The notes under the pieces were generated by a model. It did not search any database. It had not been told where the DNA came from and saw only the letters and a list, made by a program, of their open reading frames with translations. 64,000 nucleotides of DNA. It comes from Maribacter spongiicola (GTDB lineage: Bacteria > Bacteroidota > Bacteroidia > Flavobacteriales > Flavobacteriaceae). The stretch is taken from NCBI RefSeq assembly GCF_004364165.1, contig NZ_SOAY01000010.1, forward strand, positions 248,001 to 312,000. The letters run 5' to 3'. A program made the position numbers and the translations under genes. This document shows, piece by piece, positions 1-64,000 of this stretch; positions within the stretch are counted from its first letter, which is position 1; each line of letters begins with the position of its first letter.

Positions 1-3000
1 ATACGACCGTAAATGCACATCGTTTTGAAAACTTAACTGATGGTACTTATACTCTTGTAATTAGAGATGCCAATGGATGTCCGCTAAGTACAGACGAAAT
101 TGTAATCGACAGACCAAATCCACCAACAGATTTAATGATTGTAGAGTCTCAAATTACTTGTCCGGCACAAACCGTTAATTTAACGGTGAATGCTGTTAAT
201 GGTGCTGCGCCATATGTGTATACAATTACGGCACCTTCTTCTTTAACTCCTACAAGTACTTCAGGTAACGAAGCCGTTTTTGAAGATTTGGCTCCTGACA
301 CTTATACGGTAAGAGTTACCGATGCCGATGGTTGTTTTTATGAAGAAAATTATACGATAAATGCAATCAACCCAATATCGGCTAGTGGTCAAACAACGCA
401 GCCAATTAGTTGTTTTGGTGCTGCAGATGGCGTTATCCGATTTAATGTAAACTTCCAAGCAGGTCAAAATTTCACGTATACCATTACAGGTCCTGCAGGT
501 GTTGTTAGGACCGGTGGTACCGAAGCTTTAATTGATAATATCAATAATTTGGCTCCTGGTATATATACCATAGCTATTGTTGACACGGATACTAACTGTA
601 CATACAGTGCTTCACATGAATTGGAAGGTCCAGCCTCGGCATTGACTATTGCTAGTTTAACCGAAATACAACCTAGCTGTACATCACAGGGTAGTGTAAG
701 TGTTCTTGCCGATGGCGGATGGGGAAGTTATGTATATGAATTAAGCAATCCAGATGGTACTGTATTTGGTTCTAATGCTACAGGTTCCTTTAATGGATTA
801 TTACAAACAGGAACTTATAATGGTACAATTACCGATGCTAATAACTGTAGTATTCCTTTTACTTTCGATCTTAATCCTGCGACTCTACCGGTTTTAGAAA
901 TAACACCTAATCAAGATTGTTTTGACAATGCTGTATTATTGACCCTGACCGCCAGTGTTTCTTCTGGTGGTGACGGTACTTTTGAATATAGCTTGAATGG
1001 TGGTGCTTTTAGTAGTACCAATATATTCTCAGGACTTGCAGCAGGTACATATACTATTAATGTTAGAGATGGCAATAACTGTACAGATACAGAGACTATT
1101 ACAATTGACCCGGCATTAACAGTAAACGCAAGTGCAAGTAATATTACCGCTTGTAGTACCGATACCGACATTACTATTTCTGCAGCTGGTGGAGATGGTA
1201 ATTATGTGTACGCTGTAGTTGCAGACGGAGTTACACCAACCGCTGGTGATTTTGACCCAAGTAATACTGTAACCGTGACCGGAACAGGTGACTACGATGT
1301 GTACGTAAGAGACAATAGCGGAAACGTTGATTTCTGTGAATCTTCATATGAGATTACAATAGAACAAGATGCTCCAGTAGCCGCAACACCAACTGTTGTA
1401 AATGTTACTTGTTTTGGCGGAAATAACGGTAGTATTTCTTTAGCACCAAGTGGTGGTGAGGCGCCTTATACATTTAGTATCAATGGAGGTACTTTCGGTA
1501 CCGTAAGTTCATTCAATAATTTAACTGCTGGTACGTATGATGTTCGAGTAAGAGACGCGAATGATTGTGAGGCGACATTATCACTTTTGGTAAGTGAGTT
1601 ACCTGAAATAGTAGCGGAAAGTGCACAGACAGAAGATTATACCTGTAATCAATTAGCAGAAATTACTGTTGGTGGGGTAACACCTACAACAGGTGGTTCT
1701 GGTTCTTACCAATATAGCTTAAATGGTGGTGCTTGGACGGCAGCGACTGCTGGTGGAACTGTTTATACAGATTTGACCAACAACACATACACCGTTCAAG
1801 TAAGAGATGCGAACAATATCAATTGTGTTGTAACTCTTCCTGAAATTATAATTGCTCCCTTACCAACAATACCCTCTTTAAGTAGTAGTGTTGCTTATAG
1901 TTGTGATGGAACAGGGGTAATTACAATTCTTCCAAGCGATGCAGCGTATACCTATAGCATTGATGGTAATACTCCTCAAATAGGTGACAATGTATTTAAT
2001 AATGTTTCGGTTGGTCAGCATACGATTACCGTAAATTATGGTAGTGATTGTACCACAGATATTGTTGTAAATGTTGAAGACGGTTACCAATTTGAAGCTG
2101 CTTTGCTTTCTTCTAAAGATTTGGATTGTAATGCAGATAACTCTGGTTCTATCACTTTTGAGGTAGCTAATTATGGTACAAGCGGATTCGAATACAGCTT
2201 AGATAATTTTGCTAGTATTTTAGGTAGTACTACGGTATCGCCACAAACGATATCTGGTCTTGCGGCAGGTAGTTATAGAGTTTATGTTAGAGATGCAGGA
2301 AGTACTTTGCCAGGTTGTACAACATTTTTTGATGAATTCATTGAAGAACCAACATTGGTTGTTGCCGATGCAGATCTTACACAAGATTTTACATGTAACA
2401 ATAGTGGCGGAGAAATTACGGCTAGTGCAACTGGTGGTACACCAGGATATGAGTACCGTTTAGAAGATACAGCAGGTACTGTTTTAGTTGCTTATCAAAC
2501 TAACACGGTATTTAGTGGATTAACTGCCGGTATTTATAATGTACGAGCAATGGATGCTAATGGATGTTCAGACTTAATTGATGCAACAATTGAAGTTTTT
2601 GCTCCAGAAACACCAGCTTTTACTTTACAGGAAACACTGTGTTATAGTGGTAGTAATGATGCAACCATTGTTGTAAACGTTACTGCGGGTAATGGGGATT
2701 ACCAATTTAGAATCAATGGTCGTTCTTATGTAACTCCGGCTCCAATAGATGCAACGACCTATACGTTTACGGGATTATCAAATGGTACATACATCGTTGA
2801 GGTTACCGATGCTTTTGGTTGTGATGCTCCGGCTCAAACGGTAACCATAGAACAACAAGTTACGGTTAGCGCAAGTGCAAGTACAATTACTGCTTGTGGT
2901 ACCAATAGTGAAATAAATATTACCGCTGCAGGTGGAGATGGTAATTATGTTTATGCGGTAGTTGCCGATGGTGCAACTCCAACAGCTGGTGACTATGCAG

Positions 3001-6000
3001 CAACTAATCAGGTTACCGTTACTGGTGCTGGAGATTACGATGTTTATGTTTTGGACAATAATGGTGGCACAGATGCGTGTCCTGCCATGTATGATATTAC
3101 TATTGCTCAAGATGCTCCTGTAGCAGCAACCCCAACTATTGTAGATGTTACTTGTTTTGGAGGAAATAATGGTAGTATCTCTTTAGCCCCAAGTGGTGGT
3201 GAGGCTCCATATACCTATAGTATCAATGGAGGTACTTTTGGTACCGTAAGTTCATTCAATAATTTAATTGCTGGTACGTATGATGTTCGGGTTAGAGACG
3301 CGAACGATTGTGAGGCGACATTATCACTTCCTGTAAACGAATTGGCTGAAATTGTAGCAGAAAGCGTACAGACAGAAGATTATACTTGTAATCAATTAGC
3401 AGAGATCACCGTTGGTGGTATAACCCCTACAACCGGTGGTTCTGGTTCTTATCAATATAGCTTAAACGGTGGTAGTTGGACAGCCGCAACTGCTGGCGGT
3501 ACAGTTTTTACCGATTTAACCGATGGTACATTTACTGTTCGAGTAAGAGATGTAAACAATATCGCATGTGTAATTAATCTTCCGAATATCATTATTGCAC
3601 CTTTACCAACAGCACCTTTATTAAGTAGTTCTGTTGATTATAGTTGTGATGGAACAGGAATAATTACCATTCTTCCAAATGATGCTACTTACACGTATAG
3701 TATTGATGGTAATACGCCTCAAATTGGTAACAATATATTTAACAATGTATTAGTTGGTCAACACGCGATTACTGTAAATTATGGTAGTGATTGTACAACA
3801 GATATTATTGTAGATGTTCAAGATGGTAATGCTTTTGAAGCTGCAATTTTATCTCATGAAGATTTAGATTGTAATGCCGATAATTCTGGTACCATAACTT
3901 TTGAAGTTGAGAATTTCGGAGCAGGTGGTTATGAGTATAGCTACGACAGTGCCTTTGCAATTATTGAAGGTAGTGATACTGCAGCAACACATCAAATATC
4001 TGGTTTATCTCAAGGTACTTATACCATCTATGTTAGAGATGTTGACAACCCAATTGCTGGTTGTACAGAAATGTTGACTCAGACAATTAACGAGCCTGCA
4101 GTTTTAACGGTTTCTAATACACCGACACAACCTACATGTATTGATGACGGTGCTGTAGATATTACGGTTACAGGTGGTACTGCTGCATATTCTTATGTAA
4201 TTCAATTACCTGATTCTTCATTTACGCCAGTACAGAATTCAGGAATATTTACAGGACTTGATCAGTTAGGTTTACATATCATTACGGTTACCGATGCAAA
4301 CGGATGTACAGATACGGATACCTTTACTTTAGTAGCACCCGTTGATCCTATAGCTAGTATTTTACCAAGTTCAGATGTATGTTTTGTTTCTTCTATAACT
4401 GGTTCTGCGACTATTGAAGTTGGTGCAACTGGTGGTGTGGCTCCATATTCATATAAAATAAATTCAGGTGCATTTGTAAATTCGAACACCTTTACAAATC
4501 TAACGCCTGGTAGCTACTCTTTTGAAATTAGAGACGCAAATGGTTGTACAGACACCATAACTTTTGATATTGAACCTCAATTAACGGCTAATCTTGCATT
4601 AACTAAAGACTTAGATTGTACTGTATCACCAGAGGCAACAATGAATTTAGTGACCAATGGCGGTTATGCACCATATACTTACGAATTAGAGGTTAATGGT
4701 GGTGGTTATGCTGCTTTTGCAGGAACATTCCCGTATTCAACTTCAACAGTTGGTACATATAGATTTAGAGTAACAGATGACCAAGGTTGTATTGCTGTTT
4801 CTAATTTAGTTACGGTTACTGCAACGGTAAATCCTGTTGCGACCGAAACCGTTACGAACCCTACTTGTTTTGGAGATACCAATGGTATCGTTGAAATCAA
4901 CGTTGATCCTAATTTTGGGTCTTCTCCATATCAAATTAGTTTCGATGGTAGTGCCTTTACAAATCAAGGAGTATACACAGGTTTAGCTGCTGGCACATAT
5001 AATTATATTGTAAGAGATTCTAAAGAATGTACGTACAACGGTAGTGTTACTGTTGTTAACCCTGTATTGTTCGATGCAAATGTTGTGGCAACCGATGTTA
5101 GTTGTGGTGTTTCTGGTGATATTCCTGGTAATATTGAAATTACAATTACGAGTGGTGGTGCACCAAACTTTACATATACCCTATATGATAATCTTAATAA
5201 TATTGTTCCTACGACAGGGTCAAACCCAGTTGTAAATACTACAGCTACTACGGTAACTTTTGACGGTTTAGCTTTTGGAGACTACTATGTTCGTGTATTA
5301 GATGCTAATGGTTGTGAATATTATGAAAATCCGGTGCGTGTGCTTTCTAGCCCATATTTAGTAGTTGACCCTGTTTTAATGCCTTCTAGTTGTATAACTG
5401 GCGGTACGGCAGAACTTACTGCTAGTGGTGGTTCAGGTAATTATGATTTTACCATTTATGGTGCAGGTACAACACCAGATGCTGAGGCACCAGGTGCTAC
5501 TGCAGATGAGGAAGTGGCTACGTATAACGGACTTAATCCTGGTTCTAGCTATGTTTTTCAAGTTATTGATACAGACACAGGATGTTCTAGTTTTGTTGAG
5601 GTCGATGTTCCTAACGTATCAAGTATTGATGTAGTTCCAACACCAACGGTAACAGATGTTGCTTGTTTTGGTGATACAAATGGGTCAATTGCTTTTCAAT
5701 TTGAGGGTTATGATACTTCAGTGACTACTATTAATTATGAATTAAGGGAAAGTATTAGCAACACACCATTAGGTGGTGTTTATGCAGGTAGCGTTTCAGG
5801 TCCAATTGGTCCTGGTCCAACAGTTACTGAAACAATTTCGAATATTCCTCCAGGTGATTATGTATTATTCTTCCAAGAAGCGGCTACTCCTGAGTGTACA
5901 AATACTTATGAGTTCAGAATATTAGAACCTAACCCTGTTACCTTGACTCTAGCAGACCAAAATAACGGATACTGTTCAGAAGATGCCAATGTAACGGTTA

Positions 6001-9000
6001 TCGCTGGTGGTGGTAATGGTTCTTATACGTATGCATATGTTCAAAACGGAGCTACTCCGGTGGCTGGAGATTATGGTACAAATAACTATGCTGAATTAGA
6101 TCCTTCTGTAAATACAGAATGGGATATTTATGTAATGGACGGAAATGGTTGCTCAACAGCTTTACCTATAGATGTTACTATTGCAGATGATCCAACCCCA
6201 GCTATTTCTGGTTTGGTAATCAACCAATGTACTGCAGATGAGGGAGAGTTTATTATAGAAATTACGTTAGACGGAGAAGGATCTCAACCATATACACTTA
6301 GTGTAAACAGCGGTTCATACCAGTCTTCTACTTTAACGACTGCAGGTACTACACATCAATTTACCGACCTTAGTTCTGGTAATTACACCGTTCAGGTTCG
6401 TGATTTTAACGGTTGTGGAAATGTAGAGACGATCGAAATTTTTGCTCCAACTTCTATCACTGCTGAAGTAACCACTCAACCTTCATGTACCGAAGGAGAT
6501 GGTGAAATTATAATTACAGCTTATGGTGGTTCTACCTTTTATGAATATGAATTGTTTGATAACGGAGGAATAAGCGTAGCTGGTGGACCTCAACTATCAC
6601 CAATTTTTACAGGATTGGATTCAGGTGTATATACAGCTCATGTTTATGATACTGTTTTAGGTGGATGTACTGCCCAAACCGATGTTGAATTAGAATTGGC
6701 AACTCCTGTCCTATTTATTCCAGTAATAACAGATGTTACTTGTTTCGGTGATACAGATGGGTCTATAGTTGTGCAATTAGATACCACAATGGATAATCCA
6801 CCTTATGTGTACCAATTATTTACAGAAACAGTACCTTCTGTTTTAGTACCCGTTGGTGTGCCACAAACATCTAATGTATTTAATAATTTACCTGCGAACG
6901 ATGATTATGTAGTTAGAGTTACTTCAGGTCGTGGTTGTATTTTAGAAGTTGACAGTCCGGTAGGTACTCCGTTACAAATTTCAAACGTGAATGCAGATGT
7001 AGTTGAATTTGGTTGTACTGTTGGTAATAATTCAAACAATGCAACGGTGACTGTTGATACTGCAGCCATTACAGGCGGTAGTACTACTTATGTTACATAT
7101 GAGTTTATTGATAGCAGTTCTGCTGTCGTTCAGTCTGGACCATCAAATGTATTAACGGTTACTGATAGAACAGGGGAGACTTATACTATTAATGTATATG
7201 ATGACAAAGGTTGTTCAGGTAGCACAACAGCTACGGTATTACCTTATGATGAATTAACTGGAGCTACGGCTAATGTTACTAGAACTGCTACTTGTGAACC
7301 AGTTAGTGTTGGTGAAATTACGGTTATAGTTACATCAACGGCTGGTGATGATACGAAATATGAATATAGTATCGATAACGGTTCAACTTATGTTCCTACC
7401 AATGTCTTTAGCGGCTTATCTGCTGGAAACTACAATTTCTTAGTAAGACATACAGATACAGATTGTATTGTAACGGCTTCAGCTATTATTGAAGAGCCAA
7501 ATACGTTTACTATAGATGTTGTTAAGACAAGTGATGTAGTTTGTTTTGGAACCGATACTGGTGAAGTAACTTTTGAATTGGTTGATGCAACATATAGCAC
7601 AGGATTTAATTGGGAAATTTTCCGTACCGATAATACTTCTGTTGTAAGCGGTTCAGAATTAGCAAACGGTCCTACACCAATTATCAACTTAGGTGTTGGC
7701 GAATACTATGTTTCTATTTCACAAACAGACAATCCGTATTGTACCGATGTTGAATATTTCAATATTGCAGGTCCTGATGCCGATATTACAGGAAATACTG
7801 TAGTAACAGATATTACATGTGTTCCTGGTAATGACGGTTCAATTACAATTACTGACGTTGTCGGTGGTTGGGGTGGCTATACTTACTTTGTTGATACGAT
7901 AGCACCAACATTACCAACTGATTTCGTAGTAGATGCTGCTTTCACAGGATTGGTTGCGGGTACATATCAAGCATGGGTACGTGACGCAGAAGGTTGTGAG
8001 CGATTAATTCAAGATAACATTGTTTTGGATGTCCCAGACCTAATTGATGCCGATTTACTTGTTACTCAAGAGAACTGTACAAACTTACAAGGTGAAGTAA
8101 CGGTTAGCAACGTAGTTGGCGGACAAGGAAGTAACTATACATATCAATTAAGATTAAACGGTACAGATTTCCGAGCACCACAAAATACCCTAGTTTTTTC
8201 TGGTCTAGGTGCTGGTATATATGATGTAATTGTTTCAGATCAATGGGGTTGTACATTTACAACAGATTCAGTAGAATTATACGAGCAGTTAAGTGCTACT
8301 ACTTCTGTAGATAAAGCCATTGATTGTACGGGTACACCAGGCGGTACAATTACTATTAATGTAACTGGTGGTTCTACAAACCTCGAGTTTGTAATGACAC
8401 CTCCAACAGGTCCTAATGTTACACAAACAAACAATCCAACATTTACAGATTTAGTTGATGCTGGTAACTATAGTTTCTTAGTTAGAGATTTAGATACTAC
8501 AAACCCTGTTTGTGAATTAACGGTTACGCAAGAGTTAGCTCCTGCAATTCAGCCAGTATTTACAGATTCTCATATAGATATCACATGTTTTGGATCTAAT
8601 GATGGCTCAATTACATTGACGCAAGTTGAAAACGGAGTAAATCCGTTGACATTTACGATATCTCCAGTAGCCGGAACGTTTAATGCAAGTAACAATACAT
8701 TTGAAGGCTTACCTCCAAATACCTATGTTGTGACTGCAACAGGAACCAATGGTTGTAGTACTGTTTCTGGTAACATTGTAATAGATGAACCTGCATTGAT
8801 TTCGAATATCAATACTTCGGTAGTTGAATTCGGTTGTACTGTAGGCAATAACCCTAACAACGCTACAATTACAGTTGACGAGACTGCCATTACAGGTGGT
8901 AGCGGTAACTATGTAATTTATGAGTTTTTAGATAGTAGTTCTGCCGTTGTCCAATCTGGTGCGTCTAACCTGTTAATTGTTACGAACAGAGCAGGTGACA

Positions 9001-12000
9001 CGTATACTATCAATGTTTATGATGATAAAGGATGTTCTGGTAGCACAACGGAAACCATACTTCCTTTTGATGAGATTACTAATGCAGTTGCAAATGTTTC
9101 CAATACGGTTACTTGTGATCCAATTAGTGATGGAGAATTAACAGTAGTTGTAACTTCAACTTTAAGTGATGCTACTAAATTCGAGTATAGTATTGATAAT
9201 GGCGTAAACTACCAACCAACTAACGTTTTCGGCGGATTATCTGCGGGATCGTATACGATTCTTGTGAAGCATTTAGATACAGATTGTATCGTTTCTGCAA
9301 CACAAACTATAGATGAACCAAATACATTTACCATCGATGTTGTAAAAACAAGTGATGTTATTTGTTATGGCTCTGCAACAGGAGCAGTTAACTTTGAATT
9401 AGTTGATGCAACATACCCTGGCGGATTTACGTGGACTATTTATGACACTGAAGGCACACTAGCAGATATTGGTGATGATACCATTGTTATCTCTGGTACG
9501 GAAGCAACTACAAATGGTCCTACAGCAGACATCAGCTTAGAAGCCGGTAGTTACTATGTTTCTATAAGACAAGATAATAGTCCAGACTGTACAAATACAG
9601 AGGCATTTACTATAAACGGACCTACAGCTGATATCAGTGGTGATACTGTTGTAACTGAAATTACCTGTAACCCTGGTGATGATGGTTCAATTACAATCAC
9701 TGACGTAGTCGGTGGTTGGGGTGGCTATACATACTATGTAGGTGTAGGTATTCCTGCAACTACAGATTTTGTAGCTAACGCTACTTTCGATTCTTTACCA
9801 GCTGGTACATACCAAGCATGGGCTCGTGATGCAGAAGGTTGTGAGCGATTAATTCAAGATAATATTCTTCTTGAAGTTCCTGAGGATATTAATGCCGATT
9901 TACTTGTTACTGTAGAGAATTGTACAAACTTACAGGGAGAACTAACAGTTGATAACGTAGTTGGCGGACAAGGAAGTAATTATACATACCAATTGAGATT
10001 AAACGGTACTGATTTCCGTGCGCCACAAAACACGAGAGTATTCACAGGTCTTGGTGCTGGTAGTTATGACGTAACGATTATAGACCAATGGGGTTGTCCT
10101 TTTACAACTAATGCGGTGGTGCTTTATGAGCAAATGGATGTTTCTACGACAGTAGATAAGTCTATTGATTGTTCATCAATACCAGGTGGTGAAATTACGG
10201 TAAATGTAAATGGTGGTTCAACAAACCTTGAGTTTGAAATGACGACTCCATTAGGTAGTGTTGTAACGCAAACTACAGGCGTATTTACAAACTTAACCGA
10301 AGCAGGCACATACACATTTGAAGTAAGAGATTTAGATACAACGAATCCTGTTTGTGAAAGAACAGTGACTCAGACATTAGATGCGCCAGTAGACCCAGTG
10401 CTATTAGATGCAACTATAGTAAACGTAAGTTGTTTCGGTGGTACAGATGGTAGTATTAGAGCTAATATTGACCCGGCTACAAATACAAACCCTGAGTATC
10501 AGTATGAACTATATGATATGGCTGATTTGGTTACTCCGATAGCAACACAGACCAATCCGTTGTTCACAGGGTTGCCAGAAGGTGATTACCAAGTAAGAGT
10601 TATTTCTAGTAGAGGTTGTGAAGACATCAAGAATGAAACAATCACAGAACCATTAGAACTAACGGTTAGTGCAGTGGCGACAGAATTTAGTTGTGCAGCA
10701 GATAATAGTGTTAACACGGCAACGATAACGGCGACTGCTGGCGCAGGTACAGGTACCGCACCATATTTATACAGTATAGATAATATCATCTTCCAAGCAC
10801 AAAATACATTTAATGTTAGCGATACAGGAAGTGCACAAGCTATAGATGTATATGTAAAAGATGCCAAAGGTTGTACTACGTTCGATACGGTTACAATTCA
10901 ACCTATAAACACATTCACGGCGACTGTCGCTCAAGATGTAGCTATTAACTGTACTGTTGATGAAACAATAATAATTACTGTTGCTGATAATGGCTTGGCA
11001 CATAACTACGGTTATGAGTTGTTACCTATTGGTAATGCCACAGGTACATTGATCAGTACTACAGCAACTTCTGCAACGTACGATTTAAACACTGTTGGAT
11101 CTTATGTATTTAGAGTTACAGATTTAGATACGGGTTGTTATGTAAATACAGCTAGTTATACTGTTGCACCGTTCGACTTTATTACGGCAACTGCAACAGC
11201 AACAACTGCAGTAACTTGTTTTGGTGAACTTAATGGAAGCCTAGAAATTGATGTTGACGGATATATAGGAAACTATACTTACGAGGTATTTAATGCCGCA
11301 GGTACATCAGTTATTCCTGCGACAGCATCAGACACAAGCGTTAACCCAAGAACGGTAACAGGATTATCTGGTGGTACTTATTATGTTACAATTACAGAAA
11401 CCGATGTTCCTTTATGTTCTGAAAACACGAACAGAGTAACAATTGCTTCTCCTGACAGACCCTTAAGTGGAACTGTTTCAACGTTGGCTGAAGCTACTTG
11501 TACAGATGACCAAGGTGCTATAAGAGTTGAGGTTGAAGGCGGTTATAGACTTTATGATATTGTATTGACTAACACTACAACGGGTGATACATATACTATG
11601 GACGATGTTAGTGAAGGATTGTTTACTGGTTTAGCTTCAGGTGCTTATACGGTAAGTATTACCGATAATGCCGGATGTGTAGTAAACTATACTGAAACAT
11701 TGGCAGCAGCTACACCAATAGTGGCAAACGCAACTCCGCTTGTAACAGACTTAGCTTGTTATGGAGATAGGGGTGCCTTAGTCACTGCAAACGTAACTGG
11801 TGGCGGTAGTGGTAATTATGAATATCAATTGAATTATTATGATGCAACTGGCACTACGATTACCTCGACTACGGGAGCTCAAAATAATCCTAATTTCAGA
11901 GATTTAGGTGCAGGTTTCTATAGTGTTACCGTAGTTGACGGATGGAACTGTGATACCACAACGAATACCGTTGAGGTTAGAGAGCCAACTGAAGTACAGG

Positions 12001-13718
12001 CTAGTTTAATTAGAACCGATGCATTAACATGTGCACAAGGCGCAGAATTTGAACTTACCGCATCAGGTGGTAGTGGTTCATATGAGTATAGTGTTGACAA
12101 TATCAACTTCTTACCAATGACAGGCAATGTAGTTTACTTGCCAGAAACAGGTACGTATCAAGCGGGTAGATATCAATTCTATGTACGTGATGCAATTAAC
12201 GGTTGTGAATCTGCAATCTCTAATGCAATTACTGAAAGTGAAATACCGCCATTATTGTTATTTGTTGATCAAACTGCTGCAGTATTAAATTGTACTGGCG
12301 AAAGCACAGCTATTATTTATGCAAGTGCTGATGGCGGATTAGGAAACTACCAATATGAATTGTTTACTGATAGTTCTTTAAGCGTAGCTTCTAGAATTGC
12401 CGGTCCTCAATCGCAAGGTGTATTTAGAAACCTAGGTGCAGGTACATATTATGTAACTGTAACTAGCGATGATTGTGAAACAACACCAGAAACTGTTGTT
12501 ATTGTTGATCCAACACCATTGACATATACAGATAGCGTCATAGATATTACATGTTCTGGTGAAAATGATGGTGAGATTACGGTTACACTTTCAGGAGGTG
12601 CCGGTGGTTATCAGTATGCAATTTCGCCAAACCTGAATCAGTTTTATGCTGAAGGTACATTTACCGAATTGACCCCGGGAGAGTATACAATCATTGCACA
12701 AGACCAAAATGGTTGTTTCGAATACTTGACATATACTATTTCAGAGCCGTTAAGTTTAGAAGTAACGGCAGATACCACACCAGAAATTTGTGTTGATAGT
12801 CAAGATGGTTCTATTATTCTTGAAATAACAGGCGGTACGGCACCATACAGTACGGCATTGAATTCTAATGACGATGCAGACTTTGTATTGAATAGAACTG
12901 AATTCTATGACATGGCTGCAGGTAACTACCTCATCGTAATTAAAGATGCCAATGGTTGTGATACTAATGTAGTAGTTGATATTGAAACCGGAGTAAACCT
13001 TAATGCTACAGTAGTACCTGTTTATGAATGTTCAGGTGATACTCCAGATAATTATGTAAATATCACCTTAGAAGATGATACTGTAATTGGTGATGTGCTT
13101 TATGCAATAGATTCTGTTGATCCAGCTGCTTTCCAATTGAATCCTGATTTCAGAAATTCGGCACCAGGTAACCATTATATTACCATTGCACATTCTAACG
13201 GTTGCTTACAGACCATTGACTTTGTAATAGAAGCTTTTGAACCATTGACACTTGCTTTAGAGCAAAATAACATGAACGAAATAACCGCTATAGCCGAAGG
13301 TGGTCGAGAAGGCTATACATACTACTTTGATGGTTATGACAATGGTGATAATAACACGTTCTATATCACAAGAACAGACACTTACGAGGTGCGTGTTGTT
13401 GATGAGAACGGATGTTCTACTGTTGCAAACATATTTATGGAGTTCATAGACATTGAATTACCTAATTTCTTCACCCCAGATGGAGACGGGCAGAACGATT
13501 TATGGATCCCTAGAAACATTGAACAATACCCTCAAATACTAATAAAAATATTTGATCGTTATGGTAGAGTGGTTTCCGAACAAGCAGTTGATTCTGAAGG
13601 TTGGGACGGAACTTATCAAGACAATGAATTGCCAACAGGAGACTACTGGTATGTAGTAAAACTGAACGGTGATCGAGATGAAAGAGAATTTGTTGGACAC
13701 TTTACCCTTTACCGATAA
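1..13718 (+). CDS. sprB: Giant SprB-like repeat adhesin, 3' part (5' end outside window)
   Basis: The reading frame is open from base 3 with no stop, so the ATG at 135 is only an internal Met and the gene starts upstream. About 4570 residues are visible. They consist almost wholly of SprB-type repeats of roughly 80-100 residues, each carrying a Cys followed by G-x-x-[DN]G-[ST]-I, a YxYS strand, a G-[ST]-Y-x-[VI] strand and D-x-x-[GD]-C. The last 86 residues (from 13458, LPNFFTPDGDGQNDLW) are a type B C-terminal sorting domain (gliding-motility-associated CHU_C type), so export by the type IX system to the cell surface is expected. In Flavobacterium johnsoniae SprB is the mobile gliding adhesin and sits directly before sprF, as here. 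The symbol is by homology and synteny; flavobacteria carry several paralogues, so a non-motility adhesin is possible. Confidence 0.88.
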   Translation, partial: TTVNAHRFENLTDGTYTLVIRDANGCPLSTDEIVIDRPNPPTDLMIVESQITCPAQTVNLTVNAVNGAAPYVYTITAPSSLTPTSTSGNEAVFEDLAPDTYTVRVTDADGCFYEENYTINAINPISASGQTTQPISCFGAADGVIRFNVNFQAGQNFTYTITGPAGVVRTGGTEALIDNINNLAPGIYTIAIVDTDTNCTYSASHELEGPASALTIASLTEIQPSCTSQGSVSVLADGGWGSYVYELSNPDGTVFGSNATGSFNGLLQTGTYNGTITDANNCSIPFTFDLNPATLPVLEITPNQDCFDNAVLLTLTASVSSGGDGTFEYSLNGGAFSSTNIFSGLAAGTYTINVRDGNNCTDTETITIDPALTVNASASNITACSTDTDITISAAGGDGNYVYAVVADGVTPTAGDFDPSNTVTVTGTGDYDVYVRDNSGNVDFCESSYEITIEQDAPVAATPTVVNVTCFGGNNGSISLAPSGGEAPYTFSINGGTFGTVSSFNNLTAGTYDVRVRDANDCEATLSLLVSELPEIVAESAQTEDYTCNQLAEITVGGVTPTTGGSGSYQYSLNGGAWTAATAGGTVYTDLTNNTYTVQVRDANNINCVVTLPEIIIAPLPTIPSLSSSVAYSCDGTGVITILPSDAAYTYSIDGNTPQIGDNVFNNVSVGQHTITVNYGSDCTTDIVVNVEDGYQFEAALLSSKDLDCNADNSGSITFEVANYGTSGFEYSLDNFASILGSTTVSPQTISGLAAGSYRVYVRDAGSTLPGCTTFFDEFIEEPTLVVADADLTQDFTCNNSGGEITASATGGTPGYEYRLEDTAGTVLVAYQTNTVFSGLTAGIYNVRAMDANGCSDLIDATIEVFAPETPAFTLQETLCYSGSNDATIVVNVTAGNGDYQFRINGRSYVTPAPIDATTYTFTGLSNGTYIVEVTDAFGCDAPAQTVTIEQQVTVSASASTITACGTNSEINITAAGGDGNYVYAVVADGATPTAGDYAATNQVTVTGAGDYDVYVLDNNGGTDACPAMYDITIAQDAPVAATPTIVDVTCFGGNNGSISLAPSGGEAPYTYSINGGTFGTVSSFNNLIAGTYDVRVRDANDCEATLSLPVNELAEIVAESVQTEDYTCNQLAEITVGGITPTTGGSGSYQYSLNGGSWTAATAGGTVFTDLTDGTFTVRVRDVNNIACVINLPNIIIAPLPTAPLLSSSVDYSCDGTGIITILPNDATYTYSIDGNTPQIGNNIFNNVLVGQHAITVNYGSDCTTDIIVDVQDGNAFEAAILSHEDLDCNADNSGTITFEVENFGAGGYEYSYDSAFAIIEGSDTAATHQISGLSQGTYTIYVRDVDNPIAGCTEMLTQTINEPAVLTVSNTPTQPTCIDDGAVDITVTGGTAAYSYVIQLPDSSFTPVQNSGIFTGLDQLGLHIITVTDANGCTDTDTFTLVAPVDPIASILPSSDVCFVSSITGSATIEVGATGGVAPYSYKINSGAFVNSNTFTNLTPGSYSFEIRDANGCTDTITFDIEPQLTANLALTKDLDCTVSPEATMNLVTNGGYAPYTYELEVNGGGYAAFAGTFPYSTSTVGTYRFRVTDDQGCIAVSNLVTVTATVNPVATETVTNPTCFGDTNGIVEINVDPNFGSSPYQISFDGSAFTNQGVYTGLAAGTYNYIVRDSKECTYNGSVTVVNPVLFDANVVATDVSCGVSGDIPGNIEITITSGGAPNFTYTLYDNLNNIVPTTGSNPVVNTTATTVTFDGLAFGDYYVRVLDANGCEYYENPVRVLSSPYLVVDPVLMPSSCITGGTAELTASGGSGNYDFTIYGAGTTPDAEAPGATADEEVATYNGLNPGSSYVFQVIDTDTGCSSFVEVDVPNVSSIDVVPTPTVTDVACFGDTNGSIAFQFEGYDTSVTTINYELRESISNTPLGGVYAGSVSGPIGPGPTVTETISNIPPGDYVLFFQEAATPECTNTYEFRILEPNPVTLTLADQNNGYCSEDANVTVIAGGGNGSYTYAYVQNGATPVAGDYGTNNYAELDPSVNTEWDIYVMDGNGCSTALPIDVTIADDPTPAISGLVINQCTADEGEFIIEITLDGEGSQPYTLSVNSGSYQSSTLTTAGTTHQFTDLSSGNYTVQVRDFNGCGNVETIEIFAPTSITAEVTTQPSCTEGDGEIIITAYGGSTFYEYELFDNGGISVAGGPQLSPIFTGLDSGVYTAHVYDTVLGGCTAQTDVELELATPVLFIPVITDVTCFGDTDGSIVVQLDTTMDNPPYVYQLFTETVPSVLVPVGVPQTSNVFNNLPANDDYVVRVTSGRGCILEVDSPVGTPLQISNVNADVVEFGCTVGNNSNNATVTVDTAAITGGSTTYVTYEFIDSSSAVVQSGPSNVLTVTDRTGETYTINVYDDKGCSGSTTATVLPYDELTGATANVTRTATCEPVSVGEITVIVTSTAGDDTKYEYSIDNGSTYVPTNVFSGLSAGNYNFLVRHTDTDCIVTASAIIEEPNTFTIDVVKTSDVVCFGTDTGEVTFELVDATYSTGFNWEIFRTDNTSVVSGSELANGPTPIINLGVGEYYVSISQTDNPYCTDVEYFNIAGPDADITGNTVVTDITCVPGNDGSITITDVVGGWGGYTYFVDTIAPTLPTDFVVDAAFTGLVAGTYQAWVRDAEGCERLIQDNIVLDVPDLIDADLLVTQENCTNLQGEVTVSNVVGGQGSNYTYQLRLNGTDFRAPQNTLVFSGLGAGIYDVIVSDQWGCTFTTDSVELYEQLSATTSVDKAIDCTGTPGGTITINVTGGSTNLEFVMTPPTGPNVTQTNNPTFTDLVDAGNYSFLVRDLDTTNPVCELTVTQELAPAIQPVFTDSHIDITCFGSNDGSITLTQVENGVNPLTFTISPVAGTFNASNNTFEGLPPNTYVVTATGTNGCSTVSGNIVIDEPALISNINTSVVEFGCTVGNNPNNATITVDETAITGGSGNYVIYEFLDSSSAVVQSGASNLLIVTNRAGDTYTINVYDDKGCSGSTTETILPFDEITNAVANVSNTVTCDPISDGELTVVVTSTLSDATKFEYSIDNGVNYQPTNVFGGLSAGSYTILVKHLDTDCIVSATQTIDEPNTFTIDVVKTSDVICYGSATGAVNFELVDATYPGGFTWTIYDTEGTLADIGDDTIVISGTEATTNGPTADISLEAGSYYVSIRQDNSPDCTNTEAFTINGPTADISGDTVVTEITCNPGDDGSITITDVVGGWGGYTYYVGVGIPATTDFVANATFDSLPAGTYQAWARDAEGCERLIQDNILLEVPEDINADLLVTVENCTNLQGELTVDNVVGGQGSNYTYQLRLNGTDFRAPQNTRVFTGLGAGSYDVTIIDQWGCPFTTNAVVLYEQMDVSTTVDKSIDCSSIPGGEITVNVNGGSTNLEFEMTTPLGSVVTQTTGVFTNLTEAGTYTFEVRDLDTTNPVCERTVTQTLDAPVDPVLLDATIVNVSCFGGTDGSIRANIDPATNTNPEYQYELYDMADLVTPIATQTNPLFTGLPEGDYQVRVISSRGCEDIKNETITEPLELTVSAVATEFSCAADNSVNTATITATAGAGTGTAPYLYSIDNIIFQAQNTFNVSDTGSAQAIDVYVKDAKGCTTFDTVTIQPINTFTATVAQDVAINCTVDETIIITVADNGLAHNYGYELLPIGNATGTLISTTATSATYDLNTVGSYVFRVTDLDTGCYVNTASYTVAPFDFITATATATTAVTCFGELNGSLEIDVDGYIGNYTYEVFNAAGTSVIPATASDTSVNPRTVTGLSGGTYYVTITETDVPLCSENTNRVTIASPDRPLSGTVSTLAEATCTDDQGAIRVEVEGGYRLYDIVLTNTTTGDTYTMDDVSEGLFTGLASGAYTVSITDNAGCVVNYTETLAAATPIVANATPLVTDLACYGDRGALVTANVTGGGSGNYEYQLNYYDATGTTITSTTGAQNNPNFRDLGAGFYSVTVVDGWNCDTTTNTVEVREPTEVQASLIRTDALTCAQGAEFELTASGGSGSYEYSVDNINFLPMTGNVVYLPETGTYQAGRYQFYVRDAINGCESAISNAITESEIPPLLLFVDQTAAVLNCTGESTAIIYASADGGLGNYQYELFTDSSLSVASRIAGPQSQGVFRNLGAGTYYVTVTSDDCETTPETVVIVDPTPLTYTDSVIDITCSGENDGEITVTLSGGAGGYQYAISPNLNQFYAEGTFTELTPGEYTIIAQDQNGCFEYLTYTISEPLSLEVTADTTPEICVDSQDGSIILEITGGTAPYSTALNSNDDADFVLNRTEFYDMAAGNYLIVIKDANGCDTNVVVDIETGVNLNATVVPVYECSGDTPDNYVNITLEDDTVIGDVLYAIDSVDPAAFQLNPDFRNSAPGNHYITIAHSNGCLQTIDFVIEAFEPLTLALEQNNMNEITAIAEGGREGYTYYFDGYDNGDNNTFYITRTDTYEVRVVDENGCSTVANIFMEFIDIELPNFFTPDGDGQNDLWIPRNIEQYPQILIKIFDRYGRVVSEQAVDSEGWDGTYQDNELPTGDYWYVVKLNGDRDEREFVGHFTLYR
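1120..3925 (+). repeat. Segmental duplication in adhesin, period 1743 bases
   Basis: A block at about 1120-2182 recurs at about 2863-3925. Three matching anchors (1128/2871, 2041/3784, 2118/3861) all give the same 1743-base spacing, or 581 residues, so no indels separate the copies. Protein identity is very high: both copies read CFGGNNGSISLAPSGGEAPY, differing only from the next residue (TF versus TY). Many third-codon positions differ. Sequence between the blocks keeps the period but is more diverged. Confidence 0.85.
6974..10400 (+). repeat. Second segmental duplication in adhesin, period about 1.82-1.84 kb
   Basis: The block at about 6974-8550 recurs at about 8797-10400. The anchor GGTTGTACTG lies at 7011 and 8832 (spacing 1821), and a later anchor at 8481/10323 gives 1842, so small in-frame indels lie between. 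Long protein stretches are near identical, for example TYQAW[VA]RDAEGCERLIQDNI and SNYTYQLRLNGTDFRAPQNT. This duplication is separate from the one at 1120-3925. Confidence 0.85.
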
Positions 13719-13731
13719 AACTTAACCTAAA

Positions 13732-14685
13732 ATGATGATGCGGAACAGTCTTTTAACACTGGTATTATTTATAAGCGTACTTTCCCTAAAAGGACAAGAG
13801 CTTACGATACCTCAATTATCGCAATACCTTGCCGATAATCCCTTTGTAATGTCACCTACCTATGCAGGTATCGGCGACCACGTTAAAATAAGACTTAACG
13901 GACTTACCCAATGGGTTGGCATTAAAGATGCACCCGATACACAGTCTTTAGCAGCCGATATGCGTATTGGTGAAAAATCTGGTATTGGTATGTTATTGTA
14001 TAATGATAGTAATGGTGAAACCAAGCAACAGGGCGCTCGCTTTTCATTTGCGCATCACCTTACGTTAGATCGTTACGATGATGAGTTTTTATCATTCGGT
14101 ATCTCGTATAATTTTAACCAGTTTAGAATTGATAATACGAATCCTGATCTAATTGCAGATCCTGCGTATGTAGGCGATAAAGCGACTACAAACCATAACT
14201 TTGATATTGGGGCACTATACAGATATGACAAATTTTATTTCAGTATCAACGCTTCAAATGTTTTAGATAAAGATTTAAGTAATTTCAACGCTTTATACGA
14301 GCCAAATAGATTAAGAAACTATTACGTGTATACAGGTTACAGATACATGAAGAAAAGAACCAGCAAGATGGAAATAGAACCTTCTGTGTTGTTTCAATTG
14401 TTTGAAAGTGACGGGCGTTCTGTTACCGATTTAAACTTGAAATTCAGATTTTATGATTTTGAAGATTATTTTTACGCAGGTATTAATTATCGTTTCTTGA
14501 ATGATCAAATTGGTAATCCGCTTTATATCGCTCCTATCGCAGGTTTAAAGAAAAGTAATTTTTACTTCGGATATTCTTATCAAGTTATTCTTAACGAACT
14601 TCTTGGCTATAGTTCTGGTACGCATGTCATCACTCTAGGGGTAGATTTATTTCAAGGGATCAGTAATTGTCGTTGTACGTATTAA
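13732..14685 (+). CDS. sprF: PorP/SprF family type IX secretion outer-membrane protein
   Basis: A 317-residue protein with an N-terminal signal peptide (about 1-21, cleaved near LKGQ) followed by the family signature SQYLADNPFVMSPTYAG. The rest alternates aromatic beta strands, as expected for the PorP/SprF outer-membrane barrel. It begins 13 bases after the adhesin stop; three successive ATGs (13732, 13735, 13738) leave the exact start open. In F. johnsoniae SprF is needed to place SprB on the surface, and PorP/SprF proteins act as outer-membrane anchors for substrates with type B sorting domains. The pairing with the upstream giant gene implies a dedicated partner for that adhesin. Family assignment is firm; the sprF symbol rests on synteny. 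Confidence 0.85.
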   Translation: MMMRNSLLTLVLFISVLSLKGQELTIPQLSQYLADNPFVMSPTYAGIGDHVKIRLNGLTQWVGIKDAPDTQSLAADMRIGEKSGIGMLLYNDSNGETKQQGARFSFAHHLTLDRYDDEFLSFGISYNFNQFRIDNTNPDLIADPAYVGDKATTNHNFDIGALYRYDKFYFSINASNVLDKDLSNFNALYEPNRLRNYYVYTGYRYMKKRTSKMEIEPSVLFQLFESDGRSVTDLNLKFRFYDFEDYFYAGINYRFLNDQIGNPLYIAPIAGLKKSNFYFGYSYQVILNELLGYSSGTHVITLGVDLFQGISNCRCTY

Positions 14686-14692
14686 TCCTTCA

Positions 14693-14718
14693 TGGAGATT
14701 CATTAAATTTGATCTCCA
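14693..14718. promoter_or_regulatory. 7-bp inverted repeat enclosing a TAnnTTTG box before folB
   Basis: Arms TGGAGAT (14693-14699) and ATCTCCA (14712-14718) flank TAAATTTG (14704-14711), which matches the Bacteroidota -7 element TAnnTTTG and ends 18 bases before the folB ATG. No good -33 TTG is seen at the usual distance. It could be a folB promoter under operator control or a weak hairpin ending the sprF transcript; no T-tract follows. Confidence 0.4.
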
Positions 14719-14729
14719 GAATATAACGA

Positions 14730-15101
14730 ATGGGTAAAGTACAATTAGAGAATATCAAAGCATATGCCCACCACGGGTGTTTGCCTCAAGAAACCAATAT
14801 TGGCAGTGATTATTTGGTCAACGTATCAGTAGACACAAATTTATTAAAAGCCTCAGTTTCCGATCAGTTAAAAGATACTGTTGACTATGTACATATCAAC
14901 AGGATCGTAAAACAAGAGATGGCAATCCCTTCTAAGTTATTAGAGCATGTAGCCAAAAGAATAATCGACCGAATTTTTATTGAACTGCCTACCGTAGATA
15001 ATGCAATGGTTTCTGTTTCTAAAATCAATCCGCCTATAAACGGAGATGTTCAAAAGGTAACGGTTTCATTGAACTTACAAAGAGGACAATCGGTACAGTA
15101 A
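14730..15101 (+). CDS. folB: Dihydroneopterin aldolase
   Basis: A 123-residue cytoplasmic enzyme that cleaves 7,8-dihydroneopterin to 6-hydroxymethyl-7,8-dihydropterin in folate synthesis. The N-terminal motif AYAHHGCLPQET gives the conserved Glu (E21), VDY (51-53) matches the family substrate-binding segment, and SKINPPI carries the conserved catalytic Lys (K98). Length is that of the single-domain bacterial enzyme. It stands alone between sprF and tRNA-Cys, with its own candidate -7 box at 14704-14711. Nothing unusual is seen; assignment is firm. Confidence 0.92.
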   Translation: MGKVQLENIKAYAHHGCLPQETNIGSDYLVNVSVDTNLLKASVSDQLKDTVDYVHINRIVKQEMAIPSKLLEHVAKRIIDRIFIELPTVDNAMVSVSKINPPINGDVQKVTVSLNLQRGQSVQ

Positions 15102-15166
15102 TCCATCCGACCTTAAATAAATATAATTTCTTGGTTTTTAATGCAGCTTAGATTAGTATAATTGTT

Positions 15167-15174
15167 TATTTTTG
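15167..15174 (+). promoter_or_regulatory. Candidate -7 box for tRNA-Cys
   Basis: TATTTTTG matches TAnnTTTG and ends 15 bases before the tRNA 5' end, a sensible position for a tRNA promoter. No clear -33 TTG is present at the expected spacing. Confidence 0.5.
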
Positions 15175-15189
15175 CTCTCGCTAAAAAAT

Positions 15190-15263
15190 GGCATCGTGGC
15201 CGAGTGGCTAGGCGCAGCTCTGCAAAAGCTTGTACAGCGGTTCGAATCCGCTCGATGCCTCCA
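15190..15263 (+). tRNA. tRNA-Cys (anticodon GCA)
   Basis: A complete cloverleaf can be drawn. The acceptor stem GGCATCG/CGATGCC (15190-15196 with 15253-15259) is perfect. The D-arm is GCC...GGC, the anticodon loop is CTGCAAA with anticodon GCA, and the T-arm is AGCGG-TTCGAAT-CCGCT. The discriminator is T and CCA is encoded (15261-15263). One pair of the anticodon stem is mismatched (C27-T43). A terminator follows directly. Confidence 0.95.
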
Positions 15264-15289
15264 AAACCCTTCTAATAGAAGGGTTTTTT
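15264..15289 (+). terminator. Rho-independent terminator after tRNA-Cys
   Basis: The stem ACCCTTCT/AGAAGGGT with a 3-base AAT loop is extended by A/T pairs and followed by a run of T. It begins right after the tRNA CCA end. It could also serve the opposing gene ending at 15312. Confidence 0.85.
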
Positions 15290-15311
15290 GTTTTGTATAA
15301 TTTTATGTTCT

Positions 15312-15710
15312 TTATGCTTGAAGTAGAAATACAAGAAGAATCGTCGGAATAAAATAGACGGCAATGGTTTTTGCACCTTCGTAATCTTTAGCAATTCGCT
15401 GTCCGAACAAAAGCATAAGCAATGTTATACTCGATAATATTGCGCCATATAGCGCAGTGCTAGTTTCTCCCGTGCTTAGTATTTGATATACTCCAACTAC
15501 ACATAGTAAGCCGGCAACTACTTCGGTAACCAAAATAATACCAACCAATAATGGCACTATGTTTTTAAAGGGGGTTTTAGAGAAGTGTTCTTTTAACCAA
15601 GAGATATTCCCGTTCCAATCTGTAATTTTATCAAATCCGCTTTGTAAAAAGGTAATAACTAAAAACAATAGTAATAAAATCTCTGTGGCATTATTCAATA
15701 AGGTATTCAT
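15312..15710 (-). CDS. DoxX-like small integral membrane protein
   Basis: A 132-residue protein with four hydrophobic segments (about 8-25, 47-70, 82-102 and 113-131). The first loop carries QSGFDKITDWNGN, typical of DoxX-like flavobacterial membrane proteins. The function of this branch of the family is unknown; some DoxX relatives are linked to redox stress. It starts 6 bases after the holB stop, so both genes are probably one transcript from the holB promoter. The family call rests on size, topology and the first-loop motif. Confidence 0.65.
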   Translation of the reverse strand: MNTLLNNATEILLLLFLVITFLQSGFDKITDWNGNISWLKEHFSKTPFKNIVPLLVGIILVTEVVAGLLCVVGVYQILSTGETSTALYGAILSSITLLMLLFGQRIAKDYEGAKTIAVYFIPTILLVFLLQA

Positions 15711-15716
15711 GGTGGT

Positions 15717-16877
15717 TTATTTAAGTTCAGACTTTTTTCTATGAAGCAGTCTAGTTAGTTTAATAGATAAATCGGTAAATATAATTTTAGAATTACCATT
15801 TCTCTCCACATGGTAAATCGCATCTTCCAGCTCTTTAGTGATATCTAAAATGTTGTTTTCATGTACAAAAGGTGCAAATTTCTTTAATTGAAATCCTTCG
15901 GCATGAATTTTTAGATACGCAAGTTCTTCAGCGCCATAATTGATCATTAGCGCCTGTCTCATAACCGTAATACAGTAGCTTAGAAAGTTCTTTTGCGTTT
16001 CTCTGCCGGTTTTAGCAACTTCTTCACTCCATAATAACAATTCATGAATTGCGGCTTTGTTCCCTTTTGCTTTAAAAGCGGTGCGAACCCATTGTACAAA
16101 CCAATTTTCAAAAACTAAATCTTCAGAATCCTTGTTTAAAAGATCAAGTGCCTTATTGTAATTACCGTTCGCTTCATGAGCCAATAGCATTGCTTCTGGC
16201 TTGCTAGCACCTTTTTCAGTTAAGGCAGAGGCAATAGCATCTTCTGCCAAAGGTGGAAAATGAACTACTTGGCATCTAGATTTTATAGTTTGTATAATTT
16301 GCTCTTCGTCTTCACACAGCAGCAAAAAGATGGTTTTATCTGGCGGCTCTTCTATTAGCTTCAATAATTTGTTCGAAGCTGCGGTGTTCATTTTTTCAGC
16401 CATCCAAATTAACATCACCTTGTATCCTCCCTCATAACTTTTTAAGGATAGTTTTTTTACAATATCTTGGGCTTCATCTACACCAATTTGTCCCTGTTTT
16501 TTTTCTATTTCAATATGGCGATACCAGTCAAAAAGATTTCCGTAAGGTTGGTCAATAATAAATTCTCGCCATTCTTTCATGTAATGGTTGCTTACTGCAT
16601 GAGATTTTACTTTGTCTGAATTGGAAACAGGAAAAGCAAAATGAACGTCGGGGTGGGCAAATGAATTGAACTTTAAATTGCAAGCTTCATTACCACCACT
16701 GTTTTCTCCGTTTACGTTTTGGCATATAATATATTGTGCATAAGCTAACGCCATTGGCAATAGACCGCAGCCTTCTGGACCAACAAATAATTGCGCATGT
16801 GGTATTCTACCTGCATCGGCACTAGATGCCAGGTGTTTTTTAATATGTGAAAGTCCTAAAATTTCATTGAATAACAT
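15717..16877 (-). CDS. holB: DNA polymerase III delta' subunit (clamp loader)
   Basis: A 386-residue AAA+ clamp-loader subunit. It begins with the delta' opening (FNEILGLSHIKKHL, HAQLFVGPEG) and has the sensor region LIWMAEKMNTAASNKLLKLI followed by EEPPDKTIFLLL and IKSRCQVVHF. The Walker A segment reads GPEGCGLLPMA and lacks the usual GK[ST], which fits the non-ATP-binding role of delta'. Its partners (delta and the DnaX protein) are not in the window. A -7 box lies only 5 bases upstream of the ATG (see 16883-16890). It is divergent from pgk and is followed closely by the DoxX-like gene. Confidence 0.88.
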   Translation of the reverse strand: MLFNEILGLSHIKKHLASSADAGRIPHAQLFVGPEGCGLLPMALAYAQYIICQNVNGENSGGNEACNLKFNSFAHPDVHFAFPVSNSDKVKSHAVSNHYMKEWREFIIDQPYGNLFDWYRHIEIEKKQGQIGVDEAQDIVKKLSLKSYEGGYKVMLIWMAEKMNTAASNKLLKLIEEPPDKTIFLLLCEDEEQIIQTIKSRCQVVHFPPLAEDAIASALTEKGASKPEAMLLAHEANGNYNKALDLLNKDSEDLVFENWFVQWVRTAFKAKGNKAAIHELLLWSEEVAKTGRETQKNFLSYCITVMRQALMINYGAEELAYLKIHAEGFQLKKFAPFVHENNILDITKELEDAIYHVERNGNSKIIFTDLSIKLTRLLHRKKSELK

Positions 16878-16882
16878 AGATT

Positions 16883-16890
16883 CAAATATA
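16883..16890 (-). promoter_or_regulatory. -7 box immediately before holB
   Basis: Read on the minus strand this is TATATTTG, a full match to TAnnTTTG, with just AATCT between it and the ATG at 16877. Transcription would begin at or next to the start codon, giving an almost leaderless mRNA. Confidence 0.55.
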
Positions 16891-16970
16891 GTTGTTTAAA
16901 GCACAACAAATTTAATGGTATTGGGTGTAAATTATCCTATTTAGCTCTTTATCAAAAGCCTTTTAATCTT

Positions 16971-16978
16971 TACATTTG
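16971..16978 (+). promoter_or_regulatory. -7 box for pgk
   Basis: TACATTTG matches TAnnTTTG and ends 23 bases before the pgk ATG, leaving a short ordinary leader. No consensus -33 TTG lies 17-20 bases upstream. Confidence 0.55.
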
Positions 16979-17001
16979 TTACTTAACAAAAGGAAAATCA
17001 C

Positions 17002-18192
17002 ATGAAAGTATTGAACGACTTCAATTTTGACAATAAAAAGGCCTTAATAAGAGTGGACTTCAATGTTCCATTAAACGATAAGTTTGAAGTAACAGATAAC
17101 TCTAGAATTGAGGCGGCTAAGCCTACAATTATAAAAGTGTTGGAAGATGGCGGTAGCGCGGTGCTTATGAGTCATTTGGGCAGGCCAGACGGTAAATCTA
17201 ATGCTGATTTATCTTTAAGTCATATCGTAGATGCTGTTTCTGATGCTATAGGTGTAACCGTAAAGTTCGTTTCGGATTGTGTAGGTGAAGTAGCTAAAAA
17301 AGCGGTAGCCGATTTAAAAAGTGGTGAAGTACTTTTATTAGAGAACCTTAGATTTCATAGTGAAGAAGAAAAAGGTGATGAAGCTTTCGCAGAAAAGCTT
17401 TCACAACTAGGTGATATATACGTGAATGATGCTTTTGGTACGGCTCACCGTGCACATGCATCTACAACTGTTGTCGCGAAATTTTTTCCAGAGGCTAAAT
17501 GTTTCGGCTATTTATTGGCTAAAGAAATAGAAGCGATCGATAAAGTTATGGCTACTGGCGAAAAACCTGTATTGGCGATTCTTGGGGGAGCAAAAGTTTC
17601 TTCTAAAATTACGATTATTGAAAATATACTTGATAAAATCGACGACCTTATTATCGGTGGTGGTATGACGTATACTTTTATAAAAGCCCAAGGTGGTAAA
17701 GTGGGAGATTCTATTTGTGAAGATGATAAGATAGATCTTGCTATGGAAATTCTTAAGCAGGCCAAAGAGAAAGGTGTAAATGTTCATATACCTGTAGATG
17801 TAATTGCTGCCGATGCTTTTGATGCCAATGCAAATACACAAGTGGTTGATGTAGACAAAATACCTGACGGATGGCAAGGTTTGGATGCCGGACCAGATAC
17901 ACTTCAAAATTTCAAAAAAGTGATTTTAGCTTCTAAAACAATTCTTTGGAACGGACCAATCGGAGTTTTTGAAATGGAGAAATTTGCTGCTGGTACCATT
18001 GCTATAGGTAACTATATCGCCGAAGCTACAAAAGAAGGTTCTTTCTCTTTAGTTGGCGGAGGAGATTCGGTTGCGGCGGTGAAACAATTTGGCTTTGAAA
18101 ATAAAGTTAGTTATGTATCAACAGGCGGAGGCGCAATGTTAGAAAGTTTAGAAGGAAAAACATTACCAGGGATCGCTGCGATATTAGCGTAG
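17002..18192 (+). CDS. pgk: Phosphoglycerate kinase
   Basis: A 396-residue glycolytic enzyme that transfers phosphate between 1,3-bisphosphoglycerate and ADP in the cytoplasm. Key elements are RVDFNVPL near residue 17 (substrate-binding Arg and Asp), SHLGRPDG, the basic-patch segment [14 protein letters not shown], the hinge/nucleotide region [12 protein letters not shown], and the GGGDSVAA nucleotide-binding loop near residue 353. Full family length. It is a single gene with its own -7 box at 16971 and no clear terminator. Confidence 0.97.
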
Positions 18193-18311
18193 TACAGGGG
18201 TTATCGATAAACGGCGTATGACGAAAATTTGTGCATTTTAAGAGAATTTATTTTATTCTCATTAAAAAATGTGCGATTTTCGTTTGTTCCGTTAATGTAT
18301 TTTACCCCATT

Positions 18312-19940
18312 ATGAATAAAGTAGCCTATAATTTTTGTTGTTTTTTAGGATTAGCCTTGGTGCCAATGTTAACATTGGCCCAACAAAAGAATCCTATAGT
18401 AAAGGCAGTAGATTCTCTGAATAGTAACACTACAGCTGTTAATGACTCATTAAACAACGTGGTGCCCATAGCGCAGATGGATATTGTGCAAGGCTCTGCG
18501 ACCGAAAAGTTAACGTTGTTCAAGCCAACAGAATCTTCTTCTTATAATCTTCAAGATCATGAGTTAGCTGCAAAATTCGATAGCCTTTGGATGAAAGAAC
18601 TTGTAGATGCGGCTCCGCTCTTCAATGAAATGTACGAAGAGGTAATAGAACTCGATACAGTTTCTACTTTCGTTTTAGACCTACCTACAGATACTTTAAA
18701 AATGCGTTTAGCAAAAATGAATGCTAAAACACCCTTCAATGTTGAATACAATACATCTTTAGAAAGCGTTATTAGATCATTTTTAACTAGAAAAAGAGGG
18801 TTAATGGAGCGTATGCTTACCATTAGTCAGTTTTACTTTCCTTTATTTGAACAAGAATTTGACAACAAGAACATTCCTTTAGAAATGAAATACTTGTCTA
18901 TAGTTGAATCTGCCTTAAATCCGAAAGCACGTTCTAGAGTAGGCGCAACCGGACTATGGCAATTTATGTATGGTACCGGTAAAGAAATGAAATTGAACAT
19001 CAATAGTTATGTTGATGAGCGTAGTGATCCAATAAAATCTACCACAGCTGCAGCTAATTACCTAAATAGATTACATAGAATATATGATGATTGGGATTTA
19101 GCCTTGGCAGCCTATAATTCTGGACCGGGTAACGTAAACAAAGCAATACGCCGCAGTGGCGGACAACGTAATTATTGGAATATCAGAAAGAATCTACCAA
19201 GAGAGACTGCAGGTTATGTACCAGCTTTTCAAGCTACCATGTATATTTTTGAATATGCAGAAGAGCATGGCTTAAAATCTAAGAAAGCAGATCGCGCGTA
19301 TTTTGAGACAGATACCATTCATGTAAAAGGACTGATTACTTTTGATCAGATTTCTGAAATGACCGGTATTAATAAGGAAGAGATTCAAGTATTGAACCCT
19401 TCTTATAAGTTAGACGTTATACCTTTTGTAGAAGGAAAAATACATGCATTACGATTACCGGTTCATAAAATGGGAAAATTTGTAGCAAATGAAGAAGCTA
19501 TTTACGCCCATGTAAAAAAAGAATTGGCAAGTAAAGAAAGTCCGCTTGCCGAGATTACCAAACAAGCAGATAAGAATAGTATTCAATACAGGGTCAGAGA
19601 TGGCGATTTTCTTGGCAAAATTGCAGAGCGTTATGGTGTTCGTGTTAGCCAGATAAAACAATGGAACGGACTACGAAGTAATAATTTACGTATTGGGCAA
19701 CGATTAACCATTTACCCTAAACACAACTCTAGTTCTTCTGTAAAACCTAAGGAAACACCTACTAGAACTGCTGTTGCCAGTAATTCTAAAACACATGAAG
19801 TTAGAAGCGGAGACTCTTTATGGACAATTTCTAGAAAATATCCGGGTGTAACTATTGAAAATTTACGAAAGTGGAACGGTATTAGTGGTAATAACTTAAA
19901 GCTAGGCACAAAACTTAAATTGTGCGACTGTTCATCGTAA
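18312..19940 (+). CDS. mltD: MltD-like membrane-bound lytic transglycosylase with two LysM domains
   Basis: The start chosen is the ATG at 18312, because it opens directly onto a signal peptide (MNKVAYNFCCFLGLALVPML, cut near LAQQ); the frame extends to 18231 but that part does not look like protein. The 542-residue product has a family 1-type SLT domain with catalytic Glu (E199 in LSIVESALNP), the GATGLWQFM and ALAAYNSGPGNV motifs, and two LysM peptidoglycan-binding repeats (about 425-468 and 494-538). It cuts glycan strands in the periplasm with formation of 1,6-anhydro-muramic acid. Only 12 bases separate it from the DUF4837 lipoprotein gene, suggesting co-transcription. The symbol is by domain architecture. 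Confidence 0.85.
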   Translation: MNKVAYNFCCFLGLALVPMLTLAQQKNPIVKAVDSLNSNTTAVNDSLNNVVPIAQMDIVQGSATEKLTLFKPTESSSYNLQDHELAAKFDSLWMKELVDAAPLFNEMYEEVIELDTVSTFVLDLPTDTLKMRLAKMNAKTPFNVEYNTSLESVIRSFLTRKRGLMERMLTISQFYFPLFEQEFDNKNIPLEMKYLSIVESALNPKARSRVGATGLWQFMYGTGKEMKLNINSYVDERSDPIKSTTAAANYLNRLHRIYDDWDLALAAYNSGPGNVNKAIRRSGGQRNYWNIRKNLPRETAGYVPAFQATMYIFEYAEEHGLKSKKADRAYFETDTIHVKGLITFDQISEMTGINKEEIQVLNPSYKLDVIPFVEGKIHALRLPVHKMGKFVANEEAIYAHVKKELASKESPLAEITKQADKNSIQYRVRDGDFLGKIAERYGVRVSQIKQWNGLRSNNLRIGQRLTIYPKHNSSSSVKPKETPTRTAVASNSKTHEVRSGDSLWTISRKYPGVTIENLRKWNGISGNNLKLGTKLKLCDCSS

Positions 19941-19952
19941 ATTAAAACACCA

Positions 19953-20957
19953 ATGAAAAAAAGAATTTTACTTTGTTTTATGGCAATTTTAGGATTGTCA
20001 ATTGCCTGTAAAGAAGAGGGCAAAGCAGACTACTTACCAGAATCTGTAGGCGCTATGAATACCTTAACAGTGGTTATTGATAACGACCTTTGGAATAGTA
20101 GTGTAGGTGATGCTATCCGTGAAAACTATACAGCCGCTGCCCAAGGCCTAACTTGGGATGAAGCTCTTTTTAGCGTTACACAAATTCCACAGCAAATTTT
20201 TTCCGGTGCCATACGTAATACCAGTTCTGTGCTGTATGTTATGGAAGACACCCTAAATGTTGCGCACATGAAAAACAACATGTATGCCAAGCCACAGAAG
20301 GTAGGTGTCATCAAAGGTTTGAATAAAGAAGAGTTAATAGCAAATATCCATAAAACCGCACCAGAGTTTATTGCCGATTTTAAGGCATTGGAAATTGGTA
20401 AGGCACAAAAGCGTTTTGAGAAGTCTTTAAATAAAGAAAAGGCGTTAGAGGACAAGTTTGATATTTCAATGAAAATACCTTCTATATACAGAGTTGGTAG
20501 AGAAGAAGATAACTTTGTGTGGATTGACCGTCAAATTCAGAAGGGAAACATGAATATTATCGCATACACCATGCCATGGGATAGTTTCAAGAACGATTCT
20601 ACTTTTGTACAAGATATTATAAAAATGCGCGATTCTATTGGCAGTCTTTATATTGGAGGTGAAGATATACCCGGCAAGCAAAACCATATGATTACAGAAA
20701 AAGCTTTTTCTCCATATGTCTTCCCTGCTGAGATTTCAGGAAATAAAGCGGCAGAAGTAAGGGGAATTTGGGAAATGTCCGCTTATCCTATGGCTGGTCC
20801 TTTTTTGACCTATATAATTAACGATAAAGAAAACAACCGCAAATTAATATTAGAAGGATTTGTTTTTGCGCCTGCAACCCAAAAAAGGGATTACATGTTC
20901 GAGCTAGAAGCAATTATGAAATCTGTGCGGTTCAATGTTAATGAACAAAACAAATAA
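19953..20957 (+). CDS. DUF4837-family lipoprotein
   Basis: A 334-residue protein with a lipoprotein signal (MKKRILLCFMAILGLSIAC, lipid-bearing Cys 19). The body matches my memory of the Bacteroidota DUF4837 family, with LPESVGAMNTLTVVIDNDLW near the start and a WEMSAYPMAGPF segment towards the end. Function is unknown. It follows the lytic transglycosylase gene by 12 bases and is closed by a strong terminator, so the two form an operon; a role in cell-wall turnover is only a guess from context. Confidence 0.8.
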   Translation: MKKRILLCFMAILGLSIACKEEGKADYLPESVGAMNTLTVVIDNDLWNSSVGDAIRENYTAAAQGLTWDEALFSVTQIPQQIFSGAIRNTSSVLYVMEDTLNVAHMKNNMYAKPQKVGVIKGLNKEELIANIHKTAPEFIADFKALEIGKAQKRFEKSLNKEKALEDKFDISMKIPSIYRVGREEDNFVWIDRQIQKGNMNIIAYTMPWDSFKNDSTFVQDIIKMRDSIGSLYIGGEDIPGKQNHMITEKAFSPYVFPAEISGNKAAEVRGIWEMSAYPMAGPFLTYIINDKENNRKLILEGFVFAPATQKRDYMFELEAIMKSVRFNVNEQNK

Positions 20958-20984
20958 CTAATTTAATTTGGTTTTATAAAAAGT

Positions 20985-21015
20985 AAAAGGCTCAGGAATT
21001 TCCTGAGCCTTTTTT
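20985..21015 (+). terminator. Rho-independent terminator after the DUF4837 gene
   Basis: The stem AAAGGCTCAGGA/TCCTGAGCCTTT with a short loop is followed by a T-run. It closes the mltD-DUF4837 transcript and, read the other way, could stop the small minus-strand gene at 21064. Confidence 0.9.
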
Positions 21016-21063
21016 ATGTGAAATAGGTTTGTTGTTTTATTACAAACGCTATTATGGTGTGTA

Positions 21064-21240
21064 TTATAAATTGCTAAAAGAAAAGCCTGTAGATACCCTA
21101 AAGATTAAAGCATATGAGGCATAAGCAATCAATATAAAACATAACCAAGAAAAGATTTTAAAATAATGTTCCAGAATGAAACTTTTCCAGTTTCTAAAGG
21201 CTTCAATGTATATTTCTTTAACTAAAGTAATTTTTTCCAT
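21064..21240 (-). CDS. Small single-span membrane protein (DUF6747-like)
   Basis: A 58-residue protein starting at the ATG at 21240; the frame also extends two codons to a TTG at 21246, which is less likely. The opening (MEKITLVKEIYIEAFRNW) is followed by a hydrophobic span (about 29-49) and the ending FRVSTGFSFSNL. This resembles a small flavobacterial family of unknown function that I recall as DUF6747; I cannot verify the number. No neighbour shares its strand closely, so it is probably monocistronic. Confidence 0.6.
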   Translation of the reverse strand: MEKITLVKEIYIEAFRNWKSFILEHYFKIFSWLCFILIAYASYALIFRVSTGFSFSNL

Positions 21241-21351
21241 GTTCAATGATTTAGGAGTTCTTGTGAGTAAAGATGTTCAATCTTAATGCCTTTATTGAAA
21301 AGATTAGTTAAAAGGGCAAATTATTCTATAAAATGAAGTGGGTTGATATCG

Positions 21352-21381
21352 TTATCTATCAACTGTAAAAATGATAGATAA
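21352..21381. repeat. 10-bp perfect inverted repeat in intergenic region
   Basis: TTATCTATCA (21352-21361) and TGATAGATAA (21372-21381) are separated by 10 bases. It lies in the 320-base gap 21241-21560, which otherwise holds only the OmpA-gene terminator. The arms are long enough for an operator or an mRNA hairpin; no gene is identified as its target. Confidence 0.4.
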
Positions 21382-21514
21382 ACTGCATGTTCTAAGTGGT
21401 TTAGAAAATCGGCATAACGTATAAAATCACAGATAAATAGAACGCAGTTTTGGTCGATTTAGGAAGAATCATTTGACTTTTTATTGTTACAACAACTTAT
21501 ATGTTTTATAAGAC

Positions 21515-21544
21515 AAAAGGCCCGCTATTTAGCGGGCCTTTTAA
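21515..21544 (-). terminator. Terminator after the OmpA-family gene
   Basis: GC-rich stem AAAAGGCCCGCT/AGCGGGCCTTTT with a 3-5 base loop, 17 bases beyond the stop of the minus-strand OmpA-family gene. Both sides end in A/T runs, so it may work in both directions. Confidence 0.85.
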
Positions 21545-21560
21545 TTGATGTTATTTTATA

Positions 21561-24089
21561 TTACATATCTACGATAATAAACTCTGATCTACGGTTTAGG
21601 TAATGTTGTTCTTCTGTACAGCGAACAGTACCATCACAATCATTTATCAGTTGTTCTTCACCGTACCCGATTGCACTTTCAATTCTACTTGGATCAATAC
21701 CTTGCGCTATGATATAGTCTCTTGTAGATTTGGCACGCTTGTCAGATAAGTATTTGTTATAAACGTCATCACCTCTTGAATCGGTATGAGATTCAATTTT
21801 AATGACCATGTTAGGCGAGTCGTTCATTACTTCTACTAGCTTATTAAGTTCTACAGCTGCATCGTCTCGTATGTATGATTTATCAAAGTTAAAGTGAATC
21901 ATCTCTGTCTTAAGCTTCTTAATGCCATTCTCTACAGCGATCATATCATTAAGTTTTCTCATTGATACATCTACATTAACAATCTCGTTATCTTTTGTAG
22001 CAGCTTCTCTAGTGTCATCAAAATAGCTGCCTTTAGTTGTTTTCAATACATATCTAGTATCGGCATCTAAATCTTCGAAAATAAAGTTACCTGTATCATC
22101 GGTTTCCATTTCTCTAAGTTTGATGTTGTTCTCATCAAGTAATTCAACTAATGCGTTTGGCATTAAATCTCCAGTAATTAATTCTGTTACTATACCAGAT
22201 ATAGCATTTATACTGGTTGGTATTTCCTCTAGCTGTAATGTTTTAAATGAATAGATATCATCATCGCCTTTACCACCATCACGGTTAGAGGCAAAGTATC
22301 CTTTTTGGGTTTCTTCATCGACTATAAAAGAAAAATCATCTTTTTTACTATTTACAGGTTTACCGACATTGCGGACTTCTAAAAAGCCAGCCTCATCGTC
22401 AAAGGCAACTTCAAAGACATCTAATCCTCCTAGGCCTACATGACCATCAGATGAGAAGTATAGTTTCTTTTCATTAATAAAAGGGAACATTTCTTTATGC
22501 TCTGTATTAATTTCTGGACCAAGGTTTCTTGGAGAAGAAAAAGAACCGTCTTCAAGAACATCTACAACGAAAATATCTGTCTCACCAATGCTGCCAGGCA
22601 TATCAGACACAAAGTATAATTGTTTACCATCTGCACTTAAGGCAGGGTGTCCTGTAGAATAGCTATCACTATTAAATGACACTTCTTCAGCTTCTAACCA
22701 CTCTCCATTTACTTTCTTAGAGCGATAAATTTTAAGGTGGTTGATTCCGTTCTTATCACGCTTTAATTTTTTACCATAGTTGTTTCGTGTAAAATACATG
22801 GTTTCATTATCAGGAGAAAAAGCAACAGATGCCTCATGATACTTTGTATTAATCTTTTTAGAAAATTTAATGGCATTTTTAAAGTCTTGCGATTCTTCGT
22901 TCACCTTAGCTACAAACAAGTCTAAATAAGGCTGATTGTTCCATTTGTATTTTCTCGTGGTAAATATGGAAGAATCTTTTGCAGAGGCATAAACCATTTC
23001 ATCTTCACCATAATACATAGGTGAGAATTCTGAATATTTTGAATTTATGTTCAGGTTGTCGATATCAAATTTCTCTTCCATTCTCAATAAACCGTCTAAA
23101 ACTATTTCATTCTGTTCGGTATCTTGTGCAATCTCTTCGCCAGCTAATTTTCGATTATATAATTTTAATAGACGTTTTGATCTTTTGTAATTTCCAATAC
23201 CTTTAAGAGAGTGTGCATATTTAAATAAGTAATCTGAACTCATATCAGACTCATATTTGGTATATAATATGTTATACCATTTGTAGGCGTTTTCCATATC
23301 AGTATTAAAATAATGCGCATCTCCCGCTTTTTTCAATACATCATAGGTATATGTTTTTTCTCCTTTAGACAGGGCTTGCTCATAAATTTTAGCTGCTTCT
23401 GCATACCACATTTTGTCAAAATACTCATCGGCTCTTTTTATAAGTTTTGATTTAACCGCTGGGTCATTCTCTTTTGATGAAGAAAGCATTTCATAAGAAA
23501 CATCTTCCACGGGTATAAATTCTGTTTCAAACACACCTTCGGCACCTAATGAAAGTTCTGGTGTTTTAGTATCAACTTCTGATACCGATGTCAATTCTGT
23601 CAATGCCTCAGATTCAGATTCAGATTCAGTATATGAATAATTGTTGATCATTTTTAATACCCAAACTTCGTCGTCGTAACGATTATTGAATTGTGTAGAA
23701 CAATCGTTGAGGGCATCTTCCCAAGAAGTATAATGATTTAAATAAACATAGTATAGTTGGTTTTGAGTATTTTGAAAGTACCCTGCGTTAAATCCTTTTT
23801 TCTTAAGCTTCTTAACCTGAGAGTTAAGATTCTTGTTTTTAGAAAAAGTGCCAGATATTATATAGTAGCCATTTTCGGTCTCTTCAATATCATGAAAAGC
23901 CCTATAAGGAATAGACAGCTCTTCTGCTGCCCTTTGAAATGCTTCTTTGTCATCTGCCGCAGTTTCATTTACCACTGAGCTATCAATAGTATTATTAACC
24001 TCAGACTCAAGTTCGTCTTGAAAATCTTGCGCTTGGGCAAAAACGATAAAGACCAGAAAAAATAAATTTAATACACTTCTCATAGACAT
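21561..24089 (-). CDS. OmpA-family envelope protein with SPOR, TPR, PD40 propeller and carboxypeptidase-regulatory-like domains
   Basis: An 842-residue protein with a signal peptide (about 1-20, ending AQAQ). Domains in order: a SPOR-like region (about 50-145, YYIISGTFSKNKNLNSQ), a Ser-Glu repeat, TPR-like helices (about 215-320), WD40-like PD40 blades (about 330-620, with FSPDNETMYFTRN and LSADGKQLYFVSD), a carboxypeptidase-regulatory-like beta domain (about 635-720), and a C-terminal OmpA domain (about 735-842) with SHTDSRGDDVYNKYLSDKRA, which should bind peptidoglycan. TPR, propeller, CRD and OmpA in this order is the layout of PorE of the Porphyromonas type IX secretion system, so an envelope-anchoring T9SS accessory role is plausible; many flavobacterial paralogues share it. 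It is a single gene with a clear terminator. Confidence 0.82.
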   Translation of the reverse strand: MSMRSVLNLFFLVFIVFAQAQDFQDELESEVNNTIDSSVVNETAADDKEAFQRAAEELSIPYRAFHDIEETENGYYIISGTFSKNKNLNSQVKKLKKKGFNAGYFQNTQNQLYYVYLNHYTSWEDALNDCSTQFNNRYDDEVWVLKMINNYSYTESESESEALTELTSVSEVDTKTPELSLGAEGVFETEFIPVEDVSYEMLSSSKENDPAVKSKLIKRADEYFDKMWYAEAAKIYEQALSKGEKTYTYDVLKKAGDAHYFNTDMENAYKWYNILYTKYESDMSSDYLFKYAHSLKGIGNYKRSKRLLKLYNRKLAGEEIAQDTEQNEIVLDGLLRMEEKFDIDNLNINSKYSEFSPMYYGEDEMVYASAKDSSIFTTRKYKWNNQPYLDLFVAKVNEESQDFKNAIKFSKKINTKYHEASVAFSPDNETMYFTRNNYGKKLKRDKNGINHLKIYRSKKVNGEWLEAEEVSFNSDSYSTGHPALSADGKQLYFVSDMPGSIGETDIFVVDVLEDGSFSSPRNLGPEINTEHKEMFPFINEKKLYFSSDGHVGLGGLDVFEVAFDDEAGFLEVRNVGKPVNSKKDDFSFIVDEETQKGYFASNRDGGKGDDDIYSFKTLQLEEIPTSINAISGIVTELITGDLMPNALVELLDENNIKLREMETDDTGNFIFEDLDADTRYVLKTTKGSYFDDTREAATKDNEIVNVDVSMRKLNDMIAVENGIKKLKTEMIHFNFDKSYIRDDAAVELNKLVEVMNDSPNMVIKIESHTDSRGDDVYNKYLSDKRAKSTRDYIIAQGIDPSRIESAIGYGEEQLINDCDGTVRCTEEQHYLNRRSEFIIVDM
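23608..23629 (-). repeat. Hexanucleotide tandem repeat encoding Ser-Glu
   Basis: GATTCA is repeated three times with partial flanks, encoding an alternating Ser-Glu stretch between the SPOR-like and TPR parts of the OmpA-family protein. Units of six keep the frame, so length changes would alter only the linker. Confidence 0.6.
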
Positions 24090-24417
24090 AATTCTTTGTT
24101 GAATAAGAAATTCAACTGGGGTTTTAGTATAGTACCAACGGTTAGTTATGGCTGTTTAGTACTATATGTCTAACGAAATTAGCGGTAAAGCGATATTCTA
24201 AATATTAATTGTTGTGAAAGAGGGTTTTTTTGTCGTGAATGGATAGTATTTAGTAGCTTCATTGCCGTCCAACACTATAAAAAGTCGACAAAATGCATCT
24301 AAATAAACATACTATCACTTCATTTATGGGCGAGTGTTGTATCATGGACTTCTATCCCACAAAAAAAGCCCTGATATACAGGGCTTTATAAATTTTATTT
24401 TGGAAGTAAGATTTTAC
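24090..24417. other. Intergenic region between the OmpA-family gene and tatA
   Basis: This gap holds the tatA terminator (24361-24387) and an 8-bp inverted repeat, TATAGTAC (24128-24135) with GTACTATA (24159-24166), 39 bases upstream of the OmpA-family start. The repeat could be an operator. I find no full TAnnTTTG match for that gene and no coding frame. Confidence 0.5.
24361..24387 (-). terminator. Terminator after tatA
   Basis: On the minus strand the stem AAAGCCCTG/CAGGGCTTT with a 5-base loop is followed by seven T, 31 bases after the tatA stop. Confidence 0.88.
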
Positions 24418-24603
24418 TTAATCCTTTTTATTTTCTTCTAGTTTTTCATCCTCTTTAGAGGCATCCTTAAATTCTTTTATTCCGCTACCTAAACCTCTCA
24501 TTAGTTCCGGAATCTTTTTTCCTCCGAATAATAGTAGAATTACGACTACCACTAATATAATTTGTGGAGCGCCTATGGCCAAAAAAGTAGATAATATTGT
24601 CAT
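24418..24603 (-). CDS. tatA: Sec-independent translocase TatA/TatE subunit
   Basis: A 61-residue protein with one N-terminal membrane span, then FGGKKIPEL and an amphipathic helix ([14 protein letters not shown]), then a charged tail. It forms the pore-like part of the twin-arginine export system for folded proteins in the inner membrane. The ATG at 24603 is chosen over the TTG at 24630 because that TTG is the last three bases of a perfect -7 box (24628-24635) and cannot lie on the message. tatC is not adjacent. It has its own promoter and terminator. Confidence 0.9.
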
Positions 24604-24627
24604 AAGACTATAATTTAAAATAGAATT

Positions 24628-24635
24628 CAAAGATA
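24628..24635 (-). promoter_or_regulatory. -7 box of tatA
   Basis: TATCTTTG on the minus strand is a full TAnnTTTG match, 24 bases before the tatA ATG. It fixes the start choice for tatA. No consensus -33 TTG is seen. Confidence 0.65.
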
Positions 24636-25424
24636 CTAAAAAGTTATTAGTTTGCTACTAATATTAACTTCAAGTACTGATATTTTAGCAGATTGATGAA
24701 CAACCAATTATATAATATTCATCAGCATTAGGTTTTAGTGCCATAAGACATAGAATACCATTTGGTATTTTAATTGTGATTTTTATTAAAAGAATGGGGT
24801 CACTTTACATTAGTAATCTTTATAATTCGTTGATATGGAACAAATATGCTGAGCATCCCAGATTTGTGAGCACCGAAATTGGATGATGCTTTATGATAGA
24901 GTGGTCATATTTTTTTGCATTGCTTTCAAATGCAAACAATACAACAAAACAGTGATGCCAAGCATAATTATTAATAAATGTAATATCTCAATTAAATAGA
25001 AAATTAACAGATCTAGGACTATTAAAAATACAAGTACTGCTATTTAGCCTATAGTTTTATTTAACTTATGCATGATTTCGGAATGACTATTAAAATATCT
25101 CATGTTTAAGATTGTTAGTTTAATCTAGATGCGTTAAAAGGAAATTCGAATGTATCAATAAAGAGACTGTATTGATTTTATAAGTTGTTTTTTACATGGT
25201 GATATCCTAAATACTACAATGTTTAATCTTTAAGTAAAAGTTGATTAAAGAGTATTTTTATATTCCTAAATAATGAAATAGTGAATAAGTAATTCTATTG
25301 ATTGAAATTATAAGAATCAATTAGGAGTTTGGATGAACTAAAATTATATAACAAAACGTAACTAGTTAAGCCTCTCTTTCTAAATTAATCATTTCAAAGA
25401 AGGTCTAAAATTAAATTCTAAGTT

Positions 25425-25432
25425 TATCTTTG
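25425..25432 (+). promoter_or_regulatory. -7 box five bases before the M23 peptidase ATG
   Basis: TATCTTTG, a full TAnnTTTG match, is followed by only TTAAG before the ATG at 25438. The geometry is the same as at holB and implies a leaderless or nearly leaderless mRNA. Confidence 0.55.
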
Positions 25433-25437
25433 TTAAG

Positions 25438-26310
25438 ATGGCCAAAAAGAAAGTCAAGAAAAGAAAAGAAATAAAAAGGAAACTACTTCACAAGTACCGT
25501 TTGGTAATACTAAACGAGAGTACTTTTGAAGAGAAAATTTCTTTTAAATTAAGTAGGCTTAATGTTTTTGTTACAGGATCTCTTTTTATGATCACCTTAA
25601 TCGGACTTACAACTTTATTAATCGCTTTTACACCTCTTCGAGAATATATACCGGGTTATTCTTCGACCAGACTTAAAAGAGAAGCGACTGAACTTACCTA
25701 TAAGACAGATTCTTTGGTTAGAACCTTAAATTATACCAATAAGTATTTAGATAATATTCGTATGGTATTGAAAGGGGATATTGAAAATACGGTTGTGAAC
25801 AGAGATTCGCTTTTTCAACAATTCAAATTAGACCCTGCATCAGTAGATTTGAATCCGATAAAAGAAGATTCATTGTTAAGGGCAGAAGTTGCTCTTGAAG
25901 ATAAGTATAACTTGTTTGAACGAACGATTGACAAGAAAAATTTAGTATTGTTTACTCCTGTTTCAGGATCAATATCTATGGGTTTCAATGCCAATGAAAA
26001 GCATTATGCAGTAGATATTACTGCAGTAACAGACAGTCCTGTAAAAGCAATTGCGAACGGCACTGTAATTTTTTCTGAATGGACGGCAGACACCGGATAT
26101 GTAATTATAATTGAACATGAAGGCGGATTATTAAGTGTATATAAACACAATGGTTCTTTATCTAAATATCAAGGTAATATTGTAAGAGGAGGTGAAGTTA
26201 TTGCTGCTGTCGGAAATACAGGCGAGCTTACAACAGGTCCACATCTTCATTTTGAACTTTGGGATAACGGAACACCTATCGATCCTTTAAATTATATCGA
26301 CTTTAATTAA
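25438..26310 (+). CDS. M23 family metallopeptidase (membrane-anchored)
   Basis: A 290-residue protein with a very basic cytoplasmic start (MAKKKVKKRKEIKRK), one membrane span (about 44-66), a helical region (about 75-160) and a C-terminal LytM/M23 domain (about 170-285). The zinc-site residues are intact: H189 and D193 (HYAVD), then H269 and H271 (PHLHFE), with YKHNG at 235-239. It should therefore be an active D,D-endopeptidase cutting peptide cross-links in the periplasm, not a degenerate activator. It is followed after 6 bases by the GH3-like gene, so the two are probably co-transcribed. Confidence 0.88.
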   Translation: MAKKKVKKRKEIKRKLLHKYRLVILNESTFEEKISFKLSRLNVFVTGSLFMITLIGLTTLLIAFTPLREYIPGYSSTRLKREATELTYKTDSLVRTLNYTNKYLDNIRMVLKGDIENTVVNRDSLFQQFKLDPASVDLNPIKEDSLLRAEVALEDKYNLFERTIDKKNLVLFTPVSGSISMGFNANEKHYAVDITAVTDSPVKAIANGTVIFSEWTADTGYVIIIEHEGGLLSVYKHNGSLSKYQGNIVRGGEVIAAVGNTGELTTGPHLHFELWDNGTPIDPLNYIDFN

Positions 26311-26316
26311 AACGAA

Positions 26317-27813
26317 ATGTCACTAAAGACTATTGCTGCCAAAATATTTGCACACCGTATCGCGAAAAGAACCGATCGGTGGGTCAATAATCCTATTGAG
26401 ACACAAGAGAACGTTTTTAGAGAACTTATCGCAAAAGGTAGTAAGACAAAGTTTGGCAAAGACCATAACTTAAAGACGATTAAAACGCATAGCGATTTTA
26501 TAGCTCAAGTACCTATACGAGATTACGAAGAACTTAAAGAGTATGTGAATTTAGCCGTTGATGGACAAGAAAATGTTCTTTGGCCGGGCAAACCGTTATA
26601 TTTTGCGAAAACATCTGGTACTACTTCTGGGGCTAAATATATACCCATTACAGAAGGTAGTATTAAAGAACAGGTAAAAGCATCTAGAAATGCCATTCTT
26701 AACTACATTCATGAAACTGGCAAGGCAGATTTCGTAACTGGTAAAATGATTTTTTTACAGGGTAGTCCGATTTTAACAGAGAAAAACGGAGTGAAATTGG
26801 GTCGACTTTCTGGTATTTCAGCGCATTATGTGCCTAATTATCTGCAAAAAAATAGAATGCCCAGTTGGGAGACGAATTGTATCGAAGATTGGGAAACTAA
26901 AGTAAATGCCATAGTAGAAGAAACTAAGAAAGAAGATATGACCGTTATCGCCGGTATACCTTCTTGGGTTCAAATGTACTTTGAGAAACTAAAGGAAAAT
27001 ACCAATGAGTATGTAGGTGATTTGTTCAAAAATTTTGAGCTTTTCATTTATGGAGGTGTTAATTACGAACCATATAGAAAGAAATTCGAAACACTAATTG
27101 GAAGAAAAGTTGCCAGTATAGAATTATTTCCGGCCAGTGAAGGTTTCTTTGCGTATCAGAATTCTCAATCCGAAAAAGGTATGTTACTGCTGTTAGATGC
27201 AGGCATATTTTATGAGTTTGTACGATCTGATGAATTTTTTGATGAACACCCCAAAAGAATTACTTTAAAAGATGTTGAAATTGGTGTTGATTATGTTATG
27301 ATTATCACCACAAATGCCGGCTTATGGGCATATAATCTTGGTGATACCATTCGGTTTATTTCAACCTATCCTTTTAAAATAGTAGTGTCTGGGCGTATAA
27401 AACATTTTATTTCTGCGTTTGGTGAACATGTTATAGCTAAAGAAGTAGAAGAGGCCATGTTGGCGGCTACAAAGGCAACCGATGCCAGTGTGAGCGAATT
27501 TACTGTGGCACCACAAATTACTCCGCAAGAAAATGAATTGCCATATCACGAGTGGTTTATAGAATTTGAAAAACTACCATCTGATATGGGTCTTTTTATA
27601 AAAGAATTAGACTCGGCACTTCAAAAACAGAATAGTTATTATTACGACCTTATTGTGGGTAAGGTGTTACAAACTTTAAAAGTTACTCCGGTTAAAAGTG
27701 GAGGGTTTTTAGAATATATGAAATCGATAGGTAAGCTCGGCGGACAGAATAAAGTTCAGCGACTATCTAACGACCGAAAAGTAGTTGAAAGCCTGTCAAA
27801 ATATAAGGCATAG
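26317..27813 (+). CDS. GH3 auxin-responsive-promoter family protein (acyl-adenylate/ligase-like)
   Basis: A 498-residue protein of the GH3 branch of the ANL adenylating superfamily. It has the phosphate-binding loop KTSGTTSGAKYIP (residues 98-110), LFPASEGFFAYQ, NLGDTIRF and the hinge-like SGRIKHFISAFGEHV. Plant GH3 enzymes join amino acids to acyl hormones such as jasmonate or auxin; bacterial substrates are unknown. No signal peptide, so cytoplasmic. It lies 6 bases after the M23 gene and before the DUF6909-like gene. Family assignment is firm; the reaction is not. Confidence 0.85.
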   Translation: MSLKTIAAKIFAHRIAKRTDRWVNNPIETQENVFRELIAKGSKTKFGKDHNLKTIKTHSDFIAQVPIRDYEELKEYVNLAVDGQENVLWPGKPLYFAKTSGTTSGAKYIPITEGSIKEQVKASRNAILNYIHETGKADFVTGKMIFLQGSPILTEKNGVKLGRLSGISAHYVPNYLQKNRMPSWETNCIEDWETKVNAIVEETKKEDMTVIAGIPSWVQMYFEKLKENTNEYVGDLFKNFELFIYGGVNYEPYRKKFETLIGRKVASIELFPASEGFFAYQNSQSEKGMLLLLDAGIFYEFVRSDEFFDEHPKRITLKDVEIGVDYVMIITTNAGLWAYNLGDTIRFISTYPFKIVVSGRIKHFISAFGEHVIAKEVEEAMLAATKATDASVSEFTVAPQITPQENELPYHEWFIEFEKLPSDMGLFIKELDSALQKQNSYYYDLIVGKVLQTLKVTPVKSGGFLEYMKSIGKLGGQNKVQRLSNDRKVVESLSKYKA

Positions 27814-27868
27814 AGCAGCTAGCTTTTAAATAACAAATTATAAATCGTAATTTCGTTTGAAATCATCA

Positions 27869-29551
27869 ATGGGAAAAGCAATTACAACAACAAGAGCGCA
27901 AGAGTCTACAAATGCAATAGAGCGTATGTATATTACTATGCGTCATCTTTTTAATAGAGGTTTTTATAAGCCAAACGGAGTTTCTGGTGAAGCATTAAAA
28001 AATGCTTTACTGCAGTTGCGACCAGAAATATATGGTTCTGTAGGAGAAGAAAAAGCTGAATTAAACGGACTTATATACGTTTTAGAAAGATTACCTGAGG
28101 GCATTGAACAATGTTCATTTATTAATTTGACCTCAGACGAAGGGTATGGCATTTCTCATATCAATCCGATCATTCCACCAAAAAGAAGAAGAAACTGCTA
28201 TCGTATAGACGAAGAGCAGATGAATATTGAAATCACCAGAGGTCGTTCAGATATCTATGATATTCTTACGCACCTAACTTTTCTATTCATTGAATCTGAA
28301 AAAATATGTAAGCGTGTTTTAATAACAGATACAGAAAAAACCATAAGAGATTGGGCTAAACTTGAAGCTGCGGTTCAAAAAGAAGAACTGACCCAGGCTG
28401 AGCGAGAAATTGCACTTATACATACAGCCAATATTTTAGGCAGGTCTTTTGAAGAAATTTTAGAAGTTTATAAAAAGTTCAACAGCAAAAGCAACCCTGA
28501 TCGGTTTTTGAATGTCATTTATTGGTTAGGTAAGCTGGCTTTGGATGAAGAAATCTCGGGAGAGAAAAGAGCTGTTACATTTAGTGCTTTGCTAAGAGAA
28601 CGATTAGGACATCATATTCATGGTGAAAGGTGGGCAAATAACATAAAGGAGGTTTTAACCAAAAACAACCTGATGCATAGGCCAATTCATATAATCTCTG
28701 CCAATATGCATAGTGTTATGAATTCCTTGTTTGCCAAGGTAGCTCTAAAAAGGGAGTTTCCTAATACAGATTCATTAGAAATTTTTGAAGCACTTAGTAG
28801 TTCTGGTAATGCTGCGCTAAGAAAGAAAGTAACGGACTTGGCAGAGAAGAATGGTATGATTATAATGGATGATACCTCTGGAACAAATATAGACGTACAG
28901 ATATTTGATACCGCAAAAATTAAAATAAACAACTGTTCGTATGAATTTTCTGAACAAGCGGTTGATAAAAAACCCGTTATATTTGTAATGGATTACGCAT
29001 TTGGAGAACAGGCGTATGAAACAATAGATGAGTTATTGAAACCATATATTACCAAAAAGAACAATACCTCTTTGATAAATGTTGATTCTGTTTCGATAAT
29101 GGGAAAAGCAGGTATTTTGGAAGGTGGAAAAGGAGATTTAATGATTCCTTCAGCACATATATTTGAAGGTACAGCAGACAATTACCCTTTTAAAAATGAA
29201 TTGTGTGCTAAAGATTTTGAAGGATATGGTTTAGAGGTGTTTGAAGGTACGATGGTGACTGTTTTAGGAACATCACTTCAAAACAAAGACATTTTGAAGT
29301 TCTTTCATAAGTCAACTTGGAATGTAATTGGTTTAGAGATGGAAGGCGTGCATTATCAAAAAGCGATACAGTCGGCATCTAAAATTAGAAAGAGTATCGG
29401 TGAAGATGTAAAAGTGCGTTACGCATATTATGCATCAGATAACCCTTTAGAAACCGGAAGTACACTAGCCTCTGGCGGATTGGGTACAACAGGAGTAAAA
29501 CCAACATATCTTATTACAGATAAAATTTTGAAGCAAATATTTAATACATAA
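27869..29551 (+). CDS. Uncharacterised flavobacterial protein (DUF6909-like) with nucleoside-phosphorylase-like C-terminus
   Basis: The ATG at 27869 is preferred over the in-frame TTG at 27857. The 561-residue product opens with a conserved helical part (TRAQESTNAIERMYITMRHL) that I recall as the flavobacterial family DUF6909. Its last 200 residues contain DSVSIMGKAGILEGGKGDLM, a VTVLGTS segment and VIGLEMEG. The last resembles the [LV]-x-EMEG motif of purine nucleoside phosphorylases and AMP nucleosidases, where Glu contacts ribose. No signal peptide is seen. Its stop overlaps the start of the Wzz-like gene by one base, tying it to the polysaccharide operon. Function unknown. Confidence 0.65.
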   Translation: MGKAITTTRAQESTNAIERMYITMRHLFNRGFYKPNGVSGEALKNALLQLRPEIYGSVGEEKAELNGLIYVLERLPEGIEQCSFINLTSDEGYGISHINPIIPPKRRRNCYRIDEEQMNIEITRGRSDIYDILTHLTFLFIESEKICKRVLITDTEKTIRDWAKLEAAVQKEELTQAEREIALIHTANILGRSFEEILEVYKKFNSKSNPDRFLNVIYWLGKLALDEEISGEKRAVTFSALLRERLGHHIHGERWANNIKEVLTKNNLMHRPIHIISANMHSVMNSLFAKVALKREFPNTDSLEIFEALSSSGNAALRKKVTDLAEKNGMIIMDDTSGTNIDVQIFDTAKIKINNCSYEFSEQAVDKKPVIFVMDYAFGEQAYETIDELLKPYITKKNNTSLINVDSVSIMGKAGILEGGKGDLMIPSAHIFEGTADNYPFKNELCAKDFEGYGLEVFEGTMVTVLGTSLQNKDILKFFHKSTWNVIGLEMEGVHYQKAIQSASKIRKSIGEDVKVRYAYYASDNPLETGSTLASGGLGTTGVKPTYLITDKILKQIFNT

Positions 29552-30546
29552 TGGCAAGTAATCAATCACCGTCTACTCAAAACAATTCTGATGAAATTGA
29601 TTTGGGGCAATTATTTCAATTAATAGGAAGGGGCTTTAATGCTGTTTTTCGTTGGATTTTAAGAGTATTTCTATACCTTAAAAAAAACATGCTTTTACTT
29701 ATTGGTCTTGTCGTTGTTGGTCTTGCGATTGGTTATGGCTTAAATAAAATTATATCTAAGATGTATAAAACAGAGGTCATTGTTAAACCTCAAATTGAAA
29801 GTAAAAACTATTTATATGATGTTGTAGGTGAATTACAATCTAACATTAAATCAAAAGATACTTTGTTTTTTAAGTCAATAGGTGTCGATAATATTGATTT
29901 TGACGGTTTAAATATTGAAATATCTAGAGTAGCAGAAGTAGGTGGATCTGAAAGTGATATTAAGTATTTAGAGTTACTTCAAAGTTTTGAAAATACAGAT
30001 GCCATAGCAGATATTGTTAGGGCAGAGTTACAGAACAAAAGTTCTTTTAACCATAGAATTACATTTTATTACAAAAATGCAGCTTTCGGTAAATTATTTG
30101 CAGAAAAGATATTGAGCTATATTAATACAAATACGTATTTCAATGGTCTTTTAGAAGTGTATAAGAGTAATGCAAAGGCCCGTATCGGTGAAAATGAAAA
30201 ACTATTGGTTCAAGTTGATGAAATTATTACTAACTATACTACAGGGTTAGCAAACAAAGGAAGTTCTTCTTCAAATGATAGAATTGTTCTAGATAATCAG
30301 GAGCAAGTTAACATAGCCGATATATTTGAATATAAAACTGGGTTAATTAGAGACATTGAAAGTAAGAAATTAGAACTTGAAGAACGTAAAGAACCGGTTA
30401 GTGTGATTAATTTGGGTCAACCTCAAGTAGAACATAAATCCTTTTTTGGAAAAAGCATTGTGTTGATTCCAATAATATTTGTTTCTTTATTTTTCATACT
30501 ATCTATACTGGTATTTTTAAACAAAAAATCAAAATTAATACACTAA
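29551..30546 (+). CDS. Wzz-type chain-length determinant protein
   Basis: A 331-residue inner-membrane protein with two spans (about 46-66 and 305-325) enclosing a large periplasmic part with coiled-coil character (about 190-285), the classical Wzz/PCP layout. There is no C-terminal kinase domain, so it resembles the short PCP-1 type that sets O-antigen or capsule chain length. The start codon overlaps the preceding stop (TAATG). It is the first gene of the sugar-nucleotide run rfbB-A-C-D. Sequence is divergent, so the call rests on topology and context. Confidence 0.75.
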   Translation: MASNQSPSTQNNSDEIDLGQLFQLIGRGFNAVFRWILRVFLYLKKNMLLLIGLVVVGLAIGYGLNKIISKMYKTEVIVKPQIESKNYLYDVVGELQSNIKSKDTLFFKSIGVDNIDFDGLNIEISRVAEVGGSESDIKYLELLQSFENTDAIADIVRAELQNKSSFNHRITFYYKNAAFGKLFAEKILSYINTNTYFNGLLEVYKSNAKARIGENEKLLVQVDEIITNYTTGLANKGSSSSNDRIVLDNQEQVNIADIFEYKTGLIRDIESKKLELEERKEPVSVINLGQPQVEHKSFFGKSIVLIPIIFVSLFFILSILVFLNKKSKLIH

Positions 30547-30562
30547 AAAGAATTACTTAGGT

Positions 30563-31606
30563 ATGAATATATTAATAACAGGAGGCGCGGGTTTTATTGG
30601 ATCTCATGTAGTTAGAAGGTTTGTAAAGAATTACCCAAATTATAATGTTTATAATCTTGATGCATTGACCTATGCTGGTAACCTTGAAAATTTAAAAGAT
30701 ATTGATGATTTGCCAAACTATAAATTCATTAAAGGAGATATTGTAGACGAAAGTTTTATTAATAAATTGTTTGTTGATGTAGATTTTGAAGGGGTAATTC
30801 ACTTAGCTGCAGAATCTCATGTAGATCGTTCTATTAAAGACCCTCTTGCTTTTGTAAGAACAAATATTATAGGTACTGTAAATCTTTTAAATGCTGCTAA
30901 AAATACATGGAAAGATAATTTCGAAGGAAAACGATTCTATCATGTAAGCACAGATGAAGTTTATGGTGCTTTGGGTGAAGAAGGCTTGTTTACAGAAACA
31001 ACATCATATGATCCAAATTCACCATACTCTGCTTCAAAAGCTGGTTCTGACCATTTTGTAAGAGCATATGGTGAGACATATGGTTTACCATATGTAATTA
31101 CCAATTGTTCTAATAACTATGGGCCATATCATTTTCCAGAAAAGCTTATTCCACTATTCATAAATAATATAATGGAAAATAAATCTCTTCCAGTTTATGG
31201 CGATGGTAAATATACTCGAGATTGGCTTTTTGTGGAAGATCATGCAAGAGCTATTGATTTAGTTTTTCATAAAGGTAAAAATCACGATACGTATAATATT
31301 GGAGGGTTTAATGAATGGCAGAATATTGATTTAGTAAAATTACTTTGTACAGTAATGGACAAAAAATTAAATAGACCCGAAGGTGAATCAGAGAAGTTAA
31401 TAACCTACGTAAAAGACAGACCTGGGCATGATTTAAGATATGCTATTGATGCTACTAAAGTTAATAAGGAGTTAGGTTGGAAACCTTCTGTGACTTTTGA
31501 AGAAGGTCTACAATTAACGGTAGATTGGTACTTTGATAATTCAGATTGGTTAAGTCATGTTACCTCTGGTGATTATAAAGAGTATTATAAAAAAATGTAT
31601 ACATAG
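30563..31606 (+). CDS. rfbB: dTDP-glucose 4,6-dehydratase
   Basis: A 347-residue extended SDR enzyme, second step of dTDP-L-rhamnose synthesis: dTDP-glucose to dTDP-4-keto-6-deoxyglucose with bound NAD. Seen: GGAGFIGSH (7-15), the catalytic motif HVSTDEVYG, YSASKAGSDH with catalytic Tyr and Lys, NCSNNYGPYHFPEKLIP and GKYTRDWLFVEDH. Length is standard. The four rfb genes (B, A, C, D) lie in one tight operon. Confidence 0.96.
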   Translation: MNILITGGAGFIGSHVVRRFVKNYPNYNVYNLDALTYAGNLENLKDIDDLPNYKFIKGDIVDESFINKLFVDVDFEGVIHLAAESHVDRSIKDPLAFVRTNIIGTVNLLNAAKNTWKDNFEGKRFYHVSTDEVYGALGEEGLFTETTSYDPNSPYSASKAGSDHFVRAYGETYGLPYVITNCSNNYGPYHFPEKLIPLFINNIMENKSLPVYGDGKYTRDWLFVEDHARAIDLVFHKGKNHDTYNIGGFNEWQNIDLVKLLCTVMDKKLNRPEGESEKLITYVKDRPGHDLRYAIDATKVNKELGWKPSVTFEEGLQLTVDWYFDNSDWLSHVTSGDYKEYYKKMYT

Positions 31607-31630
31607 TTTAACCATATCAAACCAAATAGT

Positions 31631-32500
31631 ATGAAAGGAATAATTTTGGCAGGAGGATCAGGAACTAGGCTTCACCCACTAACATTATCAGTTAGTAAAC
31701 AGTTAATGCCTATTTATGATAAACCGATGATTTATTATCCGCTATCAACTTTAATGTATGCTGGTATTAAAGAAATTTTAATAATATCTACGCCAAAAGA
31801 TTTACCACTTTTTGAAGATTTGCTTGGAGACGGCAAAAAATTTGGTTGCTCTTTTTCATATGCAGTTCAGGATGCTCCAAACGGACTGGCTGAAGCTTTT
31901 ATAATAGGTGCTGATTTTATTGGTAAAGAGAAAGTTGCCCTTGTATTAGGAGATAATATATTTTATGGTTCAGGATTAGCAAAACTACTTCAGAGCAATA
32001 ATGATCCAGTTGGGGGCATCATTTATGCTTATAGAGTTCATGATCCAGAAAGATATGGTGTTGTAGAATTTGATGAAAATGGCGTTGCAATTAGCATTGA
32101 AGAAAAACCCATTGAGCCAAGGTCTAATTTTGCGGTTCCGGGTATATACTTTTATGATAATAATGTAGTTGAAATAGCTGCCAACATAAAGCCTAGTCCA
32201 AGAGGTGAATTGGAAATTACAGACATAAATAAAGAATATTTAAATCAAGGAAAACTAAGCGTTAGTATCTTAGATAGAGGTACAGCTTGGTTAGATACAG
32301 GTACATTTCAGTCTTTAATGCAGGCTTCGCAATTTGTTGAGGTAATTGAAGAACGCCAAGGACTTAAGATTGGTGCAATTGAAGCTGCGGCTTATGAAAT
32401 GGGATATATTGATAAAAATCAGTTTAAAGCGCTGGCAGAACCTTTAATGAAGAGTGGTTACGGCAAAAATCTTCTAGGTATTTTAAATAAAAATCAATGA
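31631..32500 (+). CDS. rfbA: Glucose-1-phosphate thymidylyltransferase
   Basis: A 289-residue enzyme making dTDP-glucose from dTTP and glucose 1-phosphate, the first step to dTDP-L-rhamnose. The nucleotide loop [13 protein letters not shown] (6-18), [48 protein letters not shown] and the RGTAWLDTG motif are all present. Its TGA overlaps the rfbC ATG, so the genes are translationally coupled. Confidence 0.96.
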
Positions 32501-33042
32501 ATTTTATAGAGACTAAGTTAAAGGGTTGTTTTATTATAGAACCAACTTTATTTGCCGATGATAGAGGTTATTTCTTTGAATCGTTTAATGAAGAAAGATT
32601 TAATAAAGGCATTGGAACAAACGTTGAATTTGTTCAAGACAATCAATCATTTTCTCAGCACGGCGTTATAAGAGCAATTCATTATCAATTAGGAGAATAT
32701 GCACAAGCAAAATTAGTTAGGGTTTTACATGGAACTGTTATTGATGTAGCTGTTGATTTAAGAAAAAATTCTCCTACTTATGGACAACATGTAGCTATTG
32801 AATTAAGTGGTGAAAATAAAAGACAATTGTTTATTCCAAGAGGATTTGGGCATGGTTTCTCTGTAGTATCTGAAACGGCTGAATTTTTCTATAAATGTGA
32901 TAATTACTATAATAAAGAATCTGAAGGTGGAATCATTTTTAACGATCCAACTTTGGAGATAGATTGGAAAGTAGATTCGGATCAAATTAAAGTATCTGAA
33001 AAGGATTTAATCTTGCCAACTTTAAATAAGGCTAGATTATGA
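32497..33042 (+). CDS. rfbC: dTDP-4-dehydrorhamnose 3,5-epimerase
   Basis: A 181-residue cupin-fold enzyme, third step of dTDP-L-rhamnose synthesis. Characteristic segments are [28 protein letters not shown] (catalytic His), [29 protein letters not shown] and YKCDNYY. Overlaps rfbA by 4 bases at its start and rfbD by 4 bases at its end. Confidence 0.96.
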
Positions 33043-33893
33043 AAAATATCCTTGTAACGGGAGGTAATGGACAACTAGCTACCTGTCTTAAAGAAGTAAG
33101 CGAGGAGCAAGGTGATTTAAATTTTCTTTTTGTTAGTTCTAAGCAATTAGATATAACAGATTATAATGCAGTTAATGATTTTTTTAACAAGAATGATATC
33201 TCTTATTGCATTAACTGTGCAGCCTATACAGCGGTTGATAAAGCAGAAACTGATGAGGCTAATGCAACTAAAGTTAACGTAGATGGTGCTAGAAACCTTT
33301 CTAAAGTTTGTAGTTTATTTAATACGATATTAATACATATCTCAACAGATTTTGTTTTTGACGGGGAGAAAACTTCTTTGTATTCTGAAGAAGATAAGGA
33401 AACCCCTATCTGTGTTTACGGGCAAACTAAGCTTAAAGGTGAAATTGCTATAGCCGAATCTTGGGAGAAACATATAATAATTAGAACTTCATGGCTATAT
33501 TCAGAGTATGGTAATAATTTTTTAAAAACTATGCTTAGATTAGGTTCAGAAAGAGACAAGTTAGGTGTAGTCGTTGATCAAATTGGTACACCGACCTACG
33601 CGGTAGATTTGGCAAAAGTTATAGTTGCTTTTATAGATAAAGAGAGTATCGATTTTGGCACTTTTCACTTTAGTAATGAAGGTGTTGCTAGTTGGTATGA
33701 TTTTGCTAAATCTATTTTTGATATTAGTAAAACTAAGGTTGAGTTAGCACCTATTAAATCGGAGGCTTATCCTACACCAGCGAAAAGACCATCTTTTAGC
33801 GTTATGGACAAATCTAAAATCAAAAATGAGTTAGATATAACAATACCTTACTGGAGAGATAGTTTAAAAATTGCTTTGAAAAACTTAAGTTAA
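33039..33893 (+). CDS. rfbD: dTDP-4-dehydrorhamnose reductase
   Basis: A 284-residue SDR enzyme that reduces the 4-keto intermediate to dTDP-L-rhamnose with NAD(P)H. It has GGNGQLA (8-14), NCAAYTAVDKAE, STDFVFDG, the YGQTKLKGE motif with catalytic Tyr/Lys, and RTSWLYSEYGNNF. The ATG overlaps the rfbC stop. It completes the rhamnose pathway within the operon. Confidence 0.95.
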   Translation: MKNILVTGGNGQLATCLKEVSEEQGDLNFLFVSSKQLDITDYNAVNDFFNKNDISYCINCAAYTAVDKAETDEANATKVNVDGARNLSKVCSLFNTILIHISTDFVFDGEKTSLYSEEDKETPICVYGQTKLKGEIAIAESWEKHIIIRTSWLYSEYGNNFLKTMLRLGSERDKLGVVVDQIGTPTYAVDLAKVIVAFIDKESIDFGTFHFSNEGVASWYDFAKSIFDISKTKVELAPIKSEAYPTPAKRPSFSVMDKSKIKNELDITIPYWRDSLKIALKNLS

Positions 33894-33904
33894 TATATTT
33901 TATA

Positions 33905-35455
33905 ATGACAAATAAACCTTTATTACTTGATTGTACTTTACGAGATGGCGGGTATTATACAAATTGGGATTTTGATGAAAATTTGGTTGAAGACTATTGT
34001 AGAACAATGGAAAATCTCCCTATTGAGTATGTAGAGGTGGGTTATAGAAGTATACCATTAAAAGGTTATTTAGGTGAGTATTTTTATTGCCCAGAATATG
34101 TTTTAAAAAGGCTGAAAAAATTAATGCCATCAAAAAAACTGGTGATTATTTTAAATGAAAAGGATATAAGAGCAACTCATGTAGGCGAATTGTTAGGTCC
34201 ATGCAAGGATTATATTAAACTGGTACGTCTAGCAATAGACCCATCCAATTTCGAACGAGCTATAGTTTTAGCAAAAGCCATTAAGAAAATGGGGTTTGAA
34301 GTTGGTTTTAATGTAATGTACATGTCTAATTGGAAGGAAAATTCAACTTTCCTTGATTTATTGGAAGGTTTGGAAGATACTATTGATTATTTCTATATGG
34401 TAGATTCATTTGGAGGAATTTTTCCAAAGGATGTTATAGAAATAATAAATTTAGTAAAAAGCAAAACTAAATGTGCATTAGGTTTTCATGGACATAATAA
34501 TTTAGAAATGGCAATGGCAAATACCTTAACCGCAATAGATCATGGTTGTAGTATTGTAGATGCTACAATAACCGGCATGGGAAGGGGTGCGGGAAATTTG
34601 AGAACCGAGTTGTTTTTAACCTATTTAGACAGTCAGAGAATTACAAAAATTCAATATAATAATTTGAGTGTCGTAGTTTCAAAATTTGAAAAGTTAAAAG
34701 CCCAATTTTTATGGGGTACAAGTTTGCCGTATATGTTTTCTGGTGCTAATTCTTTACCTCAAAAACAAGTCATGGAGTGGGTGGGAATGAATAGATACCC
34801 TATTAGCAGTATAGTAAATGCGCTTAATAATCAAAAAGATTCTTTAAAAGATAATTTTAGGCTACCTGTTTTGCAAAAAGAAAAAAAATATAATAAAGCT
34901 ATAATTTTAGGAGGAGGCAAAACTGTAAGGAATAATAGTACGGCTATAAAAAAACTTGTAAAGCAAAACAACGATTTATGTTTGGTGCACGCAGGAGCTA
35001 GAAATGTTGGTGAATATTTAGACGTTTCGTGTGAACAGTTTTATGCTCTTGTGGGCTTTGAAAGTGAAAAATTACTAGAAAAGGTTAAAGACTTTGGTAA
35101 TTTATCTCAAACGTGTGTTTATCCGCCATATCCTAGAGCAATGGGTACAATTGTGCCAAATGAAATTATTAATCTCTCTAAAGAATTATCAGCAGTTGAT
35201 TTCACTAAAATTTCATCAGATTCACCATTGGCATTAGCAATACAAATTGCATTAGATAAAGGTGTAAAAGAAATATTTTTTGCTGGCTTTGATGGCTATG
35301 AGGCATCCATAAACCATAATCAATATTTAGTGTCTCAAGAAAATCAAAAAATATTCGATGACGTGTTGAGTTATAAAAATATTGTGGTTACTTGTATAAC
35401 GCCAACAAAATATGAACATATGAATGTAATTTCAGTTTTTAGTTTAATTAAATGA
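33905..35455 (+). CDS. DRE-TIM aldolase (HMGL-like) fused to a second C-terminal domain
   Basis: A 516-residue two-part protein. Residues 1 to about 250 are a DRE-TIM metallolyase/aldolase: DCTLRDGG (9-16) with catalytic Arg 13 and metal Asp 14, GFHGHNN with metal ligands H195 and H197, and GMGRGAGNLRTE. This resembles 4-hydroxy-2-oxovalerate aldolase. Residues about 330-516 (AIILGGGKTVRNN, CLVHAGARN, KEIFFAGFDGY) look like a Rossmann-type domain reminiscent of DUF115/MptE-like proteins. The gene lies between rfbD and a CMP-KDO-synthetase-like gene whose ATG overlaps its stop, so it probably makes or breaks a C-C bond in an acidic sugar later activated with CMP. The exact reaction is not known to me. 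Confidence 0.72.
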   Translation: MTNKPLLLDCTLRDGGYYTNWDFDENLVEDYCRTMENLPIEYVEVGYRSIPLKGYLGEYFYCPEYVLKRLKKLMPSKKLVIILNEKDIRATHVGELLGPCKDYIKLVRLAIDPSNFERAIVLAKAIKKMGFEVGFNVMYMSNWKENSTFLDLLEGLEDTIDYFYMVDSFGGIFPKDVIEIINLVKSKTKCALGFHGHNNLEMAMANTLTAIDHGCSIVDATITGMGRGAGNLRTELFLTYLDSQRITKIQYNNLSVVVSKFEKLKAQFLWGTSLPYMFSGANSLPQKQVMEWVGMNRYPISSIVNALNNQKDSLKDNFRLPVLQKEKKYNKAIILGGGKTVRNNSTAIKKLVKQNNDLCLVHAGARNVGEYLDVSCEQFYALVGFESEKLLEKVKDFGNLSQTCVYPPYPRAMGTIVPNEIINLSKELSAVDFTKISSDSPLALAIQIALDKGVKEIFFAGFDGYEASINHNQYLVSQENQKIFDDVLSYKNIVVTCITPTKYEHMNVISVFSLIK

Positions 35456-36189
35456 GAAAAATTGGAATTATTCCTGCTCGCTATAAATCGACTCGATTTC
35501 CTGGAAAACCATTAGTACTAATTAATGGAACTCCTATGATTCTGTTAGTTGCTAAAATTGTAGAAAAGGCTTTAGGTCATGAAAACACATATATAGCAAC
35601 CGAAGATGACAGAATTAAGGACGTTGTAACCTCTGCAGGTTATAAGGTGATAATGACTACAGATAATTGCTTAACAGGCACTGACAGAGTTTGGGAGGCT
35701 GCTCAGCAAGTAGAAGCTGATATTTATTTAAATATACAAGGGGATGAACCTTTGTTAAACCCAGATGATATAAATTTAATAGCTTCTCAGAAAGAAAAAT
35801 ACTTTAATTATGTCATTAACGGTATGTGTATATTGGGTGATGGTGAATTACCAACTAATCCTAATATACCCAAAGTTCTGACAAATAAAAACCAGGACTT
35901 ATTATATATGTCCCGATTACCAATTCCGGGTATAAAAGGTATAAAAGACCAAAAACCTTTATATAAAAAGCAGGTGTGTATTTATGCCTTTAGTTATAAC
36001 GATTTAAAATTATTTGGAGAATCAAAAAAGAAAGCTGAGTTCGAATATTTTGAAGACATTGAAATTTTACGTTTTTTTGATTTAAATGTACCTATAAAAA
36101 TGATTGAAACCTCTGGTAGCTCCGCTGCAGTAGATGAACCTTCCGATGTTTTAAAAATAGAACAAGCAATCAATAATATGGCTCAATAA
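35452..36189 (+). CDS. CMP-KDO-synthetase-like cytidylyltransferase
   Basis: A 245-residue cytoplasmic nucleotidyltransferase of the KdsB family: GIIPARYKSTRFPGKPL (5-21) binds CTP, and TGTDR (75-79) and NIQGDEP (94-100) with Asp 98 are the metal and sugar-site motifs. KdsB activates KDO as CMP-KDO. Because it sits in a polysaccharide locus and is coupled by a 4-base overlap to the aldolase-fusion gene, it more likely activates a different ulosonic acid for the surface glycan than serves core LPS. I therefore give no kdsB symbol. Confidence 0.82.
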   Translation: MRKIGIIPARYKSTRFPGKPLVLINGTPMILLVAKIVEKALGHENTYIATEDDRIKDVVTSAGYKVIMTTDNCLTGTDRVWEAAQQVEADIYLNIQGDEPLLNPDDINLIASQKEKYFNYVINGMCILGDGELPTNPNIPKVLTNKNQDLLYMSRLPIPGIKGIKDQKPLYKKQVCIYAFSYNDLKLFGESKKKAEFEYFEDIEILRFFDLNVPIKMIETSGSSAAVDEPSDVLKIEQAINNMAQ

Positions 36190-36208
36190 GAGTATTAATT
36201 AATACTCT
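36189..36208. terminator. 20-bp perfect palindrome between convergent genes
   Basis: The arms AGAGTATTAA/TTAATACTCT meet without a loop directly at the stop of the cytidylyltransferase gene and 11 bases from the stop of the minus-strand GT2. Position suggests a two-way terminator, but there is no T-run, so efficiency is doubtful. Confidence 0.4.
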
Positions 36209-36218
36209 AAATTAAACA

Positions 36219-36914
36219 TTACATTAGCAAATTCTTTAAATTTTGTAATCTATAATAAATTACTGCAAAAACAGAAAGCAGAACACCATAGTTTTTTTTC
36301 ACAATTTTTAATGACTGCTGTTCATCGAAAACCGCACTAACTCCACCAGGTAAAGCATAAGACAAGAATACATCATCATATATGAACGTGAAATTTTGTT
36401 TATATAATCTTTGATTAAAATCAAAATCTGCATATAGATTAAATTGTTCATCAAAGGGAGAGATAGGGTGAAGACTTTTTTTCACTAACAATGCTTGATG
36501 ATGCAATGTATTCCCTAATTTTAACCTAAATCCTATTTTTGAATTAAATATGGTATTCTCATTTAAGATAACTCTACCATAAATTATGTCAGCTTTTGTA
36601 AATTTATCATCTGAAGGAAGCTCTTTTAATTGATCACCAACGCCTAAATAAAGTATAAAACTATTAGAATCAGCCAGATTCCAACCTTTATTGAAAGCAT
36701 CATAAATACCTTCATCTTTTTCACTAATAAACCGATGTAATTTACTCTTGTACTTACTTATTATTTCAACAGTTTTATCCTGACTAGCACCGTCTATAAT
36801 AATGAGGTCTATTTTTTTTTTTTGGTTCAAAACACTTTTAATAGTATTCTCAATATATTCCTCCCCGTTAAAAACGGCTATAATAATTGTAATCTTAATA
36901 TTTTGGTTTTCCAT
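36219..36914 (-). CDS. Family 2 glycosyltransferase
   Basis: The ATG at 36914 is preferred over a TTG at 36929. The 231-residue protein has the GT-A start KITIIIAVFNGEEYIENTIK, IIIDGASQDKTVEI and SEKDEGIYDAFNKG, where the acidic pair stands in for the DXD nucleotide-sugar site. The C-terminal half is short with hydrophobic stretches. It probably adds one sugar of the repeat unit at the cytoplasmic face; donor and acceptor are unknown. It is the last gene of the reversed block transcribed from about 40343. Confidence 0.85.
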   Translation of the reverse strand: MENQNIKITIIIAVFNGEEYIENTIKSVLNQKKKIDLIIIDGASQDKTVEIISKYKSKLHRFISEKDEGIYDAFNKGWNLADSNSFILYLGVGDQLKELPSDDKFTKADIIYGRVILNENTIFNSKIGFRLKLGNTLHHQALLVKKSLHPISPFDEQFNLYADFDFNQRLYKQNFTFIYDDVFLSYALPGGVSAVFDEQQSLKIVKKNYGVLLSVFAVIYYRLQNLKNLLM

Positions 36915-36976
36915 TTTATCTTTTGTCAATTAACATAAAAGCTGGTTTAATAGCTAATATCATAATTTATATTTTC

Positions 36977-38236
36977 TTATAAATTTTCATTTATAATATT
37001 ATAATTATCAATACCTAGACCTAGAATGTATTTAAGGCGTTCGTCTGCTTGGTTAAAGTATTTAGATAGTTTTTCTTTTTGGTTAAATGGAATCGCCTTA
37101 AAAACTTCTTCAAGTTGATTTAGGTCTTCAAAATTGTCATTAAAAACATGTAAACTATCTTCAAAAGTACCATCATTAAATCTTTTACAGGGTAAATAGT
37201 TTAAGTAAGCCTCATAATATGCTGCCGTATTTATTGCAATAGCCCAACCAAAATTATTCTTTTTAAACATATTTGTTAATGTATATTTTTCTTCAATTAA
37301 CTCCCAACCAAGTGAATTACATAAAGTATTATATTCTTGCCAATTTAAAGTCGGGTGAAGTTTGATACTTATTTTTACGTCATTTTCTATAGAAAATTTT
37401 TTCAATATTTTTATTAATTTGACGTTAGAATGCTCATAGGTATACCGTGCGAGAAGAACTAAACATTTATGTTTATCTAATGTAGCGGGAGGACTTTTTC
37501 TAATTAAATTTCTAGGATAACCAGCTAAAATTAAAGAATCTTTCTTAATACCATAATCCTTAAATTCATCAATACTATATTCTCCCCAGCATAATTGTTT
37601 GTCAGATAAAAAATTTTCAAATAAAATAGCATCTAATGGAATATGTTTTTTAAAAACATAATAAATACCATGTTGTAATGAATATGTTGGTATTTTTTTC
37701 TTTTTAAAATAAAAAGTGATGATAGCTTCTAAATGGTGTACACCACTAAATGCGATGTAGTTTTTAAAAGTGGGTCTTTTGTCTTCTAGTTTATCTATTG
37801 TGTTTAGATAATATGACAATTGACTAGCTAAAAATAGTTTTGATTTTAGTGATAGGTCAGTATTCTTAAAAATATGTTTACATGCTAAAATTAAATTAGA
37901 AATTTTTATATGTGGAATAGGTTTTATTTTGCTCAAATCAAATAATACAGATTTGATAGTTTTAGAACGTACATAATTTAGGATTTCGTAATAGTCTTTT
38001 CTATGATATCTTCCTATAGAAAAAAGCGTCTGATCGGGGTTTTGATTAGCAATTAAATTGATATTAATTGCTAAAAAGAAATATCGTAAAGTTTTAATTT
38101 TGAGAGGAGGATCTACGTAAATTTCTGATATTAAATCCATCGCTAAAATTTTATCTAGCTCATAGCCATTAAAATTATATTTAAGTTGGGACTTGTTTTT
38201 TCTATACCGCTCAAAAAAAAGTTTATTTTCCGCCAA
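36977..38236 (-). CDS. Putative GT-B-type polysaccharide glycosyltransferase (QHG motif)
   Basis: A 419-residue soluble protein I do not recognise with certainty. It has TYSLQHGIYY (Q188-H189-G190), CWGEYSIDEF and LAGYPRN, followed by SIKLHPTLNW. A QHG then a G-P/N turn then KLHP is seen in capsule transferases of the polysialyl-, CDP-glycerol- and KDO-transferase type. A role in transferring the CMP-activated sugar predicted nearby is an inference. The frame opens at a TTG at 38236 and its next Met is residue 33, so the start is non-ATG or misplaced. It overlaps the flippase gene by 14 bases. Confidence 0.55.
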   Translation of the reverse strand: MAENKLFFERYRKNKSQLKYNFNGYELDKILAMDLISEIYVDPPLKIKTLRYFFLAININLIANQNPDQTLFSIGRYHRKDYYEILNYVRSKTIKSVLFDLSKIKPIPHIKISNLILACKHIFKNTDLSLKSKLFLASQLSYYLNTIDKLEDKRPTFKNYIAFSGVHHLEAIITFYFKKKKIPTYSLQHGIYYVFKKHIPLDAILFENFLSDKQLCWGEYSIDEFKDYGIKKDSLILAGYPRNLIRKSPPATLDKHKCLVLLARYTYEHSNVKLIKILKKFSIENDVKISIKLHPTLNWQEYNTLCNSLGWELIEEKYTLTNMFKKNNFGWAIAINTAAYYEAYLNYLPCKRFNDGTFEDSLHVFNDNFEDLNQLEEVFKAIPFNQKEKLSKYFNQADERLKYILGLGIDNYNIINENL

Positions 38237-39674
38237 TTTTTTTTATTCTATTTATTATTTTGTTTATATCAAAGATGCTTTTGTCAGCAGCAAAAGTCAA
38301 AATTATAATGTAAAATGGTACAGCTGCAATAAATGAATACCATTTATTTAAATTATAATGATTCATTAAATATAAAATAATTAAGGCTAGAGCGGTTGAC
38401 AGCAATAAAATTTTGAAATAGAAACGAAATGGGAAATATTCTAAAAAGTTAACTGAAATTTGTTTTTTTAATAGATATATTGGTAAAAAATAACCTAAAT
38501 AAGTGGATGCTAAAGTAGCATAGACAGCGCCGAAATTACCATATTTTGGTATAAGAATTAAATTTAAAATAATGTTTAAAATTAAATTAATGATTGTATT
38601 TAAAAGAACCCATTTCTGAAGTCCGATGGCATTCATTACTGCTGAAAAAGCAATTACAGTTAATAAATAGCTGGCAGTATATATTTGAAATATATACCCA
38701 GAATCCTTGTAGTTTTCTGTGTATAGTGTGGTAATTAGGTGGGGACCTAGTATAATACAATAAATTAATATGGGTACTAAAAAAAGCGAGGTTTTTATAG
38801 TAGCATTTCTTAATTGGTTTTTTATTTCGCTGATATTACCTTCAGATTTTAATTTTGCTAAAGCCGGTATCAAGGCTGTTACAACTGATCCAGTAATTAT
38901 TCCTATGAATGGAATTGAAAAAGCTCCTACTTGGTATTCAGCAAAACTCTCAGGATTTAAAATTGAGGAAATCATAAATTTATCCGTGTAAAGAGTAAGA
39001 AGAGAAGCCATTGATATTGCTATCATTGGTAAGATATATTCAAACTCCTTTTTTGATAAAATTATTGGACCTTTAATTTTGAATACCAATAAAGAATTAG
39101 ATCCGAATACTATTAATTTAGTCAATGAAATTAAAATCAACCCGGTTAAGATATCTTTTATCTGCAGGTTAAATCGAGAAATGGCTGTAATTAAAACAAT
39201 AGTTAGTATAAACTCAGTGATTATCACAAAGAAATAAAACTGGAGTTTCCCCCTAGTTAAACAATATTGTAAATAGTATGAATTAATTATTTTTAAGGTA
39301 AGAAGTCCACAAAATAGAATAGAGTATTCTCTAAAATAATTATTTTTAAAAAAATCAGCTAGAATGGGGTTAAATAAAAATATAATCCCTCCTAAAGCTA
39401 GGGAAAGGAAAAACATAGACCACCAAAAACGCTTATAAATTTGAATACGAGAGGTATAATCTAGGTATGTTCCAAAAAAATAAGACAAACCCATAGGAAT
39501 GCCAGATGAGAAAGAGACTAAAAAATTTATTATAATAAATAGCTGTTGATATTTTCCAAATATTTCTTTTTCTTCAAAAAACCTAGCTAAATAAATACTT
39601 AATACAAGCCCTAGTCCAACCTGTAATGAGTTGGACGCAACTAGGTAAATTGTATTATGACGTATAGACTTCAA
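38223..39674 (-). CDS. Wzx-type oligosaccharide flippase
   Basis: A 483-residue, strongly hydrophobic protein with about 12-14 membrane spans and polysaccharide-transporter features: an N-terminal ASNSLQVGLGLVLSIYLARF, a central VGAFSIPFIGIITGSVVTAL and a C-terminal GNFGAVYATLASTYLGYFL. It should move undecaprenyl-linked repeat units across the inner membrane. The only plausible start is TTG (39674); no ATG occurs for about 60 codons. The preceding HAD gene ends in TAG in the same frame 15 codons upstream. Confidence 0.85.
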   Translation of the reverse strand: MKSIRHNTIYLVASNSLQVGLGLVLSIYLARFFEEKEIFGKYQQLFIIINFLVSFSSGIPMGLSYFFGTYLDYTSRIQIYKRFWWSMFFLSLALGGIIFLFNPILADFFKNNYFREYSILFCGLLTLKIINSYYLQYCLTRGKLQFYFFVIITEFILTIVLITAISRFNLQIKDILTGLILISLTKLIVFGSNSLLVFKIKGPIILSKKEFEYILPMIAISMASLLTLYTDKFMISSILNPESFAEYQVGAFSIPFIGIITGSVVTALIPALAKLKSEGNISEIKNQLRNATIKTSLFLVPILIYCIILGPHLITTLYTENYKDSGYIFQIYTASYLLTVIAFSAVMNAIGLQKWVLLNTIINLILNIILNLILIPKYGNFGAVYATLASTYLGYFLPIYLLKKQISVNFLEYFPFRFYFKILLLSTALALIILYLMNHYNLNKWYSFIAAVPFYIIILTFAADKSIFDINKIINRIKKIGGK

Positions 39675-39719
39675 AAGATTATGAGAAGAGATTAAATTAG
39701 TGGTTAAAAGACCTATTAG

Positions 39720-40343
39720 CTACCTTAATTGATGCTCATCAAAGCTCTCAATATATTCTCTAGATTGCTCCATTAATTTGGTGTTGTTATACCCATAGAA
39801 TTCTATTGAGTTAACTTTTGCTGCTTCATAATCATTAATAGAATCGCCAATTAATATAGTTTCTTCTTTTTTATACCCAAAGTCTTTTAAAACAGTGAAT
39901 ACCAATTTATTCTTTGCAATAGGAGATCCGTTAATAGTTATAAAATAAGAGTCTAATTTTAATTCTTTACATAAAAATCGCAATTCATTTTCATCTGATC
40001 CAGAAACAATATGAAAATTAAAATTCGTATGATTGTTTTCAATAAATTTTAATGAATCGTCAATTAAATGTTCTGGTTTAATTAATTCTTCTCTCATAAT
40101 ATTAGAAAACTTATTAGCCAATGCCAGAACCTCTTTTTCGCTAATATTTTGTCCTAAAATTTCTTCATAAAAATATCTGATTTTTACATATCTAGACCAA
40201 CCACCATTGGTTCTATGGTACTTTATAAGCTTTTCAACTTGTTCATGTGTATGTTCTTCAAATATTTTTCTAAAGCCATAATCTCTTACTTGCATAGAGT
40301 CTAGAATAACACCATCAAAATCCCATAAAATGTTCTTTATCAT
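39720..40343 (-). CDS. HAD-superfamily phosphatase
   Basis: A 207-residue cytoplasmic hydrolase. The nucleophile motif ILWDFDGVILDS gives D8 and D10, a helical cap follows (about 18-80), then motif II HIVSGSD and motif IV ILIGDSINDYEAA. The layout is that of phosphoglycolate-phosphatase-like enzymes. In this locus it is a good candidate for removing phosphate from the sugar acid made by the aldolase-fusion enzyme before CMP activation, as KdsC does in KDO synthesis; that link is inferred. It is the first gene of the minus-strand block. Confidence 0.8.
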   Translation of the reverse strand: MIKNILWDFDGVILDSMQVRDYGFRKIFEEHTHEQVEKLIKYHRTNGGWSRYVKIRYFYEEILGQNISEKEVLALANKFSNIMREELIKPEHLIDDSLKFIENNHTNFNFHIVSGSDENELRFLCKELKLDSYFITINGSPIAKNKLVFTVLKDFGYKKEETILIGDSINDYEAAKVNSIEFYGYNNTKLMEQSREYIESFDEHQLR

Positions 40344-40388
40344 AACCTAGGTATTAAAAATTTAATTTTTTTCTGCTATTTTTTTAAT

Positions 40389-40396
40389 CAAATTTA
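40389..40396 (-). promoter_or_regulatory. Candidate -7 box of the minus-strand polysaccharide block
   Basis: TAAATTTG on the minus strand matches TAnnTTTG and ends 45 bases before the HAD gene ATG. The 258-base divergent gap 40344-40601 has no equally good plus-strand match. Confidence 0.4.
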
Positions 40397-40601
40397 GGTG
40401 TTTTCTATCTAGAACTTAAATCTAAACACAAACTGTCAATGGAAAACGGTCTAGAATTTAATTATATTTATTGTAGGTATATAAGTAAACGTAAATTTAT
40501 TACGTTCAGTTTTATATTTTTTATGTTTATAATGTAAACAATGTATTGTAAGCCGTATTCTTGTAGTTCTTTTAAGAAAAAGATTTAATTTTAAATAATA
40601 T

Positions 40602-41771
40602 ATGCGCGTATTAATTTCAATACTCTTTTCATTAACACTTTTAGAATTATTTATAGGAGGTGGCGGTAGGGTTTTTGAATTTGGGACAATTACTCTTAGA
40701 ATAGCACTGTTTGTTATCAACATCATTTTAACGACTATTCTTTATATTAAGCGTGGCAGAATAGAAGGTTACGTATTGGTAATTTCAATAACATTTATAC
40801 TTATTTCTATATTTTATGGTTTTTTAGGCTTATTTAATGGGGCCTCGTTATTTTTGATAATTGAAGATGTCAAACCATTGTCCTATTTTCTTAGTATTAT
40901 ATTCATAAGTTATTATATCAGGGAATATAAAGATGTTGGTGTTGTCGTTTCATTAATAAAAAAATCTAGCTTTTTTATGGCTATTTTATATTTAATAATT
41001 CAGATTTTATTTTTTTCTGGAAAATTAAATTTTGTTTGGTTTTATAGTTTTGTAAACATTGGTATATCTTCTTCTGATTTTATGTTTAGAGGTACAGAAG
41101 GCCTGTTTTTTTATAAAGGTTTTATGTATATGGTATTGGGATTAATTTTTTGGATTCATAGTCCAAAATCAAATAGTAAATCTTTAGCTATTTTAATTCT
41201 TACAATGGCGATGATACTTACGGGTACAAGAGGCTTGATTTTAATGTTTGGACTGCTATATGCTCTTTTTTATGGTATTCCTTTGTTATTAAGGCTCAAT
41301 ATTAAAATGCTTGTTTTGGCTTCAGTTCTTGTCTTTGGAAGTATATTTTTCTTCGCAAAAAATGATATAGGAGATAAGAAGCTAAGTGATTCAACAAGAA
41401 TAGAACAATTAGCTCAAGTTTTTGATGATGTAAACTTCACTTCATTTTTTATAGGACATGGTTTTGGTATTGGAGTACCTATAAGGCCTGTTCATATGGA
41501 AATAGGTTATTTAGAAGTGTTTCATAAACAAGGTATTTTAGGGTTGTGTATTTGGGGTACTTTATTCGCGTACTTATATATAACGTATAGAAAGAGTGAT
41601 AATGATAATTATCTTAGAAAACCATTTTTACTAGGATTTCTTTTCGTGATATTACTTTCTTCAACAAACCCATATTTTAATAACCCCCTCGGCATATCTA
41701 TGTTTATGATTGGACTTGCCTCATTAAAGGTTTTAAATAAAACAAATGCTGAATCAGTAAATAGGTTATAA
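40602..41771 (+). CDS. Wzy-like O-antigen/capsule polymerase
   Basis: A 389-residue membrane protein with about 10-11 spans and a large loop near residues 250-300 holding FIGHGFGIGVPIRPVHMEIGYL, the usual place and style of the polymerase loop in the Wzy/WaaL families. It probably polymerises flipped repeat units on the periplasmic face. It is followed by a second protein of the same superfamily 8 bases downstream, so which one is polymerase and which ligase cannot be settled from sequence. Confidence 0.72.
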   Translation: MRVLISILFSLTLLELFIGGGGRVFEFGTITLRIALFVINIILTTILYIKRGRIEGYVLVISITFILISIFYGFLGLFNGASLFLIIEDVKPLSYFLSIIFISYYIREYKDVGVVVSLIKKSSFFMAILYLIIQILFFSGKLNFVWFYSFVNIGISSSDFMFRGTEGLFFYKGFMYMVLGLIFWIHSPKSNSKSLAILILTMAMILTGTRGLILMFGLLYALFYGIPLLLRLNIKMLVLASVLVFGSIFFFAKNDIGDKKLSDSTRIEQLAQVFDDVNFTSFFIGHGFGIGVPIRPVHMEIGYLEVFHKQGILGLCIWGTLFAYLYITYRKSDNDNYLRKPFLLGFLFVILLSSTNPYFNNPLGISMFMIGLASLKVLNKTNAESVNRL

Positions 41772-41779
41772 AAAGAAGC

Positions 41780-43516
41780 ATGCTGAAAAGTTTATCTCAA
41801 AATTCATTTGTGTATAGAATTTGCTTAAGCATGATATTCTCGTTGACACTAAATTTTATATTTAGTTTTTACGTAACCAGTATGCTCCAACAATCTAATT
41901 TTGAGTTGCAAATTAAATTAAATTATAGCATAAACAGTAGCTTAGATTTATACTTTGACACTGGGAATAATTTTAGCCAAATAAATAAAAAGAGGGTTAA
42001 TGTTAATCAAGGTGCAAATTCTATAAAAATACCTTTTACTTTAAAAGATGGCGAGCATTTAAAGTTTATAAGATTGGATTTTGGAGAAAATACTAAACTG
42101 TCAAAAGTTAGAATAGATGAACTTCAACTATTAGGGGATAAAGACGTTCTATTTAAACTTAATGAAAAGAATATTTTAAAAAGTATAGGGTTTGCCAAAA
42201 ATATAAGTTCTATAGATCAAAATATTGGGGTGTTGAATTTAGAAACTTCTGTAAAACCTTTTGATCCTTATATTGTTTTAAAACCAATTTATGAGTTAAT
42301 ACTTCCATTATGGCAACGTATATTATTACTTGTTATATCTTGGGTTATCTTATTTTTTATCCCAGTTTATAAATGGATAAAAGTAAATTTAAACGATTTT
42401 GAAGTGCTATTTGCAGCACTATTTATTTCTGTTATACTATTAAAAACCGCATGGCTAACATTAGCTTCTATATTTATGTTGACTCTTGGGATAATTACTC
42501 TTTTAAAGTACAAATCTTTATACTATAATAAAGCCAATTATTTGTTGGTAATTTTCTTTCTTGTACCTTGTCTTATATTGGGTAATGGTCAGTTCTCTAA
42601 ATTGGCAATTCCTATGACATTTGTTATTTTTTTGCTTATTTCAATGACAATTGATTTTTCGGATAGTTTAGATGAAATAAAAAAAATATACACAAAAGTT
42701 TTTATAGTATTTGGTTCAATACTTATAGTCTATTCTGTTTTGTTTTTTTGTTTTGATGGTTACTACTATAACATAAAGTTTTCTAATTTCTTTTTAGATT
42801 TAAGAACTAATAGACATCATCTGTTATATTGGGTGTTCTACGACCATACTACGTTCATTTCATTTTTCATCCTAATTGGTCAAATATTTGTATTAAATCT
42901 TAAAAAGGAAAAATTAGTTTCTATACAGTATTTTGTTCTTTATTCAATTTTAGCGGTAACTAGTTTACTACTGTTAGGCTCTAGATTTGCCCTGTTATTA
43001 GGTATTATGATCATGTTTCTTAACTATTTTTCAATAAGAATATTGAAACTAATATTGATTCCCTTATATATAATAATATTTGGTTTTACTATTGGCTTCA
43101 TTAAAAGTATTGACCCTTTTAGGGCAAAATTATGGGAAATATCTGTTTCAAAAGCGAAAGAGAATTTGTGGTTTGGTTTTGGTACAGGAAATTCTAGTGA
43201 AATCTTGCCCATAAATCTTCCAATACAAAAATCAGGAATTACTACAATTATGGAAATCAATCATTCTCATAATCAATATCTTAGCTATTTGTTGGAAAAT
43301 GGTCTAATTGGGAGTATAATAATAATGGTTATTTCACTTTCATTATTATACTTATATGGAAAGCAAAATAATAAAACTTTAACCTTAGTAATGTTTGCTA
43401 CCATGATTTTGTCAATTATAGAATCTCCTTTTAAAACGGCAACACCAACATATATAATTTGCTTTATATTATCCGTCTTTTCCTATAAAAAAGAAGTTCA
43501 CCAAAAAAAACCATAA
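41780..43516 (+). CDS. O-antigen ligase/polymerase-family protein with N-terminal extracytoplasmic domain
   Basis: A 578-residue membrane protein. One span (about 13-33) is followed by a beta-rich extracytoplasmic domain (about 38-135) with RLDFGEN at 98-104, then about 11 more spans. The Wzy_C/WaaL signature INHSHNQYLSYLLENG lies near residue 493, preceded by GFGTGNSSE. Catalysis should join or ligate glycan at the periplasmic face. The N-terminal domain is not a usual part of this family and is clearly related to the N-terminal domain of the AlgJ/AlgX-like protein at 47748-49472. It starts 8 bases after the Wzy-like gene. Confidence 0.78.
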   Translation: MLKSLSQNSFVYRICLSMIFSLTLNFIFSFYVTSMLQQSNFELQIKLNYSINSSLDLYFDTGNNFSQINKKRVNVNQGANSIKIPFTLKDGEHLKFIRLDFGENTKLSKVRIDELQLLGDKDVLFKLNEKNILKSIGFAKNISSIDQNIGVLNLETSVKPFDPYIVLKPIYELILPLWQRILLLVISWVILFFIPVYKWIKVNLNDFEVLFAALFISVILLKTAWLTLASIFMLTLGIITLLKYKSLYYNKANYLLVIFFLVPCLILGNGQFSKLAIPMTFVIFLLISMTIDFSDSLDEIKKIYTKVFIVFGSILIVYSVLFFCFDGYYYNIKFSNFFLDLRTNRHHLLYWVFYDHTTFISFFILIGQIFVLNLKKEKLVSIQYFVLYSILAVTSLLLLGSRFALLLGIMIMFLNYFSIRILKLILIPLYIIIFGFTIGFIKSIDPFRAKLWEISVSKAKENLWFGFGTGNSSEILPINLPIQKSGITTIMEINHSHNQYLSYLLENGLIGSIIIMVISLSLLYLYGKQNNKTLTLVMFATMILSIIESPFKTATPTYIICFILSVFSYKKEVHQKKP

Positions 43517-43532
43517 GTTTTTTCTGTCAGGT

Positions 43533-43582
43533 TATTTTTGATTATTCAATTCAAAATTTAAAAATTACCTATTTTTGATTAT
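43533..43582 (+). promoter_or_regulatory. Two identical 13-base repeats containing -7 boxes
   Basis: TATTTTTGATTAT occurs at 43533-43545 and 43570-43582; both copies begin with a full TAnnTTTG match. The second ends its box 37 bases before the ATG of the epimerase gene. They may be tandem internal promoters of the downstream run. Confidence 0.45.
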
Positions 43583-43614
43583 AGTATAATAAAACATAAA
43601 TACTAAACGAGTCT

Positions 43615-44748
43615 ATGAAAAATATTTTAATAACAGGTGGAGCGGGCTTTATTGGCTCTAATTTGGCTTTAAAATTATTGCAAAAAGGATATGTTATTAC
43701 TGTTTTGGATAACCTTTCAACTCAGATTCATGGAGAAAACCCAGAAGAAACATCCCCATTGTATAATTCTATAAAAGACAAAGTCAATTTTATAAAAGGA
43801 GATGTTACTGTTATTGATGATTGGAAAAAGGCAATAAGTAATCAAGATGCTATTGTGCATTTTGCCGCGGAAACAGGTACTGGGCAATCAATGTATGAAG
43901 TAGAGAAGTATGTAAAAGTAAATATACAAGGAACAGCTTTAATGTTAGATTTTCTTATAAACAATAAAACCAATGTTAAGAAGGTAATTGTGGCATCTTC
44001 AAGATCTATTTATGGAGAAGGAAAATACTTAAGCAAAACATTGGGTGATGTTTATCCAAAGCATAGAAAAGAGTCAGATATGCAGAAGGGTGATTTTGAT
44101 GTAAAATACCCTAATACAGATGTTTTAGAATTAGTTGCTACAGATGAAGATTCAAAAATACATCCATCCTCTGTTTATGGTATTACCAAACAGAATCAAG
44201 AGCAAATGGTAATGACGGTTTGCCCAACAGTAGGTATCGCACCTGTTGCTTTTAGATACCAAAATGTTTACGGTCCAGGACAGTCGTTATCAAATCCATA
44301 TACAGGAATACTTTCCATATTCTCAACACAAATTAAGAACGGAAACGGTATTAATATTTTTGAAGACGGAAATGAAACTAGAGATTTTGTTTATATAGAC
44401 GATATTGTTGACGCAACTATTTTAGGTTTGGAAAAAGAAGAGGCTAATGGAGAGGTTTTTAATGTTGGTACTGGAGTTGCTATAGATGTAATTACTGTTG
44501 CTAAAACTTTAATCGCAAGTTATGGAATAGAGGTTCCTTTAACAGTTACAGGTAATTATAGAATTGGTGATATAAGGCATAATTATGCTTGTTTGAAGAA
44601 AATTGAAAAAACACTTGGCTTTAGTCCTAAGGTCGATTTTGAGAGAGGTATTAGTAATTTTACTTCCTGGGTAGATACACAAGAAGTAAAGGAGGATAAT
44701 TACGATAAATCTATTGCAGAGATGAAGAAAAAGGGTATGTACAAGTAA
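43615..44748 (+). CDS. NAD-dependent SDR epimerase (possible dTDP-L-rhamnose 4-epimerase)
   Basis: A 377-residue extended SDR: ITGGAGFIGS (6-15), HFAAETGTGQSM, VIVASSRSIYGEG and SVYGITKQNQEQ with catalytic Tyr/Lys, then FRYQNVYGPGQS and ETRDFVYIDDI. The length and the ETGTGQSM segment resemble dTDP-L-rhamnose 4-epimerases that make dTDP-6-deoxy-L-talose. The complete rhamnose pathway upstream would provide the substrate. Another UDP- or GDP-sugar epimerase is possible. It is followed by two GT2 genes with gaps of 3 and 0 bases. Confidence 0.75.
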   Translation: MKNILITGGAGFIGSNLALKLLQKGYVITVLDNLSTQIHGENPEETSPLYNSIKDKVNFIKGDVTVIDDWKKAISNQDAIVHFAAETGTGQSMYEVEKYVKVNIQGTALMLDFLINNKTNVKKVIVASSRSIYGEGKYLSKTLGDVYPKHRKESDMQKGDFDVKYPNTDVLELVATDEDSKIHPSSVYGITKQNQEQMVMTVCPTVGIAPVAFRYQNVYGPGQSLSNPYTGILSIFSTQIKNGNGINIFEDGNETRDFVYIDDIVDATILGLEKEEANGEVFNVGTGVAIDVITVAKTLIASYGIEVPLTVTGNYRIGDIRHNYACLKKIEKTLGFSPKVDFERGISNFTSWVDTQEVKEDNYDKSIAEMKKKGMYK

Positions 44749-44751
44749 TAG

Positions 44752-45609
44752 ATGAATGAATTTATAGAGAAAGTTTCCGTAGTAATTGTATTGTACAAAG
44801 TTAGATATCAAGACGCTATCTCTTTCCAAAGTATTTTGGCAGCAAACAGAGGTGAAGAATTGTTAAATATATTCCTTTATGATAATTCTCCAAAACCTCA
44901 AAACATTATAAATGTTAAAGGTTTGGATATTATTTATCACCATGACCCAGACAACTCTGGAGTTAGTAAAGCATATAATACTGGCGCAGACTGGGCAAGA
45001 CAACTTAAAAAATCATGGATGCTTATCTTAGATCAAGATACTGCTCTTCCTATAAATATTTTTGAAGCTTATAAAAACTCATTGCAAGAATTTCCAAATG
45101 TTAAAATGATAGCACCATTATTAAGATTGGATGATGGGCGAATTTTTTCTCCTTTTAAATATAGCTTTAAAAGAGGGTTTCATTTAAAATCCATAACTCC
45201 AGGGGAGTATTCTCTTTTTAAAATAGCACCTGTTAATAGTGGTATGTTTTTAAATTTAGATTCGTTCTTTGCTTCAGGTGGTTATAATAATGCAGTAAAA
45301 TTAGACTTTAGCGATTTTCAGTTTATAGAAAGATTTAGAAAGGTTAGGTCAACATTTTGTTTAATGAATTTAGAATGCATTCAAGATTTTTCTGATAATG
45401 AAGCCTCTTTTTCTAGCCAATTGAATAGATTTAAATTTTACTGTGAAGGTGCTTTAAATATATCTAAGGAAGGAATTATGGATTGGCTGCAATATGTAGC
45501 TATTGTATTTATAAGGGCTGTAAATTTAGCGTGGAGATATAAAAAAATGGCATTTATATTTATTTATTTTAATTATTTTATAGCTAATATTTTTTTAAAA
45601 AATAATTAA
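44752..45609 (+). CDS. Family 2 glycosyltransferase (rhamnosyltransferase-like)
   Basis: A 285-residue GT-A enzyme: VSVVIVLYKVRYQDAI, FLYDNSPKPQ, NSGVSKAYNTGADWA and WMLILDQDTALP with a D-Q-D acidic motif. The D-Q-D-[TS] form and the NSG-[VI]-[SA] segment are typical of rhamnosyl- and galactofuranosyltransferases, and a rhamnose donor is made in this locus. A hydrophobic C-terminal end (about 262-280) may touch the membrane. It starts 3 bases after the epimerase stop. Confidence 0.85.
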   Translation: MNEFIEKVSVVIVLYKVRYQDAISFQSILAANRGEELLNIFLYDNSPKPQNIINVKGLDIIYHHDPDNSGVSKAYNTGADWARQLKKSWMLILDQDTALPINIFEAYKNSLQEFPNVKMIAPLLRLDDGRIFSPFKYSFKRGFHLKSITPGEYSLFKIAPVNSGMFLNLDSFFASGGYNNAVKLDFSDFQFIERFRKVRSTFCLMNLECIQDFSDNEASFSSQLNRFKFYCEGALNISKEGIMDWLQYVAIVFIRAVNLAWRYKKMAFIFIYFNYFIANIFLKNN

Positions 45610-46311
45610 ATGAGAGTTTCCGTTTGTATGGCCACTTACAATGGCAATCTATTTTTAGAAGAGCAATTAGATTCAATTTTAGGGCAATTATCTTTAGAGG
45701 ATGAAATAATTATTTCGGATAACGGTTCTACAGACAATACGATAAGTATAATTGAAAACTATAAAGACCCTAGAATAAAACTAGTGCATTTTACTGAAAA
45801 AAATTTAATATTGAATTTTGAAAATGCGCTAAATAAAGCTTCGGGAGACATAATTTTTTTGTCTGACCAAGATGATATTTGGAAAGAGGGAAAGGTTCAA
45901 AAATATAAGGAGTTATTAAAAGATAATTTGCTAGTTTTTTCTAATGCATCTATTTTTCAAAATAACAATTTAGAATCAGCAAAACTTTTTTTCAATTCAA
46001 AAAGAAAAAGAACGGGGATATTTAACAATTTAATTAAAGTTAATTTCTTGGGTTGTACTTTGGCTTTTCAACGTAAAGTTTTAGAAAAGGCTTTACCTTT
46101 TCCAAAAAATATACCAATGCATGATATTTGGATTGGTCTTATCGCAGAAACTATGGGAGATACTTTTTATATCGAGAACCCTTTAATATTTTATAGAAGG
46201 CATGAAAATGTAGCTTCAGCTACAGGAAACAAGAGTTCTTTTTCTTTAGCAAAGAAAATTAAAATTAGAATAGATCTAGTGGTAGGTTTAATCTTTAGAA
46301 GTTTTAAATAA
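45610..46311 (+). CDS. Family 2 glycosyltransferase (rhamnosyltransferase-like)
   Basis: A 233-residue GT-A enzyme: VSVCMATYNGNLFLEEQLDS, IIISDNGSTDNTI and FLSDQDDIWKEGKV, the standard form of rhamnosyltransferase-type GT2 proteins. MHDIWIGLIAE in the second half matches the acceptor-side H-D motif of this group. Its ATG immediately follows the previous stop. It probably adds a second sugar of the unit; donor not proven. Confidence 0.88.
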   Translation: MRVSVCMATYNGNLFLEEQLDSILGQLSLEDEIIISDNGSTDNTISIIENYKDPRIKLVHFTEKNLILNFENALNKASGDIIFLSDQDDIWKEGKVQKYKELLKDNLLVFSNASIFQNNNLESAKLFFNSKRKRTGIFNNLIKVNFLGCTLAFQRKVLEKALPFPKNIPMHDIWIGLIAETMGDTFYIENPLIFYRRHENVASATGNKSSFSLAKKIKIRIDLVVGLIFRSFK

Positions 46312-46325
46312 TAGAGAAAACATTT

Positions 46326-47744
46326 ATGGTTTTTAGTTCTTTTGTCTTCCTTTTTATTTTTTTGCCATCAGTTCTTATTATAAACTTCTTATTGAAACAA
46401 GAATATCGTAATTTCTTTCTTCTAATTGCGAGTTTAGGGTTTTATGCTTGGGGAGAAGGTATTTTACTATTATTAATGCTTTTTTCTATTGCAATTAATT
46501 ATATTTCTGGTTTAGGTATTAATTACTTTATTAACAAAAGTATTTTAGGTTCTAAAGTCTTTTTAGGATTGGCTATAGCAATTAACTTAGGTTTATTACT
46601 TTATTATAAATACGCTAATTTTATAGTCGAAATCTTACAAGATTTTGGATTTTATTTAGAATATGATCATCAAAATATTTTATTGCCAATAGGTATATCC
46701 TTTTTTACTTTCCAAGGTATTTCTTATCTAGTAGATGTAGCAAGACAAGAAACTTCTGTTCAAAAAAATGTTTTTCATTTAGGACTATATATATCTTTTT
46801 TTCCACAATTAATTGCAGGACCAATTATTAGATATCATGATGTTGCTCTTGAGATAAAAGAAAGAACAACTAATATTGACCTTTTTACTAGTGGGGTAAT
46901 TAGATTTATAAGGGGTCTTGCTAAAAAAGTTATAATTGCAAATAATGCTGCTCTAATTGCAGATCAAGCATTTTCAATACCAATGGATAGTATTTCGCAA
47001 TCCTCTGCATGGATAGGGATCATATGTTATTCAATTCAAATTTATTTTGATTTTTCTGGTTATTCAGATATGGCAATAGGACTTGGTAAAATGCTAGGGT
47101 TTAATTTTAAAGAAAATTTTAATTATCCATATATTTCAAAGTCAATTCAAGATTTTTGGAGACGATGGCATATTTCACTTTCTACTTGGTTTCGTGATTA
47201 TTTATATATTCCTTTAGGTGGTAATCGTAAAAGTAGTTGGAGAACTTACTTTAATTTGTTTTTGGTTTTTTTTGTTACTGGTTTATGGCATGGAGCAAGT
47301 TGGAATTTTATCTTTTGGGGTCTTTTTCATGGGTTTTTTCTGATTTTAGAACGTAGTAAGATTTTAAAAACACAAAATTGGCCAATTTTTCTACAACACC
47401 TCTATGTAATTTTAATAGTTATAATAGGTTGGGTGTTTTTTAGAGCAGAAACAATGCTTGACGGGTTTAGCTATCTAAAAACCATGTTAGGTGTTAGTAA
47501 TGGTGATAATAGTATCATATTTCTTTACATCAACAATTATTCAGTATTAATAATTTTGCTCGCGTTTATATTTTCTACACCAATTAGAAGGATATTTAAT
47601 GAAAAAATAATGAATACAGATTACGGTTTAATAAAGGTCTTTTACCTAACAGGTACTAAATTATTTTATTTAGCACTATTGCTTTTTTCAATCGTTGAAT
47701 TGGCGCAATCTGGCTATAATCCATTTATATATTTTAGATTTTAA
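46326..47744 (+). CDS. AlgI-like MBOAT O-acetyltransferase
   Basis: A 472-residue multi-span membrane protein of the MBOAT family. Signatures are LPIGISFFTFQ (120-130), YFDFSGYSDMAIGLG, DFWRRWHISLSTWFRDY (276-292), IPLGGNRKS and GLWHGASWNF with the catalytic His 322. AlgI-type proteins pass acetyl groups from cytoplasmic acetyl-CoA across the membrane to a periplasmic acetyltransferase; the next gene, 3 bases on, encodes such a partner. Together they should O-acetylate the exported glycan. Confidence 0.92.
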   Translation: MVFSSFVFLFIFLPSVLIINFLLKQEYRNFFLLIASLGFYAWGEGILLLLMLFSIAINYISGLGINYFINKSILGSKVFLGLAIAINLGLLLYYKYANFIVEILQDFGFYLEYDHQNILLPIGISFFTFQGISYLVDVARQETSVQKNVFHLGLYISFFPQLIAGPIIRYHDVALEIKERTTNIDLFTSGVIRFIRGLAKKVIIANNAALIADQAFSIPMDSISQSSAWIGIICYSIQIYFDFSGYSDMAIGLGKMLGFNFKENFNYPYISKSIQDFWRRWHISLSTWFRDYLYIPLGGNRKSSWRTYFNLFLVFFVTGLWHGASWNFIFWGLFHGFFLILERSKILKTQNWPIFLQHLYVILIVIIGWVFFRAETMLDGFSYLKTMLGVSNGDNSIIFLYINNYSVLIILLAFIFSTPIRRIFNEKIMNTDYGLIKVFYLTGTKLFYLALLLFSIVELAQSGYNPFIYFRF

Positions 47745-47747
47745 TTT

Positions 47748-49472
47748 ATGGATAAATATAATCGATATCGTAATATTTGGATTATCACTCTTGCATGTAT
47801 AGCAACATTTATTGCTGGTAATTATTTAACTAATTTGAATGATACTTTTCTTGGTCAAATTGATGTAATTTTTAAGGCAAAAATTCCAAAAAATGATACT
47901 TTTCAACTTTTTTATCAGCAAGGCAGTACTAACGAATTTACAATTGCTAATTCTGTTAAAACTGATATTATAGGAAGTGTAGATATTCAAGATGTTATTT
48001 TTAAATTACCTAAAATAGACAACTTAAAAAATCTTCGATTAGATATTGGTGAAAATTTTAAACAGGAACAGATAGAAATTTACTCTATTAAATTTATTAT
48101 TGAAGGCAGAGAATTGTTTTACAATATCGATGAATTTAATATGCTATTTTCACCAAATAAATATATTGAGATTAATAACGAATCTACTTTTACAGGAAAA
48201 GAGGCTGTTTTGGCAGGTAATAGAAAAATTTATGACCCAGGATTTTATGTAAATTTAGATTCAGCTGGGTTTGAAAAACTTAAAATAAAACGTTTTACTA
48301 ATTATCCTTTTACTATTTCTGCTTTTATTTTTTTAGTAGTTTCTTGTTTTTTTATTGTAAATGTTCAAACGACTAAAGTTAAGATTAACACGTTATTTCT
48401 AGCAGTGTTCTTTGTATTATTAATTTTGCCTTCAGTACAAATTAAATACAAAATAATAGACCCATTAAAAAGTTTAGAAAAAAGAGAGCTCGCTAAAAAA
48501 CCTAAGTTTAGTTTTTCCACAGAATTTGCTAGAGATTATGAAACATATTTAAGTGACAATTTTGGTTTTAGAAATCATTTGGTTAATTGGGGAAGTAACT
48601 TAAAGACAAAATTTTTTAGGTCTTCAACATACCCGGAATTGGTTATTTTTGGTAAAGAAAAGTGGCTGTATTATACTAGAGTAAAAGGTAGAATTTATCG
48701 TAGTTATTCCCGAACTAATCTTTTGCAAAAAGATACATTAAAATTGATTGTTAATAAATGGGAAAGCAACAAAAAGAAATTTGAATCGAAAGGGATAAAA
48801 TATGTTCTAGGGTTTTGGCCAAATAAACATACTATTTATCCAGAGTATTTATCCAATTCTGCAAATATGCAGATTAAAGATACAATTTCTAGAATAGATC
48901 AAATTGTAGATTATATTGACCGAACAAACGCTACAGTTAAATTAACAGATGTACGTAAAAGCTTACTTAAAGAAAAAAAGAAGAATTTACTTTACCATAA
49001 GTATGATACTCATTGGAATAGTTATGGGGCCTTCGTTGCTTATCAAGAGTTCTTTAAACAAAACAAGAATGATTTAGGAATAACGGCCATGGGTTTAGAT
49101 GAGTTTAATGTTCAGTGGCAAGATTATTATCAAGGCGAGCTTATTTCAATGTTAGGAATTAACAACGGAGGATTTTTTGTAGAAAAAAACCCTGTTTTTA
49201 ATTTGAAGGAAAATCCAAATCAGATAGAATATTTGACTACCGAAGGTTACCCTAAATTAACCGTTATTACAAAAAACTATTTGGCAAATAACAACTTGAG
49301 AGTCTTAGTGTTTAGAGATTCTTTTACTACTAATCTTATTCCTTTTTTTTCATTACATTTTAGAGAAGTATATTATATATGGGGGTTTAAAGAAGAATTT
49401 GTTGATCAGCTTAAGCCAGATATCATTATAGATGGTTTTGTAGAAAGAGAAGTCGGCGAGTATATTAGATAA
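47748..49472 (+). CDS. AlgJ/AlgX-like periplasmic O-acetyltransferase with extra N-terminal domain
   Basis: A 574-residue protein. A span (about 10-28) leads to a beta-rich extracytoplasmic domain (about 34-135, RLDIGEN at 97-103), then two hydrophobic spans (about 188-205 and 214-232). An SGNH-like AlgX domain follows: DNFGFRNHLVNW (270-281), YDTHWNSYGA with catalytic Asp 420 and His 422, and FRDSFT with Ser 525. It should transfer acetyl from the AlgI-like partner to the polysaccharide. The N-terminal domain is shared with the ligase/polymerase-family protein at 41780-43516 and is unusual for AlgJ/AlgX proteins. Confidence 0.85.
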   Translation: MDKYNRYRNIWIITLACIATFIAGNYLTNLNDTFLGQIDVIFKAKIPKNDTFQLFYQQGSTNEFTIANSVKTDIIGSVDIQDVIFKLPKIDNLKNLRLDIGENFKQEQIEIYSIKFIIEGRELFYNIDEFNMLFSPNKYIEINNESTFTGKEAVLAGNRKIYDPGFYVNLDSAGFEKLKIKRFTNYPFTISAFIFLVVSCFFIVNVQTTKVKINTLFLAVFFVLLILPSVQIKYKIIDPLKSLEKRELAKKPKFSFSTEFARDYETYLSDNFGFRNHLVNWGSNLKTKFFRSSTYPELVIFGKEKWLYYTRVKGRIYRSYSRTNLLQKDTLKLIVNKWESNKKKFESKGIKYVLGFWPNKHTIYPEYLSNSANMQIKDTISRIDQIVDYIDRTNATVKLTDVRKSLLKEKKKNLLYHKYDTHWNSYGAFVAYQEFFKQNKNDLGITAMGLDEFNVQWQDYYQGELISMLGINNGGFFVEKNPVFNLKENPNQIEYLTTEGYPKLTVITKNYLANNNLRVLVFRDSFTTNLIPFFSLHFREVYYIWGFKEEFVDQLKPDIIIDGFVEREVGEYIR

Positions 49473-49604
49473 TTAGGTTAACCGATTGTATTTTACCTAA
49501 ACACCAGAAAATTATATACTCGTTCTATATGCTTACCTTTAAGGCAAATTTATTGTTAAGGATTTTTTCAACAGAATTATCTACCAAGTTTAACTAAAAG
49601 TATT

Positions 49605-50627
49605 ATGCAGACTACAAATATTTTTAAGGGAAAGAAGGTTTTATTTTTTTCTCCTAAGTTTTTTGGGTATGGGGTAGAGATTGCTAAGAAATTGGAAATT
49701 TTAGGTTGCGATGTGGATTATTTTGATGAAAAACCTAATAATGATTTTATCACTAAAGCTTTGGTAAGAGTAAATAAGAAAATTTTATCAAGAAAAATCT
49801 ATGATTACTACTCATTAATTTTTATAGATTTAGACAAAGATATTTATGATATTGTCTTTTTTTTAACTCCAGAGAGTATCTCCGTTAAAAGTTTAAAATA
49901 CTTGAAGAGTACTCAGCCTAATGCAAAATTTGTTCTTTATATGTGGGATTCTTTAAAGAATAGACAAAACGTTTTAGATCTTCTTCCATTTTTCGATCAT
50001 AAATTTTCTTTTGACAAACAAGATTGTAGTCAATTAGCAAATAACTTTAATTTTAGACCTCTTTTTTATTTAGATATATATAAAAATGTCACTTATACTA
50101 AGTCGACTATTGATATGTTTTTTGTTGGTACTGTGCATAGTGATAGGCTTAGGTTATTAAAGGAAATTGAAAACGAGTGCAAGAAACTTGCTAAGAGTTC
50201 ATTTTACTTTATGTTTTTACAGAGTAAAATAATTTATTATTACCGCAAACTTACAGATAAACATTTTCGAAAATCAAACATTCAGGATTTTGCTTTTAAA
50301 TCTCTTTCTCAAAAAGAACTAATTGAAAAGTTAAAAGTAAGTAATTCTGTTTTAGATATCCAACACCCTTCACAAAGTGGTTTAACAATGAGAGCTATAG
50401 AGATGATAGGGGCTAAGAAAAAATTAATTACTACAAATAAAGATATAGCTAATTATGATTTTTATAATTCGAATAATATATTAATCATAAACAGGGATAA
50501 ACCCAAATTAAGTGCGTCATTTTTTGAATGTAAATATCTTGATTTAAAGGAGCACATTTATTTTAAATATTCTTTAGAGGGTTGGCTCAAAGAAATATTC
50601 TTAGAAAGTCTTAACGAAACTGTTTAA
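49605..50627 (+). CDS. Putative GT-B glycosyltransferase (CgeB/LPS-biosynthesis type)
   Basis: A 340-residue soluble protein: KVLFFSPKFFGYGVEIAKKL at the start as in an N-terminal Rossmann domain, FVLYMWDS in the middle and LDIQHPSQSGLTMRAIEMIG then KKLITTNKDI near the end. The last part resembles the donor-binding domain of CgeB-like and related glycosyltransferases. Donor and acceptor cannot be told. A 132-base gap with a TTAGGT...ACCTAA inverted repeat precedes it. Confidence 0.65.
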   Translation: MQTTNIFKGKKVLFFSPKFFGYGVEIAKKLEILGCDVDYFDEKPNNDFITKALVRVNKKILSRKIYDYYSLIFIDLDKDIYDIVFFLTPESISVKSLKYLKSTQPNAKFVLYMWDSLKNRQNVLDLLPFFDHKFSFDKQDCSQLANNFNFRPLFYLDIYKNVTYTKSTIDMFFVGTVHSDRLRLLKEIENECKKLAKSSFYFMFLQSKIIYYYRKLTDKHFRKSNIQDFAFKSLSQKELIEKLKVSNSVLDIQHPSQSGLTMRAIEMIGAKKKLITTNKDIANYDFYNSNNILIINRDKPKLSASFFECKYLDLKEHIYFKYSLEGWLKEIFLESLNETV

Positions 50628-50686
50628 GAAAGATTTTATAATTTGCTGTGTGTTATTATTAAAGAAATTTGTATTTATTTATAAGT

Positions 50687-52051
50687 ATGCCAAGACCATC
50701 AATTTTAAATTCTTTAGAACGTAAATTTATTTTATTAATAGGAGATTTTCTTATTATAATAGCTAGTTTAAATGTATTTATCCATAATGCTATTGATAGT
50801 CAGTTTATTTCATTTAAATTAAAATTTACACTTTTTACTTTTGGAATAACCTCCTTTTTTATTCTTTCTTATATTTTAGATTTATATAATATTCAAAAAA
50901 GATTGCGACGTAAATATGTTGTTACTCAAGCATTGTATATTACATCGTTATTTGTTTTTATAGTATTTATATTTGCGGTAATTTTTTTCGATGCTAGCTT
51001 TTGGAGAATACCCTTATTAGTTTTTTTATTGTTAACGCCAATTGAAGTAGCATTATGGAGGCTGTTTTTTGCGAATGTTTTTAGAGTTATACCTACAGTT
51101 AAAAATGTGCTTTTAATTTATGATCAAGAAACGGAAAAGGATTTTAGAAAAATAAATTCTGCTATTGATGGTGATGAAGAAGAAACTTTTTATAGGTTAA
51201 AATTATCCTATAATTTAAATCAGCATAGTGAAATAAAAAAGACATTTTTGCAAGCAAGTGAAAAGGTTGATTGTTGGATTATTAATATTAAAAATTATAA
51301 TGAATTCCCTAAAGATTTAGAAAAATTGCTCTTGCGTTCAATATTAAAAGGTAAAGAGGTTATTTCATACACTTCATTTTATGAAAACGTATATGAAGCT
51401 TTACCTATACAATCTCATAATGATAGTTTTTATGAAATTTTGCAACTAAGAAATAGAAAAATTAGATATCTACATACCTTATTTAGTTTTGTCGTCAATT
51501 TTATTTTAGCCTTTATGTTAGGCTGTATTTTTATTTTATGCACACCATTTGTTTTTATTTTAAATTTATTTTTTAACAGAGGTCCTCTTTTTTATACCCA
51601 AAAGCGCGTTGGTCTTCATGGAAAGGAGTTTAAAATATATAAATTTCGGTCAATGGTAGTTAATGCCGAAAACGATGGTGCCAAAATGGCTGTTAAAAAC
51701 GATGTAAGAATTACTCCTTTTGGAAAAATACTTAGAGTTTTTCGTATCGATGAATTGCCGCAAATCATTACTGTTGTTAAAGGCGATATGCAGTTCATAG
51801 GACCAAGACCTGAACGAAAGGTATTTGTTAACCAATTAAACTCTTTAGTACCTTTTTATGGCACACGTCATTTGATAAAACCGGGTATTACTGGCTGGGC
51901 CCAAGTAAAATATAAATATGGTGAAAATTTAGAAGATTCGATTAAGAAGCTAGAATACGATTTATATTATATCAAAAACCGTTCTATTACTTTAGATTTG
52001 CGAATAATATTTAAAACGGTAACAACAGTTCTTTTTTCAAGAGGCATATAA
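50687..52051 (+). CDS. Polyprenyl-phosphate sugar-1-phosphate transferase (initiating enzyme)
   Basis: The ATG at 50687 is preferred over the TTG at 50669. The 454-residue protein has four N-terminal spans (about 15-115), a nucleotide-binding-like middle, a further span (about 265-290) and a C-terminal bacterial sugar transferase domain with [39 protein letters not shown] and KPGITGWAQ. It loads the first sugar phosphate onto undecaprenyl phosphate and so starts each repeat unit. The architecture is that of the WbaP/WcaJ group; the sugar is not determined. Confidence 0.92.
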
Positions 52052-52059
52052 TCAGGAAC

Positions 52060-53037
52060 ATGAAAAAAATATTAATTACAGGTGCTGCTGGTTTTTTAGG
52101 TTCTCACTTGTGCGATCGTTTTATTGCCGAAGGTTTCGATGTTGTTGGAATGGACAATCTTATTACCGGAGATCTTAATAACATCTCTCATTTATTCCCG
52201 CTTTCGAATTTCGAATTTCATCATCACGATGTAACGAAGTTTGTGCATGTTTCTGGAAAACTTGATTACATTCTTCACTTTGCCTCACCTGCGAGTCCTA
52301 TAGATTATTTAAAGATTCCGATAAAAACGTTAAAAGTGGGTTCGCTAGGAACGCTAAACTTATTGGGTTTGGCAAAGGAGAAAGGTGCTAGAATTTTGGT
52401 TGCTTCTACCTCCGAAGTTTATGGTGATCCATTGGTTCACCCACAAAATGAGGAGTATTTTGGTAATGTTAACCCAATAGGTCCACGAGGAGTATATGAT
52501 GAGGCTAAGCGCTTTATGGAGTCCATCACAATGGCTTATCATAGACATCATGGACTAGATACTCGCATCGTTCGTATATTTAATACCTATGGGTCTAGAA
52601 TGCGGTTAAATGACGGTAGGGTGGTGCCAGCATTTATGGGGCAAGCACTACGAGGAGAAGATTTAACCGTATTCGGAGATGGTTCTCAGAGCAGGTCTTT
52701 TTGTTATATCGATGATCAAGTAGAGGGTATATACCGATTGTTATTTAGTGATTATACGGATCCTGTTAATATTGGTAATCCGCATGAAACTACTATTAAA
52801 GAATTTGCAGAAGAGATCATTGCTTTAACTGGAACCAAACAAAAAGTAATTTACAAACCGCTTCCTCAAGATGATCCAACTCAACGTCAGCCAGATATTA
52901 CAAAAGCGAAGGAAATTTTGGGATGGGAACCAAAAGTTCATCGAGCGGAAGGTTTAAAAATCGTATACGATTATTTCAAATCCTTGTCTCCAGAAGAATT
53001 ACAGAAGAAAGAGCATAGAGATTTCTCTACAAAATAA
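52060..53037 (+). CDS. UDP-glucuronate decarboxylase (UDP-xylose synthase) family SDR
   Basis: A 325-residue extended [19 protein letters not shown] (5-20), the [11 protein letters not shown] motif, [28 protein letters not shown] with catalytic Tyr/Lys, [10 protein letters not shown] and [14 protein letters not shown]. These are hallmarks of UXS, which oxidises and decarboxylates UDP-glucuronate to UDP-xylose. It would supply xylose or a 4-keto-pentose for the glycan. It starts 8 bases after the sugar transferase gene and is the last gene of the locus. Confidence 0.88.
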
Positions 53038-53079
53038 TATTATTAAAGAGCAAACGGTGGTTTTGCAAAAATTGACAAA

Positions 53080-54351
53080 ATGAATATTTTAATTCTAGGA
53101 TCAGGTGGTCGTGAGCATACTTTTGCTTGGAAATTGGCACAGAGTAATAAACTATCAAAACTATTTGTAGCACCAGGAAATGCTGGTACAGAAAAAATCG
53201 CAACAAACATACCAATCGGTGTAAATGATTTTGAAGCTATTAAAAAGTTAGTTTTAAAGGAGAGTATTCAACTTGTTATGGTGGGGCCTGAAGATCCTTT
53301 GGTAAACGGTATTCACGATTTTTTTCTTGGTGATAAAGAATTAAATAATGTGGCAGTTATCGGTCCTGAAAAATTGGCAGCAACTTTAGAGGGTAGTAAA
53401 GAGTTTGCGAAGGAGTTTATGATGCGTCATGAAATACCTACCGCTCAGTATAAAAGTTTTACTGCTGAGACTGTGGAAGACGGATTTAAATTTTTGGAAG
53501 AACTAATTCCTCCGTTTGTATTAAAAGCTGACGGATTGGCTGCTGGTAAAGGTGTTGTTATTCTTAATGACTTAAACGATGCCAAGGTTGAATTAAAATC
53601 AATGTTGGTTGATCAGAAGTTTGGTGCTGCCAGCTCAACTGTGGTTATAGAAGAGTTTCTCGATGGTATCGAATTAAGCGTTTTTGTACTAACAGATGGT
53701 GATAGCTACAAAGTGCTTCCTACTGCTAAAGACTATAAAAGAATTGGCGAGGGTGATACCGGACTCAATACGGGAGGTATGGGTGCTATTTCGCCGGTTC
53801 CTTTCGCGAGTAAGGACTTTATGGAAAAGATTGAGCAGCGAATTGTAAAGCCTACGGTAGAAGGGCTTAAAAAGGATAATATGCCTTACAAAGGTTTTAT
53901 CTTCATTGGACTCATAAAAGTTGGTGATGATCCTAAGGTTATTGAATACAACGTTAGAATGGGTGATCCTGAAACTGAAGTGGTTTTACCGCGAATTCAA
54001 AACGATATGGTGGAATTGCTAAAAGCTGTTGCCGATCAGAAATTGTCTGAAATAGATTTGCAGTTAGATGATAGAACGGCTACTACAGTTATGACTGTTT
54101 CTGGTGGCTACCCTGGTTCATACGAAAAAGGAAAAGAAATCACCGGTATTGATGCTATTACTGAATCTCTGGTATTTCACGCAGGTACTACGCTTAAAGA
54201 TGGTAAAGTAGTTACTAACGGTGGTAGGGTAATGGCGATTACTTCTTTTGGTACCGATTTTAAATCGGCACTAGCGCAATCGTATAAAAATGTAGAGAAA
54301 CTTTCCTTTGAAGGAATGAATTATAGAAAAGACCTAGGTTTCGATCTTTAA
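53080..54351 (+). CDS. purD: Phosphoribosylamine-glycine ligase
   Basis: A 423-residue ATP-grasp enzyme of purine synthesis joining phosphoribosylamine and glycine. It has the N-terminal ILGSGGREHTFAWKL, MVGPEDPLVNGI, the ATP-grasp core VLKADGLAAGKGVVI, DYKRIGEGDTGLNTGGMGA and YNVRMGDPETEVVLPR. Full length. It begins 42 bases after the polysaccharide locus and is a housekeeping boundary gene. Confidence 0.97.
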   Translation: MNILILGSGGREHTFAWKLAQSNKLSKLFVAPGNAGTEKIATNIPIGVNDFEAIKKLVLKESIQLVMVGPEDPLVNGIHDFFLGDKELNNVAVIGPEKLAATLEGSKEFAKEFMMRHEIPTAQYKSFTAETVEDGFKFLEELIPPFVLKADGLAAGKGVVILNDLNDAKVELKSMLVDQKFGAASSTVVIEEFLDGIELSVFVLTDGDSYKVLPTAKDYKRIGEGDTGLNTGGMGAISPVPFASKDFMEKIEQRIVKPTVEGLKKDNMPYKGFIFIGLIKVGDDPKVIEYNVRMGDPETEVVLPRIQNDMVELLKAVADQKLSEIDLQLDDRTATTVMTVSGGYPGSYEKGKEITGIDAITESLVFHAGTTLKDGKVVTNGGRVMAITSFGTDFKSALAQSYKNVEKLSFEGMNYRKDLGFDL

Positions 54352-54356
54352 TAAAT

Positions 54357-54399
54357 AATCTCTTATCGGTTTTTAATCTTTAAAAACCGATAAGAGATT
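54357..54399. terminator. 19-bp perfect hairpin between convergent genes
   Basis: The arms 54357-54375 and 54381-54399 are fully complementary with a 5-base loop ATCTT. It sits between purD (+, stop 54351) and the small membrane gene (-, stop 54410). There is no U-run outside the stem, but TTTTT/AAAAA lies inside it. Most likely a two-way terminator. Confidence 0.65.
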
Positions 54400-54409
54400 A
54401 AATTCGATA

Positions 54410-54631
54410 TTATAAGTAAGAGTGGGAAGTGCTTGATTTGTCTTCTTCTCCCTTATCATTGTATTTCTTTAATTCAAGCATCCAATACACAAATGCTACA
54501 GATCCTATCAACATAAATATCCAGTTTAAGATATTTGATAAAGCCCAACTATCTGTAAAACGTAAAAAATCTAACGGTGCAAAAAGTACATTTACGAACA
54601 AATCTGCGATACCTTCAAAAAATGATTTCAT
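54410..54631 (-). CDS. Small membrane protein (DUF6341-like)
   Basis: A 73-residue protein with two hydrophobic parts (about 5-20 and 34-50). The motif LFVNVLFAPLDFLRF and the tail NDKGEEDKSSTSHSYL match a small flavobacterial family I recall as DUF6341, sometimes found with pyrimidine/purine genes. Function unknown. It has a full promoter (-33 TTG, 18 bases, TATTTTTG) overlapping the start of the divergent gene at 54672. Confidence 0.7.
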   Translation of the reverse strand: MKSFFEGIADLFVNVLFAPLDFLRFTDSWALSNILNWIFMLIGSVAFVYWMLELKKYNDKGEEDKSSTSHSYL

Positions 54632-54652
54632 CTTATTACTATATTTACCAGC

Positions 54653-54681
54653 AAAAATATAAAAAGCTTAGATGATTTCAA
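54653..54681 (-). promoter_or_regulatory. Complete Bacteroidota-type promoter of the DUF6341-like gene
   Basis: On the minus strand TTG (54681-54679), an 18-base spacer and TATTTTTG (54660-54653) match the TTG/TAnnTTTG consensus. The -7 box ends 21 bases before the ATG. The -33 part lies inside the first codons of the divergent gene at 54672. Confidence 0.65.
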
Positions 54682-55601
54682 GCATTTTTGAGAAAACAAA
54701 ACCGGTCAATTTCATCATTCTTCTGGTTTTTTTGTTTCTTTTCTACTGGTCAGTCCAATTTTACCTCTTTGATGTATCGATGAGCAATGTAGAAATTGTT
54801 CCGTCAATCGGTATTTTGACAATTTTATTATTTAGTGTTTTTATTGTTGATTTTGTTGTTAAACGTAACAAACTTACCAGTACAAATTCTTTTGCAATTT
54901 TGTTCTTCACCCTACTTTTTGTAGTTTTTCCAGAGACACTGGGTGATAATAATGCCATTTTAACCAGTTTTTTTCTATTGCTTGCGATGAGGCGGTTACT
55001 AAGTATTAAGTCTCTAAAGAATATTAAACTTAAGATTTTTGATGCTGCATTGTGGATCTGCATTTCAAGTGTTTTCTATGAATGGGCCTTGCTTTATTTG
55101 CTTTTAGTTTTTGCGGCAATATTCATTTATGAACCAAAAAATATAAGAAACTGGTTGGTAATTATATCTGTAGGCTTTTGTTTTTTCATGATACTGTACG
55201 GTATATTAGTATTGCTTAACGAGCCTGATTTTATTCTAGAGCATTATGATTTTGCAATTAACTATGACGCTATATTCCCCATTAAATGGTGGACTAGCTT
55301 AAAAATGACATTATATGCCTTATTTAACATGGCTCTTGCTTTCTCTGCTTTTGTTCATTTGAGTAAGTCGGGAGTAGGTAAGGTTGTTGTTATGAGACTT
55401 ATTGCATTTTCATTTGTAATAGGGTTGGTAGTAAATGTGTTGGTTACTTCTGAAAATAACAATGCAGTGATGATTACCTTTTTTCCTTCGGTAATTTTTA
55501 TTGTCAATTATCTAGAATCTATTAAGAAACCTAAGTTGCTAGAATTAATTCTTGTTTCTAGTATTTTGGTGCCGATTATAGTTTTTGTTGTGAAACTTTA
55601 G
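54672..55601 (+). CDS. Multi-span membrane protein (DUF6427-like)
   Basis: A 309-residue, very hydrophobic protein with about eight to nine spans, opening with MISSIFEKTKPVNFIILLVF. This start is what I recall for the flavobacterial family DUF6427. Function unknown; a mannosyltransferase-like fold is possible from topology but unsupported by motifs. It is divergent from the DUF6341-like gene and precedes the DUF4254 gene by 39 bases. Confidence 0.68.
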   Translation: MISSIFEKTKPVNFIILLVFLFLFYWSVQFYLFDVSMSNVEIVPSIGILTILLFSVFIVDFVVKRNKLTSTNSFAILFFTLLFVVFPETLGDNNAILTSFFLLLAMRRLLSIKSLKNIKLKIFDAALWICISSVFYEWALLYLLLVFAAIFIYEPKNIRNWLVIISVGFCFFMILYGILVLLNEPDFILEHYDFAINYDAIFPIKWWTSLKMTLYALFNMALAFSAFVHLSKSGVGKVVVMRLIAFSFVIGLVVNVLVTSENNNAVMITFFPSVIFIVNYLESIKKPKLLELILVSSILVPIIVFVVKL

Positions 55602-55618
55602 GTTTATCCTGTAAACTT

Positions 55619-55626
55619 TATCTTTG
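55619..55626 (+). promoter_or_regulatory. -7 box of the DUF4254-family gene
   Basis: TATCTTTG, a full TAnnTTTG match, ends 14 bases before the ATG at 55641. A weak TTA lies 18 bases upstream in the -33 position. Confidence 0.55.
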
Positions 55627-55640
55627 TAAAAAAGGCTCAT

Positions 55641-56243
55641 ATGTTTAGCGAATTCGCATTTAATATATTTAGTACGAGTATTGATAAATATCACGTAGAA
55701 GATGATGTCTATCAAAGTTTTCATAATCCATATTCGAAAGAAGATATAGAGCACTTGCTATATCGAAAAAACTGGATTGATACCGTGCAATGGCACTATG
55801 AAGATATTATTAGAAATCCGGAGATAAACCCTGACGATGCTTTAGTTTTAAAACGTAAAATTGATGCCAGTAATCAAGATAGAACTGACTTGGTGGAGTT
55901 TATAGATAGTTATTTTCTTAATAAATACCAATCGGTAGATGTTAAGACAGATGCTACTATTAATACCGAGAGCCCTGCTTGGGCAATAGACCGCCTATCT
56001 ATTTTAGCGCTTAAAATCTATCATATGAAAGAGGAAGCTACTAGAGCAGATGCCTCTTTAGAGCATAGAGAAAAATGCCAAGTTAAACTCGAAATTTTAC
56101 TTGAGCAAAAAAACGACCTTTCTTTAGCGATTGACCAATTACTTGCGGATATTGAAAGTGGCGACAAGTATATGAAGGTATATAAGCAAATGAAAATGTA
56201 TAATGATGAGGAACTAAATCCCATCCTTCGTGGTAACAAATAA
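55641..56243 (+). CDS. DUF4254-domain protein
   Basis: A 200-residue, mostly helical cytoplasmic protein. Conserved-looking parts are NPYSKEDIEHLLYRKNWIDT with VQWHYEDIIR, LKRKIDASNQDRTDLVE, SPAWAIDRLSILALKIYHM and KQMKMYNDEELNP. These match the DUF4254 family as I know it in Bacteroidota, where it often lies beside a family 9 glycosyltransferase, as here (14-base overlap). Function unknown; a link to LPS core assembly is inferred from that pairing. Confidence 0.8.
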   Translation: MFSEFAFNIFSTSIDKYHVEDDVYQSFHNPYSKEDIEHLLYRKNWIDTVQWHYEDIIRNPEINPDDALVLKRKIDASNQDRTDLVEFIDSYFLNKYQSVDVKTDATINTESPAWAIDRLSILALKIYHMKEEATRADASLEHREKCQVKLEILLEQKNDLSLAIDQLLADIESGDKYMKVYKQMKMYNDEELNPILRGNK

Positions 56244-57282
56244 AACAAATCACATACTGGCAGTACGACTTTCCGCAATGGGAGATGTCGCTATGACTGT
56301 TCCGGTTCTTTTGGGGGTTGTAAAAAAATATCCTCAGGTAAACATAACAGTTCTAACTAAAGGATTTACAGCACCTATATTTGAAAATATACCAAATGTC
56401 TCAGTTTTTAAGGCTGATGTAAAAGGAAGACATAAAGGTTTTTTAGGACTTTGGAAATTATACAAAGAATTAAAGGCGTTACAGATTGATGCAGTTGCAG
56501 ATTTGCATAATGTGCTACGTAGTTCTATTCTAAAACAGTTTTTTAAACTATCAAAAATTCCTTTTATACAAGTGGATAAGGGAAGGGCAGCTAAGAAAGC
56601 TTTGGTAAATCCTGAACGAACATCATTTATTCCCTTACCGACTACTTTTGAGCGCTATTCTGAGGTTTTTAATAAGCTTGGGTATCCTATTACTATAAGT
56701 GAGATGGGAACCTTATCTAAAAGACCAATTACTGATTCAGCAAAAAGCTTGATCAACCCTAAAGGAAAGAAGCTGATTGGGGTTGCTCCGTTTGCAGCTT
56801 TTAGCGGAAAAATGTATCCATTACCAATGATGGAAAAGGTAATAGCCGCATTGAATTCCACGAATAAGTATCAAATTGTATTATTTGGTGGAGGGAAAAA
56901 GGAAATTGAAGTTTTGGCAAAATGGGAAACGCAGTTTAAAAATTGTGCTAATGCAGCAGGTAAGTTGTCATTCTCAGATGAATTGAGTTTAATTTCTAAT
57001 TTGAAATTAATGCTGGCGATGGATAGCGGAAATGCTCATTTAGCCGCAATGTTCGGAGTACCAACCGTTACAATTTGGGGTGTAACGCATCCGTATGCAG
57101 GTTTCTCACCTTTTAATCAGCCGAAGCATCACGCACTTTTATCCGACAGAAAAAAATATCCTGCAATACCAACTTCAATTTATGGTAATAAATATCCTGA
57201 CGGTTATGATAAGGTCATGGAAACCATATTACCAGAAACAATAGTTCAGAAAATAAATGAAATTTTAAAAACTCAGGATTAA
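56230..57282 (+). CDS. Family 9 glycosyltransferase (heptosyltransferase-like)
   Basis: A 350-residue GT-B protein starting at a GTG inside the preceding gene. ILAVRLSAMGDVAMTVPVL (9-27) is the N-terminal signature of the family, and AMDSGNAHLAAMFGVPTVTI then WG near residue 260 the C-terminal one. It probably adds a heptose or similar sugar to the LPS inner core. It overlaps the DUF4254 gene by 14 bases, and its stop shares the TTAA at 57279-57282 with the stop of the convergent tetR-family gene. Confidence 0.85.
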   Translation: MVTNKTNHILAVRLSAMGDVAMTVPVLLGVVKKYPQVNITVLTKGFTAPIFENIPNVSVFKADVKGRHKGFLGLWKLYKELKALQIDAVADLHNVLRSSILKQFFKLSKIPFIQVDKGRAAKKALVNPERTSFIPLPTTFERYSEVFNKLGYPITISEMGTLSKRPITDSAKSLINPKGKKLIGVAPFAAFSGKMYPLPMMEKVIAALNSTNKYQIVLFGGGKKEIEVLAKWETQFKNCANAAGKLSFSDELSLISNLKLMLAMDSGNAHLAAMFGVPTVTIWGVTHPYAGFSPFNQPKHHALLSDRKKYPAIPTSIYGNKYPDGYDKVMETILPETIVQKINEILKTQD

Positions 57283-57896
57283 GAATTAACGGACTTAGCT
57301 TCTATACTTTTAAAGTATTGACGTAACTGAGACATAAATCTGTATTTTTTGGCTGATGGTGCTGCACTGGTCATTAAAGTTCTTACTCCGAAATAAGAAC
57401 TCATTAAAAAAGTAGCTGCAGCTTCGCAATCTACGTGACGATCTAAATAGCCATTGAATTTACCTTTTTGTAATGTTGTTACTAAATTTACTTCCCAGAC
57501 GGTAACAATCTCATTTAAGTGACGCATTATTACCTCATTCTTTCCGTTGAATTCAGTTAAGAAATTACTTAAAATACAGCCGTAATCCATTTCGTTATGT
57601 ACAGCAGTTTCCATAGCATCATCAAAACACTTCGTTATTAATGTTAACGGGTTATCGTGACCCTCTATTGGTTCTATTAAAGTACTATAGATTTTACGTG
57701 CCAATAAATTTTGAATGATTTGTATAAAGTAGTCTTCTTTAGAATCGAAATGATAATAAAACGCCCCCTTAGAAAGGTCTAACTTTTTTAGAATATCATC
57801 TATACTAGTATCGTAGTACCCTTGGGCATAAAACAACTCTAATCCTGTGTTCTGTAAACGTTGCATGGTTGCCATGCGCTTAAGGCTCTTGTTCAT
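57279..57896 (-). CDS. TetR/AcrR-family transcriptional regulator
   Basis: A 205-residue regulator. The N-terminal helix-turn-helix (about 10-56) has TGLELFYAQGYYDTSIDDIL and LDLSKGAFYYHFDSKEDYF, the TetR signature; the C-terminal part is an alpha-helical ligand domain with an FDDAMETAVHNE segment. It starts at the ATG at 57896. A near-perfect GACCA-TG-TGGTC palindrome lies 24 bases upstream, so autoregulation is likely. The divergent side holds the terminator of arsM, not a gene start, so its target beyond itself is not evident. Confidence 0.88.
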   Translation of the reverse strand: MNKSLKRMATMQRLQNTGLELFYAQGYYDTSIDDILKKLDLSKGAFYYHFDSKEDYFIQIIQNLLARKIYSTLIEPIEGHDNPLTLITKCFDDAMETAVHNEMDYGCILSNFLTEFNGKNEVIMRHLNEIVTVWEVNLVTTLQKGKFNGYLDRHVDCEAAATFLMSSYFGVRTLMTSAAPSAKKYRFMSQLRQYFKSIEAKSVNS

Positions 57897-57919
57897 AATA
57901 TTTAGATTTGGGTAAATCC

Positions 57920-57931
57920 GACCATGTGGTC
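57920..57931. promoter_or_regulatory. Candidate TetR operator
   Basis: GACCATGTGGTC has perfect 5-bp arms around TG and sits 24 bases upstream of the tetR-family ATG. Single half-sites GACCA (58002-58006) and TGGTC (58053-58057) recur in the same 265-base gap (57897-58161). Confidence 0.5.
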
Positions 57932-58110
57932 TCTTTATAGAACGGCAGGTTGGTATAAATTATCAGGATTTATAGATTAGATGCATCTTTTTTCGATAAA
58001 CGACCATTTAATCGCTGTATAACATCCTTTTTACACTTTTAAACAAACTAAGTGGTCAGTTCTGTATGTGATGTATTTGGTTCATTTATAGTAGAATGAG
58101 TTGGTTTAAA

Positions 58111-58144
58111 ACAAAAACCGTTTGATATTTTATATCAAACGGTT
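58111..58144 (-). terminator. Terminator of arsM
   Basis: A 13-bp perfect stem (58116-58128 with 58132-58144) with a 3-base loop, followed on the minus strand by TTTTGTTTT. It begins 17 bases after the arsM stop. Confidence 0.88.
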
Positions 58145-58161
58145 ACTAAATGAAGAATATT

Positions 58162-59130
58162 TTAACAGCATCCTCCACCATCGTAATGGTAGGTAGATTT
58201 ACTGATAAAAATATCATTTGTATTTAAAGAAGCTAATGCATTGGCCGTTTTATCACAAATTGATAAAGGTTGGTTTTTAATTAGAACATGACCATTATTA
58301 TCATCAAAAAAATCCTCATCCCCATAATATATTGCAGCTTTTCCAGTAAATATACATGGACCATCTAAGGGCATTGGATCTTTAATAGCTGCTACTTCTA
58401 TAGATTCAATATAAATTAATTCATTTGTTGGATAAGCATTTGGAGCTAAAACTCTGTATGGTTTTCTTGCTCTAATTTCTATTGTTCCAAAACCTACATC
58501 GGTTAATGCTTTTATATACTGGTCAATAGGAATACTTCCGCTAAGACAAAGGGCTCTCAATCTATCATCTTCACGTAATTCATCGTTCATCGGTTGTTCA
58601 CACGTTGGATCGCTCATTACCAATTTACCATGCGGCTTTAAAACCCGATACATCTCTTCAATTGCACGTTTTAAATCTTCTGCTTTGAAGATATTGAACA
58701 AACAATTTTGAGCTGCTACATCAATAGTATTGTCTTCAACCGGTAAGTTAAGGGCATCACCCTTCTTTAGCTCAACAAAATCAGATTTAAACCAAGCGTT
58801 CTCTTCTTCAGCGACCTTAAAGTTCTTTCTGCTGGCTTCTAGCATTTCATCAACCACATCAACACCCACAACGCCCCCTTTTTTACGATTGAAATATGAG
58901 AATTGTAGTAACTCCATTCCGCCACCAACACCTACATATAACATTTTCGGATTATTAGAAAGATCTCTTGCATGAACCGTGCTCCCACAACCATAATTCA
59001 TCTCCTGCATTATTTTAGGAATCTTTAAACCTGGTAATTCCCATATAGGATTTGTAGTACAACATAAACCTACGTCTGGCTTAAGTGCTGCTTCTTTATA
59101 AAGATTGTTTGTTGCTTCTAAATAACTCAT
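58162..59130 (-). CDS. arsM: Arsenosugar-biosynthesis arsenite methyltransferase ArsM
   Basis: A 322-residue SAM-dependent methyltransferase. The SAM motif is YVGVGGGMELL (65-75) with acidic D91; arsenic-binding Cys candidates are C23-C24 (GLCC), C48 and the C-terminal C321-C322 (GGGCC). It methylates arsenite to mono- and dimethylated forms in the cytoplasm. It lies 13 bases after arsS, matching the known ArsM-ArsS pairing in which dimethylarsenite is passed to the radical SAM enzyme. Last gene of the minus-strand cluster, with a strong terminator. Confidence 0.92.
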   Translation of the reverse strand: MSYLEATNNLYKEAALKPDVGLCCTTNPIWELPGLKIPKIMQEMNYGCGSTVHARDLSNNPKMLYVGVGGGMELLQFSYFNRKKGGVVGVDVVDEMLEASRKNFKVAEEENAWFKSDFVELKKGDALNLPVEDNTIDVAAQNCLFNIFKAEDLKRAIEEMYRVLKPHGKLVMSDPTCEQPMNDELREDDRLRALCLSGSIPIDQYIKALTDVGFGTIEIRARKPYRVLAPNAYPTNELIYIESIEVAAIKDPMPLDGPCIFTGKAAIYYGDEDFFDDNNGHVLIKNQPLSICDKTANALASLNTNDIFISKSTYHYDGGGCC

Positions 59131-59143
59131 AGTTTTTTGTATT

Positions 59144-60199
59144 TTATGCTACAGTCCCTTGACAGCTACTACCCGCACCAGCCGTACAACCGTAACAATG
59201 TTGAGATATAATGATGTTTCTGTCATTCAATAAGTCTTCGTTATAATCTTTAATATGTTTTACCTTACTAGCTACTTTTAAGTCTAGCATTTGGTTAAAA
59301 TCACAATCATATAACCAACCATCCCAACTAATAGAAATGGTATTGGTGCACATTACGTTGGCTACTGCAGACGGATTGTAAGCTTCTACCAGGGCATACA
59401 TATAATCTTCGTAATTTTCTGATGCGATTAAATAATCCAAGAAACGCGCAATTGGTAGATTGGTAATGGCGAAAAGATTGTGAAACTGAATATCAAAATC
59501 TTCTTTTAAGGCTTTTTTGAAATCCTTTTCCATAGCTGCTTGATCTCCTGGTAAATATGCACCTGATGGATTATAGACTAAATCCAATCGTAAATCGCTA
59601 CCAGGCATACCATAGCCTCTTTCGTTCAATTCTTGCAATGCCTTTATCGACTTGTCAAAAACTCCGTCCCCTCTTTGCTTATCCGTTTTACCACGGGTAT
59701 AGTGGGGCATTGAAGAAATAACGTGTACGTTATGCTTTTTAAAGAAATCTGGTAGGTGATAATACTTTTTATTAGCTCTAATTATGGTCAGGTTAGAACG
59801 AACAATAAAGTCTTTGATTCCGGCTTTTGCAGCTTCTTCTACGAACCACTCAAAATCAGGATTCATTTCTGGTGCACCACCTGTTAAATCTAAAGTATGT
59901 GCTCCTGTATTTTTGATAACCTCTAAACACTGCTGCATCGTTTCACGCGTCATAATCTCTTTACGATCCGGACCAGCATCTACGTGGCAGTGCTCACAAA
60001 CCTGATTACACATGTAACCCACATTGATTTGCAAAATTTCCAGCTTTTTAGGGCGTAACGGGAAGTGACCAATTTCGGCAATCTTATCTTTAAAATAAGG
60101 AAGCTCTCCATCAGCAAAAATTCCTCCGTTCAATATTTCTAATTGCTTGTTGGAAACTGCTAATTCGTTCCCTTTAGCCTTTAATGATTTTGTAGCCAT
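59144..60199 (-). CDS. arsS: Arsenosugar-biosynthesis radical SAM protein ArsS
   Basis: A 351-residue radical SAM enzyme. The 4Fe-4S motif is CNQVCEHC (C64, C68, C71), followed by LDLTGGAPEMNPDF. The C-terminal SPASM-like tail ends CYGCTAGAGSSCQG, the Cys form of a family that in some members has selenocysteine. It transfers the 5'-deoxyadenosyl group to dimethylarsenite, giving the arsenosugar precursor. A 340-base gap with CAA/TTG-rich tracts precedes it, so it may have its own promoter; arsM follows by 13 bases. Confidence 0.92.
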   Translation of the reverse strand: MATKSLKAKGNELAVSNKQLEILNGGIFADGELPYFKDKIAEIGHFPLRPKKLEILQINVGYMCNQVCEHCHVDAGPDRKEIMTRETMQQCLEVIKNTGAHTLDLTGGAPEMNPDFEWFVEEAAKAGIKDFIVRSNLTIIRANKKYYHLPDFFKKHNVHVISSMPHYTRGKTDKQRGDGVFDKSIKALQELNERGYGMPGSDLRLDLVYNPSGAYLPGDQAAMEKDFKKALKEDFDIQFHNLFAITNLPIARFLDYLIASENYEDYMYALVEAYNPSAVANVMCTNTISISWDGWLYDCDFNQMLDLKVASKVKHIKDYNEDLLNDRNIIISQHCYGCTAGAGSSCQGTVA

Positions 60200-60539
60200 T
60201 CTTTTTTTGTTGTTGGTTGATGGTTGTCTGTTGTTCGTTAATTTTTAGTTACGAGCGTTAAACAATTCAACCTATTTTAAATTCTTTTCTTAATAGATAG
60301 CAATTTCTATTTTTAATATTTTGGATTAGTAATCATTGGCGAATGTTGAGTAAAACTAACAACCGACAACAAACAACTATCAACTAATATCACAACAATT
60401 AATTTCTTATTCTTAACCTTGGATATTCATAATCAATATTCCATTTGTAATATTTTTATAAACTAGCTTTAATTTCAATGTATTGATTATTTAAGAAAGC
60501 TGCTACGAACAACCATCAACGAACAACCAACAACGAAAT
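60200..60539. other. Intergenic region with three CAA/TTG-rich tracts
   Basis: No gene is seen in these 340 bases. There is a TTG-rich tract next to arsS (about 60207-60240) and two CAA-rich tracts (about 60354-60388 and 60506-60537) built from AACAACx units. The first is inverted relative to the last, so the ends could pair. No TAnnTTTG box for arsS was found. Confidence 0.6.
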
Positions 60540-61745
60540 TTACATGGACAATTTATTATACTTATTCATCATCTGTACACCATGCACTAATGTTGCTCCA
60601 CTTTCTATGGCAGCACCAACGTGTACTGCTTCCATCATCTCTTCTTTGGTAATCCCTTTTTGCAATCCGTCTTTGGTATAGGCATCAATACAATACGGAC
60701 ACTTAACTACGTGCGAAACTGCTAATGCAATTAGGGACTTTTCTCTTGCACTTAGTGCGCCTTCTTCGAAAACCTTACCATAATAATCGAAAAATTTAGT
60801 TCCAAGCTCTTCGCTCCACTCTGTTATTTTTCCGAATTTTCTTAAATCTGCTGGATCATAGTACGTATTTGCCATCTTTTTTTGTGTTTTAGGTTTTATT
60901 GAATCTTTTTGTTCTTGGTTAAAATGAATCGGAATTCCTTGCCCCATTTTTTCGATTTCAGGGAGTATTTCCATATTGTCCCAAATGCCAGAGGTTAGGG
61001 TATCACCATAGGCTTCAGGTAAATGATTTTTGTACATTAATTTCTGTGTGGTTTCGGCATCATAATCAAATGAATGATGTTTATAGGTTACTTCACCATC
61101 TTCAATATCCAGAATCAAATACCAAACTCGGGTAGTGCCATCATTTGCCGGCATACCAATAACACCAGGATTCAACCATAAATTTTCCTTTATAGTTTGA
61201 TGAAAAGGTAAACCACAATGTCCCGCAATAATTATATCACTATTGGTGGCTGTAAAACAGCGTTCTTTACTTTCTGTGGCGTTTGATTTGAATACAAATT
61301 CTGAAGTATTACCATAGTTTCCATGGACTACCGTAACTTTTTTGCTGCCATAGTCAAAACTGATGTATTCTGGTATTTGCTTCATCCAATCTAAAGACTG
61401 TTGCGATAAGTGCCCTTTAGTATACGGAAACCACATTTTCGAGAAATCGTCACAACGGCTACCACTTTTAAAATCGCAACCACAATCTTCGCTATCACTA
61501 GCTAGTTGCAATTCTACATTACCAGCAATACTAATTGCTCCCCATTTTTGAAATAGTTGTACCGTTTCTTCAGGTTGCGCACAGTAACCGGTAATGTCAC
61601 CAGTACTTATGCAGTTCTCAGGTTGAATTCCTGCTTCTTCAGCTATCGAAATCAGTTGCTCCAAAGCCTGCAGATTACTATACACGCCACCAAAAAGCAA
61701 TAGCTTTCCGTTCTTGGTACCAATATGTTTTATTTCTTTATCCAT
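60540..61745 (-). CDS. Metallophosphoesterase-like domain fused to arsenosugar-associated AhpD-like (peroxidase-like) domain
   Basis: The ATG at 61745 is preferred; the frame runs to 61787 inside the symporter gene. Of 401 residues, about 1-275 are calcineurin-phosphoesterase-like but with altered metal sites (GGVYSN for D-x-H-GN, GNVE for GNH[ED], GHCG for GHTH; GD, VHG and GH remain). A Cys-rich CGCDFKSGSRCDDF insert is present. From the Met encoded at 60875-60873 a complete 111-residue carboxymuconolactone decarboxylase/AhpD-like protein follows, with CPYC (59-62 of that part). Elsewhere these are, to my knowledge, separate neighbouring genes of arsenosugar clusters. See the findings for a possible frameshift origin. 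Confidence 0.8.
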   Translation of the reverse strand: MDKEIKHIGTKNGKLLLFGGVYSNLQALEQLISIAEEAGIQPENCISTGDITGYCAQPEETVQLFQKWGAISIAGNVELQLASDSEDCGCDFKSGSRCDDFSKMWFPYTKGHLSQQSLDWMKQIPEYISFDYGSKKVTVVHGNYGNTSEFVFKSNATESKERCFTATNSDIIIAGHCGLPFHQTIKENLWLNPGVIGMPANDGTTRVWYLILDIEDGEVTYKHHSFDYDAETTQKLMYKNHLPEAYGDTLTSGIWDNMEILPEIEKMGQGIPIHFNQEQKDSIKPKTQKKMANTYYDPADLRKFGKITEWSEELGTKFFDYYGKVFEEGALSAREKSLIALAVSHVVKCPYCIDAYTKDGLQKGITKEEMMEAVHVGAAIESGATLVHGVQMMNKYNKLSM

Positions 61746-63070
61746 GTAGGTATTATGTAAACGATTAGGCAACATAAAATGCCCCAAAAATTAATCCAAA
61801 GTAAATCGGCATACTTGCCGGTGGTGAAAATCAAATCGTCTGGAAACCATTTAAAAATTAAAAGGAACCCAAATAGCAGTCCTATAAAAACGCTTAGGAG
61901 AAAACTGATTTTGGGTGCTTTATCCTTCCAAAATATAAAAACGGGAGTTAGCCCTATTACCATAGTTCCACTAATTGTCGTAGCAGATAATATTTCTGCA
62001 TCTAAAAAAACGGGTATGGTTCCCAAAACTGCGATTGCTACCATAGACCAACGACCAAATTTTAATGTATTTCCTAGATTTAAATCTAATGCCAATAATT
62101 TTGAAAATGATGAAAAAGTAGAGTCTAAGGTAGATGCTGCTGAAGTTATCATGATGAAATTGATGACCAATAATATTACGGTTCCAAATGCTTTACCAAC
62201 TTGTACCGCTGCCTGACCTTGCATACCTTGAGATTGAGCATATACACCAATGATGCTAAACAGAATAATGCAAAGAGCACCAAGAACACTTGCCCATAAA
62301 AAACTTTTCAATGTTACATTCGGACTACTGATAAAACCTCTGTCTGTTAATACGGGGTCATGAAAGGGATAGCTGAAAGATTGTAATAATGCTGCGAATA
62401 GTAAATTAAGCCCTGTTTCAAAAGACCAAATACCTGAATTAACCACTTCGGTAGTGGTGATTGCATTATCATTTCCAAAAATAGTGAACAATATTACCGC
62501 TAAAAGGATAGAAAATAACCCCATTTGAACAACATCGGTAAAAATGGAGCTACTCATGCCACCTTTCAATACATAGGACAAAGTAAGTGCCGTAAATATT
62601 AAAATGGACCAATAATAAGCACTGGTACCCATATCACCAAAGTAAGACCCTATAACCATGGTGTTGCTCCATACCTCATTAAATAAGCGGAATGCGATCA
62701 ATATAGAGAATATCGTTACAGCGGTTTTGCCAAATTTAGAAGATAAGAAATGGTGAATACTAGTATACTTTCCATGTAGCCTCATTTTGTAAATGACGAT
62801 ACCTGCTACAGCAAATGACAAATAATATCCAGCATAGGCAACACCACCAACAATACCAAAGTCTAACCCTAAGTTTGCGGCGTTGGTTATACTCTTGGCA
62901 AATATCCAAGAGATGATCAAACTACCCATTAACATGAATGTATTGGGTGCTTTCTTCTTTTGAACTGCTTTAAAAAACTGATTGGTATCTTTTGCCCATG
63001 GGGAAAGGAAAAACAACACCAAACTTGATGCTATTATTAATCCCCATTGCCAAATTTTTACTTCAGTCAT
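61730..63070 (-). CDS. Sodium:solute symporter family transporter
   Basis: A 446-residue membrane protein with about 12-13 spans. The SSS-family features are GLDFGIVGGVAYAGYYLSFA near 70-90, KYTSIHHFLSSKFGK and the later ITSAASTLDSTFSSFSKLLA with its Na+-site Ser-rich helix. It imports a small solute by sodium coupling; the substrate is unknown but, being in the arsenosugar cluster and ending 16 bases inside the next gene, it may move an arsenosugar-pathway compound. It starts 31 bases after the SusD-like gene. Confidence 0.85.
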   Translation of the reverse strand: MTEVKIWQWGLIIASSLVLFFLSPWAKDTNQFFKAVQKKKAPNTFMLMGSLIISWIFAKSITNAANLGLDFGIVGGVAYAGYYLSFAVAGIVIYKMRLHGKYTSIHHFLSSKFGKTAVTIFSILIAFRLFNEVWSNTMVIGSYFGDMGTSAYYWSILIFTALTLSYVLKGGMSSSIFTDVVQMGLFSILLAVILFTIFGNDNAITTTEVVNSGIWSFETGLNLLFAALLQSFSYPFHDPVLTDRGFISSPNVTLKSFLWASVLGALCIILFSIIGVYAQSQGMQGQAAVQVGKAFGTVILLVINFIMITSAASTLDSTFSSFSKLLALDLNLGNTLKFGRWSMVAIAVLGTIPVFLDAEILSATTISGTMVIGLTPVFIFWKDKAPKISFLLSVFIGLLFGFLLIFKWFPDDLIFTTGKYADLLWINFWGILCCLIVYIIPTWIKK

Positions 63071-63101
63071 AAATTATAATTATTCCTAACTCCTAACTCG
63101 T

Positions 63102-64000
63102 TTACTCATCCCACCAAACAGCCACATTTATACTATTGCCTTCCGTTTTATTTGAAGCTTCGGTATAATTGGCATTATTTAAAGCTTCTTCTTCAGCGGG
63201 ATAAGGCATGCGAATCGGTATTAAATCATTGTTTAAACTAGCCGAGATTGTTTTCAATTGTGGAAAACCTGTTCTTCTATATTCAATCCATCCTTCATAA
63301 CCGTTTATTGAATTTGCAATCCATTTTTGAGTAATGATATTCTCTAAAGGGTCGCCATTATTTAAAGCTGCGTCAACGGTTAAATAATCAGTAGGTAGCT
63401 CCACTTGCCAATATTCAAAGGCTTGTGTTACTCCGGTATTATAAAGCGTTTCGGTATCGTCAGCAATAAGACCTTTTTGAGCGGCTTCTGCTAACAGAAA
63501 GTGAGTTTCCATGCTAGTCATGAAGTTGGCGTCTAATTGCCCTGTATTCTCTCTGAAAATAGTGCCTAATAAAGAATAATCAGCTAAGGATACTCCGGCA
63601 GATGCATCAATCCCATTTAACAGCCCGTTGTAACCGTCATCTGTACTATTGGCGAATGGTTGATAAAATTGTGCGATACGTGGGTCGTTTAAATCTGTCA
63701 AAATTTCATCCATCGTTTCAGAAAGCACGTAATTATTAAAATCACCAACCCTAAGTTGTGCCAGTCTAAAACTATTCGGCTCACCATCGGTAAAGTTGAA
63801 AATTGCATTTTCGCTGTTATCATCAATAAAATTACCATCAGTAACTATCGTCTGCAATTGAGAAGCAACATCAATTTTACTTGAAACACGCATTAAATAT
63901 TTAATCTTCAATGAATTTGCAAAACGAATCCATCCGTCTAAATCGCCATTAAATAAAATATCACCTTCTAACGCTATGGTTCCCGTATAGTTCTGAATGG
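63102..64000 (-). CDS. SusD/RagB-like outer-membrane nutrient-binding lipoprotein, C-terminal part
   Basis: The frame is open to the window edge; the TTG at 63911 is not the start, since in-frame codons upstream encode NYTGTIALEGDILFNGDLDG and WIRFANS, the usual SusD-like lead-in to LKIKYLMRVSSK. About 299 residues are visible. The C-terminal TQKWIANSINGYEGWIEYRR, TGFPQL and IPIRMPYPAEE segments are typical of the SusD-like group 2 lipoproteins. It would bind a ligand at the cell surface for a SusC-type pore that should be encoded just beyond the window. It heads the arsenosugar cluster. Confidence 0.88.
   Translation of the reverse strand, partial: IQNYTGTIALEGDILFNGDLDGWIRFANSLKIKYLMRVSSKIDVASQLQTIVTDGNFIDDNSENAIFNFTDGEPNSFRLAQLRVGDFNNYVLSETMDEILTDLNDPRIAQFYQPFANSTDDGYNGLLNGIDASAGVSLADYSLLGTIFRENTGQLDANFMTSMETHFLLAEAAQKGLIADDTETLYNTGVTQAFEYWQVELPTDYLTVDAALNNGDPLENIITQKWIANSINGYEGWIEYRRTGFPQLKTISASLNNDLIPIRMPYPAEEEALNNANYTEASNKTEGNSINVAVWWDE

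Follow-up and report, generated by a model that had tools for sequence, protein, structure and literature searches.

The window considered here, a 64,000-nucleotide stretch of Maribacter spongiicola DNA analysed as a whole, carries a locus whose genes probably form a pathway dedicated to a CMP-activated ulosonic (2-keto-3-deoxy) acid for a surface glycan. The proposal draws on observed features: the domains of the encoded proteins, an R-D/HxH motif in the aldolase, gene order, partner genes that recur across loci, a distinct group of KdsB-like enzymes and a separate KDO set in the genome. In the pathway, of which every reaction, the step order and the nature of the sugar are predicted from sequence, a metal-dependent DRE-TIM domain (closest to pyruvate-using 4-hydroxy-2-oxovalerate (HOA) aldolases) would condense pyruvate with a phosphorylated aldose, and a HAD phosphatase would then take off the phosphate. 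A KdsB-like enzyme, or elsewhere a NeuA/PseF-like one, would link the acid to CMP, and a transferase, here most likely a protein with a QHG motif, would deliver the sugar to the glycan.

The gene for the DRE-TIM aldolase fusion (33905-35455, plus strand; 516-aa ORF) is followed by that for a KdsB-like cytidylyltransferase, a candidate CMP-ulosonate synthetase (35452-36189, plus strand; 245-aa ORF) assigned by Pfam, NCBIfam, tree and residues. As read from the sequence, the stop codon of the first overlaps the start of the second in an ATGA, which bears out the coupling proposed in the initial annotation. The reversed block described there is likewise present on the minus strand. It includes a HAD-IA phosphatase (39720-40343; HAD_2 60.3 bits, cut-off 23.8) that is the candidate for the dephosphorylation step, a Wzx/MurJ-like flippase (38223-39674; Pfam), the QHG-motif protein (36977-38236), a candidate ulosonate transferase with a GT-B fold in its predicted model, and, as last gene of the block, a GT2-family glycosyltransferase (36219-36929; PF00535 61.3 bits). 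The HAD gene lies 4.3 kb from the aldolase gene and on the opposite strand, which counts against the proposal; in one surveyed locus (L107), the same kinds of genes (HAD, Wzx, QHG and GT2) all run in one direction. The window flippase falls into a single cluster (c19) with those that follow the HAD gene in L052, L059 and L107.

Upstream of the aldolase, also on the plus strand, is a dTDP-rhamnose (rml) set (30563-33893) with an RmlB-type dehydratase (Pfam), RmlA (31631-32500) and RmlC (32497-33042), both named by reading their translations, and RmlD (33039-33893; Pfam). Eleven bases separate the end of RmlD from the start of the aldolase, and the rml genes and the aldolase possibly share one transcript; L052 and L107, too, have rml-like genes in the same order 5ʹ of their aldolase gene. 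Scans for promoters (45 promoter-like sites versus 48.0 expected) and terminators (2 versus 2.6 expected) were uninformative. The surrounding cluster is of the O-antigen/capsule type.

The N-terminal part of the fusion (approximately residues 1 to 310) is a DRE-TIM (HMGL-like) barrel, as initially annotated. Residues 7 to 246 match PF00682 at 85.7 bits (Pfam, cut-off 29), and the domain has the features of a DRE-TIM metallolyase: a barrel predicted by the model and Foldseek, with D14 and the HxH motif as putative metal ligands. R13, D14, Y17, H195 and H197 are identical in all 49 aligned family members, and all of these but Y17 align with residues of HOA aldolases, the nearest named relatives by sequence. 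The HOA aldolase equivalog model TIGR03217 nevertheless scores 90.7 bits against a cut-off of 286 and so fails. While the fold and the R-D and HxH motifs are common to HOA aldolase (DmpG/BphI, PF00682) and the window protein, the latter has an extra MptE-like domain, lacks an acetaldehyde dehydrogenase partner and carries Tyr17 (49/49 members) where HOA aldolase 1nvm has its catalytic His after R-D-G-S. Because of this replacement, the reaction may differ from the HOA type. The same family includes BVU_2661, a putative aldolase of Bacteroides vulgatus whose N-terminal domain (3dxi) matches with E 3e-106 (Foldseek E 5.4e-36). This protein is represented by a structure only, deposited under a "putative" title, and a full-text search with its names returned no paper about it, judged by titles, among the matches listed.

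The fused MptE/DUF115 domain of the initial annotation fared less well, since that label is remote only. The C-terminal domain (approximately residues 325 to 516) scores 15.1 bits against PF01973 (MptE-like/DUF115; E 0.021), below the gathering score of 34.6 bits; the model matches 25 of 41 family members at E<=1, the best at 7.4e-8. These values point to a putative remote relative of MptE/DUF115. A profile of the domain gave 13 matches to PDB sequences at E 0.19-0.98 (three GT42 sialyltransferases, one MptE and nine unrelated proteins), and hhalign against GT42-like proteins gave a weak probability of 21.5. A fold search of the PDB gave nothing on the domain among the 50 matches listed and was uninformative because barrel proteins fill them. 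In a viral structure library, MptE-like proteins stood at ranks 2, 21, 22, 41 and 45, with E <0.001 for rank 2 only and a poor superposition (TMq 0.27). There is thus weak family-level similarity to MptE/Maf (DUF115) proteins and GT42 sialyltransferases, under curated cut-offs in the window domain, which would be a putative relative of these proteins. The domain accompanies the CMP pathway and may bind the nucleotide or CMP-sugar.

KdsB-like and NeuA/PseF-like enzymes activate 2-keto-3-deoxy acids. The window cytidylyltransferase is a member of PF02348 (133.8 bits; Pfam gathering 22.6), passes the subfamily models NF009905 (257.9 versus 255) and NF003952 (211.6 versus 193) and falls short of the KdsB equivalog TIGR00466 (117.9 bits, cut-off 155.2). 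In a tree, 32 aldolase-linked KdsB-like proteins and 30 housekeeping KdsB proteins lie on opposite sides of a branch with SH-aLRT 92, and of 55 alignment columns that housekeeping KdsB conserves, 18 were scored as changed in the linked proteins. At position 174 (window numbering), 31/32 linked proteins have Q, whereas all 30 housekeeping proteins have H; position 176 is C in 30/32 versus G in 30/30, and position 205 is I in 28/32 versus Q in 26/30. Positions 174 and 205 of KdsB presumably contact KDO. R10, R15, K19, D98 and R207, which we take to be CTP-site residues, are present in every protein of both groups, and R155 is retained in all 32 linked ones. The residue changes suggest that the activated sugar is not KDO.

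Consistent with the initial annotation, the locus encodes neither KdsA nor NeuB. In this genome, the KdsA that exceeds the cut-off maps outside the window to C1:1255456, the KdsC (TIGR01670, over cut-off) is at C2:528054, the housekeeping KdsB is also elsewhere, and NeuB (PF03102) has no match anywhere. A plain duplication of the KDO pathway was rejected, as residues and tree differ and the genome has separate KdsA, KdsB and KdsC.

Gene neighbourhoods across the aldolase family, a test that had been chosen beforehand as capable of refuting the pathway, came out in its favour. A cytidylyltransferase (KdsB- or NeuA/PseF-like) lies within 5 kb of the aldolase in 72 of 75 loci, a homologue of the window HAD in 63 and both in 61, as counted with HMMs that were built from the same loci and can detect KdsB- and NeuA-like partners only. 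The HMMs for the final counts were restricted by length because the NeuA-like cluster is slightly impure (e.g., a 386-aa member in L082). The 75 loci include an L007 aldolase identical to that of L042, the near-identical L090 and L092, and L105, which matches the N-terminal part only and was dropped for a set of 74. Within 1.5 kb, 70 of these 74 loci have the cytidylyltransferase and 53 the HAD, versus 0/31 for either gene in control loci, which are more distant PF00682-type genes (4 from this genome and 27 weak matches from related genomes) with flanks of approximately 1.5 kb. A chance neighbourhood was rejected on the contrast between partners in 72/75 loci and 0/31 controls. Moreover, all five further loci, from four genomes beyond the 75-locus set, have both genes, and aldolase, annotated KdsB and HAD genes adjoin on a Leisingera plasmid whose family member is only 25% identical.

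The HAD gene is absent within 5 kb in 12 of the 75 loci, including the incomplete L008 and L078. In L086, a KdsC-type HAD 3.1 kb away stands in place of the usual one, and in L083 and L103, which have no HAD, a KDG-kinase-like PfkB follows the cytidylyltransferase. BNR_2 lipoproteins were seen within or next to the trio in L059, L107 and L093. The aldolase tree has 79 rows (the window and the five new loci are added; L105, L078 and the duplicate-contig loci L129, L131, L132 and L134 are left out). The type of cytidylyltransferase switches approximately 21 times on it, at least 13 of them on starred branches, and the partner is NeuA/PseF-like in 46 rows, a label based on profile scans of two NeuA-like members.

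Pfam (E<=0.001) and NCBIfam (E<=0.01) gave no matches to the QHG protein of the window, whose predicted model has a generic GT-B fold, for which the polysialyltransferase 5wcn ranks 17 among mostly UDP-sugar enzymes. A homologue in L052 matches NF046086 (BFO_1060 glycosyltransferase family) weakly (39.6 bits, cut-off 200). Eight of the 75 loci have a QHG homologue no more than 10 kb from the fusion gene, and sialyltransferase-related (polyST, GT29, MptE-like) or QHG genes lie within 10 kb in 34/75, where cluster names derive from one scanned representative each and from 69 scanned proteins of the 120 listed downstream. PolyST (PF07388) and GT29 (PF00777) are above cut-off in scanned downstream members, and the MptE/GT42-like representative is below (19.1 bits versus 34.6 in Pfam). 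GT42/MptE-like transferases 58-61% identical to each other are present with both types of cytidylyltransferase, as are polyST-like ones 57-61% identical; between the two types, the identity of QHG proteins does not exceed 38%. There is a broader reading, to which we give even chances: a second, PEP-independent ulosonic-acid route in which a DRE-TIM pyruvate aldolase, fused to a CMP-sugar-recognising MptE/GT42-like domain, would form the core of a cassette, mobile, widespread among Bacteroidota and also present in other phyla, that makes an undescribed CMP-ulosonic acid, with two CMP-synthetase lineages and several transferase families swapped around the core.

Because cytidylyltransferase and HAD partners recur and sialyltransferase-related genes often follow, the analogy to KDO drawn in the initial annotation, with a different class of aldolase, holds as pathway logic. 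The KDO pathway (KdsA, KdsC, KdsB, WaaA) has the same sequence of condensation, dephosphorylation, CMP activation and transfer, and a PF02348 KdsB-like enzyme occurs in both. However, KDO synthesis uses the PEP-dependent KdsA rather than a DRE-TIM aldolase, and its KdsB lacks the changed residues of the window's group. The phosphatase differs too: it is KdsC in the KDO pathway and HAD-IA here, the window HAD having no TIGR01670 (KdsC-type) match up to E 0.01 (NCBIfam). The sialic, pseudaminic and legionaminic acid pathways are alike in their CMP-activated ulosonic acid (predicted here), their NeuA/PseF-like partners and the polyST/GT29 relatives nearby, but they need NeuB/PseI, whereas NeuB is absent here and present in the flanks of 11/75 loci only.

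A CMP-ulosonic acid might be made on a skeleton that another enzyme supplies (a second pyruvate aldolase, or KdsA of the housekeeping KDO route), leaving the DRE-TIM domain to supply an aldehyde precursor, perform a retro-aldol cleavage or add a second three-carbon unit. The invariant Tyr17 in place of the catalytic-base His speaks for such a role, as do a second pyruvate aldolase gene (HpcH/HpaI) that lies no more than 300 bases from the fusion in 9/79 tree rows, a DHDPS-family neighbour of the N-terminal-only relative in L105 and L170, the two Streptomyces loci, and the NeuB genes of those 11 loci, where NeuB could be the source of the ulosonate. We nonetheless regard it as rather unlikely, given that 63 of the 75 loci have neither a NeuB-like nor a KdsA-like gene in the flanks searched (up to 10 kb per side; approximately 1.5 kb in L007 and L008) and that the linked KdsB-like enzymes differ from housekeeping KdsB and so would not be expected to act on plain KDO. 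A KdsA-like gene occurs in one locus, at the far end of L106.

The activated compound could also be another small acid, such as a phosphonate or phospho-compound, for which KdsB/NeuA-like enzymes were recruited. A DRE-TIM enzyme does produce 2-phosphonomethylmalate. Furthermore, nucleotidyl activation is described for phosphonate biosynthesis (PMC6697681). This reading is very improbable in view of the KdsB- and NeuA/PseF-like nature of the partners, the sialyltransferase families to which some neighbouring transferases belong and the lack of a PEP mutase family among the families listed for the scanned flanking proteins (in one scan, the first 25 of 61). Least credible, to the point of near exclusion, is an aldolase from an unrelated catabolic route that arrived by chance, in the manner of HOA aldolase/acetaldehyde dehydrogenase operons. 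HOA aldolases are its closest named relatives, N-terminal-only relatives without a cytidylyltransferase occur in other contexts (e.g., Priestia) and a true HOA aldolase operon on a Salmonella contig also matches in the family search. However, by Pfam no acetaldehyde dehydrogenase lies beside the aldolase in the window, and the survey, with its recurrent partners, contradicts HOA-type catabolism, which was rejected.

For the favoured route to a CMP-ulosonic acid, no description of the aldolase family or the pathway was found among the matches listed in the open-licence literature, subscription journals being mostly outside that scope. To our knowledge, all ulosonic acids of known biosynthesis (KDO, sialic, pseudaminic and legionaminic acid, and KDN) are made in vivo by synthases that use PEP. 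If the proposal is true, a cassette that recurs with a different class of aldolase would be a separate invention of this type of sugar. It would assign a function to 3dxi and provide chemists with a new carbon-carbon-bond-forming enzyme. Moreover, many Bacteroidota of marine and gut habitats would be predicted to have a new acidic sugar, for which the aldolase, cytidylyltransferase and HAD trio would serve as a genomic marker.

In the 4.46-Mb genome that holds the window (G000:C1:248001-312000), the aldolase fusion gene (33905-35455, + strand) lies next after RmlD, downstream of the rml genes, and shares an ATGA overlap with the KdsB-like cytidylyltransferase gene (35452-36189, +), in agreement with the translational coupling described in the initial annotation. 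The reversed block described there also stands: genes for a GT2, the QHG protein (36977-38236), a Wzx-like flippase and a HAD protein follow the cytidylyltransferase in this order on the minus strand. Two surveyed loci, L107 and L052, carry the same gene kinds on a single strand as rml-type genes, aldolase, cytidylyltransferase, HAD, Wzx and QHG, with a BNR lipoprotein gene between the KdsB-like and HAD genes in L107 and a NeuA-like partner in L052. Because HAD-Wzx-QHG is reversed relative to these loci, an inversion is the best interpretation of the distance and strand of the window HAD gene, rather than a missing link to the aldolase. The locus is an accessory gene set: a search of 35 relatives from the genus found a close aldolase copy in G013 alone (identical to that of L042), and a match at E ≤ 1e-40 occurs in 9 of 395 genomes spread over the phylum, the window genome counted. 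Elsewhere in the window, an MBOAT O-acyltransferase gene adjoins that of an AlgX-type SGNH protein (46326-49472), which suggests O-acylation of the same glycan, and a protein of 4527 aa with SprB repeats and a type IX secretion signal (135-14685) is followed by a PorP/SprF protein, a pair of gliding-adhesin type.

The aldolase was surveyed at 75 loci, 73 from a scan of genome contigs and 2 from relatives. Counted with partner HMMs built from these same loci, a cytidylyltransferase (KdsB-like or NeuA/PseF-like) lies within 5 kb in 72/75, the HAD gene in 63/75 and both in 61/75, which bears out the proposed co-occurrence. No cytidylyltransferase was counted at L078, whose contig breaks off within the gene, at L099, or at L105, which matches only the N-terminal part. 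With a limit of 1.5 kb, the counts are 70/74 for cytidylyltransferase and 53/74 for HAD; around more distant PF00682-type genes, none of 31 control loci has either at this distance. Both partners also occur in all five loci of four further genomes (L128, L130, L133, L135 and L136), a test that leaves out four more stretches duplicating known contigs. Genome G169 carries two aldolase sets about 20 kb apart (L130 and L135), each with HpcH/HpaI, NeuA-like and HAD genes. Matches also lie on three Leisingera plasmids; on the one whose neighbourhood was taken, a copy 25% identical stands in a row with annotated KdsB and HAD genes, near GDP-fucose genes and a QHG-like gene (80.8 bits).

The barrel of the fusion (PF00682, residues 7-246, Pfam) has as its nearest solved structure 3dxi, the N-terminal domain of putative aldolase BVU_2661 (E 3e-106), followed by 4-hydroxy-2-oxovalerate (HOA) aldolases. 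An AlphaFold model from a 49-member alignment (mean pLDDT 93.4) matches the same structures. R13, D14, H195 and H197 are invariant (49/49) and correspond in alignment to the R-D and HxH motifs of HOA aldolases; in DmpG, the D, H and H are the metal ligands. In the HOA aldolase 1nvm, R-D-G-S is followed by a His that Tyr17 replaces in every member (49/49), and a difference in acid-base chemistry is therefore probable. The C-terminal domain is, by sequence, a remote MptE-like domain. The DUF115/MptE-like label thus holds for a fused domain of distant likeness only: PF01973 was matched at E ≤ 1 by 25/41 domains (best 7.4e-8; window domain 0.021), and the profile gave 13 non-significant matches to PDB sequences (E 0.19-0.98), three of them GT42 sialyltransferases and one MptE. 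A separate neighbour protein in L102 is clearly MptE-like (47.2 bits).

As initially annotated, the locus has no KDO-8-P synthase or NeuB-like enzyme; KdsA and KdsC are encoded elsewhere in the genome, and NeuB has no match in it. The genome's own KdsB (C9:55448) scores 190.3 bits against a cut-off of 155.2, whereas the locus protein reaches 117.9 bits yet clears the thresholds of two subfamily models of KdsB type. A single branch (SH-aLRT 92, not starred) divides 32 linked from 30 housekeeping proteins in a tree. Among 55 columns conserved in housekeeping KdsB, 18 were flagged as changed in the linked proteins, most cleanly A>L150 (29/32), F>M153 (28/32), K162 for R (30/32), H>Q174 (31/32), G>C176 (30/32) and Q>I205 (28/32). 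All 32 linked proteins retain R10, R15, K19, D98, R155 and R207. The His and Gln replaced at window positions 174 and 205 are presumably KDO contacts in E. coli KdsB. The passages of PMC3149649 consulted mention none of these residues. Judged from these sequences, the linked enzyme is distinct from housekeeping KdsB.

Around the same core, KdsB-like and NeuA-like partners look exchangeable, given the partner changes on the aldolase tree and the similar transferases found with both. The nearest partner is NeuA-like in 46 of 79 rows, KdsB-like in 32 and absent in one. On this quick tree, with some long branches, the label needs 21 changes, of which starred branches force 13; shuffled labels need 25.0, and 27/500 shuffles are as low. 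Across the two kinds, GT42/MptE-like transferases are 58-61% identical and polysialyltransferase-like ones 57-61%, QHG pairs only up to 38%; GT29 was found solely with the NeuA kind (7/7 proteins). Either one acid is activated by both kinds or the core serves several acids.

Relatives of CMP-sugar users, or QHG, lie within 10 kb in 34/75 loci (polysialyltransferase type 13, QHG 8, MptE/GT42-like 7, GT29 6). Scanned representatives matched PF07388 (37.5 bits) and PF00777 (46.0 bits) over cut-off; the MptE/GT42-like one scored 19.1 bits, under its 34.6 cut-off, so GT42 is an interpretive label here. Of the 69 proteins scanned downstream in loci lacking these transferases, seven match PF07388, which is joint-commonest, and three are MptE-like. 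BNR_2 lipoproteins inside or beside the trio (L059:12357-13520, L107:12294-13313, L093:12876-14129) are possibly hydrolases for the same sugar; repeats of this type occur in sialidases. At two loci without HAD, a PfkB kinase directly after the NeuA-like gene (L083:12240-13268, L103:9549-10583) is closest to 2-keto-3-deoxygluconate kinase families, under their cut-offs. Most of these neighbours point to a 2-keto-3-deoxy sugar acid. L086, which lacks the trio-type HAD, has a KdsC/KDN-9-phosphatase-type HAD 3.1 kb off and NeuB beside the aldolase, and these genes may serve a different ulosonate. In L007, L042 and L086, the gene immediately upstream of the aldolase encodes a NeuB/PseI-type synthase, so two ulosonic acids may be made there.

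In the best reading, the aldolase would condense pyruvate with a phosphorylated aldose to an ulosonic acid phosphate, HAD would remove the phosphate, the KdsB/NeuA-like enzyme would form the CMP-sugar, and a transferase, the QHG protein in the window, would use it; dephosphorylation and CTP use could draw a reversible aldolase forward. Set against this reading, or unexplained by it, are Tyr17, NeuB in the flanks of 11/75 loci, the HAD missing from 12/75, and a further pyruvate aldolase next to the core (9/79 tree rows). The last is an HpcH/HpaI (PF03328) protein directly after the fusion in L008, L044, L054, L061, L073, L090, L092, L130 and L135, with a NeuA-like partner in 9/9; two Streptomyces relatives have a DHDPS-family neighbour instead. 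These two, L105 and L170, share an FAD oxidoreductase, the DHDPS-family aldolase, a DRE-TIM aldolase without the C-terminal domain, a HAD and two SDRs, apparently a small-molecule cluster. The fetched stretches of all seven N-terminal-only relatives (L105, L167-L170, L172, L173), like that of the Salmonella HOA aldolase L171, contain no cytidylyltransferase, and the trio-type HAD family adjoins the aldolase in both Streptomyces loci (86.7 and 76.1 bits). Aldolase and HAD may therefore be a wider pair, with the C-terminal domain, from these few loci, going with CMP activation.

Among the matches listed in open-licence full texts, none concerned the aldolase family, structure 3dxi or such a pathway, and members annotated on plasmids carry the name 'aldolase catalytic domain-containing protein' or stand as hypothetical proteins. 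Pathways of this kind are known; to the extent covered here, what is new is the class of synthase, the fusion itself and the swapping of CMP-synthetases.
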